Positions 1 through 43,663 of a stretch of DNA of 43,663 nucleotides are shown here, piece by piece. Origin of the DNA: Sphingobacteriales bacterium. GTDB taxonomy: Bacteria; Bacteroidota; Bacteroidia; UKL13-3. The stretch is taken from assembly GCA_021298155.1 (NCBI GenBank), contig JAJTEN010000039.1, forward strand, positions 1 through 43,663. The letters run 5' to 3'. The translations under genes and the position numbers were made by a program. Position 1 is the stretch's first letter. Every line of letters starts with the position of its first letter. Under the pieces are notes generated by a model. It did no database searches. It worked only from the letters and a program-made list of their open reading frames with translations, and was not told where the DNA came from.

Positions 1-1673
1 TGTTTTGTCCAACCACTACCTACGAATGGCTGTGGGTAATCAAATTTATAAAATGGTCTAACTGCATTAGTTGAAACAACTCTCATCATTCTGTTGGAAG
101 TAGATGCGCCCTGACAAACATATTTAGGAGCTGTTACATTCAACGTTAATGGCGTACAACTAGCTGCAGCGCAGGTTTTATTCGACGCAAAGCTGTACAT
201 ACATGTGCCGCCCACATTGTTTCTAGCCATTAAATAAACAGATGTATTTGGGTTCAGACCAGAAATAAAATGTACATTACCTTGATTGGCATTTACCCAT
301 GAAGCACCTGAATCTAAACTAATTTCTGGGTTCAAACCTGTTATATTAAAACTTACAGAATTACTTGTAAAGGGTCCACAACTAACTGCAGGAGCACTTG
401 GTTTATTTCTTACTTGCACCAATTTTTCTGCTATTAAACTGCCGCAAACTCCGGTAAATCCTCGCACGCCCAATATACTATTGGCCGATAATCCTTTTAC
501 CCATTTGGTATTAGAGGTGGTAGAATCTATGAGGAATTCGTTTACTGTAAACAAATAATAATCCATGCCACTTGTGGCAGTTAACAATACGCTATCGGAA
601 GAACAGATGGTATCTTTAGAAAGGCTAAAACTTACCTGTGGCTTATTGCCACCTGAATTTACGATAAATGGTGAGCTAATAACCGAGCAATTTGCTGTGT
701 TAGTTACCCTAACAGTATAGTTTCCAGCTGAACCTACTTTTATACTTTGGGTAGTTAAATTACCTGGCTGCCATAAGTATGTAAAACCCGTTCCGCTATT
801 AGCAGTGAGTGTTATAGAATCGTTGCCACAAATGGTATTTGGCCCCGTTATATTGGCTGTAGGTTTGGCTACCACTTGTATTGTAATTTGCGCATTAGCA
901 GAAGTTCCACTGCTATTACTCGCTCTAAATCTAACTGTTCTAAACCCAACCGAATTCATTACAATTTTAGGATTTTGTTGGGTAGATGCATTGGGAAAAT
1001 TACCTAAAAAATCCCAGGCAAACGATGTTGGACTATTCGTTGCAGTACCAGTAAATTGAACTGTATCGCCTACACAAAATATAGAACTGTTTGCAGGTGA
1101 AGTAATGGTAGCAACAGGCAAATTACCCGGAGAAATGGTAAATGTTTTTACATAAACCGCATCGCCCGATGTGCCGTTATTGGAATTGGTAGCATTTAAT
1201 GCAGTGTAAAAAGTAACAGTACCCACCGCAGGGTTAGGGGCTGTCCAACTAAAACTCCATTGATTTTGAGAAGTACCAGATACAGTATGTCCTATATAGG
1301 TTCGGCCCGAACCGATTTGCGATTGTGAGCCTGTACCAGCGGCAAAAGAACCCGCCATGGTATTACTCGCATTTAAAGCCGTTACCTGAAAGCCATTTTT
1401 GCTGGTAGCGGCAGATTGTGCGCTAAAAGTTAAATTATACGTTACACCTGGCGCATAGCCTCCCGCAGGTAAACCCGTTAAGGTAATGGAAGCATGAGCA
1501 GCACCAGAACTAATAGCCGAACCACTATGGCAACCCGTACAAGTGCCCTCTGAAGGAGCGTTGGTGCTGCCAGCAGGAGCTGTAGATTGGTTGGTAAAGG
1601 TTAGGGTGCTTATAGCCATTAAGGCAGATAAAAAGATAATGCGTAGCGATTTATTAAGAGATATTTGTTTCAT
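1..1673 (-). CDS. Secreted multi-domain surface protein with CxxCH motif, PKD and Ig-like repeats (3' end outside window)
   Basis: The frame is open from the ATG at 1673 to the window edge, giving about 557 residues without a stop. Residues 1-27 look like a signal peptide. Just after it comes a segment with Cys45-x-x-Cys48-His49 inside a Pro/Gly/Thr-rich stretch (SEGTCTGCHSG). This fits the Bacteroidota N-terminal module that NCBI calls choice-of-anchor V (from memory, not searched). A PKD-like domain follows at about residues 190-270, and then Ig/PKD-like repeats that each begin with a TIC-x-x-D-S motif. Proteins of this kind are usually exported by the type IX system through a C-terminal sorting domain, which would lie beyond the window. 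CxxCH is the c-type heme attachment motif, but heme binding is not proven. The role is unknown; adhesion or surface binding is an inference from the repeats. Confidence 0.75.
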   Translation of the reverse strand, partial: MKQISLNKSLRIIFLSALMAISTLTFTNQSTAPAGSTNAPSEGTCTGCHSGSAISSGAAHASITLTGLPAGGYAPGVTYNLTFSAQSAATSKNGFQVTALNASNTMAGSFAAGTGSQSQIGSGRTYIGHTVSGTSQNQWSFSWTAPNPAVGTVTFYTALNATNSNNGTSGDAVYVKTFTISPGNLPVATITSPANSSIFCVGDTVQFTGTATNSPTSFAWDFLGNFPNASTQQNPKIVMNSVGFRTVRFRASNSSGTSANAQITIQVVAKPTANITGPNTICGNDSITLTANSGTGFTYLWQPGNLTTQSIKVGSAGNYTVRVTNTANCSVISSPFIVNSGGNKPQVSFSLSKDTICSSDSVLLTATSGMDYYLFTVNEFLIDSTTSNTKWVKGLSANSILGVRGFTGVCGSLIAEKLVQVRNKPSAPAVSCGPFTSNSVSFNITGLNPEISLDSGASWVNANQGNVHFISGLNPNTSVYLMARNNVGGTCMYSFASNKTCAAASCTPLTLNVTAPKYVCQGASTSNRMMRVVSTNAVRPFYKFDYPQPFVGSGWTK

Positions 1674-1710
1674 ATTGTTTATTAAAGCGTAACAAAATTA
1701 CACTAAAAAA

Positions 1711-1746
1711 GTAATAAAAAAAGCCTGTAATCTTTCAATTACAGGC
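1711..1746 (-). terminator. Rho-independent terminator of korA-korB
   Basis: A perfect 9-base stem (1723-1731 with 1738-1746) encloses a 6-base loop. On the minus strand it is followed by a run of T (1711-1722 is A-rich on the plus strand). It begins 24 bases past the korB stop codon. Confidence 0.8.
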
Positions 1747-1769
1747 CAGTTCTAGCTAGAGAAAAAAGC

Positions 1770-2795
1770 TTAGTTAACTAACCAAGTTTCTTTTCCTGCA
1801 ATTAATTTATCTAAATCTCCAGGTCCCATTTTTTCTTTGGCATAGGCTATTTGGGCATTAAACAATTCATCGAATGTTGCTTTTTTACTATTTACATAAA
1901 ACACCCCAAACGGACGAGGGAAATGATTTTCATCTGCAGGATCGTCGTAGAACCTAGACAAAATAGTTGCTTTCACCAAATCAGTTTCATCATGTACCCA
2001 CAGATCGCTTACTGCGCTATCATTTAGGTCTACAATAACGGGTTTAAATCCATCTAGTTTAATTCCCTTATCGGCATTTTCTCCGAATACCAGAGGCTTG
2101 CCGTGTTCCATCATTAATGTTTCCTCCTTCTTGCTAGATTTTTCTGTAAACACCTCGAAAGCACCATCATTAAATACATTACAATTCTGGTATATTTCTA
2201 CTAAAGAGGTTCCTTTATGATCATACGCCCTGCGAATCATTGCTTGTTGATGTTTTGGATCTCTATCCATGGTTCGGGCTACAAAGGTAGCATCGGCGCC
2301 AAGACTCAACGCAATTGGATTAAAAGGATGATCTACCGAACCCATTGGAGTAGATTTAGTTATTTTTCCTTGCTCAGAAGTTGGAGAATATTGTCCTTTT
2401 GTAAGACCATAAATTTGGTTGTTAAAAACCAATAAATTCACATCTGGATTTCGGCGCAAAAGGTGTATAAAGTGATTTCCACCAATACTCATTGAGTCGC
2501 CATCACCTGAGATAATCCAAACAGATAACTCTGGCCTGGTAGCTTTCAATCCTGTTGCAATTGCTGTAGCTCTTCCATGTATCGAATGCATTCCAAAAGT
2601 TTCCATATAATAGGGAAAACGTGAAGAACAACCGATGCCAGAAATAAAAACAAACTCTTCTTTGGGTCTGCCTAAGTCTGGTAGAACCGTTTGAACTTGT
2701 TTTAGAATGGAATAATCTCCGCATCCAGGACACCACCTAACTTCTTGATTTGAAGCAAAATCTTTTGCTGTTAATTTTTCTGTTGTAGCTGTCAT
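1770..2795 (-). CDS. korB: 2-oxoacid (2-oxoglutarate):ferredoxin oxidoreductase, beta subunit
   Basis: This is the thiamine-diphosphate-binding beta subunit of the enzyme that turns 2-oxoglutarate and CoA into succinyl-CoA, CO2 and reduced ferredoxin, acting in the cytoplasm in the TCA cycle. The sequence shows RWCPGCGDY near residues 21-29 and the TPP/Mg motif GDGDSMSIGGNHF near residues 97-109. The length of 341 residues is normal for KorB. It starts 4 bases after the korA stop and a terminator follows, so the two genes form an operon. Its first seven residues (MTATTEK) nearly repeat those of KorA. No ferredoxin or extra delta subunit lies beside it. The 2-oxoglutarate substrate is inferred from family resemblance; another 2-oxoacid is possible. 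Confidence 0.92.
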   Translation of the reverse strand: MTATTEKLTAKDFASNQEVRWCPGCGDYSILKQVQTVLPDLGRPKEEFVFISGIGCSSRFPYYMETFGMHSIHGRATAIATGLKATRPELSVWIISGDGDSMSIGGNHFIHLLRRNPDVNLLVFNNQIYGLTKGQYSPTSEQGKITKSTPMGSVDHPFNPIALSLGADATFVARTMDRDPKHQQAMIRRAYDHKGTSLVEIYQNCNVFNDGAFEVFTEKSSKKEETLMMEHGKPLVFGENADKGIKLDGFKPVIVDLNDSAVSDLWVHDETDLVKATILSRFYDDPADENHFPRPFGVFYVNSKKATFDELFNAQIAYAKEKMGPGDLDKLIAGKETWLVN

Positions 2796-2799
2796 GATT

Positions 2800-4479
2800 T
2801 TAATCTAAAATTTGTTTGATTTTCGCAACCACCTCATTACTCATGAAAGGTTGTCCTTGGATTTTATTATATGGAATGGCATCTACAAAATATTTATCCC
2901 GGAGAATTTTCACTAATTGTCCGTTGTTTAATTCTGGAACTACCACTTTTTTGAAGCGTTTGAGTAAATCTCCTAAATTTTTAGGGAAAGGATTAATGTA
3001 TCTAACGTGTGCATGAGAAACCTTGTAACCCTCTTCAATTAAAATAGAAGTGGCCGTTTTGAGGGCACCGTAGGTTCCACCCCAACCTAAAATTAGTAAA
3101 TCACCACTTTCTTCTCCTGTATCAATGGTTTGATCCGAAATAAAATCTGCAACTTTATCAACTTTTTCCTGACGGATCTGGGTCATTAATTCATGGTTAG
3201 CAGCATCATAACTAATATTTCCAGTAATGTTTTGTTTTTCTAAACCACCAATTCTATGCTCTAATCCTTTGGTGCCAGGAACAGCCCAAGGCCTGCTTAA
3301 TTTTTCATCTCTAAGGTAGGGCATAAACGGCTCATCGCCGGCTTCTCGTGCTGCGGCAAAATGCACTTGAATATCTGGCAAACTTGCTGTATTTGGGAAC
3401 TTCCATGGCTCAGCACCGTTGGCAATATACCCATCACTTAAGAAAAATACAGGAATCATATGTTCTAGGGCGATTTTACATGCCTCAAAAGCCAAGGTAA
3501 AACAATCTGATGGAGATTGGGCCGCAAGCACTACAACCGGACATTCCCCATTTCTTCCAAACATTGCTTGCATTAAATCTGCTTGTTCCGTTTTTGTTGG
3601 CATACCTGTACTTGGGCCGGCGCGTTGCACGTTTACAATAACCAAAGGTAACTCTAGCATAGTAGCTAATCCAATGGCTTCTCCCTTTAGGGCAATACCC
3701 GGACCAGAAGAACCAGTAATAGCGAGATGTCCGCCAAATGCAGCGGCTGCCTGGTTTCCCATAATGCCTCTGTATACGCCTGGCTCCATTTTGGCTGCAG
3801 CTACGGTGTATCTATTGGCAAACATCTCAGTAGTTTCACCATAATTCCAACCCGCGTTTAACACCTTTAAGTTGGCATTCATTACCGCTTCATTTTTACT
3901 AAATTTAGATTTAATAAAATTCAAGGTATTTTCCATTGGGCGGTGGTACATCCAATAAACCAGACCTAACACAAACATGTTCTTACAACGGTCTATTTCT
4001 TTGGTTGTTAATCCACTATCTGCTAATGCAGCGCGTGTAATTTTGGTAACATCTATGGTTTTTAAATCATATTCTGATAATGATCCGTCGGTGAGTGGAT
4101 TTTTATCCTCAGGAACATTTGCCAAACGCATATTTTTGGCATCAAAACCATCAGTATTTGCAATAATTACACCACCTTTTTTTAGACTCTTGATATTTAC
4201 CTTTAGCGCAGCTACGTTCATTGCTACCAAAACATCAGATTGGTCGCCTGGGGTATTAATTTTGGTTGAACCAAAATGAATTTGAAAGCCAGAAACACCC
4301 GCAAGTGTTCCCAACGGAGCACGAATTTCTGCAGGAAAATCTGGAAAAGTAGCTAAATCATTACCATGTAGGGCCGTTGCATTCGTAAATTGAGTACCTG
4401 TAAGCTGCATTCCATCACCGGAATCACCGGCAAATCTGATTACAACTGAGGCTAACTCTTTATCTGTGGTTGCTGTCAT
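2800..4479 (-). CDS. korA: 2-oxoacid (2-oxoglutarate):ferredoxin oxidoreductase, alpha subunit (gamma-alpha fusion)
   Basis: This is the large subunit partner of KorB. The N-terminal part (about residues 8-190, beginning RFAGDSGDGMQ) is the gamma-type domain. The rest is the alpha-type pyrimidine-binding domain, with GNQAAAAFGGHLAITGSSGPG near residues 240-262 and a C-terminal transketolase-like domain (LGWGGTYGA). The length of 559 residues is slightly shorter than many fused KorA proteins but holds all the expected parts. The ATG at 4479 places the first conserved motif about 15 residues in. It is the first gene of the korA-korB operon. Upstream is a 152-base spacer shared with the divergent asparaginase-like gene; I saw no convincing TAnnTTTG box for korA there. 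Confidence 0.92.
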   Translation of the reverse strand: MTATTDKELASVVIRFAGDSGDGMQLTGTQFTNATALHGNDLATFPDFPAEIRAPLGTLAGVSGFQIHFGSTKINTPGDQSDVLVAMNVAALKVNIKSLKKGGVIIANTDGFDAKNMRLANVPEDKNPLTDGSLSEYDLKTIDVTKITRAALADSGLTTKEIDRCKNMFVLGLVYWMYHRPMENTLNFIKSKFSKNEAVMNANLKVLNAGWNYGETTEMFANRYTVAAAKMEPGVYRGIMGNQAAAAFGGHLAITGSSGPGIALKGEAIGLATMLELPLVIVNVQRAGPSTGMPTKTEQADLMQAMFGRNGECPVVVLAAQSPSDCFTLAFEACKIALEHMIPVFFLSDGYIANGAEPWKFPNTASLPDIQVHFAAAREAGDEPFMPYLRDEKLSRPWAVPGTKGLEHRIGGLEKQNITGNISYDAANHELMTQIRQEKVDKVADFISDQTIDTGEESGDLLILGWGGTYGALKTATSILIEEGYKVSHAHVRYINPFPKNLGDLLKRFKKVVVPELNNGQLVKILRDKYFVDAIPYNKIQGQPFMSNEVVAKIKQILD

Positions 4480-4631
4480 TTTATATTAATTGTTCAGAAT
4501 AAGATACTTAACTTTTTATTGTTCTATATTTTTTGTGGCAGCAAAGAAATGGTTTTTCCACCTCAAAAAAAAAGGTTGAAGCATTTGATTCCTTAAATCC
4601 GAATCCCTTTCTTTGAAGAAAAAATATATAT

Positions 4632-5123
4632 ATGAATATCAAACTGTTCGTTACGGGTGGCACATTCGATAAAGAATATAATGAATTAAACGGACAATTG
4701 TTTTTTAAAGAAACACATATTTATGAAATTTTAAAACTGGGGAGAAGTCGCTTAAACCTTAACATACAAACACTAATGCTGATAGATAGTTTAGACATGA
4801 GTGATTTAGATAGAAGTTTAATTGCTGAAAACTGCCAAGATTGTGAAGAAAATCGAATAGTAATAACACATGGGACAGACACCATGACCCAAACTGCAGC
4901 TTATTTAGCCAGCAAAAACATTGAAAAAACCATTTTAATAACCGGCGCAATGATTCCCTATAAATTTGGCTCAAGCGATGGTCTTTTTAACCTTGGGGGC
5001 GCTTTAGCCTTTGCACAAACCCTACCAAATGGTGTATATATTGCCATGAATGGCCGCTATTTTCATTGGAATAATTGCCGCAAAAACCGAGACTCAGGGA
5101 TATTTGAAGAAATTGGTAATTAA
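4632..5123 (+). CDS. Half-length asparaginase-domain protein
   Basis: At 163 residues this matches only the N-terminal domain of a type I/II L-asparaginase, which is normally about 330 residues. It keeps both threonine motifs of that domain: Thr8-Gly-Gly-Thr11 and His80-Gly-Thr-Asp-Thr84. It also keeps the TGAMIP segment and a possible equivalent of the active-site lysine near residue 151. The whole C-terminal domain, which completes the active site in full enzymes, is absent. The gene ends cleanly and no C-terminal remnant follows, so it looks like a short family member and not a fresh truncation. Short proteins of this type occur in other bacteria, but their activity is unclear. The weak promoter-like sequence TTTCTTTG lies just upstream. 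It stands alone between two minus-strand operons. Confidence 0.8.
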   Translation: MNIKLFVTGGTFDKEYNELNGQLFFKETHIYEILKLGRSRLNLNIQTLMLIDSLDMSDLDRSLIAENCQDCEENRIVITHGTDTMTQTAAYLASKNIEKTILITGAMIPYKFGSSDGLFNLGGALAFAQTLPNGVYIAMNGRYFHWNNCRKNRDSGIFEEIGN

Positions 5124-5124
5124 T

Positions 5125-5176
5125 AGAGTGTTAAGTTTTAAGTGTTAAGTAACCCGTAATTCGTAATCCCCAACTC
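5125..5176. repeat. Degenerate short tandem repeats between convergent genes
   Basis: Directly after the asparaginase-like stop codon are slipped copies of a unit like AGTGTTAAGT, followed by two copies of GTAATTC-like units. The 17-mer GTTAAGTTTTAAGTGTT (5130-5146) recurs exactly at 42472-42488. No terminator hairpin is obvious here. Confidence 0.5.
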
Positions 5177-5180
5177 CCTT

Positions 5181-6167
5181 CTATTGAATCATCTGCCAGA
5201 GTTTATCTTTTAGTTCATCTAATCCCACTTGGGCAGCAGAGCTGATGAATACGTGAGGCACTCTAGGAAGTGTTTTCTTTAGTGCTTTTAATTCTTCTTC
5301 ACTTAATAAATCGCATTTGGTAATGGCTAATAAGCGCGATTTTTGAGATAATTCTTTGTTATAAAGTTTAAGTTCTTTTAACAAAATATTATATTCTACC
5401 TTAATATTTTCGCTTGTAGCCGGCACCATAAACAACAAGGTTGCATTCCGTTCTATGTGCCTTAAAAACCTTGTTCCTAATCCTTTTCCCTCATGCGCAC
5501 CCTCAATAATTCCGGGTATATCTGCCATAACAAAGCTTTGGTATTCTCTGTATGGAACAATACCTAAATTTGGCACCAAAGTAGTAAATGGGTATGCAGC
5601 AATAGCTGGTTTTGCAGCAGTGATTACAGATAACAAGGTAGATTTACCTGCATTAGGAAAGCCTACCAATCCTACATCTGCTAAAATTTTTAATTCTAAT
5701 ATGCGCCATTCTTCTTTGCCTGGAACGCCGGGTTGAGCATGTGTTGGTGCTTGATTAACTGAAGTTTTAAAATGATAATTTCCTAATCCACCTCTGCCGC
5801 CAGCCGTTAATACATGTTCTTCACCATGGGCTGTAACCTCAAATAAAAATTGTCCAGTTTCGGCATCTTTAGCTACTGTGCCCAATGGCACTTCAATGAT
5901 TTCATTTTTACCATCTTTTCCTTTTCTGAGTCCAGCATCACCATTTTTACCAGGTTCTGCAATAACATGTTTTCTATATTTCAAATGCAATAGCGTCCAC
6001 AAATTGGCGTTTCCGCGTAAAATTATGTTTCCACCATGTCCGCCATCGCCGCCATCTGGACCACCCTTAGCAGTATGTTTATCGCGTAAAAAATGCATAG
6101 CACCCGCTCCACCTTTACCACTTCTACAACATATTTTAACGTAATCTACAAAATTTGATTCGGCCAT
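5181..6167 (-). CDS. obg: Ribosome-assembly GTPase Obg/CgtA
   Basis: Obg is an essential GTPase that binds the 50S subunit and links ribosome assembly to nutritional state. Residues 1-160 form the glycine-rich Obg fold ([16 protein letters not shown]). The G domain follows: G1 at GFPNAGKST (169-177), G3 at DIPG (216-219), G4 as TKCD (283-286) and G5 near ISSAA. The G4 motif is TKxD where NKxD is the norm, a common variant. The length of 328 residues means no long C-terminal extension. It lies downstream of adk on the same strand, but a hairpin between them suggests separate transcription at least in part. Confidence 0.96.
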
Positions 6168-6204
6168 AAGAAAAGATATTGATACTCATTTACAATTAAT
6201 AAAA

Positions 6205-6241
6205 CGTAAAAAAGCCCACAAAGATAAACTTTATGGGCTTT
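6205..6241 (-). terminator. Hairpin terminator downstream of adk
   Basis: An 8-base stem (6211-6218 with 6234-6241) plus an inner 4-base stem after one mismatch encloses a 5-base loop. On the minus strand a T-rich stretch follows. It sits between the adk stop (6259) and the obg start (6167). Confidence 0.65.
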
Positions 6242-6258
6242 ATAATTACAAAAGATGT

Positions 6259-6831
6259 TTAAGCCTTATCTATTTCTGCGCACAAAGCGTTAAAGATAAC
6301 CTCAATTTCACCAATTCCAGGTATTCCTTTATATTTATTCTGACCCAAATAATAATCTTTCACAGGCATGGTTTCTGCGTTGTAAACATCAATCCTATTC
6401 TGAATGATTTCGGGATTTTGATCATCGGCTCTTCCACTGTCTTGCCCGCGCAACAACAAACGCTTGCGCAATTCTTCTTCTTCTACTTCCAATGCTAACA
6501 TGAGGCTAATTCCAGTGCCTTTGCTGTGCAATAGATCATCTAATGCCTTGGCTTGAGCCGAAGTTCTTGGGAAACCATCAAAAATAAATCCTCTGGGATC
6601 GGCTTGTTTATTTACCTCAGAAGCCAACATTCCAATGGTAACCTCATCGGGTACTAATTTACCTTGATCAATAAAACTTTTGGCTAACAAGCCTAACTCA
6701 GTACCACCTTTAATGTTGGCTCTAAAAATATCGCCGGTAGATAAATGTACCAATTGATATTTTTCAATTAACTTGGCAGATTGCGTTCCTTTACCAGCTC
6801 CCGGAGGTCCGAATAAAACAATATTTAACAT
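6259..6831 (-). CDS. adk: Adenylate kinase
   Basis: It catalyses ATP + AMP <-> 2 ADP in the cytoplasm. The P-loop is at residues 8-16 (GPPGAGKGT), the AMP-binding helix carries STGDIFR, and the FDGFPRT motif is present. The LID region is short (RGQDSGRADD), with no Cys4 zinc site, so this is a short-LID form. The length of 190 residues is normal for that form. A terminator follows. The arsC-like gene lies 79 bases upstream on the same strand. The ATG at 6831 leaves only three residues before the beta strand leading to the P-loop, as expected. Confidence 0.97.
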   Translation of the reverse strand: MLNIVLFGPPGAGKGTQSAKLIEKYQLVHLSTGDIFRANIKGGTELGLLAKSFIDQGKLVPDEVTIGMLASEVNKQADPRGFIFDGFPRTSAQAKALDDLLHSKGTGISLMLALEVEEEELRKRLLLRGQDSGRADDQNPEIIQNRIDVYNAETMPVKDYYLGQNKYKGIPGIGEIEVIFNALCAEIDKA

Positions 6832-6910
6832 ATGACTAGAATTGAAGCTGCGAATAAAATAGAAAGTTTTGGATTCATCAATGATTTTTATAATAAATTT
6901 AGGATCAGCC

Positions 6911-7258
6911 CTATTTAGCGAGAGCTTCCATTATTTTTTCTGGACTACGAGCAATGGTTGCCTTATTACCTGAAACAATAATTGGTCTTTCCATTAATAT
7001 TGGATTTTGAACAAGCACCGCTATCCATTCTTCATTACTCAGATTTTTACCTTTAAACTGTTCCATAAAAATAGGTTCTTTTTGCCGAATGAGATCAAAA
7101 GGATCCATATTTAATAATTTTAATAAATCCCTTACCTCTTTTTTTGTAAGTGGATTTTTCAAATAATCTACTACCGTAAAAGCTAGTTGTTGTTGTTCTA
7201 AAGCGGCTAATGCAGCTCTACTTTTTCCGCAACGATTATTGTGATATAACGTATACAT
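6911..7258 (-). CDS. ArsC/Spx-family thioredoxin-fold protein (arsenate reductase-like)
   Basis: At 115 residues it has the ArsC/Spx fold. The N-terminal motif YHNNRCGKSR places the single redox Cys at residue 10. A later segment, residues 88-96 (NPILMERPI), fits the conserved ArsC family stretch holding an arginine. In this family the Cys10-type residue attacks arsenate and glutathione or thioredoxin completes the cycle. No arsenite pump or ArsR regulator is nearby, so an arsenic role is uncertain, and many chromosomal copies of this type have unknown function. It could belong to the YffB/Spx-like branch. Confidence 0.85.
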   Translation of the reverse strand: MYTLYHNNRCGKSRAALAALEQQQLAFTVVDYLKNPLTKKEVRDLLKLLNMDPFDLIRQKEPIFMEQFKGKNLSNEEWIAVLVQNPILMERPIIVSGNKATIARSPEKIMEALAK

Positions 7259-7288
7259 ACTTGCAAATATAGATACTTCACAGGTGCT

Positions 7289-7308
7289 TTAGGTTAGACT
7301 GAACCTAA
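7289..7308. other. Intergenic inverted repeat
   Basis: TTAGGTT and AACCTAA form a perfect 7-base stem around a 6-base loop, in the divergent spacer between the ArsC-like and cold-shock genes. The half-site CTGAACCTAA (7299-7308) also occurs in the hairpin at 27645-27674. There is no T-run, so a terminator is unlikely. The role is unknown. Confidence 0.4.
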
Positions 7309-7358
7309 TTTGCCATCAGAAGATTTTCCTTAAACACAAAAATATCAAATAATTACCA

Positions 7359-7366
7359 TACCTTTG
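7359..7366 (+). promoter_or_regulatory. Putative -7 promoter box TACCTTTG of the cold-shock gene
   Basis: Perfect match to the Bacteroidota sigma-factor -7 consensus TAnnTTTG. It implies a 5' untranslated region of roughly 75-80 bases, longer than those of its neighbours, which would suit a cold-regulated mRNA. I could not find a clear -33 TTTG element. Confidence 0.45.
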
Positions 7367-7450
7367 ACCCACTTTCAATTTTTATCTGCTTAATCTTATT
7401 TTAAAAGTATAGGCACAAAAAATTACAGTGCACTAACAATTAAAATATAC

Positions 7451-7978
7451 ATGGCCAAATCACAAGAAACCTTTAGCAAAAAAGAAAAAGAAAAATTAAA
7501 GCTTAAAAAGAGAAAAGAAAAAGAGGAAAAGAAAGCTGACCGAAAAGCAAATTCACAAAAAGGCCAAGACCTCTCGGACATGCTTGCTTACGTAGATGAA
7601 AACGGCAATTTAACTACTACCCCACCCGATCCAAAAAAACGGAGAGAAATTAACCTTGAAGATGTGGTGATAGGCGTTGGAAAGCAAATGCCAGCAGAAC
7701 CAGAAGAAACCACCAGAAAAGGTGTTGTTACCTTTTTTAATGAGTCTAAAGGATATGGATTTATCAAAGATGCCAAAAACCAGAATGGAATATTTGTTCA
7801 CATGAACGGCTTAATAGATCAAGTGAAAGAAGGCGATAAGGTAACTTTCGAAATTGAAATGAATCACAAAGGAGCCAATGCCATCAAAGTAAAATTTGAT
7901 AAACCAGAAAAAGCGGCTTCAACTACAAACTCAACTCCTACTGAACCAGCTGCAAACGCTGCACCAGAAGCTGAATAA
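7451..7978 (+). CDS. Cold-shock-domain protein with lysine-rich N-terminal extension
   Basis: The cold-shock domain lies at about residues 89-150 of 175. RNP1 is KGYGFI (100-105) and RNP2 is IFVHM (114-118), which predicts binding to single-stranded RNA or DNA. The first 40 residues are extremely rich in Lys and Glu and probably helical. The tail (about 152-175) is Ala/Pro/Thr-rich and likely disordered. Classical Csp proteins are only about 70 residues, so this belongs to the longer Bacteroidota type. A possible -7 box lies about 85 bases upstream. A strong bidirectional hairpin ends the gene. Its likely role is as an RNA chaperone. Confidence 0.88.
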   Translation: MAKSQETFSKKEKEKLKLKKRKEKEEKKADRKANSQKGQDLSDMLAYVDENGNLTTTPPDPKKRREINLEDVVIGVGKQMPAEPEETTRKGVVTFFNESKGYGFIKDAKNQNGIFVHMNGLIDQVKEGDKVTFEIEMNHKGANAIKVKFDKPEKAASTTNSTPTEPAANAAPEAE

Positions 7979-7990
7979 ACCTATTTGTAT

Positions 7991-8026
7991 AAAAAAGTTG
8001 CGCAGGCATCTGTGCAACTTTTTTTT
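7991..8026. terminator. Bidirectional terminator between cold-shock gene and hpt
   Basis: A stem of about 12 pairs with one mismatch (AAAAAGTTGC... paired with ...GCAACTTTTT) encloses a 6-base loop, with an A-run on the left and a T-run on the right. It serves both convergent genes and overlaps the stop codon of hpt. Confidence 0.85.
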
Positions 8027-8558
8027 ATACCGCTTGGTATATTTGCCTTAAATTTCTAGCCAAGCCGTTATAATCTAATCCATACCCCACCAAAAACTGA
8101 TTAGAAACTTCAAAACCAACATAATCAATTTGCAGTTTAACTTTTAGGGCATCTGGCTTAAGTAATAAACTACATACGGCTAAACTTTCCGGCTCATATC
8201 GAAGTAAATCTGTGATTAAAAAATCCATGGTGAGACCGGTATCTATAATATCCTCCAGAATAATTATAGGTCTATTGGCTATATTTTGGTTCAAACCTAT
8301 AAGCTCTTGAACCTTGCCCGAACTTTGCATGCCCTGGTAACTGTTTACCTTTACAAATTGAATTTCACAATCAAATTGAATGGCTTTTAACAAATCTGAA
8401 GCAAACATAAAAGAGCCATTTAGCACGGCAATAAAAATGGGTTTCCGGGATGAGTAATCGGCATTTAACTGTTGAGCCAATTGCGCAATACGAGCCATAA
8501 TTTCTGCTTCGGTTAAGAATAATTGAAAAGCTTGATTGTTAATGAGCAATGCATCCAT
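8025..8558 (-). CDS. hpt: Hypoxanthine phosphoribosyltransferase
   Basis: It is a purine salvage enzyme that joins hypoxanthine (often guanine too) to PRPP. The PRPP-binding loop is ILEDIIDTGLT near residues 100-110, and VLNGSF near residues 45-50 is the conserved early loop. I chose the ATG at 8558 (177 residues). The frame could open at a TTG at 8576, but that TTG lies within a perfect -7 promoter box (8574-8581), so it is unlikely to be translated. The start lies about 50 bases from the divergent glycosyltransferase start. Its stop codon is inside the shared terminator. Confidence 0.93.
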   Translation of the reverse strand: MDALLINNQAFQLFLTEAEIMARIAQLAQQLNADYSSRKPIFIAVLNGSFMFASDLLKAIQFDCEIQFVKVNSYQGMQSSGKVQELIGLNQNIANRPIIILEDIIDTGLTMDFLITDLLRYEPESLAVCSLLLKPDALKVKLQIDYVGFEVSNQFLVGYGLDYNGLARNLRQIYQAV

Positions 8559-8573
8559 ATTTGGAAATTTGTC

Positions 8574-8581
8574 CAAAAATA
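8574..8581 (-). promoter_or_regulatory. Putative -7 promoter box TATTTTTG of hpt
   Basis: Perfect TAnnTTTG match on the minus strand. It ends 15 bases before the chosen ATG of hpt and decides the start choice, because the alternative TTG codon falls inside it. Confidence 0.5.
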
Positions 8582-8609
8582 GCCTTATTGTTGCAAGAAA
8601 AAACCACTA

Positions 8610-9746
8610 GTGAAAATTTTTGCCCTTGTTTCGTATCCTTTTTTACCTGCCACAACTGGCGGTGAAATTTCTACGTTACAATTATTAAATCACCTTGGTC
8701 TGCAGCACCAAGTTAGGGTTTATACGGTTGACCCTTATTCGCCAATAGTGGAGAAAGACCTAAATTTTGAGCTTATGTTTAACATGCGTTTTAAACCCCA
8801 GCGCTACTTAAATCTATTCCTACCTTTTACCCTTGTTAAGCATATAAAATCACATCAAAGTGAGCTAATTTTTTTAGACCAACCATTTATGGGTTGGATG
8901 ATTCCAATTTTACAATTACTCACACGCAAAAAAGTATGTGTTCGTTGCCACAATATAGAATATCTGCGTTTTAAAAGCATGGGCAAATCTTGGTGGAGCC
9001 TGATGTACATGTACGAAAAATTCGTGCATAAAATGGCCGACTTAGTCATTTATCTTAGTGAGGTAGATAGGCAACATGCACAATACGAATTCAATTTACA
9101 TCCGGATAAAACGGCCTTGGTTCCTACAGGAATTATTTATAACGAGATCCCAACTCCAATTGCACATGCCAGCGAAACCATTGCGAATCGCCACAAGCTT
9201 AGGCTGAACCAACCTATTATTCTATATTTTGGCACCATGCATTATGCACCCAATTATGAAGGCGTACGTGACCTGTTGCAAGAGGTATACCCCAGGTTAG
9301 TGGCAACTTTAGGGGAACATTTTAATTTACTTGTTTGTGGTAAAGGTTTGCCTGAAGAGATAAGCGAAAAAATAAAAGATTTGCCGTGCATGCATTATCT
9401 TGGTTTTGTAAACGACATTGAAACATATATTGATGCTGCTTCAGTATTACTTAATCCCATTTTGAGCGGTGGAGGCGTTAAAACAAAAGCCCTTGAGGGT
9501 ATGGGAAGAAATAAAACAATTGTATCTACCTATACTGGTGCACTGGGCATTAACCAAGAAGCATGTGGGCCTTATTTGAAAATTGCATCAGACACAGATT
9601 GGGAAGAATTTACCCAACATGTATTAAGTAGTATTAGCGAAATAAAGCCACCCATTTCTGATGTATTTTTTAACACCTATGCATGGCCAGGTATTGTAGA
9701 CAGATTAAGTAAAAGATTGCAAGTATTAACAACGGGAAAAGCTTAA
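8610..9746 (+). CDS. Family 4 (GT-B) glycosyltransferase
   Basis: A 378-residue GT-B fold enzyme. The N-terminal acceptor domain opens with a beta strand and a glycine pair (PATTGGE). The C-terminal donor domain has FGTMHYAPNYEG, LLVCGKG, HYLGFV and the NP-x-L-x-GGG-x-K-x-K-x-LE-x-M signature typical of GT4 enzymes, where the glutamate contacts the nucleotide sugar. The start is GTG at 8610, and no better upstream codon is seen. It likely transfers a sugar onto a cell-surface lipid or polysaccharide, but donor and acceptor cannot be read from the sequence. No polysaccharide cluster surrounds it. It converges on the exonuclease gene with overlapping stop codons. Confidence 0.85.
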   Translation: MKIFALVSYPFLPATTGGEISTLQLLNHLGLQHQVRVYTVDPYSPIVEKDLNFELMFNMRFKPQRYLNLFLPFTLVKHIKSHQSELIFLDQPFMGWMIPILQLLTRKKVCVRCHNIEYLRFKSMGKSWWSLMYMYEKFVHKMADLVIYLSEVDRQHAQYEFNLHPDKTALVPTGIIYNEIPTPIAHASETIANRHKLRLNQPIILYFGTMHYAPNYEGVRDLLQEVYPRLVATLGEHFNLLVCGKGLPEEISEKIKDLPCMHYLGFVNDIETYIDAASVLLNPILSGGGVKTKALEGMGRNKTIVSTYTGALGINQEACGPYLKIASDTDWEEFTQHVLSSISEIKPPISDVFFNTYAWPGIVDRLSKRLQVLTTGKA

Positions 9747-10462
9747 ACCATAATAATTTGTTCTGGTTCAAGCATGGCTTCATTTTTAAACTTGAGAAGC
9801 AATTGAGCCACGGTAATCACATCTTTTTCGCAATACTTCTTAATTCGCTCTATGTCTTTATCGTTCCAGTAAACTGTCCACACCATACTGCCGTCTATAT
9901 CGTCTTTTGGTGTGGGTATACCAAAAGAAGCGGCTAATAGCTCTAGTGAAGTGAAATTTTTATAGTCACCAAACTTCCATAATTCCATAGTATCGAGCAA
10001 TTTTATTTCCCAAGGTTTTTTGCCGGCTGTATTTAGTAAATCTGGAATTTCTAATCCGTTTAATAAACAACGCCGAGCAATATATGGGTAATCAAACTCT
10101 TTACCATTGTGGGCACAAAGGGAGTTGGCAGGATCACTAAAATGCCGGAGCAACATTTGATTAAATTCACTAAGTATTTTTGCTTCATCATCCCCATAAA
10201 ATGATTTTACACGAAATTGATAGCTTCGTCCTGCGCTGCTAAAAAAGCCACAAGAGATACAGATAATTTTACCAAACTCGGCATAAATACCAGCACGTGG
10301 ATATACATCCGATTCAGATTGTGATTCCAGATTACGGAGTGTGGCAGCCTTTTTACTCCACAAATACTGCCAGTTTTCAGGTAAATCAGTAAAGCTTGGA
10401 TATTGAGGCACTGTCTCAATATCCAAGACTAAAATTTGAGTTAAATCTATTTGTTGTAGCAC
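9743..10462 (-). CDS. Predicted PolB-type 3'-5' exonuclease
   Basis: A DEDDy exonuclease of 239 residues. Motif I is D14-x-E16 (LDIETVP), motif II ends at Asp124 (AHNGKEFD), and motif III is Tyr210-x-x-x-Asp214 (YCEKD). All catalytic residues are present. It resembles the family described as a predicted exonuclease related to the exonuclease domain of DNA polymerase B (Pfam DNA_pol_B_exo2, from memory). There is no polymerase domain, so it probably works alone or as an accessory in DNA repair or nucleic-acid trimming. The start is GTG at 10462, and no ATG is available before motif I. It lies 36 bases after the POT transporter on the same strand and may be co-transcribed with it. Confidence 0.85.
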   Translation of the reverse strand: MLQQIDLTQILVLDIETVPQYPSFTDLPENWQYLWSKKAATLRNLESQSESDVYPRAGIYAEFGKIICISCGFFSSAGRSYQFRVKSFYGDDEAKILSEFNQMLLRHFSDPANSLCAHNGKEFDYPYIARRCLLNGLEIPDLLNTAGKKPWEIKLLDTMELWKFGDYKNFTSLELLAASFGIPTPKDDIDGSMVWTVYWNDKDIERIKKYCEKDVITVAQLLLKFKNEAMLEPEQIIMV

Positions 10463-10498
10463 AAGCTAGATATAAAGCATGGATGAAGCAGAAGTTAA

Positions 10499-12409
10499 TT
10501 ACCTTACTCCATGCATCATTTTCAATAATTTACGTGATAAGAAGAATAGGATTACAGAAGCTGAGCCAGCCATAACTACAAACAACATAAAGAATGAATA
10601 CAAACTATTAATTGTTACTCCCATAAAATTCTTTTCTTTCACTACAGAGTCTTTAAAAATACCCTTTACAATTTCGGCTTTTTGCGCTTTGCTCGTTACT
10701 TTATCAAAAGAGATTAAATCAATACTTACGTATTTACCTCCATTAATTTCTTCAGATTTATCTAATTTCTCGCACAAAATAATATTGTTTATACTCTGTT
10801 GCTCGGTTACAGCCTCTACCTTAATCATAGTTTCTGGATATAAAGAGCTTAACGTTCCGGCGAATTTGTTGGCCGAAGCAGTAGATAAGAACCAAACGCC
10901 CATTAATAAAGAGGCAAATTTTACAGGCGCTAATTTATTTACCATAGACAAACCAATTGGAGATAAACACAATTCTCCAAAAGTATGGATTAAGTATAAG
11001 CTAAACAGCCACATCATGCTCACTTTGGTTTCTGGCGCAATACCCTTTACACCCAATGCAATAACAACATAACCAATAGCCAATAATAGTAAGCCAATGG
11101 CTTGTTTGTAGGGAGAGGCAGGTTCCATTTTACGTGCACCTAGGAATGTCCATAGGATAGAAAATACAGGTGCAAAAATAACAATGGAAACAGCATTAAT
11201 ACTTTGGAAAAAACTAGCAGGAATAGATTCTATATCTGTACCTTCTGGAGCAATTCCCATTATTAAATAAGATAAACTAGCTATTCCGGCTACTATCAAA
11301 CCAAGGGTTAATTCTTTTACACCCTTTTGTTCATTTTTCATGGCGCCCATTACCTTAAATCCTAAGAAGGCCAATAATCCAATGAGTGATGCGTAAATAC
11401 TAGATAAAACAGTTTTTGATAAATGTAAACCTACCTCACGGTTAGTTTGCTCTTCGGCAAAGAAAGTAAGTGAAGCACCAGCTTGCTCAAAAGCCGCCCA
11501 AAAGAAGATTACGAAGAATGCCACGATATAAATTACCGCAATTCGCTCGCGGTCTTCTTTAGGTAAACTTTTATCTGAAATAATTAAACCAGGTGCAGCT
11601 ATGGATAAAGAAAAAATAAATGAACCAATAACACCTTGACCGAAATAATAAAATATGGCAAATAAAGCACCCTCTACGCCACACCAAAACATAAGTTGAT
11701 TGCCTGTAAAATCAGAGGCAGGAGTTGCATCGCTGGCCGATACATTACGCTGTGCGTTTGGCTTAGCGCCTATGGCCTCCCCTTCTGGTGTAACGATATA
11801 GTGATTTTTAAGCCAAACAAATAAAAGCGTACTTATCACCATTCCGATAGAAGCAGCTAAAAACCCATATTTAAAATCAGCCGGATTACCCGTATCTCCT
11901 AATCCACCACAAATAAGCGGCGATAAAAAAGCTCCTAGATTTATACCCATGTAAAAAATGGTAAAAGCAGAATCTATTCGCGCATCACCTTTTGGGTAAA
12001 GCTGCCCAACCATAGTTGAAATATTGGGTTTAAAGAAACCATTACCAAAAATTAACATAGCTAAACCACCCATCATTAAAAACCTAGCTAGTTCCAGTTC
12101 AGTATAAAAAGATCCACTTAAAAACATGAAAAATTGCCCAATGGCCATCATGATTCCACCAATTACAATCGACTTTCGGTTACCCCAATACCTGTCGGCC
12201 ATATACCCTCCTAACAAAGGAGTTAAATAAACCAAACCGGTATAACTACCGTAAATGTCTGAACCAATAGCTTTATCATACAAGAGGGCTTTGGTTAAAA
12301 ATAATACAAAAATGGCGCGCATACCATAATAACTGAAGCGTTCAAACATTTCAGTGATAAATAGTACATACAAACCTTTAGGATGTCCTTGTTTACTCAT
12401 TTTATTCAA
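10499..12409 (-). CDS. Proton-dependent oligopeptide transporter (POT/PTR2 family)
   Basis: A 636-residue inner-membrane proton/peptide symporter with many hydrophobic segments. The proton-coupling motif ExxER is at Glu20-Glu23-Arg24 in helix 1, and the PTR2 signature region (GGYMADRYWG) follows. It is longer than the usual 450-560 residues because of a soluble insertion near residues 510-590, between the last helices. The true start may be the Met at residue 4. The TATATTGC sequence upstream could be a promoter. No peptidase gene is adjacent, but a dipeptidyl peptidase lies about 0.9 kb away, which suits a peptide-using lifestyle. Confidence 0.92.
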   Translation of the reverse strand: MNKMSKQGHPKGLYVLFITEMFERFSYYGMRAIFVLFLTKALLYDKAIGSDIYGSYTGLVYLTPLLGGYMADRYWGNRKSIVIGGIMMAIGQFFMFLSGSFYTELELARFLMMGGLAMLIFGNGFFKPNISTMVGQLYPKGDARIDSAFTIFYMGINLGAFLSPLICGGLGDTGNPADFKYGFLAASIGMVISTLLFVWLKNHYIVTPEGEAIGAKPNAQRNVSASDATPASDFTGNQLMFWCGVEGALFAIFYYFGQGVIGSFIFSLSIAAPGLIISDKSLPKEDRERIAVIYIVAFFVIFFWAAFEQAGASLTFFAEEQTNREVGLHLSKTVLSSIYASLIGLLAFLGFKVMGAMKNEQKGVKELTLGLIVAGIASLSYLIMGIAPEGTDIESIPASFFQSINAVSIVIFAPVFSILWTFLGARKMEPASPYKQAIGLLLLAIGYVVIALGVKGIAPETKVSMMWLFSLYLIHTFGELCLSPIGLSMVNKLAPVKFASLLMGVWFLSTASANKFAGTLSSLYPETMIKVEAVTEQQSINNIILCEKLDKSEEINGGKYVSIDLISFDKVTSKAQKAEIVKGIFKDSVVKEKNFMGVTINSLYSFFMLFVVMAGSASVILFFLSRKLLKMMHGVR

Positions 12410-12491
12410 TTTGTTTATCGTGCAATATAAAAGAAGAATTCACTAATTCAAATGCAAATGCACAATCTTATTAGACTTTCCATTTTTTTAA

Positions 12492-12499
12492 TAATTTCG
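12492..12499 (+). promoter_or_regulatory. Putative -7 promoter box TAATTTCG of the DUF4197 gene
   Basis: One mismatch to TAnnTTTG. It ends 16 bases before the ATG, implying a very short leader. The TAnnTTCG variant recurs before surE and dnaB. Confidence 0.35.
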
Positions 12500-12515
12500 T
12501 ACAAAATAAAACGCC

Positions 12516-13244
12516 ATGCCATTCATTAAATTTAGTTTTCTTATTTTACTTACACTCAGTATAACTTCATGTGAGGAAGTAAATGAAATTTTAGACACAG
12601 CCGGATTAACAAATGAGGAGGTGGTTGAAGGACTAAAAACCGCTTTAAACACAGGTACAGATACATCTGTGAGCACTTTATCAAAAACAGATGGGTATTA
12701 TAAAGACCAATTGGTGAAAATTTTATTACCTGAGGAGGCAGCACCTGTGTATAATGTATTAAAATCGATACCAGGTGGAAATCTGCTAATTGAGGATGCA
12801 GTTTTGGCAATAAATAGAGCAGCAGAAGATGCCGCACCTGAGGCAGAGGATATTTTTGTAACAGCTATCACTGGCATAAGCATAATGGATGGCTTTGAAA
12901 TTTTGAACGGAGGAGATACTGCAGCAACCATTTATTTGCAAGGTAAAACTTATAACCCTTTGGTAGATGCCTTTAAACCAAAAATCCAATCCTCTTTGTC
13001 TAAACCGCTTATTTTAAATACCTCTGCCGAACAAGCCTATGCTTTAGTTTTGAAAACATACAACGATGCCTCATTGGGAGGGATACTTTGGCCAGAAATT
13101 AAAACCAATACCTTGGCCACGCATGTAACACAAAAAGCATTAACAGGTTTATTTTATAAAGTGGGTGAAGAGGAAAAGAAAATAAGACGAGATCCTTTAC
13201 ACCGCGTAAGCGATATACTTAAAAAAGTATTCAGTGGTAAATAA
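12516..13244 (+). CDS. DUF4197-family lipoprotein
   Basis: At 242 residues it starts with a lipoprotein signal: a hydrophobic stretch followed by SITSC with Cys19 as the lipidation site. Glu follows the Cys, so there is no inner-membrane retention Asp. The rest matches DUF4197 in character: a helical start (VEGLKTALNTGTD), then LSKTDGYYKD and IKIL-like segments, and a final part with conserved YN/FYK-type helices. The function of this family is unknown. It likely faces the periplasm, anchored to a membrane. It has its own putative promoter and a strong bidirectional terminator, so it is probably monocistronic. Confidence 0.85.
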   Translation: MPFIKFSFLILLTLSITSCEEVNEILDTAGLTNEEVVEGLKTALNTGTDTSVSTLSKTDGYYKDQLVKILLPEEAAPVYNVLKSIPGGNLLIEDAVLAINRAAEDAAPEAEDIFVTAITGISIMDGFEILNGGDTAATIYLQGKTYNPLVDAFKPKIQSSLSKPLILNTSAEQAYALVLKTYNDASLGGILWPEIKTNTLATHVTQKALTGLFYKVGEEEKKIRRDPLHRVSDILKKVFSGK

Positions 13245-13279
13245 AAAAAGCCGGCAATAAATTATTGCCGGCTTTTTTT
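13243..13279. terminator. Bidirectional terminator between DUF4197 gene and DPP IV gene
   Basis: A nearly perfect palindrome: 13243-13260 (A-run, then GCCGGCAATAA) pairs with 13262-13279, around a 1-base centre, so in practice a small AT loop. A-runs and T-runs flank the GC stem and serve both convergent genes. It overlaps the DUF4197 stop codon. Confidence 0.9.
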
Positions 13280-13285
13280 ATGTTT

Positions 13286-15460
13286 CTATAATTTCTCCAA
13301 CAAAAAGTTGGTCATGCGTTTGTAAAGATGAAGACGCACCTTGCTGCCACCAATACCATGATTTTTATTTGGATAAAATTCGGAGTCGAAATCAACCCCT
13401 TTCTTAATCATCATATCTACCATTTCTACCGCATTTTGAAAATGCACATTATCATCGGCTGTGCCATGCACAAGCAAATAATTTCCTTTAATTTTTTCGA
13501 CATGATTCATCGGTGAATTATCATCATAATTTTTCCCATTTTCATGAGGTGTGCGCATGAACCGTTCTGTATAGATATTATCATAATAACGCCAATTGGT
13601 AACAGGTGCAACAGATATGGCGGCCTTAAATACATCGTTTCCTTTTGAAATACCCAATCCGGCCATGTAACCACCAAAACTCCAGCCCCAGATCCCGAGT
13701 CTGCTTGAATCTACATAAGGTAATTTAGCCAATGATTTTGCGGCAAAAATTTGATCTTCAATTTCAAATTTACCCAAATTTAAATAGGTGCATTTTTTAA
13801 ATTTTTCTCCTTTAAATCCAGTACCTCTTCCATCTATCGAAACAACAATATAACCCTTTTGGGTGAGCAATTGATACCAAAAATAATTGCCGCCAGACCA
13901 CCTATTCATAACAGTTTGCGAACCCGGACCACCATATACATACATTAGCAGTGGATGTTTTTTGGCACTATCAAGCTGATTGGGCAGCATACTATACATA
14001 TTCATATCTTCACCCATTTCGTTTTTGATGGTACTGAAATTTGCAACAGATAAGGCGTATTCTTTCAGTTTATTTTGCAATGCCATATTATCCTCCAACA
14101 CCCTTATGATTGCTCCATTTGACGCACACAAACTATACACCGGAGGGGTATTTATATTACTATAAACATTCAAGAAATAGCTGAAATCCGAATTAAAATT
14201 AGCCATGTGCCAGCCTTTTCCATGGCTCAAAATCTTCTTATCTTTTCCATTAAAATTAATGGAATATACATAGCGTTCAGCCGCATTTACTTCAGAAGAA
14301 GAATAAAATATTCTCTTATTTTTCTCGTCTATACCATAAATATCATCTATGTCATAATTCCCTTTGGTGAGTTGTTTTTGAAGTTTCCCTTTTAAATCAT
14401 ACAAGTAGATGTGGTTATACCCATCTCTTTCGCTACTGAAAAGAAATGATTTACCATCTTTTAAAAACTTAAGATTATTGGTAATATCAATATAAAATTT
14501 ATTCTCTTCCTTATATATCACTTTAGTATTACCCGTTTTAGCATCAGCTAGCAGTAATTCTAATTTATTTTGCAATCGGTTCAGCCGTTGAATACATAAC
14601 ACATTATTGTCTTTTGTCCACTGCATTCTTGGTAAATAAATATCGGTTTCAGTGCCTGTTTGCATTTCTGCAATGAGTTCAGATTTAGTATCATACACAA
14701 ACACATTAACAATAGAATTTTGCTCGCCTGCCTTAGGATATTTAAACTTATTTTGTTTCGGATAAAGGGTTCCATACATAGTCATTTCAAACTCGGGCAC
14801 CCTACTTTCATCGAAACGATAAAAAGCAATTTTATCACTGTTCGGACTCCAAGAAAAACCCTGCCAAATGGCAAATTCTTCCTCATAAACCCAATCTGTT
14901 GCTCCATTTATAATGGCATTTTCTTTTCCATCATGGGTGATTCGAGTTTCTGTTTTAAATTTAAAGTCGTAGACATACAAATCATTGTTTTTAACATAGG
15001 CCATTTTACTATTATCTGGAGCGAGTGTAGCATAGCGTATTTTATCTTTTACGGGCTGAACCAATTTTTTAGCAGCTAATTCATATACATAAAAAACACT
15101 CTGAGAGCTATGACGGTAAATAGACTCAGTTTGTGTGGCAATTAACAAACGACTTTCATCTTCACTCCAGCTATAATTATGCATATCTATTGCTTCTCCA
15201 TTGTTAGCATGCTTAATCTCTTTATTAGAAACTAAAGTATCTACCAACTTACCAGTAGCAAATTCAAAGCGCAGTAAATTCTGCTTTTCATCTAAATTAC
15301 AATAATATCTCCCATCTATCATAGAATTAAAACCAGCAACACCTTTAGCAGAAAATGTTCCTTTTGTCCATATGTCCTCTAAAGTTATTTCTTTTTGCGC
15401 CCGAAGCACATGGTATTGAAGTAAAATGAAAGAAAGTAGGAATAAGAATTTTGTTTTCAT
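13286..15460 (-). CDS. Dipeptidyl peptidase IV (S9 family)
   Basis: A 724-residue periplasmic or surface serine peptidase that removes X-Pro dipeptides. A signal peptide covers residues 1-21. The N-terminal beta-propeller contains the double-Glu motif DWVYEEE (E193-E195), which binds the substrate N-terminus in DPP IV. The catalytic triad is visible: Ser594 in GWSFGG, Asp669 in HGTADDN and His701 in KNHGI. The overall length and motif spacing match human and bacterial DPP IV. A perfect -7 box (15477-15484) lies 16 bases before the start. It probably works with other peptidases and the POT transporter in peptide use. Confidence 0.95.
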   Translation of the reverse strand: MKTKFLFLLSFILLQYHVLRAQKEITLEDIWTKGTFSAKGVAGFNSMIDGRYYCNLDEKQNLLRFEFATGKLVDTLVSNKEIKHANNGEAIDMHNYSWSEDESRLLIATQTESIYRHSSQSVFYVYELAAKKLVQPVKDKIRYATLAPDNSKMAYVKNNDLYVYDFKFKTETRITHDGKENAIINGATDWVYEEEFAIWQGFSWSPNSDKIAFYRFDESRVPEFEMTMYGTLYPKQNKFKYPKAGEQNSIVNVFVYDTKSELIAEMQTGTETDIYLPRMQWTKDNNVLCIQRLNRLQNKLELLLADAKTGNTKVIYKEENKFYIDITNNLKFLKDGKSFLFSSERDGYNHIYLYDLKGKLQKQLTKGNYDIDDIYGIDEKNKRIFYSSSEVNAAERYVYSINFNGKDKKILSHGKGWHMANFNSDFSYFLNVYSNINTPPVYSLCASNGAIIRVLEDNMALQNKLKEYALSVANFSTIKNEMGEDMNMYSMLPNQLDSAKKHPLLMYVYGGPGSQTVMNRWSGGNYFWYQLLTQKGYIVVSIDGRGTGFKGEKFKKCTYLNLGKFEIEDQIFAAKSLAKLPYVDSSRLGIWGWSFGGYMAGLGISKGNDVFKAAISVAPVTNWRYYDNIYTERFMRTPHENGKNYDDNSPMNHVEKIKGNYLLVHGTADDNVHFQNAVEMVDMMIKKGVDFDSEFYPNKNHGIGGSKVRLHLYKRMTNFLLEKL

Positions 15461-15476
15461 GAAAAATAAATTTGCT

Positions 15477-15484
15477 CAAACCTA
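15477..15484 (-). promoter_or_regulatory. Putative -7 promoter box TAGGTTTG of the DPP IV gene
   Basis: Perfect TAnnTTTG match on the minus strand, 16 bases before the ATG. No clear -33 TTTG is seen. Confidence 0.45.
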
Positions 15485-15563
15485 ACTAAAAAAATACAGA
15501 ATGCTGAGATTTTTTTGTGCGATAAATATGTGGAATTTTAATATAATAAAAGATATTTGAGCC

Positions 15564-16967
15564 ATGGATTATAAAAAAATTAGCCAAGCAGATCAAGATT
15601 ATTTTGAGCAAATTATTGGTTCGGCATATGTTTATACTGATTTAGAGCAATTACAATTGCATGGCAAAGACCATACAGAAGACTTACTGTTTATTCCAGA
15701 AATTGTATTAAAGCCAGCAAACACTGAAGAAGTTTCGAAAATTTTGGCGTATTGTAACCAACATACGATTCCGGTTACGGCTAGAGGCGCGGGCACCGGT
15801 TTAAGTGGTGGTGCACTGCCCATAAAAGGTGGTGTAACACTTAGTATGGAACGCTTCAATAAAATAAATTATATTGATGAGAAAAACTTCCAAGTTTCGG
15901 TTCAACCCGGCGTTATTAATGAGGTATTGCAACAAGCCGTGAAGGAAAAAGGCTTGTTTTACCCACCAGACCCAGCAAGCAAAGGTTCGTGTTTTTTGGG
16001 AGGTAATGTAAGTTTAAGCAGCGGTGGACCTAGGGCTTTAAAATATGGAACGACAAGAGATTATGTGCTTAATTTAGAGGTAGTGCTAGCCAATGGAGAT
16101 GTTATTACTACAGGAGCTAATACACTAAAATACGCAACAGGATATAACCTAACTCACCTTATGATTGGTAGTGAAGGCACCTTGGGTATTGTAACCAATA
16201 TGGTTTTAAAGTTAATTCCAGCGCCCAAAAACAACCTATTATTATTGGCATCATTTACTTCACCAGAGCAGGCTTGCAAAGCTGTAAATGCCATTTTTTT
16301 AGCAGGATGCAACCCCTCTGCATGCGAATTTGTTGAACCTGAAGGATTTAGATTAGCTGCTGATATGCTTCAAATTTCATTTGATATACCAGCCGCAGTT
16401 AAGGCCTATTTGCTCATTGAAGTTGACGGCAATGAAATGGATAACTTAATGAAAGAATGCGAAGTAATTAGTGAAGCCTTATATGATTTAGAGGCCATTG
16501 ATATTTTGTTTGCAGAATCGGCAGATCAAAAAGAATATTTTTGGAAACTGAGGAGAAGCATTGGCGAAGCAACAAAATACAATAATACATACAAAGAAGA
16601 GGATACTGTTGTTCCTCGTGGGACATTACCCGAACTCTTCAATGGTGTGAAGGAAATTGGCTTAAAATATGGATTTAGAACAGTGTGTTACGGACATGCA
16701 GGAGATGGAAATCTTCATGTTAATATTTTAAAAGACAAGCTAAGTGATGAATTTTGGAATACTACCCTAGACAATGCCATTGTTGAAATCTTTACCCTAT
16801 GCAAAAACTTAGGTGGCACCATTAGTGGGGAGCATGGAATTGGTTTGGTTCAGCAAAAATTTATGAATGTAGTTATGCCATCCACCAATCTAGCATTAAT
16901 GAAATCTATTAAGTTAGCATTCGACCCAAATCAAATTTTAAATCCGGGTAAAGTATACAATGTGTAA
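15564..16967 (+). CDS. GlcD-like FAD-linked oxidase (glycolate/lactate dehydrogenase type)
   Basis: A 467-residue flavoenzyme. The FAD-binding PCMH domain covers about residues 38-220, with ARGAGTGLSGG near residues 73-83. The C-terminal FAD-oxidase domain carries YGHAGDGNLHVN near residues 373-384 and SGEHGIG near residues 429-435. Family members oxidise glycolate, D-lactate or other 2-hydroxy acids and pass electrons to the quinone pool. The length fits GlcD, and no separate GlcE/GlcF genes are nearby, so the exact substrate is open (D-lactate is plausible). A GATATTTG box ends only 4 bases before the ATG, suggesting a leaderless mRNA. A strong terminator follows. Confidence 0.88.
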   Translation: MDYKKISQADQDYFEQIIGSAYVYTDLEQLQLHGKDHTEDLLFIPEIVLKPANTEEVSKILAYCNQHTIPVTARGAGTGLSGGALPIKGGVTLSMERFNKINYIDEKNFQVSVQPGVINEVLQQAVKEKGLFYPPDPASKGSCFLGGNVSLSSGGPRALKYGTTRDYVLNLEVVLANGDVITTGANTLKYATGYNLTHLMIGSEGTLGIVTNMVLKLIPAPKNNLLLLASFTSPEQACKAVNAIFLAGCNPSACEFVEPEGFRLAADMLQISFDIPAAVKAYLLIEVDGNEMDNLMKECEVISEALYDLEAIDILFAESADQKEYFWKLRRSIGEATKYNNTYKEEDTVVPRGTLPELFNGVKEIGLKYGFRTVCYGHAGDGNLHVNILKDKLSDEFWNTTLDNAIVEIFTLCKNLGGTISGEHGIGLVQQKFMNVVMPSTNLALMKSIKLAFDPNQILNPGKVYNV

Positions 16968-16988
16968 AAAAACCTAAGATAAAAAAAC

Positions 16989-17020
16989 AAAAAAGGCAAT
17001 CCAAATGGATTGCCTTTTTT
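16989..17020. terminator. Bidirectional terminator after the GlcD-like gene
   Basis: A 13-base perfect stem (AAAAAGGCAATCC with GGATTGCCTTTTT) around a 4-base AAAT loop, with A-run and T-run flanks. It serves the GlcD-like gene (+) and the T9SS protein gene (-). Confidence 0.9.
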
Positions 17021-17045
17021 GTTTTTTTATCACTTTGAATAAGTA

Positions 17046-18908
17046 TTATTCAATAATCATTCTGCGTGAAGTTTTAAAACCATCTGCTTCTACAGAGTAT
17101 ACATATACGCCTGCATTTAAAGAACCAAGATTAATTGGTAACTGAACATTTCCAGCAGCAACATTTTCAAACGTTTGATTGTATACTTCTTTGCCTAATA
17201 AATCAACTACAGTAACTTGAACGCTAGTATTATTTTTAAAGTTTACTGGAATAATGGTATTTCCATTTGAAGGATTAGGGAAGTTTTGACCAACAGTGAA
17301 TAATTCATTGGTTTGAACAGTATTTAAACCAGCAATTGTTCCAAAGATATCAGCAGTATCCATAACCATGTACATGATATCATGCACACCTGCTGCGCCT
17401 GGGTTTGTTTCTGAATAACGACCGATGCTTCCTTTTTGAAGGAAAGTCATGTGCAATCTTCCATCCATTCTCTTAGATAACGAAGCAAAAATTTGCTCTA
17501 CGTTTAATCCTAACCATGAAGTTACATTGATAATATTACTCCAAGAAGCTCCGCCATTTTTAGAATACACTAAATATACATCACGGAAATTTTTGTTATC
17601 TGTACTAATATCATCTTCAGTTAAAGCACTATAAATTAAGAAAATATTTCCATTGTTATCAATTGCAGCATAAGGCATTGTAGCAATAGAGTGGTTTCCG
17701 TAACGGGCAGTTGCATCGTTCCAGCTACCAGCTAAATCCAAGTCGCCATTGTTGTTTGCATCTGGCATTCCAGCAATAATTCTAGCTGAATCTATAGGAG
17801 TATTATCAGACCAGTATAAAATTCCATTTTGGCCAGGATAGAAGTTGATAGACTCATCATCTATATTATTTTCTAATACCCTCGCACGTGCCCAGAAACA
17901 ATGAGCAACACCATTGTTATCGATAGATACATGAACAGAACCATCATTTGTGAATGAAGTATCTACTAATTTTTTGTAATCGAATGCAGGAACTGGGAAC
18001 GAATCGATGATTGTTTTAGTCCATGTAGCACCTGCATCTGAAGATTTCCATAAAGCTAAATCGTCAGTTAATCCACCCATTACGATAGCCACATTTGTAC
18101 CATTGGCATCAATAGAGTAATTGTCTCCACCACCTGCATAATATCTATTGTTATCATAACCTGGTAACAATTCATTTTTCACCAACCAAGTATTGGTGCT
18201 AAATTGGTAACGAGAGTATACTTGCGGTGTGCGCACGCCACCCTTTACAACGCGGTTAGGCTGAGTTGAAGAACTATCGGTATAAGAACCAATAGTAATT
18301 AAATAATCGCCAGATACGGCGGTTTGAACCCATAAAACACCAGGAATAGTTGGTGTAGTATCAAGCACAACTGAGCTCGCCCAAGTGCCAGGACCAACGC
18401 CTGTTTTGCGGCTCATGATGATTCCACCTGCAATACCAGAACCTGCTAAAACTCTGTGTGCTGTAATAATTTCCTCATTTGTAGTTGGATTGTATACATA
18501 ATTTGGAAAACCACATCTCTCTGATTCAATTCTTCCTGCAGAAACTGCACCCCAAGCGGTACCATTGAAATGATTGTAACCAGATCCACGTGTAGCATAA
18601 GGAGCGCCATCTGCACTGGTTGTCCATGTAGCAGAAATTTTACCATCATTTAGCAACTGAATCCTACGATAAATAGTTGCATTGGTTTGTTGGTCGTTTT
18701 GAGTTTCACCGATCTTAGAGGCAAAAGATTTTTTACCTAATGATTTTTGAGTAAAACCTGATTTTGGTGCGGTTCTCAAAGGAGAAGCTTGAATAGCATC
18801 GCTATATTTGGCTTCTAGACTGCTAACATTTGGTCCGTTTAAAACAGGCGATTGCGCTTGAGCGCTTGCTGCTAAAAGGCCTAATGCCATTAAGTAGATT
18901 TTTTTCAT
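17046..18908 (-). CDS. T9SS-exported protein with Asp-box beta-propeller
   Basis: At 620 residues it has three parts. A signal peptide covers residues 1-19 (ending SAQAQ). A long beta-rich middle follows, with at least two Asp-box motifs of the type S-x-D/N-x-G-x-[ST]-W (SSDAGATW near 288 and SKNGGASW near 455). These mark sialidase/BNR-like propellers. A type A T9SS sorting domain lies at about residues 540-620 (FPNPSNGNT, then LNAGVYVY and RRMIIE). It is therefore sent out through the type IX system and anchored at or released from the surface. I see no proof of sialidase catalysis, since many Asp-box propellers are binding proteins. A TATATTTG box sits 35 bases upstream. Confidence 0.85.
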   Translation of the reverse strand: MKKIYLMALGLLAASAQAQSPVLNGPNVSSLEAKYSDAIQASPLRTAPKSGFTQKSLGKKSFASKIGETQNDQQTNATIYRRIQLLNDGKISATWTTSADGAPYATRGSGYNHFNGTAWGAVSAGRIESERCGFPNYVYNPTTNEEIITAHRVLAGSGIAGGIIMSRKTGVGPGTWASSVVLDTTPTIPGVLWVQTAVSGDYLITIGSYTDSSSTQPNRVVKGGVRTPQVYSRYQFSTNTWLVKNELLPGYDNNRYYAGGGDNYSIDANGTNVAIVMGGLTDDLALWKSSDAGATWTKTIIDSFPVPAFDYKKLVDTSFTNDGSVHVSIDNNGVAHCFWARARVLENNIDDESINFYPGQNGILYWSDNTPIDSARIIAGMPDANNNGDLDLAGSWNDATARYGNHSIATMPYAAIDNNGNIFLIYSALTEDDISTDNKNFRDVYLVYSKNGGASWSNIINVTSWLGLNVEQIFASLSKRMDGRLHMTFLQKGSIGRYSETNPGAAGVHDIMYMVMDTADIFGTIAGLNTVQTNELFTVGQNFPNPSNGNTIIPVNFKNNTSVQVTVVDLLGKEVYNQTFENVAAGNVQLPINLGSLNAGVYVYSVEADGFKTSRRMIIE

Positions 18909-18943
18909 GTTATTTTATTATTAGAATTTTATTATCTCGATTC

Positions 18944-18951
18944 CAAATATA
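18944..18951 (-). promoter_or_regulatory. Putative -7 promoter box TATATTTG of the T9SS protein gene
   Basis: Perfect TAnnTTTG match on the minus strand, 35 bases before the ATG. Confidence 0.45.
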
Positions 18952-18966
18952 TTAAAAGTTAAATTA

Positions 18967-19018
18967 AAAAAAAGGATTTGAAAAACTTGCGTTAATTTTT
19001 TATAATTTTTCCTTTTTT
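18967..19018 (-). terminator. Possible weak terminator of holA
   Basis: AAAAAAGGA (18967-18975) pairs with TCCTTTTTT (19010-19018) around a long AT-rich loop, giving a weak stem followed on the minus strand by T-rich sequence. It overlaps the holA stop codon. The long loop makes this uncertain. Confidence 0.3.
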
Positions 19019-20042
19019 AGTTAAGTTCTTTCCTATAAAAAACCTTAAATAGTAGCTCCTTCATTAACTCTTGATCATTCACGGGTACTTGGTTAACACC
19101 TTTACTTTTTAAGTCATATTCAGCAATTAAACCCATGATAATTTCCATTTCGTTTAACGTGTAATTTGCTATTAATTTCTCGTAATCTTTTGTTTGTCTG
19201 AATCCAATACCCAAGCTCATCATTCCCTTTTGATCTTTTACCTGAGTTTGTTTTAGCACCACCCCTTTCATGAAAAAGCTATTGAATTGAGCCAATAAGG
19301 GTATAATAGAAAAATCTTTTGCAGAACTTAGGTGATGATTGATAAAGAAAGCACGTTTCGTATTTCTGTATGCTATTGCGGTGAGCAGTTCGAAAACATT
19401 AAAGTCCTTGCTTATGCCAATGTGCTTTTCGATCATTGATTCATTCACCTCAGAATAATCTCCTTTATTGATCAATAATTTATCGAGTTCATTAACTACT
19501 TTACTTAGATCATTTCCAACATGATCAGCAATAAGTGCACAATTTAACTCTGAAATTCCAAGACCGCCATCGGTTAGATATTGCTTAATCCAGCGAGGGA
19601 GCTCACTATCTTCGTAAAGCTTCTTAGATTCAAAACAAAAATGGTGTTTGCCCGATTTAGCTAGCTTGGTCCGCCCATCAATTTTTTTCCCTTTAAAAGA
19701 CAAAACTAGGATGGTAGATGGAACGGGATTTTCTATGTAGGCATCTAATTCATCTAACTTTTTAAATCCTTGTGCTTCTTTAACAATAATTACCTGATGA
19801 CTGGCCATCATTGGATATCGTTTAGCGGCCTCAATAATGCTACCTATTTCAATATCTTTAGCATAAAAAACAGTTTGATTAAAGGCTTTTTCTGCTTCTG
19901 TTAATACATTTTTTTCCAGATACTCGGTAATTTCATCAATAAAATAAGGCTCTTCACCATGTAAAATATATACAGGATAAAACTTCCTAGATTTTAAATC
20001 GTTTATGATTTTTGAGTATGCAAGTTGATTATCTGACGGCAC
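19017..20042 (-). CDS. holA: DNA polymerase III, delta subunit
   Basis: The clamp-loader delta subunit opens the sliding clamp with DnaX and delta-prime. The 341 residues match HolA in length and layout: an N-terminal P-loop-less AAA+ domain (YPVYILHGEEPYFID), a middle segment (AAKRYPMMASHQVIIVKEAQ), and a helical C-terminal collar. The start is GTG at 20042 (MPSDNQ); the next Met is far inside the conserved domain. It is divergent from dnaB across a 340-base spacer, so two replication genes flank that spacer. Confidence 0.9.
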   Translation of the reverse strand: MPSDNQLAYSKIINDLKSRKFYPVYILHGEEPYFIDEITEYLEKNVLTEAEKAFNQTVFYAKDIEIGSIIEAAKRYPMMASHQVIIVKEAQGFKKLDELDAYIENPVPSTILVLSFKGKKIDGRTKLAKSGKHHFCFESKKLYEDSELPRWIKQYLTDGGLGISELNCALIADHVGNDLSKVVNELDKLLINKGDYSEVNESMIEKHIGISKDFNVFELLTAIAYRNTKRAFFINHHLSSAKDFSIIPLLAQFNSFFMKGVVLKQTQVKDQKGMMSLGIGFRQTKDYEKLIANYTLNEMEIIMGLIAEYDLKSKGVNQVPVNDQELMKELLFKVFYRKELN

Positions 20043-20382
20043 TTGTTGATTTTTAATTATGGCGAATAAAACAAATAGGCTATACTTTTCAAAATAAACA
20101 AAATTCCAATAGCTTTCCCGCTTATTTTATTTACACCCAATGGATGTTTATAAAAAAATAAGGTTTGTTTCATATGCAGTTGAAAACCACGCAAAATGTG
20201 CAGTTTATTCAATTTGCATTGTCATACAAATTTTTATACCAAATTGATTATCAAACTTTTTTTTTATTAATCCACAAGTTAAACACCTGTTTTCCCCAAA
20301 ATTACTTGAAATGTGCATAAGAAACTCGCATGAGGCAGTTTCGCACACTAAGTTATTATATTCGAATCATTGATTTAGGATT
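20043..20382. other. 340-base divergent spacer between holA and dnaB
   Basis: No gene is visible. The spacer is very AT-rich and includes a run of nine T around 20257-20265. It holds one exact match to the DnaA-box consensus TTATNCACA on the minus strand (20312-20320) and a one-mismatch site TAATCCACA on the plus strand (20268-20276). A TATATTCG sequence at 20357-20364 may be the dnaB -7 box. The arrangement fits a regulatory region for two replication genes; an origin is possible but unsupported. Confidence 0.5.
20312..20320 (-). promoter_or_regulatory. DnaA-box-like site upstream of dnaB
   Basis: TTATGCACA on the minus strand, an exact match to TTATNCACA. A one-mismatch site lies about 36 bases upstream (20268-20276). 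Two sites in 340 AT-rich bases can arise by chance. Confidence 0.35.
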
Positions 20383-21930
20383 ATGCAAGAAGAAAAAGGA
20401 TTTCAGCGGAAAAAGAAAACAAATTACATCACCAATTTATCGGTAGAGGGTAGTAAACTACCTCCGCAAGCTATAGAATTAGAGGAAGCAGTTTTGGGTG
20501 CATTAATGATAGAAAAGCATGCCATTACGCTTATAGGGGAAATCCTGATGCCTCAAAGTTTTTATAAAGATAACCACGGGGTAATTTATCAAACCATACG
20601 TGATTTAGCTTCAAATGCTGAACCCATTGATATTTTAACTGTTACAGCAGATTTAAAGAAAAAAGGTAAACTAGATTTAGTAGGTGGCGCTTTTTACATC
20701 ACGCAATTAACCAATAGAATTGCCTCAGCGGCCAATATTGAATACCATGCGCGAATCATTTCAGAAAAATTCTTACAAAGAGAATTAATTCGCATATCGG
20801 GAGAAATTCAGACAGACGCTTTTGAAGACAGCAATGACGCCTTTGATTTATTGGATAGTGCTGAAAGGAAGTTATTTGAACTTTCTCAAGGGAATATCAA
20901 AAAGTCGATGCAATCCATGAATAAGGTGATCAAAGACACCTTACGTGATATTGAGGAGTTAAAACACAAAACAGGTAAATTTACCGGTGTCCCATCTGGT
21001 TTCACCAAATTAGACAGGATAACATCAGGTTTTCAAAAATCAGATTTAATCATAGTTGCGGCTCGTCCGGGTATGGGTAAAACAGCATTTGCATTAAGTG
21101 TTGCCAGAAATGCTTCATTAGAAAGTTTAGGAGAAGGCGAATCACCGCGTGGTGTTGCCATTTTCTCACTAGAAATGGGTAACAAACAAATGGTGAGTAG
21201 GATGATTAGTTCTGAAGCGGAGATTCAAGGGCACAAGTTGAGAACAGGAGAGCTAAAAGACTATGAATGGGCTCAACTTAACTCAAAAATTTCTCGTCTT
21301 AGTGAAGCCCCTATTTTTATAGATGATACACCTGCCCTATCTGTTTTTGAATTAAGAGCAAAATGCCGCAGATTGAAGCAACAGAGCAATATTCAAATGG
21401 TATTAATTGATTATTTGCAGCTCATGCGTGGTGATGATGCCAATGCTAAAAATGGTAATCGTGAACAAGAGGTTAGTTATATTTCTAGATCACTAAAAGC
21501 ACTTGCCAAAGAATTAGATGTTCCGGTAATTGCTTTATCTCAGTTAAGTCGTATGACTGAACGAAGAACCTCGGCAAGCAACAGACCAATGCTATCCGAC
21601 CTGCGTGAATCGGGTTCTATTGAGCAAGATGCCGATATGGTAATGTTTATATACCGCCCAGAGTACTATCAGATCCATGAATGGGACGATGATGCGAGTC
21701 CAACTGCGGGGCAAGCAGAAATTATGATTGCTAAAAACAGACATGGGGCTTTAGAGAATATCCGTTTGCGATTCATTAACGACTTTACCAAATTTACCGA
21801 TTTAATGGAAGATTCATATATTCAGAGCAATAACGATATTCTAGCCGACAATCCCGGTTTTATAACAATAAGTTCTCGCTTAAATGAAGACGACGAATCG
21901 CATGAAAGTTTTTCTCCAGCTCCATTTTAA
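20383..21930 (+). CDS. dnaB: Replicative DNA helicase
   Basis: A 515-residue hexameric helicase that unwinds DNA at the fork. The N-terminal primase-interacting domain covers about residues 25-130 (PPQAIELEEAVLGALM). The RecA-like motor has Walker A ARPGMGKTA near residues 227-235, the Walker B region VLIDYLQLM, and the DLRESGSIEQDAD motif with the arginine-rich segment nearby. It has no intein. A short basic N-terminal extension (about 20 residues) and an acidic tail are extra. A possible TATATTCG promoter box ends 18 bases before the ATG, and DnaA-box-like sequences lie further upstream. surE follows after 50 bases. Confidence 0.97.
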   Translation: MQEEKGFQRKKKTNYITNLSVEGSKLPPQAIELEEAVLGALMIEKHAITLIGEILMPQSFYKDNHGVIYQTIRDLASNAEPIDILTVTADLKKKGKLDLVGGAFYITQLTNRIASAANIEYHARIISEKFLQRELIRISGEIQTDAFEDSNDAFDLLDSAERKLFELSQGNIKKSMQSMNKVIKDTLRDIEELKHKTGKFTGVPSGFTKLDRITSGFQKSDLIIVAARPGMGKTAFALSVARNASLESLGEGESPRGVAIFSLEMGNKQMVSRMISSEAEIQGHKLRTGELKDYEWAQLNSKISRLSEAPIFIDDTPALSVFELRAKCRRLKQQSNIQMVLIDYLQLMRGDDANAKNGNREQEVSYISRSLKALAKELDVPVIALSQLSRMTERRTSASNRPMLSDLRESGSIEQDADMVMFIYRPEYYQIHEWDDDASPTAGQAEIMIAKNRHGALENIRLRFINDFTKFTDLMEDSYIQSNNDILADNPGFITISSRLNEDDESHESFSPAPF

Positions 21931-21963
21931 TTAATTTATTTTTTTCTAAACACAAAATAAATG

Positions 21964-21971
21964 TAGTTTCG
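21964..21971 (+). promoter_or_regulatory. Putative -7 promoter box TAGTTTCG of surE
   Basis: One mismatch to TAnnTTTG. It ends 9 bases before the surE ATG, so any transcript from it would have almost no leader. Confidence 0.35.
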
Positions 21972-21980
21972 TAGTCACAA

Positions 21981-22757
21981 ATGAAGGAAAAACCACTTAT
22001 TTTAATTTGCAATGACGACGGAATTTCTGCACCTGGAATTCAAGCATTAGTAGAAGCTGTGAAAGACTTAGGAGACATTGTTGTGGTTGCTCCTGATAGT
22101 CCGCAAAGCGCAATGGGCCACGCAGTCACAATCAGCAAACCACTCCGTTTAAATAAAACCAATTTATATGGAAATATTCCATCTTACCAATGTAGTGGAA
22201 CACCCGCAGATTGTGTTAAAATAGCCGTAGATAAGGTACTTCATCGCAAACCAGATTTACTCATTTCGGGTATCAACCATGGATCAAATAGTTCAATAAA
22301 TATTCTTTACAGTGGCACGATGAGTGCGGCAATGGAAGGTGGTATAGAAGGTATTCCCTCAGCAGGTTTTAGTTTGTGTGATTTTTCCTACGATGCAGAT
22401 TTTAGCCTAGCTGCTAAAATTGCCAGATCTGTTTCGAAAAATATATTAACAAACGGCCTACCCGCAGGCGTTCTATTGAACGTTAATATCCCAAAAATTA
22501 GCCAAACAGCATTTAAAGGCACTAAAGTTTGTAGGCAAGCTTTGGCTAAATGGGAAGAAGATTTTGACGAGAGAAATGACCCAAATGGCAAAAAATATTA
22601 CTGGTTAACTGGGAAGTTTGTAAACCACGATAAAGGCGATGATACAGATGAATGGGCGCTTGCAAATGGATATGCATCCATTGTTCCCGTTCAATTTGAT
22701 TTAACCGCACACAACTCAATTGGACTCATTAACCAATGGAATGTAGCGTATGAATAG
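21981..22757 (+). CDS. surE: 5'/3'-nucleotidase SurE
   Basis: A metal-dependent phosphatase that removes phosphate from nucleoside monophosphates, linked to stationary-phase survival. The metal site is complete: Asn11-Asp12-Asp13 (ICNDDG), Ser43 (PQSAMGH) and Asn99 (SGINHG). The motifs CSGTPADCVK and LYSGTMSAAMEG also match the family. The length of 258 residues is normal. The next gene overlaps its end by 8 bases, which suggests coupled translation. It may have its own promoter between dnaB and its start. Confidence 0.96.
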   Translation: MKEKPLILICNDDGISAPGIQALVEAVKDLGDIVVVAPDSPQSAMGHAVTISKPLRLNKTNLYGNIPSYQCSGTPADCVKIAVDKVLHRKPDLLISGINHGSNSSINILYSGTMSAAMEGGIEGIPSAGFSLCDFSYDADFSLAAKIARSVSKNILTNGLPAGVLLNVNIPKISQTAFKGTKVCRQALAKWEEDFDERNDPNGKKYYWLTGKFVNHDKGDDTDEWALANGYASIVPVQFDLTAHNSIGLINQWNVAYE

Positions 22758-23046
22758 AAACTTTAAAGACAATATTTTATTAGGCTTTTTAATTGGCCTA
22801 CTTGGTCCAACTATTGGTATTATTGGATTCTATTTTGTAAATTATAGTACCAGTGCTTTTGCAGACTTTATAGACCTATCTGTGAAACACAAACTCTTAT
22901 CCCCCTTATTGAGTCTTAGTTGTGTTATTAATTTGGCCCTTTTTTATTTGTTTATCCATTTTGAAAAATACCCAACCAGCAGAGGAATAATTTTAGCCAC
23001 ATTCTTATACGGACTGGTCATTGTGCTGTTTAAATTTTTCATTTAG
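22750..23046 (+). CDS. Small three-helix membrane protein coupled to surE
   Basis: A 98-residue, very hydrophobic protein. Likely transmembrane segments lie at about residues 8-30, 46-66 and 76-97, separated by short polar loops. The ATG lies inside the surE reading frame (8-base overlap), so it is very likely translated from the same mRNA. I do not recognise a named family. In other Bacteroidota, surE is often followed by a small membrane protein and lpxB (from memory); here lpxB is absent. No catalytic motif is visible. Confidence 0.75.
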   Translation: MNRNFKDNILLGFLIGLLGPTIGIIGFYFVNYSTSAFADFIDLSVKHKLLSPLLSLSCVINLALFYLFIHFEKYPTSRGIILATFLYGLVIVLFKFFI

Positions 23047-23094
23047 TTAACTTTAAATGGCAAATTCTACTATCATACAAAACATAATTGAATC

Positions 23095-24158
23095 ATGAAT
23101 AGATTAATTTTACTCTGCTTAGCCCTTACATTCACTTCACCCATTTTCTCTCAAGAAGCAAAAAAAGAGATTAATCCAATAATACTTACTGGGGCAAACA
23201 ATGATATTAATACGGTTGCTGTGAGTCCAATCAAAACGCAAAGAATGGCAATTGCAGGATGGAATAATGAAGTGTTAATTTATAAAACTGATAGTCCGTT
23301 TCAATTGGTTCAAAAATTAAGCAATCACAGTGCCCCCATAAACAGTATAACATACAATCTCAAAGGTAACATGTTTGCTTCAGGAGGCAGCGATATGAAC
23401 GTTTTTGTGTATGATTCTATGTTTAAACTGATTTCTTTTCAACAAGATTTAACTAAAAGACATCAAACGGCAATTCACTCGCCAATATATTTGTAGCAAA
23501 CAGCGACAAACAAATTAAATTGTTGGCATTGGTAAGTGGCAAAATTGTTAGAACATTTGATGGACATACAGATATGGTCAACGCAATGGCAATTAGCGCA
23601 AACAGTTTATACCTTATCAGTGGTTCAAACGACAGAACAGCAAGAATTTGGGACCTTAAAAATTGGAAACCATTGCATGTACTTCAGGCGGATAGTTGGA
23701 AGGTAACCGCAGTTGCGTTCACAGATGATAGCAAGTATTGTGCAACGGGTTCTAATGATGGAATAGTAAAAGTATGGGATGTATTGACCGGTAAATTAAT
23801 ACATACACGCAGTTTACCAGAACTTTATATTAGAGATATTGCATTTACTAAAGATAACGCATCAATATTAATTGGAGCAAAATTAAAAGAAGGAGATCAA
23901 TTTGGCGGCAGATTAATTGAGAGCGGACTGCAACCCATGAAGCCTAAAGAATTACCTGCAGAAACAAAAACTAAAATGCAAATTTCATTAGACAGCCTAA
24001 TGGAGATCAGACCATTAACGCGTCAGGATTCTATAAAATTTAAAAGCATATTGAATCCACAAAATACGCCAAAATCTGCCTTGCCAAAATCAAATGCCAC
24101 CGATAAAGCGTTAGAGAAACCGGTGATTTATAAAACCCCCATGAAATCTGAAAAATAA
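23095..24158 (+). pseudogene. Secreted WD40-repeat protein, split by a frameshift
   Basis: The first reading frame (23095-23496) has a signal peptide (MNRLILLCLALTFTSPIFSQ) and WD40-like beta strands (FASGGSDMNVFVYD). It stops at 23494-23496. The second frame, displaced by -1, continues the same propeller without a break: upstream of its first possible start it already reads SLANIFVANSDKQIK, then RTFDGH, SGSNDRTARIWD and GSNDGIVKVWD. So this was, or is, one gene. The shift lies between about 23455 and 23494; one extra base there, for example in the A-run at 23455-23458, would restore about 355 residues. I saw no slippery heptamer, so a mutation or sequencing error is more likely than programmed frameshifting. 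The tail after about residue 280 is not WD40-like. Confidence 0.75.
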
Positions 24159-24273
24159 AATTTCAAATTTTACAAAACATAAAACGCAGCTATTCGCTTT
24201 GATTTTCAAAGATGTAGGTTAAAAAAGAGTGTAATTGGGTAAAAATCCTTCTTTACATGAAAATTACTTTAAC

Positions 24274-24281
24274 TATATTGC
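24274..24281 (+). promoter_or_regulatory. Possible promoter box TATATTGC upstream of coxB
   Basis: A TA-n-n-TT sequence 42 bases before the coxB ATG that resembles the -7 box. The same TATATTGC occurs upstream of the POT gene. The match to TAnnTTTG is imperfect, so this is tentative. The 165-base gap after the WD40 gene suggests that the oxidase operon starts here. Confidence 0.25.
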
Positions 24282-24323
24282 AACGCATTTTAACAAAACG
24301 TAATCATAAAAAAGTTAACAAAA

Positions 24324-25760
24324 ATGAAGATTCTCAATCTGTTATCTAAATTTACCTTGCTTGTTGCGCTCGTATTTAACTTCCACTTAGACCTCTCGGC
24401 CCAGAGTGCGGAAGAAGGAAAAGCGCTTTACAACGCCAATTGTACTGCTTGTCACGCCATCAATGATAAAGTTGTTGGTCCGGCTTTAAAAGACGTTCAC
24501 AAACGTAGAGAAGAAGCTTGGTTGATAAAGTGGATTAAAAACTCTCAAGCCCTTGTTAAAAGTGGCGATCCTCAAGCTGTTCAATTGTACAAAGAAAACA
24601 ACGAAGCCTTGATGACTTCATTTGAAAACTTGAGTGAAACAGAGATAAAATCAATTATTGCCTATATCAAAACCGAAAGTGAAACACCAGCCACAGCGAC
24701 TACTGCTTCAGTTGGCGTTACACCAAGTAGTAATGATAAGGCAGACTCAAACTCAGATTGGAGTTCGGCAATCAATTGGTTGATATTTATTATTTCAATC
24801 ATTTTAATATTAATAATTTCTACCATTTCAAGAATACTTGGAAGAATAGGTGATATTCAAGGTAAACCAGTAGTTAATTGGAATAAAACAAATTCGATTT
24901 TATTACTCGCTTTCTTGATTGTTGGATTAGCTGCTGCCACTTGGGAATTTTGGGCACACAGTAAACATACCATCTTTAGTTATGGACCAGCTTCTGAGCA
25001 TGGCGGTGAATACGATAGCATGTTTATGGTAACCCTAGTATTAACTGGTATTGTTTTCGTTATAACACAAGTATTATTATTCTGGTACGGTTTTAAATAT
25101 AAGTCTGATGGCAAACGTAAAGCGCTATACTACCCAGATAACCACAAAATTGAGTTATTGTGGACAGTAATTCCTGCAATTGTATTAACTGTTTTGGTTA
25201 TTAGAGGACTTATGACTTGGAATGCCATGATGTACAATAAAAACGAAAAGGCAAGAAACATAGAAATTTATGCCTATCAGTTTGGATGGAATGCACGCTA
25301 TGCAGGAACAGACAACAAACTAGGAGCCCATAATTTCCGTGAGCAAGGTAAAATGAATGCATTGGGTGTTGATACCAATGATGTAAATGCTTATGACGAC
25401 GTTGTTACCAATGAATTACATTTAGAGGTGAATCAGCCTGTGGATTTAGCATTTAGAGCAAAAGACGTTATTCATAGTGCCTTATTGCCGCATTTCCGTG
25501 TACAAATGAATGTGGTTCCGGGTTTACCTACTAAATTTGCTTTTACACCAACTGTAACAACTGCAGAAATGAGATTAAAAATGAATAAACCAAGTTTTGA
25601 TTACATCTTATTATGTAACAAAATTTGCGGAGGAGCTCATTACAGAATGAAAATGAAAGTGGTAGTAGACACCAAAGAAGAGTATCAAAAATGGATGGCA
25701 TCTCAAAAAGTTTTGGTAAACAAAAACGCAGCAAATTCAGCTGCAGTTGCTTTAAAATAA
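24324..25760 (+). CDS. coxB: Cytochrome c oxidase subunit II with fused N-terminal cytochrome c
   Basis: The 478 residues run: signal peptide (1-27); a class I cytochrome c domain (about 28-120) with heme motif Cys40-x-x-Cys43-His44 and likely axial Met97; four hydrophobic segments between about 145 and 310; then the CuA domain. The CuA ligands are all present: His384, Cys431, Cys435, His439 and Met442. The residue between the two Cys that is Glu in classical CoxB (CxExC) is Lys here (CNKIC), so the side chain usually near the Mg/Mn site is lost. The fused cytochrome can feed electrons straight into CuA. First gene of the oxidase operon. Confidence 0.95.
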   Translation: MKILNLLSKFTLLVALVFNFHLDLSAQSAEEGKALYNANCTACHAINDKVVGPALKDVHKRREEAWLIKWIKNSQALVKSGDPQAVQLYKENNEALMTSFENLSETEIKSIIAYIKTESETPATATTASVGVTPSSNDKADSNSDWSSAINWLIFIISIILILIISTISRILGRIGDIQGKPVVNWNKTNSILLLAFLIVGLAAATWEFWAHSKHTIFSYGPASEHGGEYDSMFMVTLVLTGIVFVITQVLLFWYGFKYKSDGKRKALYYPDNHKIELLWTVIPAIVLTVLVIRGLMTWNAMMYNKNEKARNIEIYAYQFGWNARYAGTDNKLGAHNFREQGKMNALGVDTNDVNAYDDVVTNELHLEVNQPVDLAFRAKDVIHSALLPHFRVQMNVVPGLPTKFAFTPTVTTAEMRLKMNKPSFDYILLCNKICGGAHYRMKMKVVVDTKEEYQKWMASQKVLVNKNAANSAAVALK

Positions 25761-25795
25761 TTTATTAATCGGAATATAAAAATATAACAAAGTAT

Positions 25796-27637
25796 ATGAG
25801 CGATCACAACTTGACACATCACGAAGAACATGAACACCATGAAGACAACTTCATTACGAAGTATGTATTTAGCATGGATCACAAAATGATTGCCAGACAA
25901 TTCTTGATTACAGGAATTATTATGGGAACTATTGGTATGTTAATGTCACTTATTTTCCGTTTGCAGTTGGCCTATCCTGATATGAAATTTCCTTTCTTAG
26001 AAGGTATTTTAGGCCATTGGGGAAAAGATGGAAAATTAGACCCTAATTTTTACTTAGCATTAATTACAATACATGGAACTATCATGGTATTCTATGTATT
26101 AACAGCAGGTTTAAGTGGTACATTCTCTAATTTACTCATTCCATTACAGGTAGGTGCTCGAGACATGGCTTCTCCATTTATGAACATGTTGTCGTATTGG
26201 TTTTTCTTTGTTTCATCTGTAGTATTATTAGTATCACTTTTTGTAGATGGTGGTCCTGCTTCAGCAGGTTGGACGGTTTATCCACCATTATCTGCCTTGC
26301 CAAAAGCGATACCAGGTTCTGGTACAGGTATGACCCTTTGGTTAGTGGCCATGGTATTATTCATTGCATCGGCACTTTTAGGTGGTATCAATTATATCGC
26401 TACCGTATTAAATATGCGTACCAAAGGTATGAAGATGACTCGTTTACCTTTAACTATTTGGGCATTCTTGGTAACAGCCGTTTTAGGTTTATTATCATTC
26501 CCAGTATTATTGGGTGGTTCATTGTTATTAATATTTGATCGTAGTTTCGGAACATCATTCTATTTGTCTGAAATTGTGGCAGAGTTTGCAGGTGGTATAG
26601 AAAGAACAGGTGGTTCACCTATCCTATTCCAACATTTATTCTGGTTTTTGGGTCACCCTGAAGTATATATTATCCTATTACCAGCATTGGGTATAACTTC
26701 AGAAGTAATTGCTACCAATTCGCGTAAACCAATTTTTGGATATAGAGCGATGATTGGTTCAATACTAGCTATTGGTATTTTATCATTCATTGTATGGGGT
26801 CACCACATGTTTATTACTGGTATGAACCCATTCTTGGGATCAGTATTTATGTTAGGTACATTAATTATTGCTGTTCCATCTGCAGTTAAAACTTTTAACT
26901 ATTTAGCTACGCTTTGGAAAGGTAACCTACAATTAACACCTGCTATGTTGTTTGCAATTGGATTGGTTTCATTCTTTATATCGGGTGGATTAACCGGTAT
27001 TTATTTAGGAAACGCAGCGTTAGACATTAACTTACATGATACTTATTTCGTTGTAGCCCATTTCCATTTAGTAATGGGTAGCGCTGCTATTTTTGGGATG
27101 TTAAGCGGAATTTATCATTGGTATCCAAGAATGTTTGGTAGAATGATGAATGAAACTGCAGGTCATGTTCATTTTTGGTTAACCATTATTTCTGCCTACT
27201 GCGTGTTTTTCCCAATGCATTTCATGGGATTAGCAGGTGTTCCGCGCAGGTATTATGCTAACACTGCCTATGATCAGTTCAATGTTTTTGTAGACATGAA
27301 TCAGTTTATCACCATTGCAGCAATCTTAGGTGGTGCCGCTCAATTAATATTCTTAGCTAATTTCTTTATCAGCATATACAGAGGTAAGAGAGCACCTCAA
27401 AATCCTTGGAACTCTAACACATTAGAGTGGACAGCACCTGTTGAGCATTTGCATGGAAACTGGCCAGGAGAAATTCCACATGTATATCGTTGGGCTTACG
27501 ACTACAGCAAGCCGGGTGCAGAAGAAGACTTTATTCCTCAGAATATTCCTGATGCTGGACAAATAGATCCTATGCAAGAGGCAGAAGGATTGCCTGAACC
27601 AAGCAGAAAAACAGTTACAGAAACTGTAATGGCTTAA
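25796..27637 (+). CDS. coxA: Cytochrome c oxidase subunit I
   Basis: The catalytic subunit, 613 residues with about 12 membrane helices. It carries heme a, heme a3 and CuB and pumps protons. Visible residues are the low-spin heme His in TIHGTIMVF, the CuB His with the cross-linked Tyr in GHPEVY, the His pair in GHHMF, and the helix X ligands in HDTYFVVAHFH. The Glu in HPEVY points to an A1-type enzyme with a D-channel. The first 18 residues are rich in His and Glu (THHEEHEHHED), a possible metal-binding tail. It lies 35 bases after coxB. A 12-base perfect hairpin follows its stop codon. Confidence 0.97.
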   Translation: MSDHNLTHHEEHEHHEDNFITKYVFSMDHKMIARQFLITGIIMGTIGMLMSLIFRLQLAYPDMKFPFLEGILGHWGKDGKLDPNFYLALITIHGTIMVFYVLTAGLSGTFSNLLIPLQVGARDMASPFMNMLSYWFFFVSSVVLLVSLFVDGGPASAGWTVYPPLSALPKAIPGSGTGMTLWLVAMVLFIASALLGGINYIATVLNMRTKGMKMTRLPLTIWAFLVTAVLGLLSFPVLLGGSLLLIFDRSFGTSFYLSEIVAEFAGGIERTGGSPILFQHLFWFLGHPEVYIILLPALGITSEVIATNSRKPIFGYRAMIGSILAIGILSFIVWGHHMFITGMNPFLGSVFMLGTLIIAVPSAVKTFNYLATLWKGNLQLTPAMLFAIGLVSFFISGGLTGIYLGNAALDINLHDTYFVVAHFHLVMGSAAIFGMLSGIYHWYPRMFGRMMNETAGHVHFWLTIISAYCVFFPMHFMGLAGVPRRYYANTAYDQFNVFVDMNQFITIAAILGGAAQLIFLANFFISIYRGKRAPQNPWNSNTLEWTAPVEHLHGNWPGEIPHVYRWAYDYSKPGAEEDFIPQNIPDAGQIDPMQEAEGLPEPSRKTVTETVMA

Positions 27638-27644
27638 AAATATT

Positions 27645-27674
27645 GGCTGAACCTAAATAGTATTAGGTTCAGCC
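27645..27674. other. Perfect inverted repeat between coxA and ctaA
   Basis: GGCTGAACCTAA (27645-27656) and its complement (27663-27674) form a 12-base stem with a 6-base loop, 7 bases after the coxA stop and 13 bases before the ctaA GTG. No T-run follows, so full termination is doubtful. It could be a partial terminator, an mRNA 3'-end stabiliser or a protein-binding site. Confidence 0.6.
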
Positions 27675-27687
27675 TAACAAAAAATTT

Positions 27688-28659
27688 GTGATTGAATTAA
27701 AAAAACAAATCAGATTTAGACGCTTTGGAATATTAACTATTGCGTCTGTGTTCTTTCTCATATTTATAGGTGGATTGGTGCGGAGTACTGGAAGTGGAAT
27801 GGGGTGCCCAGATTGGCCAAAGTGTTTTGGACAATGGATACCGCCATCAGACATTAGTGAATTGCCACTTGATTACAAAACCAAGTTTGCTGTGGCTGGT
27901 AAAGAAATTGCGGATTTTGATGCTTTTAAAACATGGACAGAATATTACAATCGTTTAATTGGAGTTGTAATTGGACTATTTGTGTTTCTAACTGTAATTT
28001 TCGCACTTCCTTATTTAAAAAGCACAAACAAAAAAATATTTTGGCTAAGTTTTCTAGCTTTTATATTGGTAGGTTTTCAGGGTTGGATTGGGTCTATTGT
28101 AGTGTCGACTGATTTGGCAACATATATGATAACCATTCATATGCTCATTGCCTTAATCATAGTTGCTTTGCTCATTTATACCGTTTCAGCGAGTCAGGAT
28201 TTTGTGATTTACCAAATTAATCCATTTCCTGGATTAAAAACACTTATATGGGTGCTTTTAATAATTGCCATAGTGCAAACAGTAAGTGGAACACAAGTTA
28301 GGGAAGCTATTGATGAAATTGCCAAAAGAATAGACAACAGATGGGTATGGACAGACAATGCGGGTAATATATTTTTAATGCATAGAAGTTGGAGTTGGTT
28401 CAGTTTACTTATCTCAATATACATGATGTTACAGTTTAAGAAAATTTTCTTAAGAGAGAGCATTCTGTATAAAGCATCTTTAGCGCTTGTATTGTTAATG
28501 TGCACGCAAGCATTAAGTGGAGCTGTATTGGCAAACCTTGGTTTCCCGAGTCAGTTTCAAAGTATACACCTCACATTGGGAAGTTTAACAGTAGGATTAA
28601 TTATTTTTATTTCGATTCTGGTGTTTACTAAAATTGAATTAAAATTAGAAAATAAATAG
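27688..28659 (+). CDS. ctaA: Heme A synthase, COX15/CtaA family
   Basis: It oxidises heme O to heme A for the oxidase, in the inner membrane. The 323 residues give about eight helices. The Cys pair of the first outer loop is present (Cys40-PDWPK-Cys46). Three of the four expected heme-ligand His are seen: His151 (ITIHML), His232 (LMHRSW) and His294 (SIHLTLG). The first, normally in an EYxHR motif, is Asn88 here (EYYNRL). The start is GTG at 27688. It is followed 2 bases later by ctaB. Confidence 0.9.
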   Translation: MIELKKQIRFRRFGILTIASVFFLIFIGGLVRSTGSGMGCPDWPKCFGQWIPPSDISELPLDYKTKFAVAGKEIADFDAFKTWTEYYNRLIGVVIGLFVFLTVIFALPYLKSTNKKIFWLSFLAFILVGFQGWIGSIVVSTDLATYMITIHMLIALIIVALLIYTVSASQDFVIYQINPFPGLKTLIWVLLIIAIVQTVSGTQVREAIDEIAKRIDNRWVWTDNAGNIFLMHRSWSWFSLLISIYMMLQFKKIFLRESILYKASLALVLLMCTQALSGAVLANLGFPSQFQSIHLTLGSLTVGLIIFISILVFTKIELKLENK

Positions 28660-28661
28660 GC

Positions 28662-29570
28662 GTGAAAGTAAAAGCTATACATACAAATAATACAACTAGA
28701 GGTCTGAGTTTTATCAGGGCTAAAGTGGGAGATTATAATCAATTGATTAAATTTCGACTCACTTTTTTAGTTGTGTTTTCTTCTGTAATTACCTACCTCA
28801 CGGCTAGTACAGGAATGATTAATTGGTTTGAAGTTTCTATGTTAACCTTGGGCGGTTTTTTGGTTACAGGGGCAAGCAATGGAATAAACCAAGTAATAGA
28901 AAAAGATTTTGATAAATTAATGATTAGGACTGCTAATCGACCGGTTGCAACTAATAGAATGGGCGCTTTTGAAGCTTCCATTTTTAGCATGCTATTAGGT
29001 ATTTCTGGCGTGCTCATTATCAGTTTATATTTAAATCCATTGTCTGGTTGGTTAGCATTAGGTGCACTTATTAGTTACGCCTTTATTTACACACCATTAA
29101 AGCGAATTTCTCCTGTTTCTGTTTTTGTGGGTGCATTTCCAGGTGCTATCCCTACCTTGTTGGGTTGGGTTGCATTTACCGGTAAAATAGATGCCAACGC
29201 ATTAATTGTTTTTGGCGTTCAATTTTTTTGGCAGTTCCCACATTTTTGGAGCATTGCTTGGATCCTAGACGATGATTACAAACGAGCTGGATTTAAGATG
29301 TTACCCTCTACACCTGGCAGAGATAAAGGAACAGGCTTTCAAACATTAATTTTCAGCTTAGCCTTAATTCCAATTGGCATGTTGCCCTACCAATACGGAA
29401 TTAGCGGTGGAATATCTGCCATTGTAGGAATACTTGGTGGCCTAATGCTAACATATTATTCATACAGGTTGTTTAAAACATGTGAGACCGCAGATGCTAA
29501 AAAACTTATGTTTGCATCTTTTATATATTTACCTTTGGTTCAATTAGCTTATTTATTTGATAAAATTTAA
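28662..29570 (+). CDS. ctaB: Protoheme IX farnesyltransferase (heme O synthase)
   Basis: It adds a farnesyl group to heme B, giving heme O, the substrate of CtaA. The 302 residues show the UbiA fold, with the first Asp-rich motif around NQVIEKDFDKLMIRTANRP (about residues 74-92) and the second region at DDDYKRAGFKMLP. Several membrane helices are clear. The start is GTG, 2 bases after ctaA. The stop codon is followed after 1 base by the ATG of the next gene, so the run is translationally tight. Confidence 0.95.
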   Translation: MKVKAIHTNNTTRGLSFIRAKVGDYNQLIKFRLTFLVVFSSVITYLTASTGMINWFEVSMLTLGGFLVTGASNGINQVIEKDFDKLMIRTANRPVATNRMGAFEASIFSMLLGISGVLIISLYLNPLSGWLALGALISYAFIYTPLKRISPVSVFVGAFPGAIPTLLGWVAFTGKIDANALIVFGVQFFWQFPHFWSIAWILDDDYKRAGFKMLPSTPGRDKGTGFQTLIFSLALIPIGMLPYQYGISGGISAIVGILGGLMLTYYSYRLFKTCETADAKKLMFASFIYLPLVQLAYLFDKI

Positions 29571-29571
29571 C

Positions 29572-30153
29572 ATGAAAGACACTACACTAAATAACATCGA
29601 AGATGCTAATTATATTATTAATCCAAAGAAATTTGTACTTTGGTTATTAATTGTTGCGAGCATCATGCTTTTTGCCGGATTTACCAGTGCCTATATTGTT
29701 AGACGTGGTGAAGGAAATTGGGAAATTTTTAATTTACCCTCTCTTTTTGCTGTAAATACGGTTTTTATTATTTTATCCTCTATTACCATGCAATTGTCTG
29801 TATGGGCGTTAAAAAAGAATCATTTAACGCAAGTAAAACGCTTTTTGGGATTAACCTTAGCATTGGGCTTAGCCTTCTGTATTGGTCAATTCTATGCTTG
29901 GGGTCAACTTACAGCAGATAATGTATTCTTTGCTTTCTCAAATCCTTCAAATTCGTTTGTATATGTAATTTCAGGCGTGCATTTATTCCATGTAATTGGT
30001 GGTGTACTTTTCGTTTTGATCCAATTTATTCAATCTTTGAGAGGAAAAATACAAAGTCATTTACCGTTGTATACAGGCATGTGTGCAACCTATTGGCATT
30101 TCATAGGTATTCTTTGGATATACCTTTATATATTTTTATATTTATACAGATAA
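29572..30153 (+). CDS. Cytochrome c oxidase subunit III-like protein (first copy)
   Basis: About 193 residues with five hydrophobic helices. Subunit III features include GFTSAYIVRR near the start, the conserved GVHLFHVIGG segment and the final YWHFIGILWIYLY. The ATG at 29572 is preferred over an upstream TTG (29557) that would overlap ctaB. Bacteroidota oxidase loci often carry two subunit III-like genes in a row, as here. This copy lacks the first two helices of long subunit III and probably sits beside CoxA in the complex. Confidence 0.88.
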   Translation: MKDTTLNNIEDANYIINPKKFVLWLLIVASIMLFAGFTSAYIVRRGEGNWEIFNLPSLFAVNTVFIILSSITMQLSVWALKKNHLTQVKRFLGLTLALGLAFCIGQFYAWGQLTADNVFFAFSNPSNSFVYVISGVHLFHVIGGVLFVLIQFIQSLRGKIQSHLPLYTGMCATYWHFIGILWIYLYIFLYLYR

Positions 30154-30184
30154 TTATTAACCTAAAACAAGCATAAATTTTAAA

Positions 30185-30937
30185 ATGGCTACTAACACTT
30201 TAAGTACAGAAAACAAGTTTACATGGGGAGGCGGTAAATCGCCGTTTAGTGTAAGCTACGGAAAGTTAATGATGTGGATCTTCTTACTTTCTGATGCATT
30301 TACATTTTCATCGTTGTTAATTGCATACGGATTTATCCGCTATTCATTTCAATCACCTATTCACAATGAAATTGTTAAACCATTAGCGCATGTAGCAGAT
30401 AATTTTGTTGAACAAATGCAGCAAGCCGGTTTATTTTTACAAGACCATTGGCCTTCTCCAGAATTGGTGTTCAATCATTTTCCTTTTGTTCATGGTGTTC
30501 ACTTACCATTATTCTTTGTGAGTTTAATGACATTTATTTTGATTTTTAGCTCTGTAACTATGGTATTAGCCGTAGAAGCCGGACATAGAATGGCAAAAGA
30601 CGAGGTAGCAAAATACATGCTGTTAACCATTATTGGCGGTGCCGCATTCTTAGGATGCCAGGCATGGGAATGGACAACATTTATTGGTGAAGGTGCTAGA
30701 TTATATGAAAACCCTTATGGACCAAGATCATTTGCAGCTCTTTTCTTTATTGTAACAGGCTTTCACGGAATGCACGTATTCTCTGGTGTAGTATTAAATG
30801 TAATCATTTACTTGAACGTATTGAATAATACCTATGAAAAAAGAGGTCACTATGAAATGGTAGAAAAAGTTGGATTATATTGGCACTTTGTTGATTTAGT
30901 TTGGGTATTCGTATTTACCTTCTATTACCTCATTTGA
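30185..30937 (+). CDS. coxC: Cytochrome c oxidase subunit III (second copy)
   Basis: A 250-residue subunit III with several helices. Family segments include KLMMWIFLLSDAFTF, the Glu-containing CQAWEWTTFI, GFHGMHVFSG and the C-terminal YWHFVDLVWVFVF. It has a long polar stretch between helices 1 and 2 (about residues 55-100), which makes it larger than the first copy. It lies 31 bases after that copy. Subunit III stabilises proton uptake by subunit I and does not bind metals. Confidence 0.92.
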   Translation: MATNTLSTENKFTWGGGKSPFSVSYGKLMMWIFLLSDAFTFSSLLIAYGFIRYSFQSPIHNEIVKPLAHVADNFVEQMQQAGLFLQDHWPSPELVFNHFPFVHGVHLPLFFVSLMTFILIFSSVTMVLAVEAGHRMAKDEVAKYMLLTIIGGAAFLGCQAWEWTTFIGEGARLYENPYGPRSFAALFFIVTGFHGMHVFSGVVLNVIIYLNVLNNTYEKRGHYEMVEKVGLYWHFVDLVWVFVFTFYYLI

Positions 30938-30974
30938 TTTTATACTAATTGTTAACGCATTAAATAAGAATACA

Positions 30975-31307
30975 ATGGAACACACAGAACATTTAGAGCA
31001 TACTGAAACGCCTAAAGACATGAAAAGCCAAATTTGGAAAACATTTTGGATTTTGTTTGCCTTTACCATCGTGGATATCATATTATATTTCATTTTATTG
31101 TCTAACCACTCCATGATGAAAAATTGGGTATTTATTATCCTTGGAGTAGTAAAAGCCTATTATATTGTTGGTATTTTCATGCACATGAAATTTGAACGCA
31201 AATCATTAATGTACATGATTGTAATTCCAATGGTTTTTGTTGTTTTTTTAGTTGCCCTAATGATTATTGAGGGTGATTTTACAGGTTTACTTAGGTGGAT
31301 TAAATAA
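30975..31307 (+). CDS. Cytochrome c oxidase subunit IV-like protein
   Basis: A 110-residue protein with three hydrophobic helices that matches the prokaryotic COX4 type (WKTFWILFAFTIVDIILYF, then GVVKAYYIVGIFMHMKFE). The start carries a His/Glu-rich tail (MEHTEHLEHTE) similar in style to that of CoxA. The stop codon overlaps the ATG of the SCO gene by one base (TAATG), a sign of translational coupling. Confidence 0.88.
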   Translation: MEHTEHLEHTETPKDMKSQIWKTFWILFAFTIVDIILYFILLSNHSMMKNWVFIILGVVKAYYIVGIFMHMKFERKSLMYMIVIPMVFVVFLVALMIIEGDFTGLLRWIK

Positions 31308-31960
31308 TGAAAAGAAAAGGATTTTGGATAGCAACCGGACTACTTGTAGTGCCGGTTGTTATTTTTTATATGCTTAGTGCCGGAAGTCATAATTTTACAA
31401 CGCTTCCTATTTATGGTGAGCGAATACCTCCAGATGGCAATACTCAAAAAGATACCATTTACTATCAAATACCTAATTTTGAGGTAACAGATCAATCAGG
31501 CAAACAATTAAATTTACAGAGTTTTGATGATAAAATTTTTGTTGCCAACTTTTTCTTTGCATCCTGCGAAGATGTTTGTCCTACGATGAACCGCAGACTT
31601 GCAAAAATATATGAGAAGTATAAAGAATTTGCTGAAATCCATTTTTTAAGCTTCACAGTAGATCCCATGAACGACAGCGTTCCTGTTTTAGCAGAATACG
31701 CCAAACATTATAATGCAGATGCTAATATTTGGCATTTTGCTAAAGCAAACTCCAATGAGGATATCTTTAAAATTGGACAAGGATTTTTATTGCCTGTATC
31801 AAAAGAAGATAAAACAATAGACCACAGTCAGCAGTTAATAATAATAGACAAAGAAAAAAGAATTAGAGGCGTTTATGATAGCTTCAGCGATGTAGAATTA
31901 AAACGCTTAGAAGAAGATTTAAAAGTACTTTTATATGAATACCACCACCCAGGAAAGTAA
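31307..31960 (+). CDS. SCO1/SenC-family copper chaperone
   Basis: It delivers copper to CuA or reduces its cysteines. A membrane anchor covers residues 7-24, and a thioredoxin fold follows. The copper-binding motif is Cys87-x-x-x-Cys91 (CEDVCP) and the third ligand is His173 (IDHSQQ). All three are present. The 217 residues are normal. The gene overlaps the previous one by 1 base and the next by 26 bases. Confidence 0.94.
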   Translation: MKRKGFWIATGLLVVPVVIFYMLSAGSHNFTTLPIYGERIPPDGNTQKDTIYYQIPNFEVTDQSGKQLNLQSFDDKIFVANFFFASCEDVCPTMNRRLAKIYEKYKEFAEIHFLSFTVDPMNDSVPVLAEYAKHYNADANIWHFAKANSNEDIFKIGQGFLLPVSKEDKTIDHSQQLIIIDKEKRIRGVYDSFSDVELKRLEEDLKVLLYEYHHPGK

Positions 31961-32486
31961 AGACAAGTTGTTTTTTAGAATTGCAATCAGTATTTCGCTT
32001 GTAGTACTCATTGCTGTAATTGTATTAAACAGAAAAATATTACCCGTTCCAAGTGAACTACCATCATGGACCTATTTCTTACCTAAGTTAAACGCAATAA
32101 TCAATGCAACTTGCAGCATCTTATTGATTTGGTCTTTGTTTGAAATTAAAAAGCGGAACATTCAAAAACATAAGTTAATTAATTTAAGCACCTTCGCATT
32201 AAGTAGCATTTTCTTAATAAGCTATGTTTTATATCATTGGATGGCTCCGGAAACCACTTACCCAGCTGATAGTCCTGCAAGACCATTCTATCTAGCCTTA
32301 CTAGGAAGCCATATCATTCTTGCGGCAATTGTATTACCACTCATTTTAATTAGTTTTTATAGAGGTTTACAAATGCAAGTAGAACTGCATAAAAGCATTG
32401 TACGTTTTGCGTATCCAATATGGTTGTATGTGACCATCACTGGGGTTATCGTATATTTAATGATTAGTCCATATTACCCACATTAA
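31935..32486 (+). CDS. DUF420 (CtaM/YozB-like) oxidase assembly protein
   Basis: A 183-residue membrane protein with about five helices. Family features include LPKLNAIINATCS, YHWMAPET and the C-terminal YPIWLYVTITGVIVYL. DUF420 proteins (YozB; CtaM in Staphylococcus) are needed for maturation of heme A-containing oxidase. The ATG lies 26 bases inside the SCO gene, so the two are probably coupled. Confidence 0.87.
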   Translation: MNTTTQESKDKLFFRIAISISLVVLIAVIVLNRKILPVPSELPSWTYFLPKLNAIINATCSILLIWSLFEIKKRNIQKHKLINLSTFALSSIFLISYVLYHWMAPETTYPADSPARPFYLALLGSHIILAAIVLPLILISFYRGLQMQVELHKSIVRFAYPIWLYVTITGVIVYLMISPYYPH

Positions 32487-32491
32487 TTAGA

Positions 32492-32764
32492 ATGAAAAAA
32501 GAATTATTGGTTTTAATCATTTTGGTTATCGTTTGTTTTATCCCCAACCATGAAACAATGGCTCAATGTGCGATGTGTAAAAGCAACTTAGAAATGGCTA
32601 GAGAGGGAGGTGGAACCAATGTAGGGAACACCCTCAACAACGGGATCATGTACTTATTGGTTTTACCCTATGCGATTGCAGCTGTATTTGGATTTATCTA
32701 TTATAAAAAATATAAAGGTAAAAAAGCGGCTGAACAAAAATTAAATCCTACAACTCACTCTTAA
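32492..32764 (+). CDS. Small membrane protein with periplasmic CxxCK motif, role unknown
   Basis: Only 90 residues. A signal-like helix (about 3-23) ends in TMAQ, and directly after it comes Cys26-Ala-Met-Cys29-Lys30. A second helix lies at about 52-72 (IMYLLVLPYAIAAVFGF), then a basic tail. The likely mature form is a short periplasmic loop with a CxxC next to its N-terminus, held by one helix. The gene lies 5 bases after DUF420 and 14 before DUF983, in the middle of the assembly genes. I recall similar unnamed proteins in other Bacteroidota oxidase loci but know no function. A copper or thiol role is inference; heme attachment is less likely, since the motif ends in Lys. Confidence 0.78.
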   Translation: MKKELLVLIILVIVCFIPNHETMAQCAMCKSNLEMAREGGGTNVGNTLNNGIMYLLVLPYAIAAVFGFIYYKKYKGKKAAEQKLNPTTHS

Positions 32765-32778
32765 AAACCAACTCACTC

Positions 32779-33177
32779 ATGTGCGATACTTACGAAGCTT
32801 CCAAAACGCTTTCGATTATTAAATCAAAATGCCCGCAATGCCAGAGCGGCAAAATGTTTAACTATCCATTTTACAATCTTAAAAAATTTATGGAGATGGA
32901 TAGTCATTGCAAAGTATGTGGGTTAAAATATGAAATAGAACCTGGATTTTTTTGGGGAGCAATGTATGTAAGTTACGCATTAACGGTAGGTTTAATGCTA
33001 GTACTTGGGGGATTTATCTTTTGGATTAGTGCAGGCAAAGCAAGTTTTTGGGGATATACCATACCCATTGTTAGCAGCTTAATTCTCTCCTCTCCGCTTA
33101 CCTTCAGGTATGCACGTGTTTTAATGCTTTATTTGTTTTCACCTGTTAGGTTTAATCCAGATTTAGCCAAAAAATAA
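32779..33177 (+). CDS. DUF983-family membrane protein
   Basis: A 132-residue protein with two CxxC pairs that can form a zinc ribbon (Cys18-x-x-Cys21 and Cys44-x-x-Cys47), followed by two hydrophobic helices (about 60-82 and 92-112). This layout matches DUF983, which is often found near oxidase genes. The function is not known. It is followed 2 bases later by the DCC gene. Confidence 0.88.
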   Translation: MCDTYEASKTLSIIKSKCPQCQSGKMFNYPFYNLKKFMEMDSHCKVCGLKYEIEPGFFWGAMYVSYALTVGLMLVLGGFIFWISAGKASFWGYTIPIVSSLILSSPLTFRYARVLMLYLFSPVRFNPDLAKK

Positions 33178-33179
33178 TT

Positions 33180-33578
33180 ATGCAACAACCCATCTTATTT
33201 TACGATGGCAACTGTGCATTATGCAACAATTTTGTTTCTATGATTCTAAAAATTGGCACAAAACCAAACTTCTATTTTGCGCCATTAACAGGTAGTACCG
33301 CCCAAAAATTACTACCTGATCTCTATAAGCAAACAGATTTTGATGCTATTGTTGTATGGAAAGAGGGTAAATTTTATACGCACCACGAAGCGGTTTTTCA
33401 AATAATACAGGCAATGCCCATTGGCTTTAAGGTTTTGCTTTTTCTAAGATTTTTACCTCATTCCGTTTTACTTAAACTCTATACCTATGTGGCAAAAAAC
33501 AGATTTCGTTGGAAACCAAAATTAGAAGTATGTCCCATGCCGCCTGCCAAATTTAAGCATCAATTTATTTTTGATTAA
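33180..33578 (+). CDS. DCC-family thiol-disulfide oxidoreductase (DUF393)
   Basis: A 132-residue protein with the family motif YDGNCALC (Asp9, Cys12, Cys15) near its start. Other family segments are FAPLTGSTAQ, DAIVVWKEG and RFLPHSVL. The DxxCxxC motif suggests thiol chemistry, but no substrate is known. Tight spacing with DUF983 links it to the oxidase run, and the receptor gene starts 18 bases later. Confidence 0.88.
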   Translation: MQQPILFYDGNCALCNNFVSMILKIGTKPNFYFAPLTGSTAQKLLPDLYKQTDFDAIVVWKEGKFYTHHEAVFQIIQAMPIGFKVLLFLRFLPHSVLLKLYTYVAKNRFRWKPKLEVCPMPPAKFKHQFIFD

Positions 33579-33596
33579 TTTGTATTTTGCGTTCAT

Positions 33597-35786
33597 ATGC
33601 GCTATTGGTTTAGAATTTATCTCCTATTTGTTTGTTTAAAAAGTACATTTGCCTTTGCGCAAGAGCTAGATAGTGTCAATTTTTCTATGAACGAGTTGAT
33701 TATTTCAGCAGATAAATTTCAAGAAAAAAGAAAAGATATTCCGCGCCAAATCGATATAATAAATCAGAAAACCATACAGCAACTCAACAAACAAAATATG
33801 GGTGATTTATTGTTTGAGGCAAGCAATGTGTATTTGCAGAAAAGTCAGCAAGGCGGTGGGAGTCCGATAATACGCGGGTTTGAAGCGAACAAAATACTCA
33901 TGGTATTAGACGGAGTTCGCTTAAACAATGCCATTTATAGAGGCGGACATTTACAAAACGTATTGCGAATAGAACAGAATATTATTGAACGAGTTGAAGT
34001 GTTGCATGGCCCAGGATCTTTATTATATGGTTCAGATGCCTTAGGCGGAGTATTAAATTTTGTAACCATTAAACCAAGTTTAGATAAGCCAATTCAAGTA
34101 TATGTCATGAATAGGAACAGCAGTGTAAATCAAGAAAAAACACAACTTATCACACTGCAAGCTGCGTATAAAAAATTGGGCGTATTATTTCATTATTCTC
34201 AATCAGATTTTGGCGATTTAATGCAAGGAAAAAAGAGGAATAATGCAATTGGTGAGTTGGGTTTGCGTCCATTTTTTCAAGACAGATATGGAGATTCAGA
34301 CCGAATAGTAACTAATCCAAACCCACATAAACAGGTTGGTTCAGCCTACAGGCAACACAATATTCTTACTAAATGGCGCTATAAACCCAAAGCCTATTCG
34401 GAGCACCTTCTATCCTATTATTATACCACAACAGGTAACATTCCAAGATACGACAGACTAAGTGAGATCGCATCAGGTAAACCGCTATTTGCAGAATGGT
34501 ATTATGGACCAGAAACATTTCATTTTTTACATTATCAATTTAACCATTCCCTTATTCGTACCTTTTGGGATGAATTGAAATTGAATATCTCTTTACAACA
34601 AGTGGAAGAAAGCAGGAATACCCGAAATTTTGGTAATTCCTGGCTGAACCAAAGACAAGAAAAAGTAGCTGTTTTTGCCATGCATTCCGATTTCAAAAAA
34701 CGAATCAAACGAAATGAAATAAGATATGGATTGGAGTACCTTTTGAATCAGGTTAACTCAACGGCATCTGCCTTTAATTTGCTTACAAATGCCAGGCAAG
34801 CAATAAGCACGCGTTACCCAGATGGTGGTTCGCTAGTTTATTCTTTGGGCGCTTACCTCACAATGAGCCAAGAAATCGGTAAAAAATGGGTGTTTACAGA
34901 AGGAATTAGAGTGAATTACAATAGTTTATCTGCCAGATTTTCCAGCAAACAATTTTATTCCTTTTTGCCTAACAAAATACAACAAAGCTATAAACCCGTA
35001 TCGGCTAATGTTGGACTCGTATATATGCCCAATGCAAAACTAAGATTATACGCGAACATAGGTAATGCGTATAGGGTTCCAAATGTAGACGACTTGGGCA
35101 AATTATTTGATTCTAGGCCAGGTAATATTTTAATTGTACCAAACAATTATTTAAAGGCAGAGCAAACTATAACCTATGAGCTTGGCATAGAGAAACGATT
35201 TAATAATAAGTTACTCATAGCTGCAAACGCTTTTTATACGGGGGCTTGGAATACCTTAATCATTAAACAGGTAGGTTCAGACAGTATCTTATATGACAAT
35301 ATACTAACACCTGTTTTTACTACTCAAAATGCACAACGTGCTCGAATTATAGGATATCATGTGCAAGTTAACTTTATAGTAAACAAATATTGGAAGATGG
35401 AGGCCAACTTAAACCAAAGTTTAGGAACTATTTTTAGCGATAGTATAATGCCATTAGATCATATCCCTCCTCTTTACGGACGCTTGGCAATTCACTATTC
35501 GAACAAAAGGTGGCAAGCCAGCCTCCAAAGCCAATTTAGCGATGCAAAGCATAGAAGTAAATATTATTTAAACGGAGAAGATAATATTGAATATGCTACA
35601 GCAAACGGACTACCCGCATGGTATATAATATCCACAAATGTAGGATATTCATTTTTTAAGAACCAAGCATTACATTTAAGGACGGGAATAGAAAACATAT
35701 TAGATAGAAACTATCGAACTTTTGCTAGTGGAATAAGCGCACCAGGAAGGAATTTTTATTTAAGCTTAGCTTACCAATTAAATTAG
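33597..35786 (+). CDS. TonB-dependent outer-membrane receptor (heme/hemoprotein-receptor-like)
   Basis: A 729-residue TonB-dependent receptor with a signal peptide (1-21, ending FAFAQ). The plug domain (about 45-160) has GGGSPIIRGFEANKI, LDGVRLNNA and the closing VEVLHGPGSLLYGSDALGG. The barrel follows and ends in an aromatic-rich strand (FYLSLAYQLN). The plug wording resembles receptors of the hemoglobin/heme group (HmuR-like). Placed right after the oxidase genes, it may supply heme iron, but the substrate is not proven. A TATTTTGC sequence 6 bases before the ATG may be a promoter, so it could be its own unit. Its stop overlaps the ZIP gene's stop from the opposite strand. Confidence 0.9.
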   Translation: MRYWFRIYLLFVCLKSTFAFAQELDSVNFSMNELIISADKFQEKRKDIPRQIDIINQKTIQQLNKQNMGDLLFEASNVYLQKSQQGGGSPIIRGFEANKILMVLDGVRLNNAIYRGGHLQNVLRIEQNIIERVEVLHGPGSLLYGSDALGGVLNFVTIKPSLDKPIQVYVMNRNSSVNQEKTQLITLQAAYKKLGVLFHYSQSDFGDLMQGKKRNNAIGELGLRPFFQDRYGDSDRIVTNPNPHKQVGSAYRQHNILTKWRYKPKAYSEHLLSYYYTTTGNIPRYDRLSEIASGKPLFAEWYYGPETFHFLHYQFNHSLIRTFWDELKLNISLQQVEESRNTRNFGNSWLNQRQEKVAVFAMHSDFKKRIKRNEIRYGLEYLLNQVNSTASAFNLLTNARQAISTRYPDGGSLVYSLGAYLTMSQEIGKKWVFTEGIRVNYNSLSARFSSKQFYSFLPNKIQQSYKPVSANVGLVYMPNAKLRLYANIGNAYRVPNVDDLGKLFDSRPGNILIVPNNYLKAEQTITYELGIEKRFNNKLLIAANAFYTGAWNTLIIKQVGSDSILYDNILTPVFTTQNAQRARIIGYHVQVNFIVNKYWKMEANLNQSLGTIFSDSIMPLDHIPPLYGRLAIHYSNKRWQASLQSQFSDAKHRSKYYLNGEDNIEYATANGLPAWYIISTNVGYSFFKNQALHLRTGIENILDRNYRTFASGISAPGRNFYLSLAYQLN

Positions 35787-36514
35787 TGATGAAATCCAAT
35801 ACTTATGGCTGCGGCGATTCCAATACCAAGTAATACAGCAAACAATTTTTGTTTACTAAAATGATGTTGTTCGCTATTTTCAAACAAAATGGTTGTTGAA
35901 ATATGTAAGAAGGTGCCAATAACAAATGCCATAAAATACTCGAAAAATTCTTCGTTTATACTGGATTTTAAATACACACTCATACCCGCGCCTAGCAGAG
36001 CCATTGAACCATATACCAAACTAATATTTCTGAGGGCAAAACCAGAGAGATGAATTCCCTTTAAAATACTTAATAGGGCAAAAGCCGCTGGAATTTCATG
36101 AATAATAATTCCAAATAAAAGGGAGTAAAAGTTAGGGTTCTGATTTACCCATTGGGCCCCTAACGGAAAACCCTCGGTAAAAGAATGCAAACTTAAAGAG
36201 GCCACAATACCAATTGGAATTACCTTATTTTTTAAATGATGGTGCACATGCATGTGTCCGTGCTCTATACCTTCAGAATAACGTTCTAAGAATATTTGAA
36301 AAAAGAATCCCAACAATACCAGTAAACCCTTATATGGATCAAAATGTTGAAACACCTCAGGAATTAAATTAAGCAAAGTAATACCCAATAAATATGCACC
36401 GGCAAAGGCTAAAAACCAATTCAGTTCTTTGGCGTATTTTTTTACACTTTTTATTGCTAAAAAGCTTCCTAAAAGCGGACCAATAGGCAATAATAAAAAC
36501 CACCAAACACTCAT
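35783..36514 (-). CDS. ZIP-family metal transporter
   Basis: A 243-residue inner-membrane carrier for Zn2+, Fe2+ or similar ions, with about eight helices. The metal-site motifs are His110-Ser-x-x-Glu114 (HSFTEG) and His139-Glu140-Ile-Pro (HEIPAAF). A His-rich loop (85-93, HGHMHVHHH) sits between helices. The ATG overlaps the stop of the PAP2 gene by 4 bases (ATGA). The metal cannot be assigned. Confidence 0.92.
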   Translation of the reverse strand: MSVWWFLLLPIGPLLGSFLAIKSVKKYAKELNWFLAFAGAYLLGITLLNLIPEVFQHFDPYKGLLVLLGFFFQIFLERYSEGIEHGHMHVHHHLKNKVIPIGIVASLSLHSFTEGFPLGAQWVNQNPNFYSLLFGIIIHEIPAAFALLSILKGIHLSGFALRNISLVYGSMALLGAGMSVYLKSSINEEFFEYFMAFVIGTFLHISTTILFENSEQHHFSKQKLFAVLLGIGIAAAISIGFHH

Positions 36515-37071
36515 ACTATTTTTATAAATTTATTAACGTATCTTGAAAAAGCCACTCCAAATAAACTGCCACAAAGTGCACCCGCAATTACATCTAACGG
36601 ATAATGCACCCCAACATACACCTGAGAAAAAGAGATGGTAAATGCCCAAGCCAACAAGGCAGGTAAAAGCCATTTTTGATCTCTAAAAAAATACGGTAAA
36701 AACACTGCGATAGCAAAATGGTTGGTAGCATGAGCCGACATAAAACTATAACCGGCACAACGCTCAATTAAATGTCGCGTAATACCCTGTAAACTTGGTT
36801 CAGAACAAGGTCTAATGCGCATAAATGTATTCTTTACAAGATTCGCACTAAACTGATCTGATAGCGTAATTAATAGGATCAGGGCAAGAATAATTTTCCA
36901 ACTCTCTAATTTGTATTTTTTAAAGATAAAGAATAAAAACACAGCATATAGTGGATACCAAAATTCTTGCTTGCGCATAAAAGGAGCCAAAACATCCAAA
37001 ATAGGATTGGCCAAGCCATTGTTTATGGCAATAAAAAAGCTTCTATCAAATTCTAATAATTGTTCTAACAT
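36511..37071 (-). CDS. PAP2-family membrane phosphatase
   Basis: A 186-residue membrane protein. The phosphatase motifs are Lys80-x6-Arg87-Pro88, Ser112-Ala-His114 (in place of the usual PSGH) and Ser149-Gln150-x5-His156-x3-Asp160. The second residue of the third motif is Gln where Arg is standard. Such enzymes remove phosphate from lipid phosphates such as undecaprenyl diphosphate or phosphatidylglycerol phosphate. It is the middle gene of a minus-strand trio; the methyltransferase stop lies 2 bases upstream. Confidence 0.9.
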   Translation of the reverse strand: MLEQLLEFDRSFFIAINNGLANPILDVLAPFMRKQEFWYPLYAVFLFFIFKKYKLESWKIILALILLITLSDQFSANLVKNTFMRIRPCSEPSLQGITRHLIERCAGYSFMSAHATNHFAIAVFLPYFFRDQKWLLPALLAWAFTISFSQVYVGVHYPLDVIAGALCGSLFGVAFSRYVNKFIKIV

Positions 37072-37073
37072 GG

Positions 37074-37811
37074 CTAAATCTTTTGTCCGATTAAAATTAA
37101 TCGATCACTAGATGCTAACTGAAAAGGATCAAGTGAATAGTTACCGAAATAATGTAGCAATTTAAAACCAGACTTTTCAAATAGGGATTGAAAATCTTGA
37201 AGGGTTAAGGCTTGAACTGATTCTAAGTAATTATATGTTTGATTCTGATGTTCAAAGGAAATTGTCTTCCTAATTTTACCATTTACAAGATCCCTGTTAA
37301 TATGAAATGATATACCTTCCCGCTCAATTGTTTCGGTTCGAACCAAATCTTGTACAACCTTATGGGCATTAAAAAAATCGATCAGTAAAATACCATTGGA
37401 CTGAAGCAATGCATGAACATTTTGTAGCACTTTTACATTTGTTTCTACATCTTCAAAATAGCCAAAACTGGTAAATAAGTTGAGCGCATACTGAAAGGTG
37501 TTTGGCACATGTAGAGAGCGTAAATCGGCCACTGTGAAAGTTAAAGAACTATTTTCAAATTGTTTTGCTGCAGCAATACTTTGTGCCGATAAATCTACAC
37601 CAGTTACCTCAAAACCCAAGGAATTTAAAAAAATACTATGTCTTCCTTTACCACAAGCCAAATCAATAATCTTCGCTTGTTGCTTTGGTTGATAAAAATC
37701 TATTAAATTCTGAAGAAAAAATTCTGCCTCAGATTGATCTCTGTGTCCATATAAAATATGATAATACGGCGAATCGAACCAATCTGCAAACCACTCCGTT
37801 TTCTTTTCCAT
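37074..37811 (-). CDS. SAM-dependent methyltransferase (class I)
   Basis: A 245-residue Rossmann-fold methyltransferase. Motif I is IIDLACGKGRHS (about 48-59), with the acidic residue in VTGVDLS as the second SAM contact, and ALNLFTSFGYF and LIDFFN later in the fold. The substrate is unknown; small molecule, lipid or tRNA are all possible. It is the first gene of the trio with PAP2 and ZIP, and a 153-base spacer separates it from the divergent barrel protein. Confidence 0.88.
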   Translation of the reverse strand: MEKKTEWFADWFDSPYYHILYGHRDQSEAEFFLQNLIDFYQPKQQAKIIDLACGKGRHSIFLNSLGFEVTGVDLSAQSIAAAKQFENSSLTFTVADLRSLHVPNTFQYALNLFTSFGYFEDVETNVKVLQNVHALLQSNGILLIDFFNAHKVVQDLVRTETIEREGISFHINRDLVNGKIRKTISFEHQNQTYNYLESVQALTLQDFQSLFEKSGFKLLHYFGNYSLDPFQLASSDRLILIGQKI

Positions 37812-37959
37812 GTGAAGCCACGAATGTAAGAAAAGCTTTTAAATACTCCAATAATTTAGATATTCTTAAGTTTATCGTGCAATAAACCGCTGAATTTGCC
37901 TCTCATCATAATTTATCAAGCTGAAAAATATAGTTATTGAATTTTACGTTATTCTTATT

Positions 37960-37967
37960 CAACTTTG
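37960..37967 (+). promoter_or_regulatory. Putative -7 box CAACTTTG just before the barrel-protein start
   Basis: One mismatch to TAnnTTTG, with a TTG about 20 bases upstream in the expected -33 position. It ends 6 bases before the ATG at 37974, so the mRNA would be leaderless. A possible TTG start (37965) lies inside the box and was rejected for that reason. Confidence 0.4.
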
Positions 37968-37973
37968 AACCCA

Positions 37974-40760
37974 ATGAAATTAAAAACAATAGTGTTGTTT
38001 ACCCTGCTCAGTGGATTGAGCGGTTTGGTTCAAACCAAGGCACAATTGGCTAGCATTAAAGGAACAGTAGTAGACACCAGCCAATATAAACCTATGGCAT
38101 ACTCAGCTGTAAGTTTAATCAAACCAAACGGAATCTTAGTAAAAACACAATTTACCAAATCATCCAATACTTTTTCCTTTATAAACATTATTCCAGACAC
38201 CTACAATTTGAGGATATCGCGTGTGGGTTATGCAGATTATGAAGAAAAATTTATTGTAATGGCAAATGAACAGCGAGATTTTGGCGCCATTGCCTTAATA
38301 AGTAAGGAAAATTTATTGAGAGAGGTATTGATAAAAGATCGATCGGCTATCAAAATTAAAGGTGATACCACCGAATTTTTGGTAGATTCATTTTTAACCA
38401 ATAAAAACTCAAATATTGAAGACCTGTTAAAAAAATTACCAGGCATACAAGTAGACAAGGCAGGTAAAATTACCGCGCAAGGACAGGAAGTTAAAAAGGT
38501 ATTGGTAGATGGCGAGGAATTTTTTGGGAACGACCCAACAATTGCTACTAAAAACATAAAAGCCGAAAATGTGGAGACTGTACAGGTTTTCGATCAGAAA
38601 AGTGAGCAAACACAACAAACCGGAATAGATGATGGCACCAAAGAAAAAACCATTAACCTTACTTTAAAAGAAGATGCCAAAAAGGGCTATTTTGGCAAAG
38701 TTGGTGCTGGCTATGGAACTAGAAATCAAAGTGGAGTTAACGGTATTACAGCCAATTTTGGCAATGAAAACAGGTATGAAGGTGAGGCCATGTACAACAA
38801 TTTCAAGAATAAAAGAAAAGCTTCTGTTTTCTCAACCATGAGCAATACCAACAAAACTGGTTTAAACTGGGAAGACCGAGAAAAATATATGGGAGGCAAC
38901 AATGTTGAATACGACGAATCAAATGGCTATATGTATTCAACCTTTGAATATGATGGAAGCGGTTTTAACGACAATGGAATTCCTATTACAAACTATATTG
39001 GGGGCAATTATTCTGATAAGATTCTTAAAGAAAAACTCAATTATAATTTTAATGTGAGTAGAAAAGAAATGCTCATAAATGGAATAGATAGAAATTATAC
39101 CCAATATATTTTACCCGATACCATGTACTTTAACCAACAAGACAATATTATAAAAACCAATAAAATTACAAATCAATCTAGCGGCAAAGCGGTATGGAAC
39201 ATTGATTCTTTGAGCAGCCTCACAGTTAAAGTAAATGTGAACCAAAGTTTGTTTAGTAATACTAATGAATTTAGTTCCCAGAACTTAAATAGTCTTTCAC
39301 AAAAAGTAAATGAAAACAAGCGTATTAACAGCAGTACAGGAGAAACTTTAAACGCCAATTATTCTATTTTTTACAATAAGAAGTTCGCCAAATTAGGTCG
39401 ATCTATTTCTTTCAATTTTGATCAAAAAATTACCAAAAATAACAGTGATGGGGATTTGCTTTCAGATACTAAATTTTACAATAGCGATAGTAGTATTAAC
39501 AGCGAGCAAAACCTAGATCAAATCAAAAGAAGCGAAGAAGAAGGTAATAATTTCGGATCGCGCATTACTTATACCGAACCCCTCAGCAAAACATGGTCGG
39601 TGATTAGCGATTACGACTATCATATTACCCTGAATAAATCTTTTATAAATACCTTTAATAAAAGACAATTAAAACGAGTAGATTCATTGAGTAATCATTT
39701 AGATTATAATATAGGTATCCATAAGGGCGGCGTTAGTTTGCGCTATATTACCAAGAAAATAAATGCTTCTTTTGGGGCGCGCATTAGCCATACCAAATTA
39801 AGTCAAGATGATAAAATACGTGATACTACCCTGTATCAAAACTTCTTAAATTTATTTCCAACTGCGTCTTTAAATTATAAATTAGGATCAACAAAAAGTA
39901 TTAATTTTAGTTACGCAGGATCAACCAGACAACCCACTTTGCAACAAATTAACCCGATACAAGACCTAAGTAATCCATTGGTTATTTTTAGAGGCAATCC
40001 ACAGCTAGGGCAAAGATTTAGCAATGATGTAAACCTAACATTCAATCATTACCAACCTATTTCTGGCAGAAGCTTTTATGCTAATTTACGGTACAATTAT
40101 ACCTTTAACGACTTTGCCAATTCTGACCAAGTAGATGAACAAGGCAGAAGGGTATACAAAACGGTAAATGTAGATGGCAATCAATCATTAAGTGGATATG
40201 CCTATTATTACTTTAAAATAAATGCCCTTAACCTTGGCTTGAACCAAAGTTTAAATCCATATTATAGTAAAAATGCGAACTTTATTAATGGTCTTCCAAA
40301 CATCAATAATAATTTAAGCGTAACCTACGATATTAGTTTAAGCTTTGAAGAAGAAGAAAAATACGAATTTTACTTCTCTCCATCAATAAGTTATGATTAT
40401 TCTACCACTTCACTAAGACCAGATGTTGTTACCGAATTTTTTACCTATTATTTTGATTTAGGTGTAGAATTATTTTTGCCTAAAAAATTTAGTCTAGATG
40501 TGGAGGCAGATTGGAATATTAGGCAACAAACAGCGGTATTTAATACCAATAACAACGTGCTTATTATAAATGCGCATGCGGGCAAAAAATTTGGAAAATA
40601 TGATGCATTTGCTGTTAGAATGGGAGTTTCAGACTTGCTGAACCAAAACATTGGATTCAGAAGAAATGCAAATAGCAACTATATTAATGAAAATACCCAT
40701 ATCGTATTGCGCAGGTATTTTATGATAAACTTAACGTATAATTTCCAAAATGGCAGATAA
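37974..40760 (+). CDS. TonB-receptor-like outer-membrane barrel protein with carboxypeptidase-regulatory-like N-terminus
   Basis: About 928 residues. A signal peptide comes first (ending QTKAQ), then a CarboxypepD-regulatory-like domain (about 25-110: SIKGTVVDTS, GYADYEEKF), a plug-like segment (LLKKLPGIQVDKAGKITAQG, VLVDGEEFFG) and a long barrel ending in an aromatic strand (NLTYNFQ). This matches the Bacteroidota barrel family OMP_b-brl_3. It lacks an obvious TonB box and binding partner, so it could be a transporter or an outer-membrane assembly protein. The next gene, a GLPGLI protein, starts at its very end, a pairing I recognise as common. Substrate unknown. Confidence 0.85.
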   Translation: MKLKTIVLFTLLSGLSGLVQTKAQLASIKGTVVDTSQYKPMAYSAVSLIKPNGILVKTQFTKSSNTFSFINIIPDTYNLRISRVGYADYEEKFIVMANEQRDFGAIALISKENLLREVLIKDRSAIKIKGDTTEFLVDSFLTNKNSNIEDLLKKLPGIQVDKAGKITAQGQEVKKVLVDGEEFFGNDPTIATKNIKAENVETVQVFDQKSEQTQQTGIDDGTKEKTINLTLKEDAKKGYFGKVGAGYGTRNQSGVNGITANFGNENRYEGEAMYNNFKNKRKASVFSTMSNTNKTGLNWEDREKYMGGNNVEYDESNGYMYSTFEYDGSGFNDNGIPITNYIGGNYSDKILKEKLNYNFNVSRKEMLINGIDRNYTQYILPDTMYFNQQDNIIKTNKITNQSSGKAVWNIDSLSSLTVKVNVNQSLFSNTNEFSSQNLNSLSQKVNENKRINSSTGETLNANYSIFYNKKFAKLGRSISFNFDQKITKNNSDGDLLSDTKFYNSDSSINSEQNLDQIKRSEEEGNNFGSRITYTEPLSKTWSVISDYDYHITLNKSFINTFNKRQLKRVDSLSNHLDYNIGIHKGGVSLRYITKKINASFGARISHTKLSQDDKIRDTTLYQNFLNLFPTASLNYKLGSTKSINFSYAGSTRQPTLQQINPIQDLSNPLVIFRGNPQLGQRFSNDVNLTFNHYQPISGRSFYANLRYNYTFNDFANSDQVDEQGRRVYKTVNVDGNQSLSGYAYYYFKINALNLGLNQSLNPYYSKNANFINGLPNINNNLSVTYDISLSFEEEEKYEFYFSPSISYDYSTTSLRPDVVTEFFTYYFDLGVELFLPKKFSLDVEADWNIRQQTAVFNTNNNVLIINAHAGKKFGKYDAFAVRMGVSDLLNQNIGFRRNANSNYINENTHIVLRRYFMINLTYNFQNGR

Positions 40761-40764
40761 GCAG

Positions 40765-41502
40765 ATGAAACCAATTTACTTTTACCTTAGCCTAATATTT
40801 GCAATATTCAATTCTTACAATCATGCTCAGCAATTAATATTGAGTGGCGAAATTATTTTTGAACGAAAAGAAAATATTCATAAGGGATTTACAGAGGAGA
40901 ATAGCTGGACAGAAGCCCGTAAAAAAGCCACGCCCAAATATAAAACAGACCTTTTCACACTTCAATTTACTAGCAAACAATCCATTTATAAAATGCATAT
41001 TGAAGATGAGCACCCTTCTTTCATGTGGAATAAAATGGCAAATGCCAATAGTGTTATTCAACTACTAGATGAAAAAAGATATGAAGCAGAAAAAACTATC
41101 TATGAAAAAACGTATCGGATTAAGGATAGCCTGCCCCAATTCGAATGGAAATTAGAAAATGAGTATAGAACCATAGCTGGACATTCATGCAGAAAAGCGA
41201 GTACAATAATTTTGGATTCTTTATATATCATCGCTTTTTATACAGAGGAAATTCCAGTAAATGGCGGACCCGAATCATTTAATGGATTACCAGGAATGAT
41301 ATTGGGAATTGTTGTTCCTAGAATAAATACAAATTATTTCGCTACAAAAGTTAGCTCACAACTTATTCCTGAGACCCTATTTATGCTCCCAAAAAACAAA
41401 TCAAAAATCACCTCATTTAAAGATTTTTATGCTGAATTAGGCAAGGCACTTAAAGATTGGGGTGATTATGCATCCCAGGTAATCTGGCGAGCTAGTTTAT
41501 AA
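40765..41502 (+). CDS. GLPGLI-family secreted protein
   Basis: About 245 residues with a signal peptide (MKPIYFYLSLIFAIFNSY, cut near HAQ). The name-giving motif appears as GLPGMILG, preceded by the family segment AFYTEEIPVNGGPESFNG. Cys in GHSCRKAS is part of the same conserved region. I chose the ATG at 40765, which gives a cleaner signal peptide than the ATG at 40750; the latter overlaps the barrel gene. The function of the family is unknown. It probably acts in the periplasm with the barrel protein before it. Confidence 0.85.
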   Translation: MKPIYFYLSLIFAIFNSYNHAQQLILSGEIIFERKENIHKGFTEENSWTEARKKATPKYKTDLFTLQFTSKQSIYKMHIEDEHPSFMWNKMANANSVIQLLDEKRYEAEKTIYEKTYRIKDSLPQFEWKLENEYRTIAGHSCRKASTIILDSLYIIAFYTEEIPVNGGPESFNGLPGMILGIVVPRINTNYFATKVSSQLIPETLFMLPKNKSKITSFKDFYAELGKALKDWGDYASQVIWRASL

Positions 41503-41571
41503 ATAGCAGGCAGAGTATAGGGTATTGTAAATAAATTTTGTGCTTGTTTCCAACTTATTTATAAGAAATCA

Positions 41572-41579
41572 TACCTTTG
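41572..41579 (+). promoter_or_regulatory. Putative -7 promoter box TACCTTTG of dapA
   Basis: Perfect TAnnTTTG match, 18 bases before the dapA ATG. Confidence 0.5.
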
Positions 41580-41597
41580 GATTAAATTAAACACAGT

Positions 41598-42476
41598 ATG
41601 AGAGGCACAGGCGTAGCATTAGTAACCCCATTCAACAAAGACTTAAGCATAGATTTTGATGCATTAGGAAGAATTATAGACCATTGTATCTATGGTGGTT
41701 TAGAATATTTGGTTGCCTTAGGTACCACTGGAGAAAGTGTTACGCTGAGTAAAGAAGAAAAAAAAGAAGTATATCAATATATCAAAGATAAAACGGCAGG
41801 TAGAATACCATTGGTGGCCGGATTGGGGGGCAATAATACCTACGAGCTGATTGAAACCATGAAGCAATTTAACTTTGAAGGGTACAATGCCCTATTATCT
41901 GTTAGTCCGTATTACAATAAACCCACCCAAGAAGGCATATTCCAGCACTATATGGCCATTCAAGAGTATACAGAAGTGCCTATCATTTTATATAATGTTC
42001 CTGGAAGAACTGGCTCTAATATGACAGCAGATACCACTTTGAGATTGGCAAGGGCAAGCGAAAAATTTGCTGCCATCAAGGAAGCCAGTGGAAATCCAGA
42101 ACAGTTTATGGACATTATGAATGAAAAGCCTGCAGAATTTGATGTTATTTCTGGTGACGATAACTTAACCCTCCCCTTTTTAGCCATGGGAATGAGTGGT
42201 GTTATTTCTGTTATTGCACAGGCTTATCCAAAGCAATTTTCTAGTATGGTTAGGTTGGGTTTAGATGGCAAATTTGAAGAAGCCCGTCAAATTCACTACC
42301 AATTATATTCCATTATGAAAGGCATATTTATGGAAGGTAATCCCGGTGGTATAAAATACGTTCTGAGCAAAATGGGACTTTGCCAAAATTATGTACGCTT
42401 GCCACTTGCCCCAATCAGCAAAAACACGGAACAAAAATTAGAGGAGATGATGGGGTTGTTGAGTGTTAAATGTTAA
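41598..42476 (+). CDS. dapA: 4-hydroxy-tetrahydrodipicolinate synthase
   Basis: It condenses pyruvate with aspartate semialdehyde in lysine and diaminopimelate synthesis. The 292 residues match DapA. Active-site residues are visible: Thr43-Thr44 (GTTGES), Tyr132 (LYNVPGR), Arg137 and the Schiff-base Lys161 (AIKEASG). The last codons (SVKC, then stop) are made of the short repeat AGTGTTAAATGTTAAG that continues downstream, so the C-terminus may have been shaped by the repeat. A perfect -7 box lies upstream. No other lysine genes are adjacent. Confidence 0.96.
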   Translation: MRGTGVALVTPFNKDLSIDFDALGRIIDHCIYGGLEYLVALGTTGESVTLSKEEKKEVYQYIKDKTAGRIPLVAGLGGNNTYELIETMKQFNFEGYNALLSVSPYYNKPTQEGIFQHYMAIQEYTEVPIILYNVPGRTGSNMTADTTLRLARASEKFAAIKEASGNPEQFMDIMNEKPAEFDVISGDDNLTLPFLAMGMSGVISVIAQAYPKQFSSMVRLGLDGKFEEARQIHYQLYSIMKGIFMEGNPGGIKYVLSKMGLCQNYVRLPLAPISKNTEQKLEEMMGLLSVKC

Positions 42477-42494
42477 GTTTTAAGTGTTGAGTTT
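42461..42494. repeat. Short degenerate repeat at the 3' end of dapA
   Basis: Slipped copies of an AGTGTTAA(A/G)T-like unit that run through the dapA stop codon. The 17-mer GTTAAGTTTTAAGTGTT at 42472-42488 is identical to 5130-5146. Confidence 0.5.
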
Positions 42495-42547
42495 CTTTAT
42501 TGATTATACTGCTCGCTTACTTAGCACTTCTTCATCTGGGTTTTAGC

Positions 42548-43051
42548 TTATTTTTTGGGCATCAATGCCTTAATTTTTTCTTCTAGCGAAAACTCATCAC
42601 CTTCTACATAGCCGCTGTGTTGATACACAATTTTGCCGTTTTGATCTAACAAAAAGGTATGTGGAATTTGAACAATATTCATGGCTCTTTGAAAATCTTG
42701 ATTAACATCCATGATAATATCAAACTCCCATCCCTGTCCATCTACATAGGGTTTTACCTTTTGTGTGTTTCTTGTATTATCTGTGCAAACTGCAACAATT
42801 TGAAGGTCATATTTTGCTTTCCAATCATCATACAATTCGTGCATATTATTAAGTTCTTTTTTGCATGGCGAGCACCAAGTTGCCCAAAAACTAATAATTG
42901 TAATTTTTCCAGATTTAGAGTAATCAGCCATGTTTTTAGACTTTCCCTCCATGTCTTTCAAAACCAAATTAGGCATTGTTTGAATTTCTTTTTGGGCTTT
43001 AGTAAACAAAGCAAAGCTGAGGAGCACCCCAATCATAAGTAGTTTTTTCAT
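42548..43051 (-). CDS. TlpA/ResA-like periplasmic thiol-disulfide oxidoreductase
   Basis: A 167-residue thioredoxin-fold protein with a signal peptide (1-20, ending FTKAQ). The redox motif is Trp59-Cys60-Ser-Pro-Cys63 (FWATWCSPC), and cis-Pro is in IPHTFLLD. Such proteins reduce disulfides in the periplasm, for example in cytochrome c or copper-protein maturation. That would fit the oxidase locus about 7 kb away, but no link is shown. It is convergent with dapA; no strong hairpin separates them. Confidence 0.9.
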   Translation of the reverse strand: MKKLLMIGVLLSFALFTKAQKEIQTMPNLVLKDMEGKSKNMADYSKSGKITIISFWATWCSPCKKELNNMHELYDDWKAKYDLQIVAVCTDNTRNTQKVKPYVDGQGWEFDIIMDVNQDFQRAMNIVQIPHTFLLDQNGKIVYQHSGYVEGDEFSLEEKIKALMPKK

Positions 43052-43156
43052 GTTGCTATTATAATATTTTTATTTCATTCAAAAAACTTGCCAATTTTTT
43101 TTGCAAATTTATCAAATAACAAATTGTAATTCATTTTTATATAACTTCGTATCGTT

Positions 43157-43432
43157 TTGAAGCCAATAAATAAATTCCAATCTATTTTCAAAGAGTCGTC
43201 GCATGCAGGCGCTAGAACCGATATAGATAATTTGGTAGCCAAAGAAAGGTCAGAATTAATTACCCAGGCTGTTGGAGTGGTGTATATTGTTTTTATTATG
43301 GGAATTACATTGGCCATATTATTAGAATTGAAAACAGCATACCAAATTGATTTATTTCCTGGTATTAATACGCCATTTGATGATGTTTACCGTGAAGCAA
43401 AAGGAGCTATAAATGGAGAAAGTGAACAATAG
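43157..43432 (+). CDS. Small single-pass membrane protein, unknown function
   Basis: A 91-residue protein that would start with TTG at 43157; the preceding in-frame stop is at 43142-43144 and no ATG or GTG lies between. It has a polar N-terminal part, one hydrophobic helix (about residues 37-58) and a polar tail. I do not recognise the family. A TAACTTCG sequence (43142-43149) upstream resembles the -7 box but sits so close that the mRNA would be almost leaderless. The unusual start lowers confidence. Confidence 0.6.
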   Translation: MKPINKFQSIFKESSHAGARTDIDNLVAKERSELITQAVGVVYIVFIMGITLAILLELKTAYQIDLFPGINTPFDDVYREAKGAINGESEQ

Positions 43433-43663
43433 AAAGATTTTGAGAAGGAGTTAACAAAATAGCACAGAAAAGTAAGTGATAACCAGTTGAATAAAAAATT
43501 TCATTTTAGTATTTAAGAAACCCAAAATGAACCAATAAAATGTACTTCGATAGACCATTTTATATTAACAAGCATTTGAATATCAATAACATAACAATAA
43601 TTAAAAAAATTGGCAACAAATTTGAACACAGTATAAAATAAACCTATTATGTTACTATTTATC

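Follow-up and report, generated by a model that had tools for sequence, protein, structure and literature searches.

The window, which is the whole 43,663-nucleotide stretch of DNA that was analyzed, contains on its forward strand a run of genes in the order coxB, coxA, ctaA, ctaB, two COX3-type genes, subunit IV, SCO, DUF420, a gene for a small protein with a CxxC motif (the CxxC protein), DUF983 and DCC, and this operon is of the caa3 oxidase type. The first gene encodes CoxB (24324..25760), a subunit II with an N-terminal cytochrome c domain and the CuA ligands; its matches to PF00034 and PF02790 were above cut-off, and those to PF00116 and TIGR02866 (107 bits) were each below their cut-offs. 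It is followed by the genes of CoxA, an aa3-type subunit I (25796..27637; PF00115, 8.1e-141 in the genome search), the heme A synthase CtaA (27688..28659; PF02628, 4.9e-46), the heme O synthase CtaB (28662..29570; TIGR01473 above cut-off), two COX3-type subunits III (29557..30153 and 30185..30937; PF00510, 6.2e-09 and 1.9e-15, respectively), subunit IV (COX4_pro, 30975..31307; PF03626, 3.1e-13) and the SCO1/SenC copper protein (31307..31960; PF02630, 1.9e-20). The CxxC gene (32492..32764) is the tenth of the run and lies directly between the gene of a DUF420, CtaM-like protein (31935..32486; PF04238, 6.8e-41) and that of a DUF983 protein (32779..33177; PF06170, 7.2e-07), with 5 bases from the DUF420 stop (32486) to its ATG and 14 bases from its stop to the DUF983 start. 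A further 2 bases separate DUF983 from the gene of a DCC1-like thiol-disulfide oxidoreductase family protein (33180..33578; PF04134, 6.5e-20); all of these genes are on the plus strand. The original prediction had placed the small protein 5 bases after DUF420, just before DUF983 and DCC, which the coordinates confirm, and had described its neighbors as genes that act in oxidase assembly or accompany it; Pfam confirms their identities for CtaA, CtaB, COX3-type, COX4_pro, SCO1-SenC, DUF420, DUF983 and DCC1-like. At the edges of the run, a WD40-repeat gene at 23095-24158 is split over two frames (23095-23496 and 23520-24158), possibly by a frameshift or an assembly error. A TonB-dependent receptor gene (33597-36514) follows DCC, here and in several loci of the genus, and a ZIP metal transporter gene is convergent to it; these genes may be connected with the supply of metal.

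The CxxC gene encodes 90 amino acids, with the ATG at 32492 and the stop ending at 32764. The protein consists of a basic start, a hydrophobic stretch, the residues A-Q, the motif C-A-M-C-K, a polar linker rich in Gly and Asn, a C-terminal hydrophobic segment that begins NNGIMYLLVLPY, and a lysine-rich tail. The codons of Q25-C26-A27-M28-C29-K30, which hold the invariant CxxC and its flanks, were read from the sequence at 32564..32581. The open reading frame with a signal-like helix, CAMCK and one C-terminal helix was thus found as had been described. The A-Q step fits the cleavage pattern of signal peptidase, and the composition of the protein together with the conservation of this step predicts a signal peptide whose removal would place the motif at the mature N-terminus. 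The AlphaFold model of the single sequence was uninformative: it contains nothing but helices, its confidence is low (mean pLDDT 60), and no globular fold is predicted. The CxxC protein had no Pfam match at E up to 1 and no credible relative in Pfam, NCBIfam or the PDB. Its homologs likewise gave nothing credible in these databases, only scattered weak matches; in the Pfam scan of 39 homologs, 25 of the 29 families found were among the matches listed. Searches of the sequenced PDB chains by phmmer and with profiles gave a best E of 0.28, to unrelated chains. Promoter-like and terminator-like sites were near the shuffled background, and no copy was found on viral contigs. The family is new and unnamed, while the kind it belongs to, the accessory factors of heme-copper oxidases, is known. 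A literature search found no paper naming the protein; most subscription journals were outside this search, which does not establish its absence from print.

In the panel of the 60 nearest genomes, from the class Bacteroidia and with the window's own genome included, the gene was found in 56, with one copy per genome. The two cysteines are intact in all 56 copies, in agreement with the expectation that the motif would be conserved. The residues between them are AM in 29 copies, PM in 11, SM in eight, TM in four and others in four, so that Met is present inside the motif in 52 of 56. The predicted cleavage step reads AQ in 49, SQ in three, GQ in one and QG in three. Apart from M1, the residues Q25, C26, C29, N49, Y54 and P59 are invariant in a 39-row alignment of the class, with I52, L55 and Y60 kept in at least 90% of rows, while in a 26-row alignment that includes other classes only the two cysteines are invariant, the start Met apart. 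Hence, the second motif singled out by the original prediction, GI-x-YL-x-x-PY, holds within the class but not across classes. Among 17 members of the genus the median dN/dS of the gene was 0.19, as obtained from the 63 of 136 pairs with a computable dS; synonymous sites were almost saturated (median pS 0.75). These data confirm that the open reading frame is a real conserved gene, beyond chance. The four genomes of this panel in which it was missed (G007, G017, G053 and G056) all have no DUF420 match. Two of them, G007 and G017, are explained by assembly breaks, with oxidase contigs that stop within the first COX3 gene. G056 has only cbb3-like COX1 genes (23% identity to the CoxA of the window), and G053, which is 84% complete, has an aa3-type CoxA without DUF420 and without the CxxC gene.

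The residue after the motif bears on whether the protein could be a tiny c-type cytochrome that carries heme on CxxCK, the motif that binds the catalytic heme of NrfA. Lys follows the motif in 44 of the 56 class members, and a multiheme protein, ActA, is encoded next to the CxxC gene in 29 of 30 loci from other classes. On the other hand, Arg (10), Ala (1) or Gln (1) replaces this Lys in the remaining 12 of 56, and Ser, Thr, Gln, Phe or Tyr does so in some members of other classes. There is also no conserved second heme ligand, because 37 of 56 class members have no further Cys or His after the motif. The heme reading was rejected on these residue counts, and we consider it very improbable.

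Around the 56 copies, DUF420 is located just upstream in 38 and DUF983 just downstream in 35; both adjoin in 26 copies, DUF420 only in 12, DUF983 only in nine and neither in nine. SCO is encoded within 1.5 kb upstream of 36 copies, and DCC downstream of 20. Among the 18 copies away from DUF420, 17 genomes were tested (all but G058) and all 17 carry DUF420. In G044 and G050 it shares the contig of the CxxC gene and precedes it by 5-6 kb, and in the others it is elsewhere in the genome. By eye, no other partner recurs broadly beside the unlinked copies, although a partner is common to both loci in each of three pairs (L032/L035, L054/L056 and L060/L062). DUF983 and the DCC1-like gene (PF06170 and PF04134) stay with the CxxC gene away from the oxidase locus, DUF983 doing so without DUF420 in the nine copies above; no sequence relation of either to the CxxC protein was found. 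An earlier paper reports the presence of DUF983 in COX operons and compares it with COX4 (PMC4013037).

The wider survey covered a phylum panel of 247 genomes, 61 of the class and 186 others. The class profile matched 71 of them and a wider 26-row profile 82, of which the 77 with E below 1e-4 were counted as positive. Left out were five matches to the 26-row profile with E from 1e-4 to 0.01 (G174, G270, G272, G291 and G295) and the weak matches to the class profile (G137, G164, G218 and G258), while the divergent copies of G063 (CPVCF) and G223 (CPLCQ) were included. The gene is thus present in 56 of 61 class genomes and in 21 of 186 others. COX2 was matched in 184 of the 247 genomes and DUF420 in 125. 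DUF420 is present in every one of the 77 CxxC-positive genomes, and 76 of these have a COX2 match, the remaining one (G108) having an aa3-type COX1. The CxxC gene is absent from all 60 genomes that have COX2 without DUF420. The co-occurrence with DUF420 gave a Fisher p of 5.5e-31, which ignores kinship and is descriptive only. No CxxC copy was detectable in 48 of the 125 DUF420 genomes, which shows that CtaM can work without the CxxC protein. In 55 of the 77 (44 of 56 in the class and 11 of 21 outside it), a DUF420 domain match is found at most 275 bases upstream of the gene and in the same orientation. The five class genomes without it, which are also without COX2 and DUF420, belong to two families, three to f21 and two to f32 (f21, f32, f35, f40, f41, f43 and f48 are anonymous family labels). 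No COX1 match at all was found in the two f32 genomes, and the only COX1 genes of the three f21 genomes have frames of 755-785 residues, as in cbb3 fusions; this frame length, together with the 23% identity of the G056 COX1, suggests that the f21 oxidases are cbb3-like.

The original prediction had raised the question of whether homologs would always be next to coxAB, SCO or DUF420. This did not hold, as DUF420 does not immediately precede the gene in 18 of 56 and 22 of 77 cases. The homologs are nevertheless not mostly away from oxidase genes, since DUF420 is directly upstream in 38 of 56 and 55 of 77 copies and present in all 77 genomes. The suggestion that the protein could be a common but unstudied factor of Bacteroidota also fits, and the family extends beyond the class.

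These data are best explained if the CxxC protein is an accessory factor for the assembly of the CuA-bearing cytochrome oxidase of the heme-a type, a reading to which we give a probability of roughly 0.55. The earlier proposal of a role in oxidase assembly gains support from the operon position SCO-DUF420-CxxC, seen in Bacteroidia and, in another arrangement, in other classes, and from the distribution of the gene, with DUF420 in 77 of 77 positives and CxxC in none of 60 genomes that have COX2 without DUF420. It is also consistent with the absence of the gene from three class genomes that have only cbb3-like COX1 and no COX2 match, one of which was read. The Met inside the motif in 52 of 56 class members speaks for it as well. 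Against it stand the loss of this Met from most members of other classes, the 48 DUF420 genomes without a detectable copy and the nine of 56 class copies that adjoin neither DUF420 nor DUF983. DUF420/CtaM (PF04238) shares both the operon and the genomes of the CxxC protein, and presumably its pathway. According to the part of the source available, CtaM is essential and is required late in the assembly of the oxidase, perhaps at CuB, with no function assigned to it there, and it has four or five membrane segments (PMC9145763). It is a partner of the CxxC protein rather than a relative. It has also been proposed that CtaM exports copper, which SCO then takes up (PMC13344008, available part).

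The chemistry of the CxxC protein would be that of copper or of thiols, either as a Cu(I) relay or as a dithiol reductant working with CtaM and SCO. Removal of the predicted signal peptide would leave QCxxC at the outer face on a finished protein of about 65 residues, oriented with its N-terminus out and a usually basic tail inside. About 33 residues separate the motif from the conserved PY, which would mark the outer start of the single helix. Together with CtaM and SCO, a reduced dithiol on such a short tether could act at the periplasmic face, and it could take over Cu(I), or donate two electrons, so that copper is placed in the CuA or the CuB site. The Cu(I) relay is our first choice over the reductant. 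Two cysteines on a short tail with no predicted globular fold are unlike a typical metallochaperone or oxidoreductase, which counts against such a role.

SCO, TlpA and ResA have a thioredoxin fold. The CxxC protein is similar to SCO1/SenC (PF02630) and TlpA/ResA in its extracytoplasmic cysteine pair, which in those proteins acts on CuA (PMC9145763, in part), but it has about 65 mature residues without a predicted fold and without a sequence match. PF02630, PF00578 and PF08534 had no match in the CxxC protein of the window, and none of them was among the matches listed (25 of 29 families) for the homologs. The similarity to Cox11_CtaG (PF04442), the copper chaperone of the CuB site, consists in the small size, the single membrane anchor and the cysteine pair on the outer side (Cox11 as described in the available part of PMC9145763). 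The two differ in that Cox11_CtaG has CxC in a larger domain behind an N-terminal anchor, while the CxxC protein has CxxC, in 56 of 56 copies, at the predicted mature N-terminus and its anchor at the C-terminus. PF04442 likewise had no match in the window protein, and was not among the matches listed (25 of 29 families) for the 39 homologs.

The relatives from other classes that are encoded in oxidase operons mostly have CPxC in place of CAMC, and the Met of CxMC is missing from most of them; the residue after the motif is Ser, Thr, Gln, Phe or Tyr in some. A comparison of the mature parts of the two main branches by hhalign scored 56.7, while 60 shuffles reached 30.5 at most; for the part after CxxC the two values were 40.9 and 13.3. 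Three sequences outside both alignments matched the profiles of both branches. These comparisons support the view that the two branches are probably one family. The features that define it were found in its members, namely CxxC immediately after a signal-like helix, a single C-terminal helix and the presence of DUF420 in the genome. A scan of named genomes with four sequences from other classes gave 30 loci, labeled as Ignavibacteria (13), Kapaibacterium (8), Bacteroidetes/Bacteroidota (4), Melioribacter (1), unnamed bacteria (2), Bradyrhizobiaceae (1; a metagenome bin with a doubtful label) and Pirellulaceae (1). These loci are not an independent sample, because they were chosen by similarity and some contigs are shared with genomes of the panel. 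In 29 of the 30 the CxxC gene is directly before that of ActA of alternative complex III, following SCO-DUF420 in 21 and SCO in eight, while the Pirellulaceae copy (L169, Planctomycetota), a single homolog, stands alone.

Single-helix small subunits are common in oxidase and alternative complex III complexes, and the position before ActA in 29 of 30 loci could mean that the CxxC protein stays in the oxidase, or in its supercomplex with alternative complex III, as a small permanent subunit, in which the cysteines would form a structural disulfide or an interchain metal site. Among sequenced PDB chains, none of the modelled subunits matches the CxxC protein. However, the PDB has no close relative of the CoxA of the window (best 418 bits for 613 aa), so that it is weak evidence that solved structures do not include the CxxC protein. 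The map of the R. marinus alternative complex III also contains one unassigned periplasmic density, as reported in the available part of PMC5928083. On the other hand, ActB of the Kapabacteria type does find alternative complex III structures in the PDB, and no sequenced chain there matches the CxxC family. The loci L120 and L139 have ActA-D, DUF420 and coxAB but no CxxC copy, and the class copies are behind assembly genes or alone, although the gene that precedes them in f41 and f48 is that of subunit IV. A subunit is less likely than an assembly factor because the gene tracks DUF420 and the assembly genes rather than alternative complex III and has no copy in L120 and L139, and we regard this explanation as possible but rather unlikely.

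CPxC resembles redox motifs. The CPxC variants outside the class would fit a dithiol reductant acting on CoxB, whose CuA cysteines it would hold in the reduced state, or likewise on SCO, a task similar to that of TlpA/ResA without the thioredoxin fold. TlpA performs this task in Bradyrhizobium (available part of PMC9145763). The presence of a CuA motif in the CoxB beside the CxxC gene in every locus read, and of the DCC thiol family gene downstream of 20 of 56 class copies, is also consistent with such a task. Less consistent with it are the lack of a predicted globular fold, the prevalence of CxMC rather than CPxC in Bacteroidia, and the fact that the strictest partner, DUF420, has no known thiol function. 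Such a dithiol reductant is improbable in our estimate, and an assembly factor that relays Cu(I) is preferred.

The copper site served by such an assembly factor could be CuA or CuB. Assembly of aa3-type oxidases has been best worked out for Proteobacteria, Bacillus and mitochondria (PMC9145763, in part). Copper in the medium rescues Sco mutants but not mutants of CuB factors (PMC9145763). The search for the two known CuB factors, whose controls (Caulobacter; B. subtilis and C. glutamicum) gave matches, found Cox11 and Caa3_CtaG in none of 41 CxxC-positive class genomes. Among 68 other genomes of the phylum Cox11 was found in two (G075 and G128) and Caa3_CtaG over cut-off in none; these 68 included 17 positives, with which we grouped G110, whose similar CPTCY protein has no match to the 26-row profile and which is a negative in the 247-genome panel. 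In all 109 genomes tested, Cox11_CtaG was therefore found only in G075 and G128, and Caa3_CtaG over cut-off in none. Complementarity, in which COX2 genomes without CxxC would carry Cox11 or Caa3_CtaG, was rejected: each was over cut-off in none of 51 such genomes, picked by hand across families from 108 (22 of the 51 with DUF420), and one weak partial match was seen in G188. Since all 51 CxxC-less genomes are also without both chaperones, this absence is a trait of the phylum and gives no specific support for a replacement. G075 and G128, which belong to one genus, have two oxidase operons each, one with Cox11 and without CxxC and the other with CxxC and without Cox11. This split hints at the replacement of a CuB factor, although the contrast is not clean because the Cox11 operon also shows no SCO.

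The subunit II of the Melioribacter cc(o/b)o3 oxidase is not known to have CuA. The CuA ligand motif was present in all 40 rows of the first CoxB set, including L120 and L139, which are without the CxxC gene, and in eight of 10 rows of the second set, of which L184 and L185 are from operons without the CxxC gene; the other two rows are detached cytochrome c pieces, encoded next to a CoxB that has CuA. A CxxC gene beside a CuA-less CoxB was looked for and not found, the motif being present in the CoxB of every CxxC-bearing locus read. The cc(o/b)o3 oxidase of Melioribacter is described in the available part of PMC5492636. A role at CuA therefore fits as well as one at CuB, while the CuA of L120 and L139 shows that the link to CuA is not specific. 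The CuA motif of the window CoxB reads CNKICG, with Lys where most CoxB proteins of other classes have Glu (CAELCG); this Lys was seen in nine of nine loci read from the same family and in one of three other loci of the class.

A bolder proposal is that the CxxC protein takes the place of the missing factor for CuB loading in heme-a oxidases of the Bacteroidota type, with a minimal unfolded dithiol tail on one helix that would receive Cu(I) from CtaM and replace Cox11 or Caa3_CtaG; in our estimate it is unlikely. Nearly all genomes of the phylum tested are without the known CuB factors, and how CuB is loaded there is a question for which a 90-residue protein tied to CtaM at genome level provides a concrete gene; it may also help to settle the function of CtaM.

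Several more divergent proteins are encoded at oxidase loci. In G267 and G223, oxidase operons of a second kind have a gene for a CPLCQ variant as their last gene, and a CPVCF variant is located just before coxB in G063; these likely belong to the CxxC family, with a weaker case than the two main branches. Single-helix CPLCQ proteins are encoded at the end of a CuA oxidase operon of a second kind, without adjoining SCO or DUF420, in L186 (10778-10999) and L187 (556-864), and they are probably distant relatives. Just before coxB in L121 (starting at 11495, minus strand) and L124 (starting at 3579, plus strand), from the families f35 and f40, there are single-helix proteins with CPVCFGD and CPTCYGD, which perhaps form a more remote branch.
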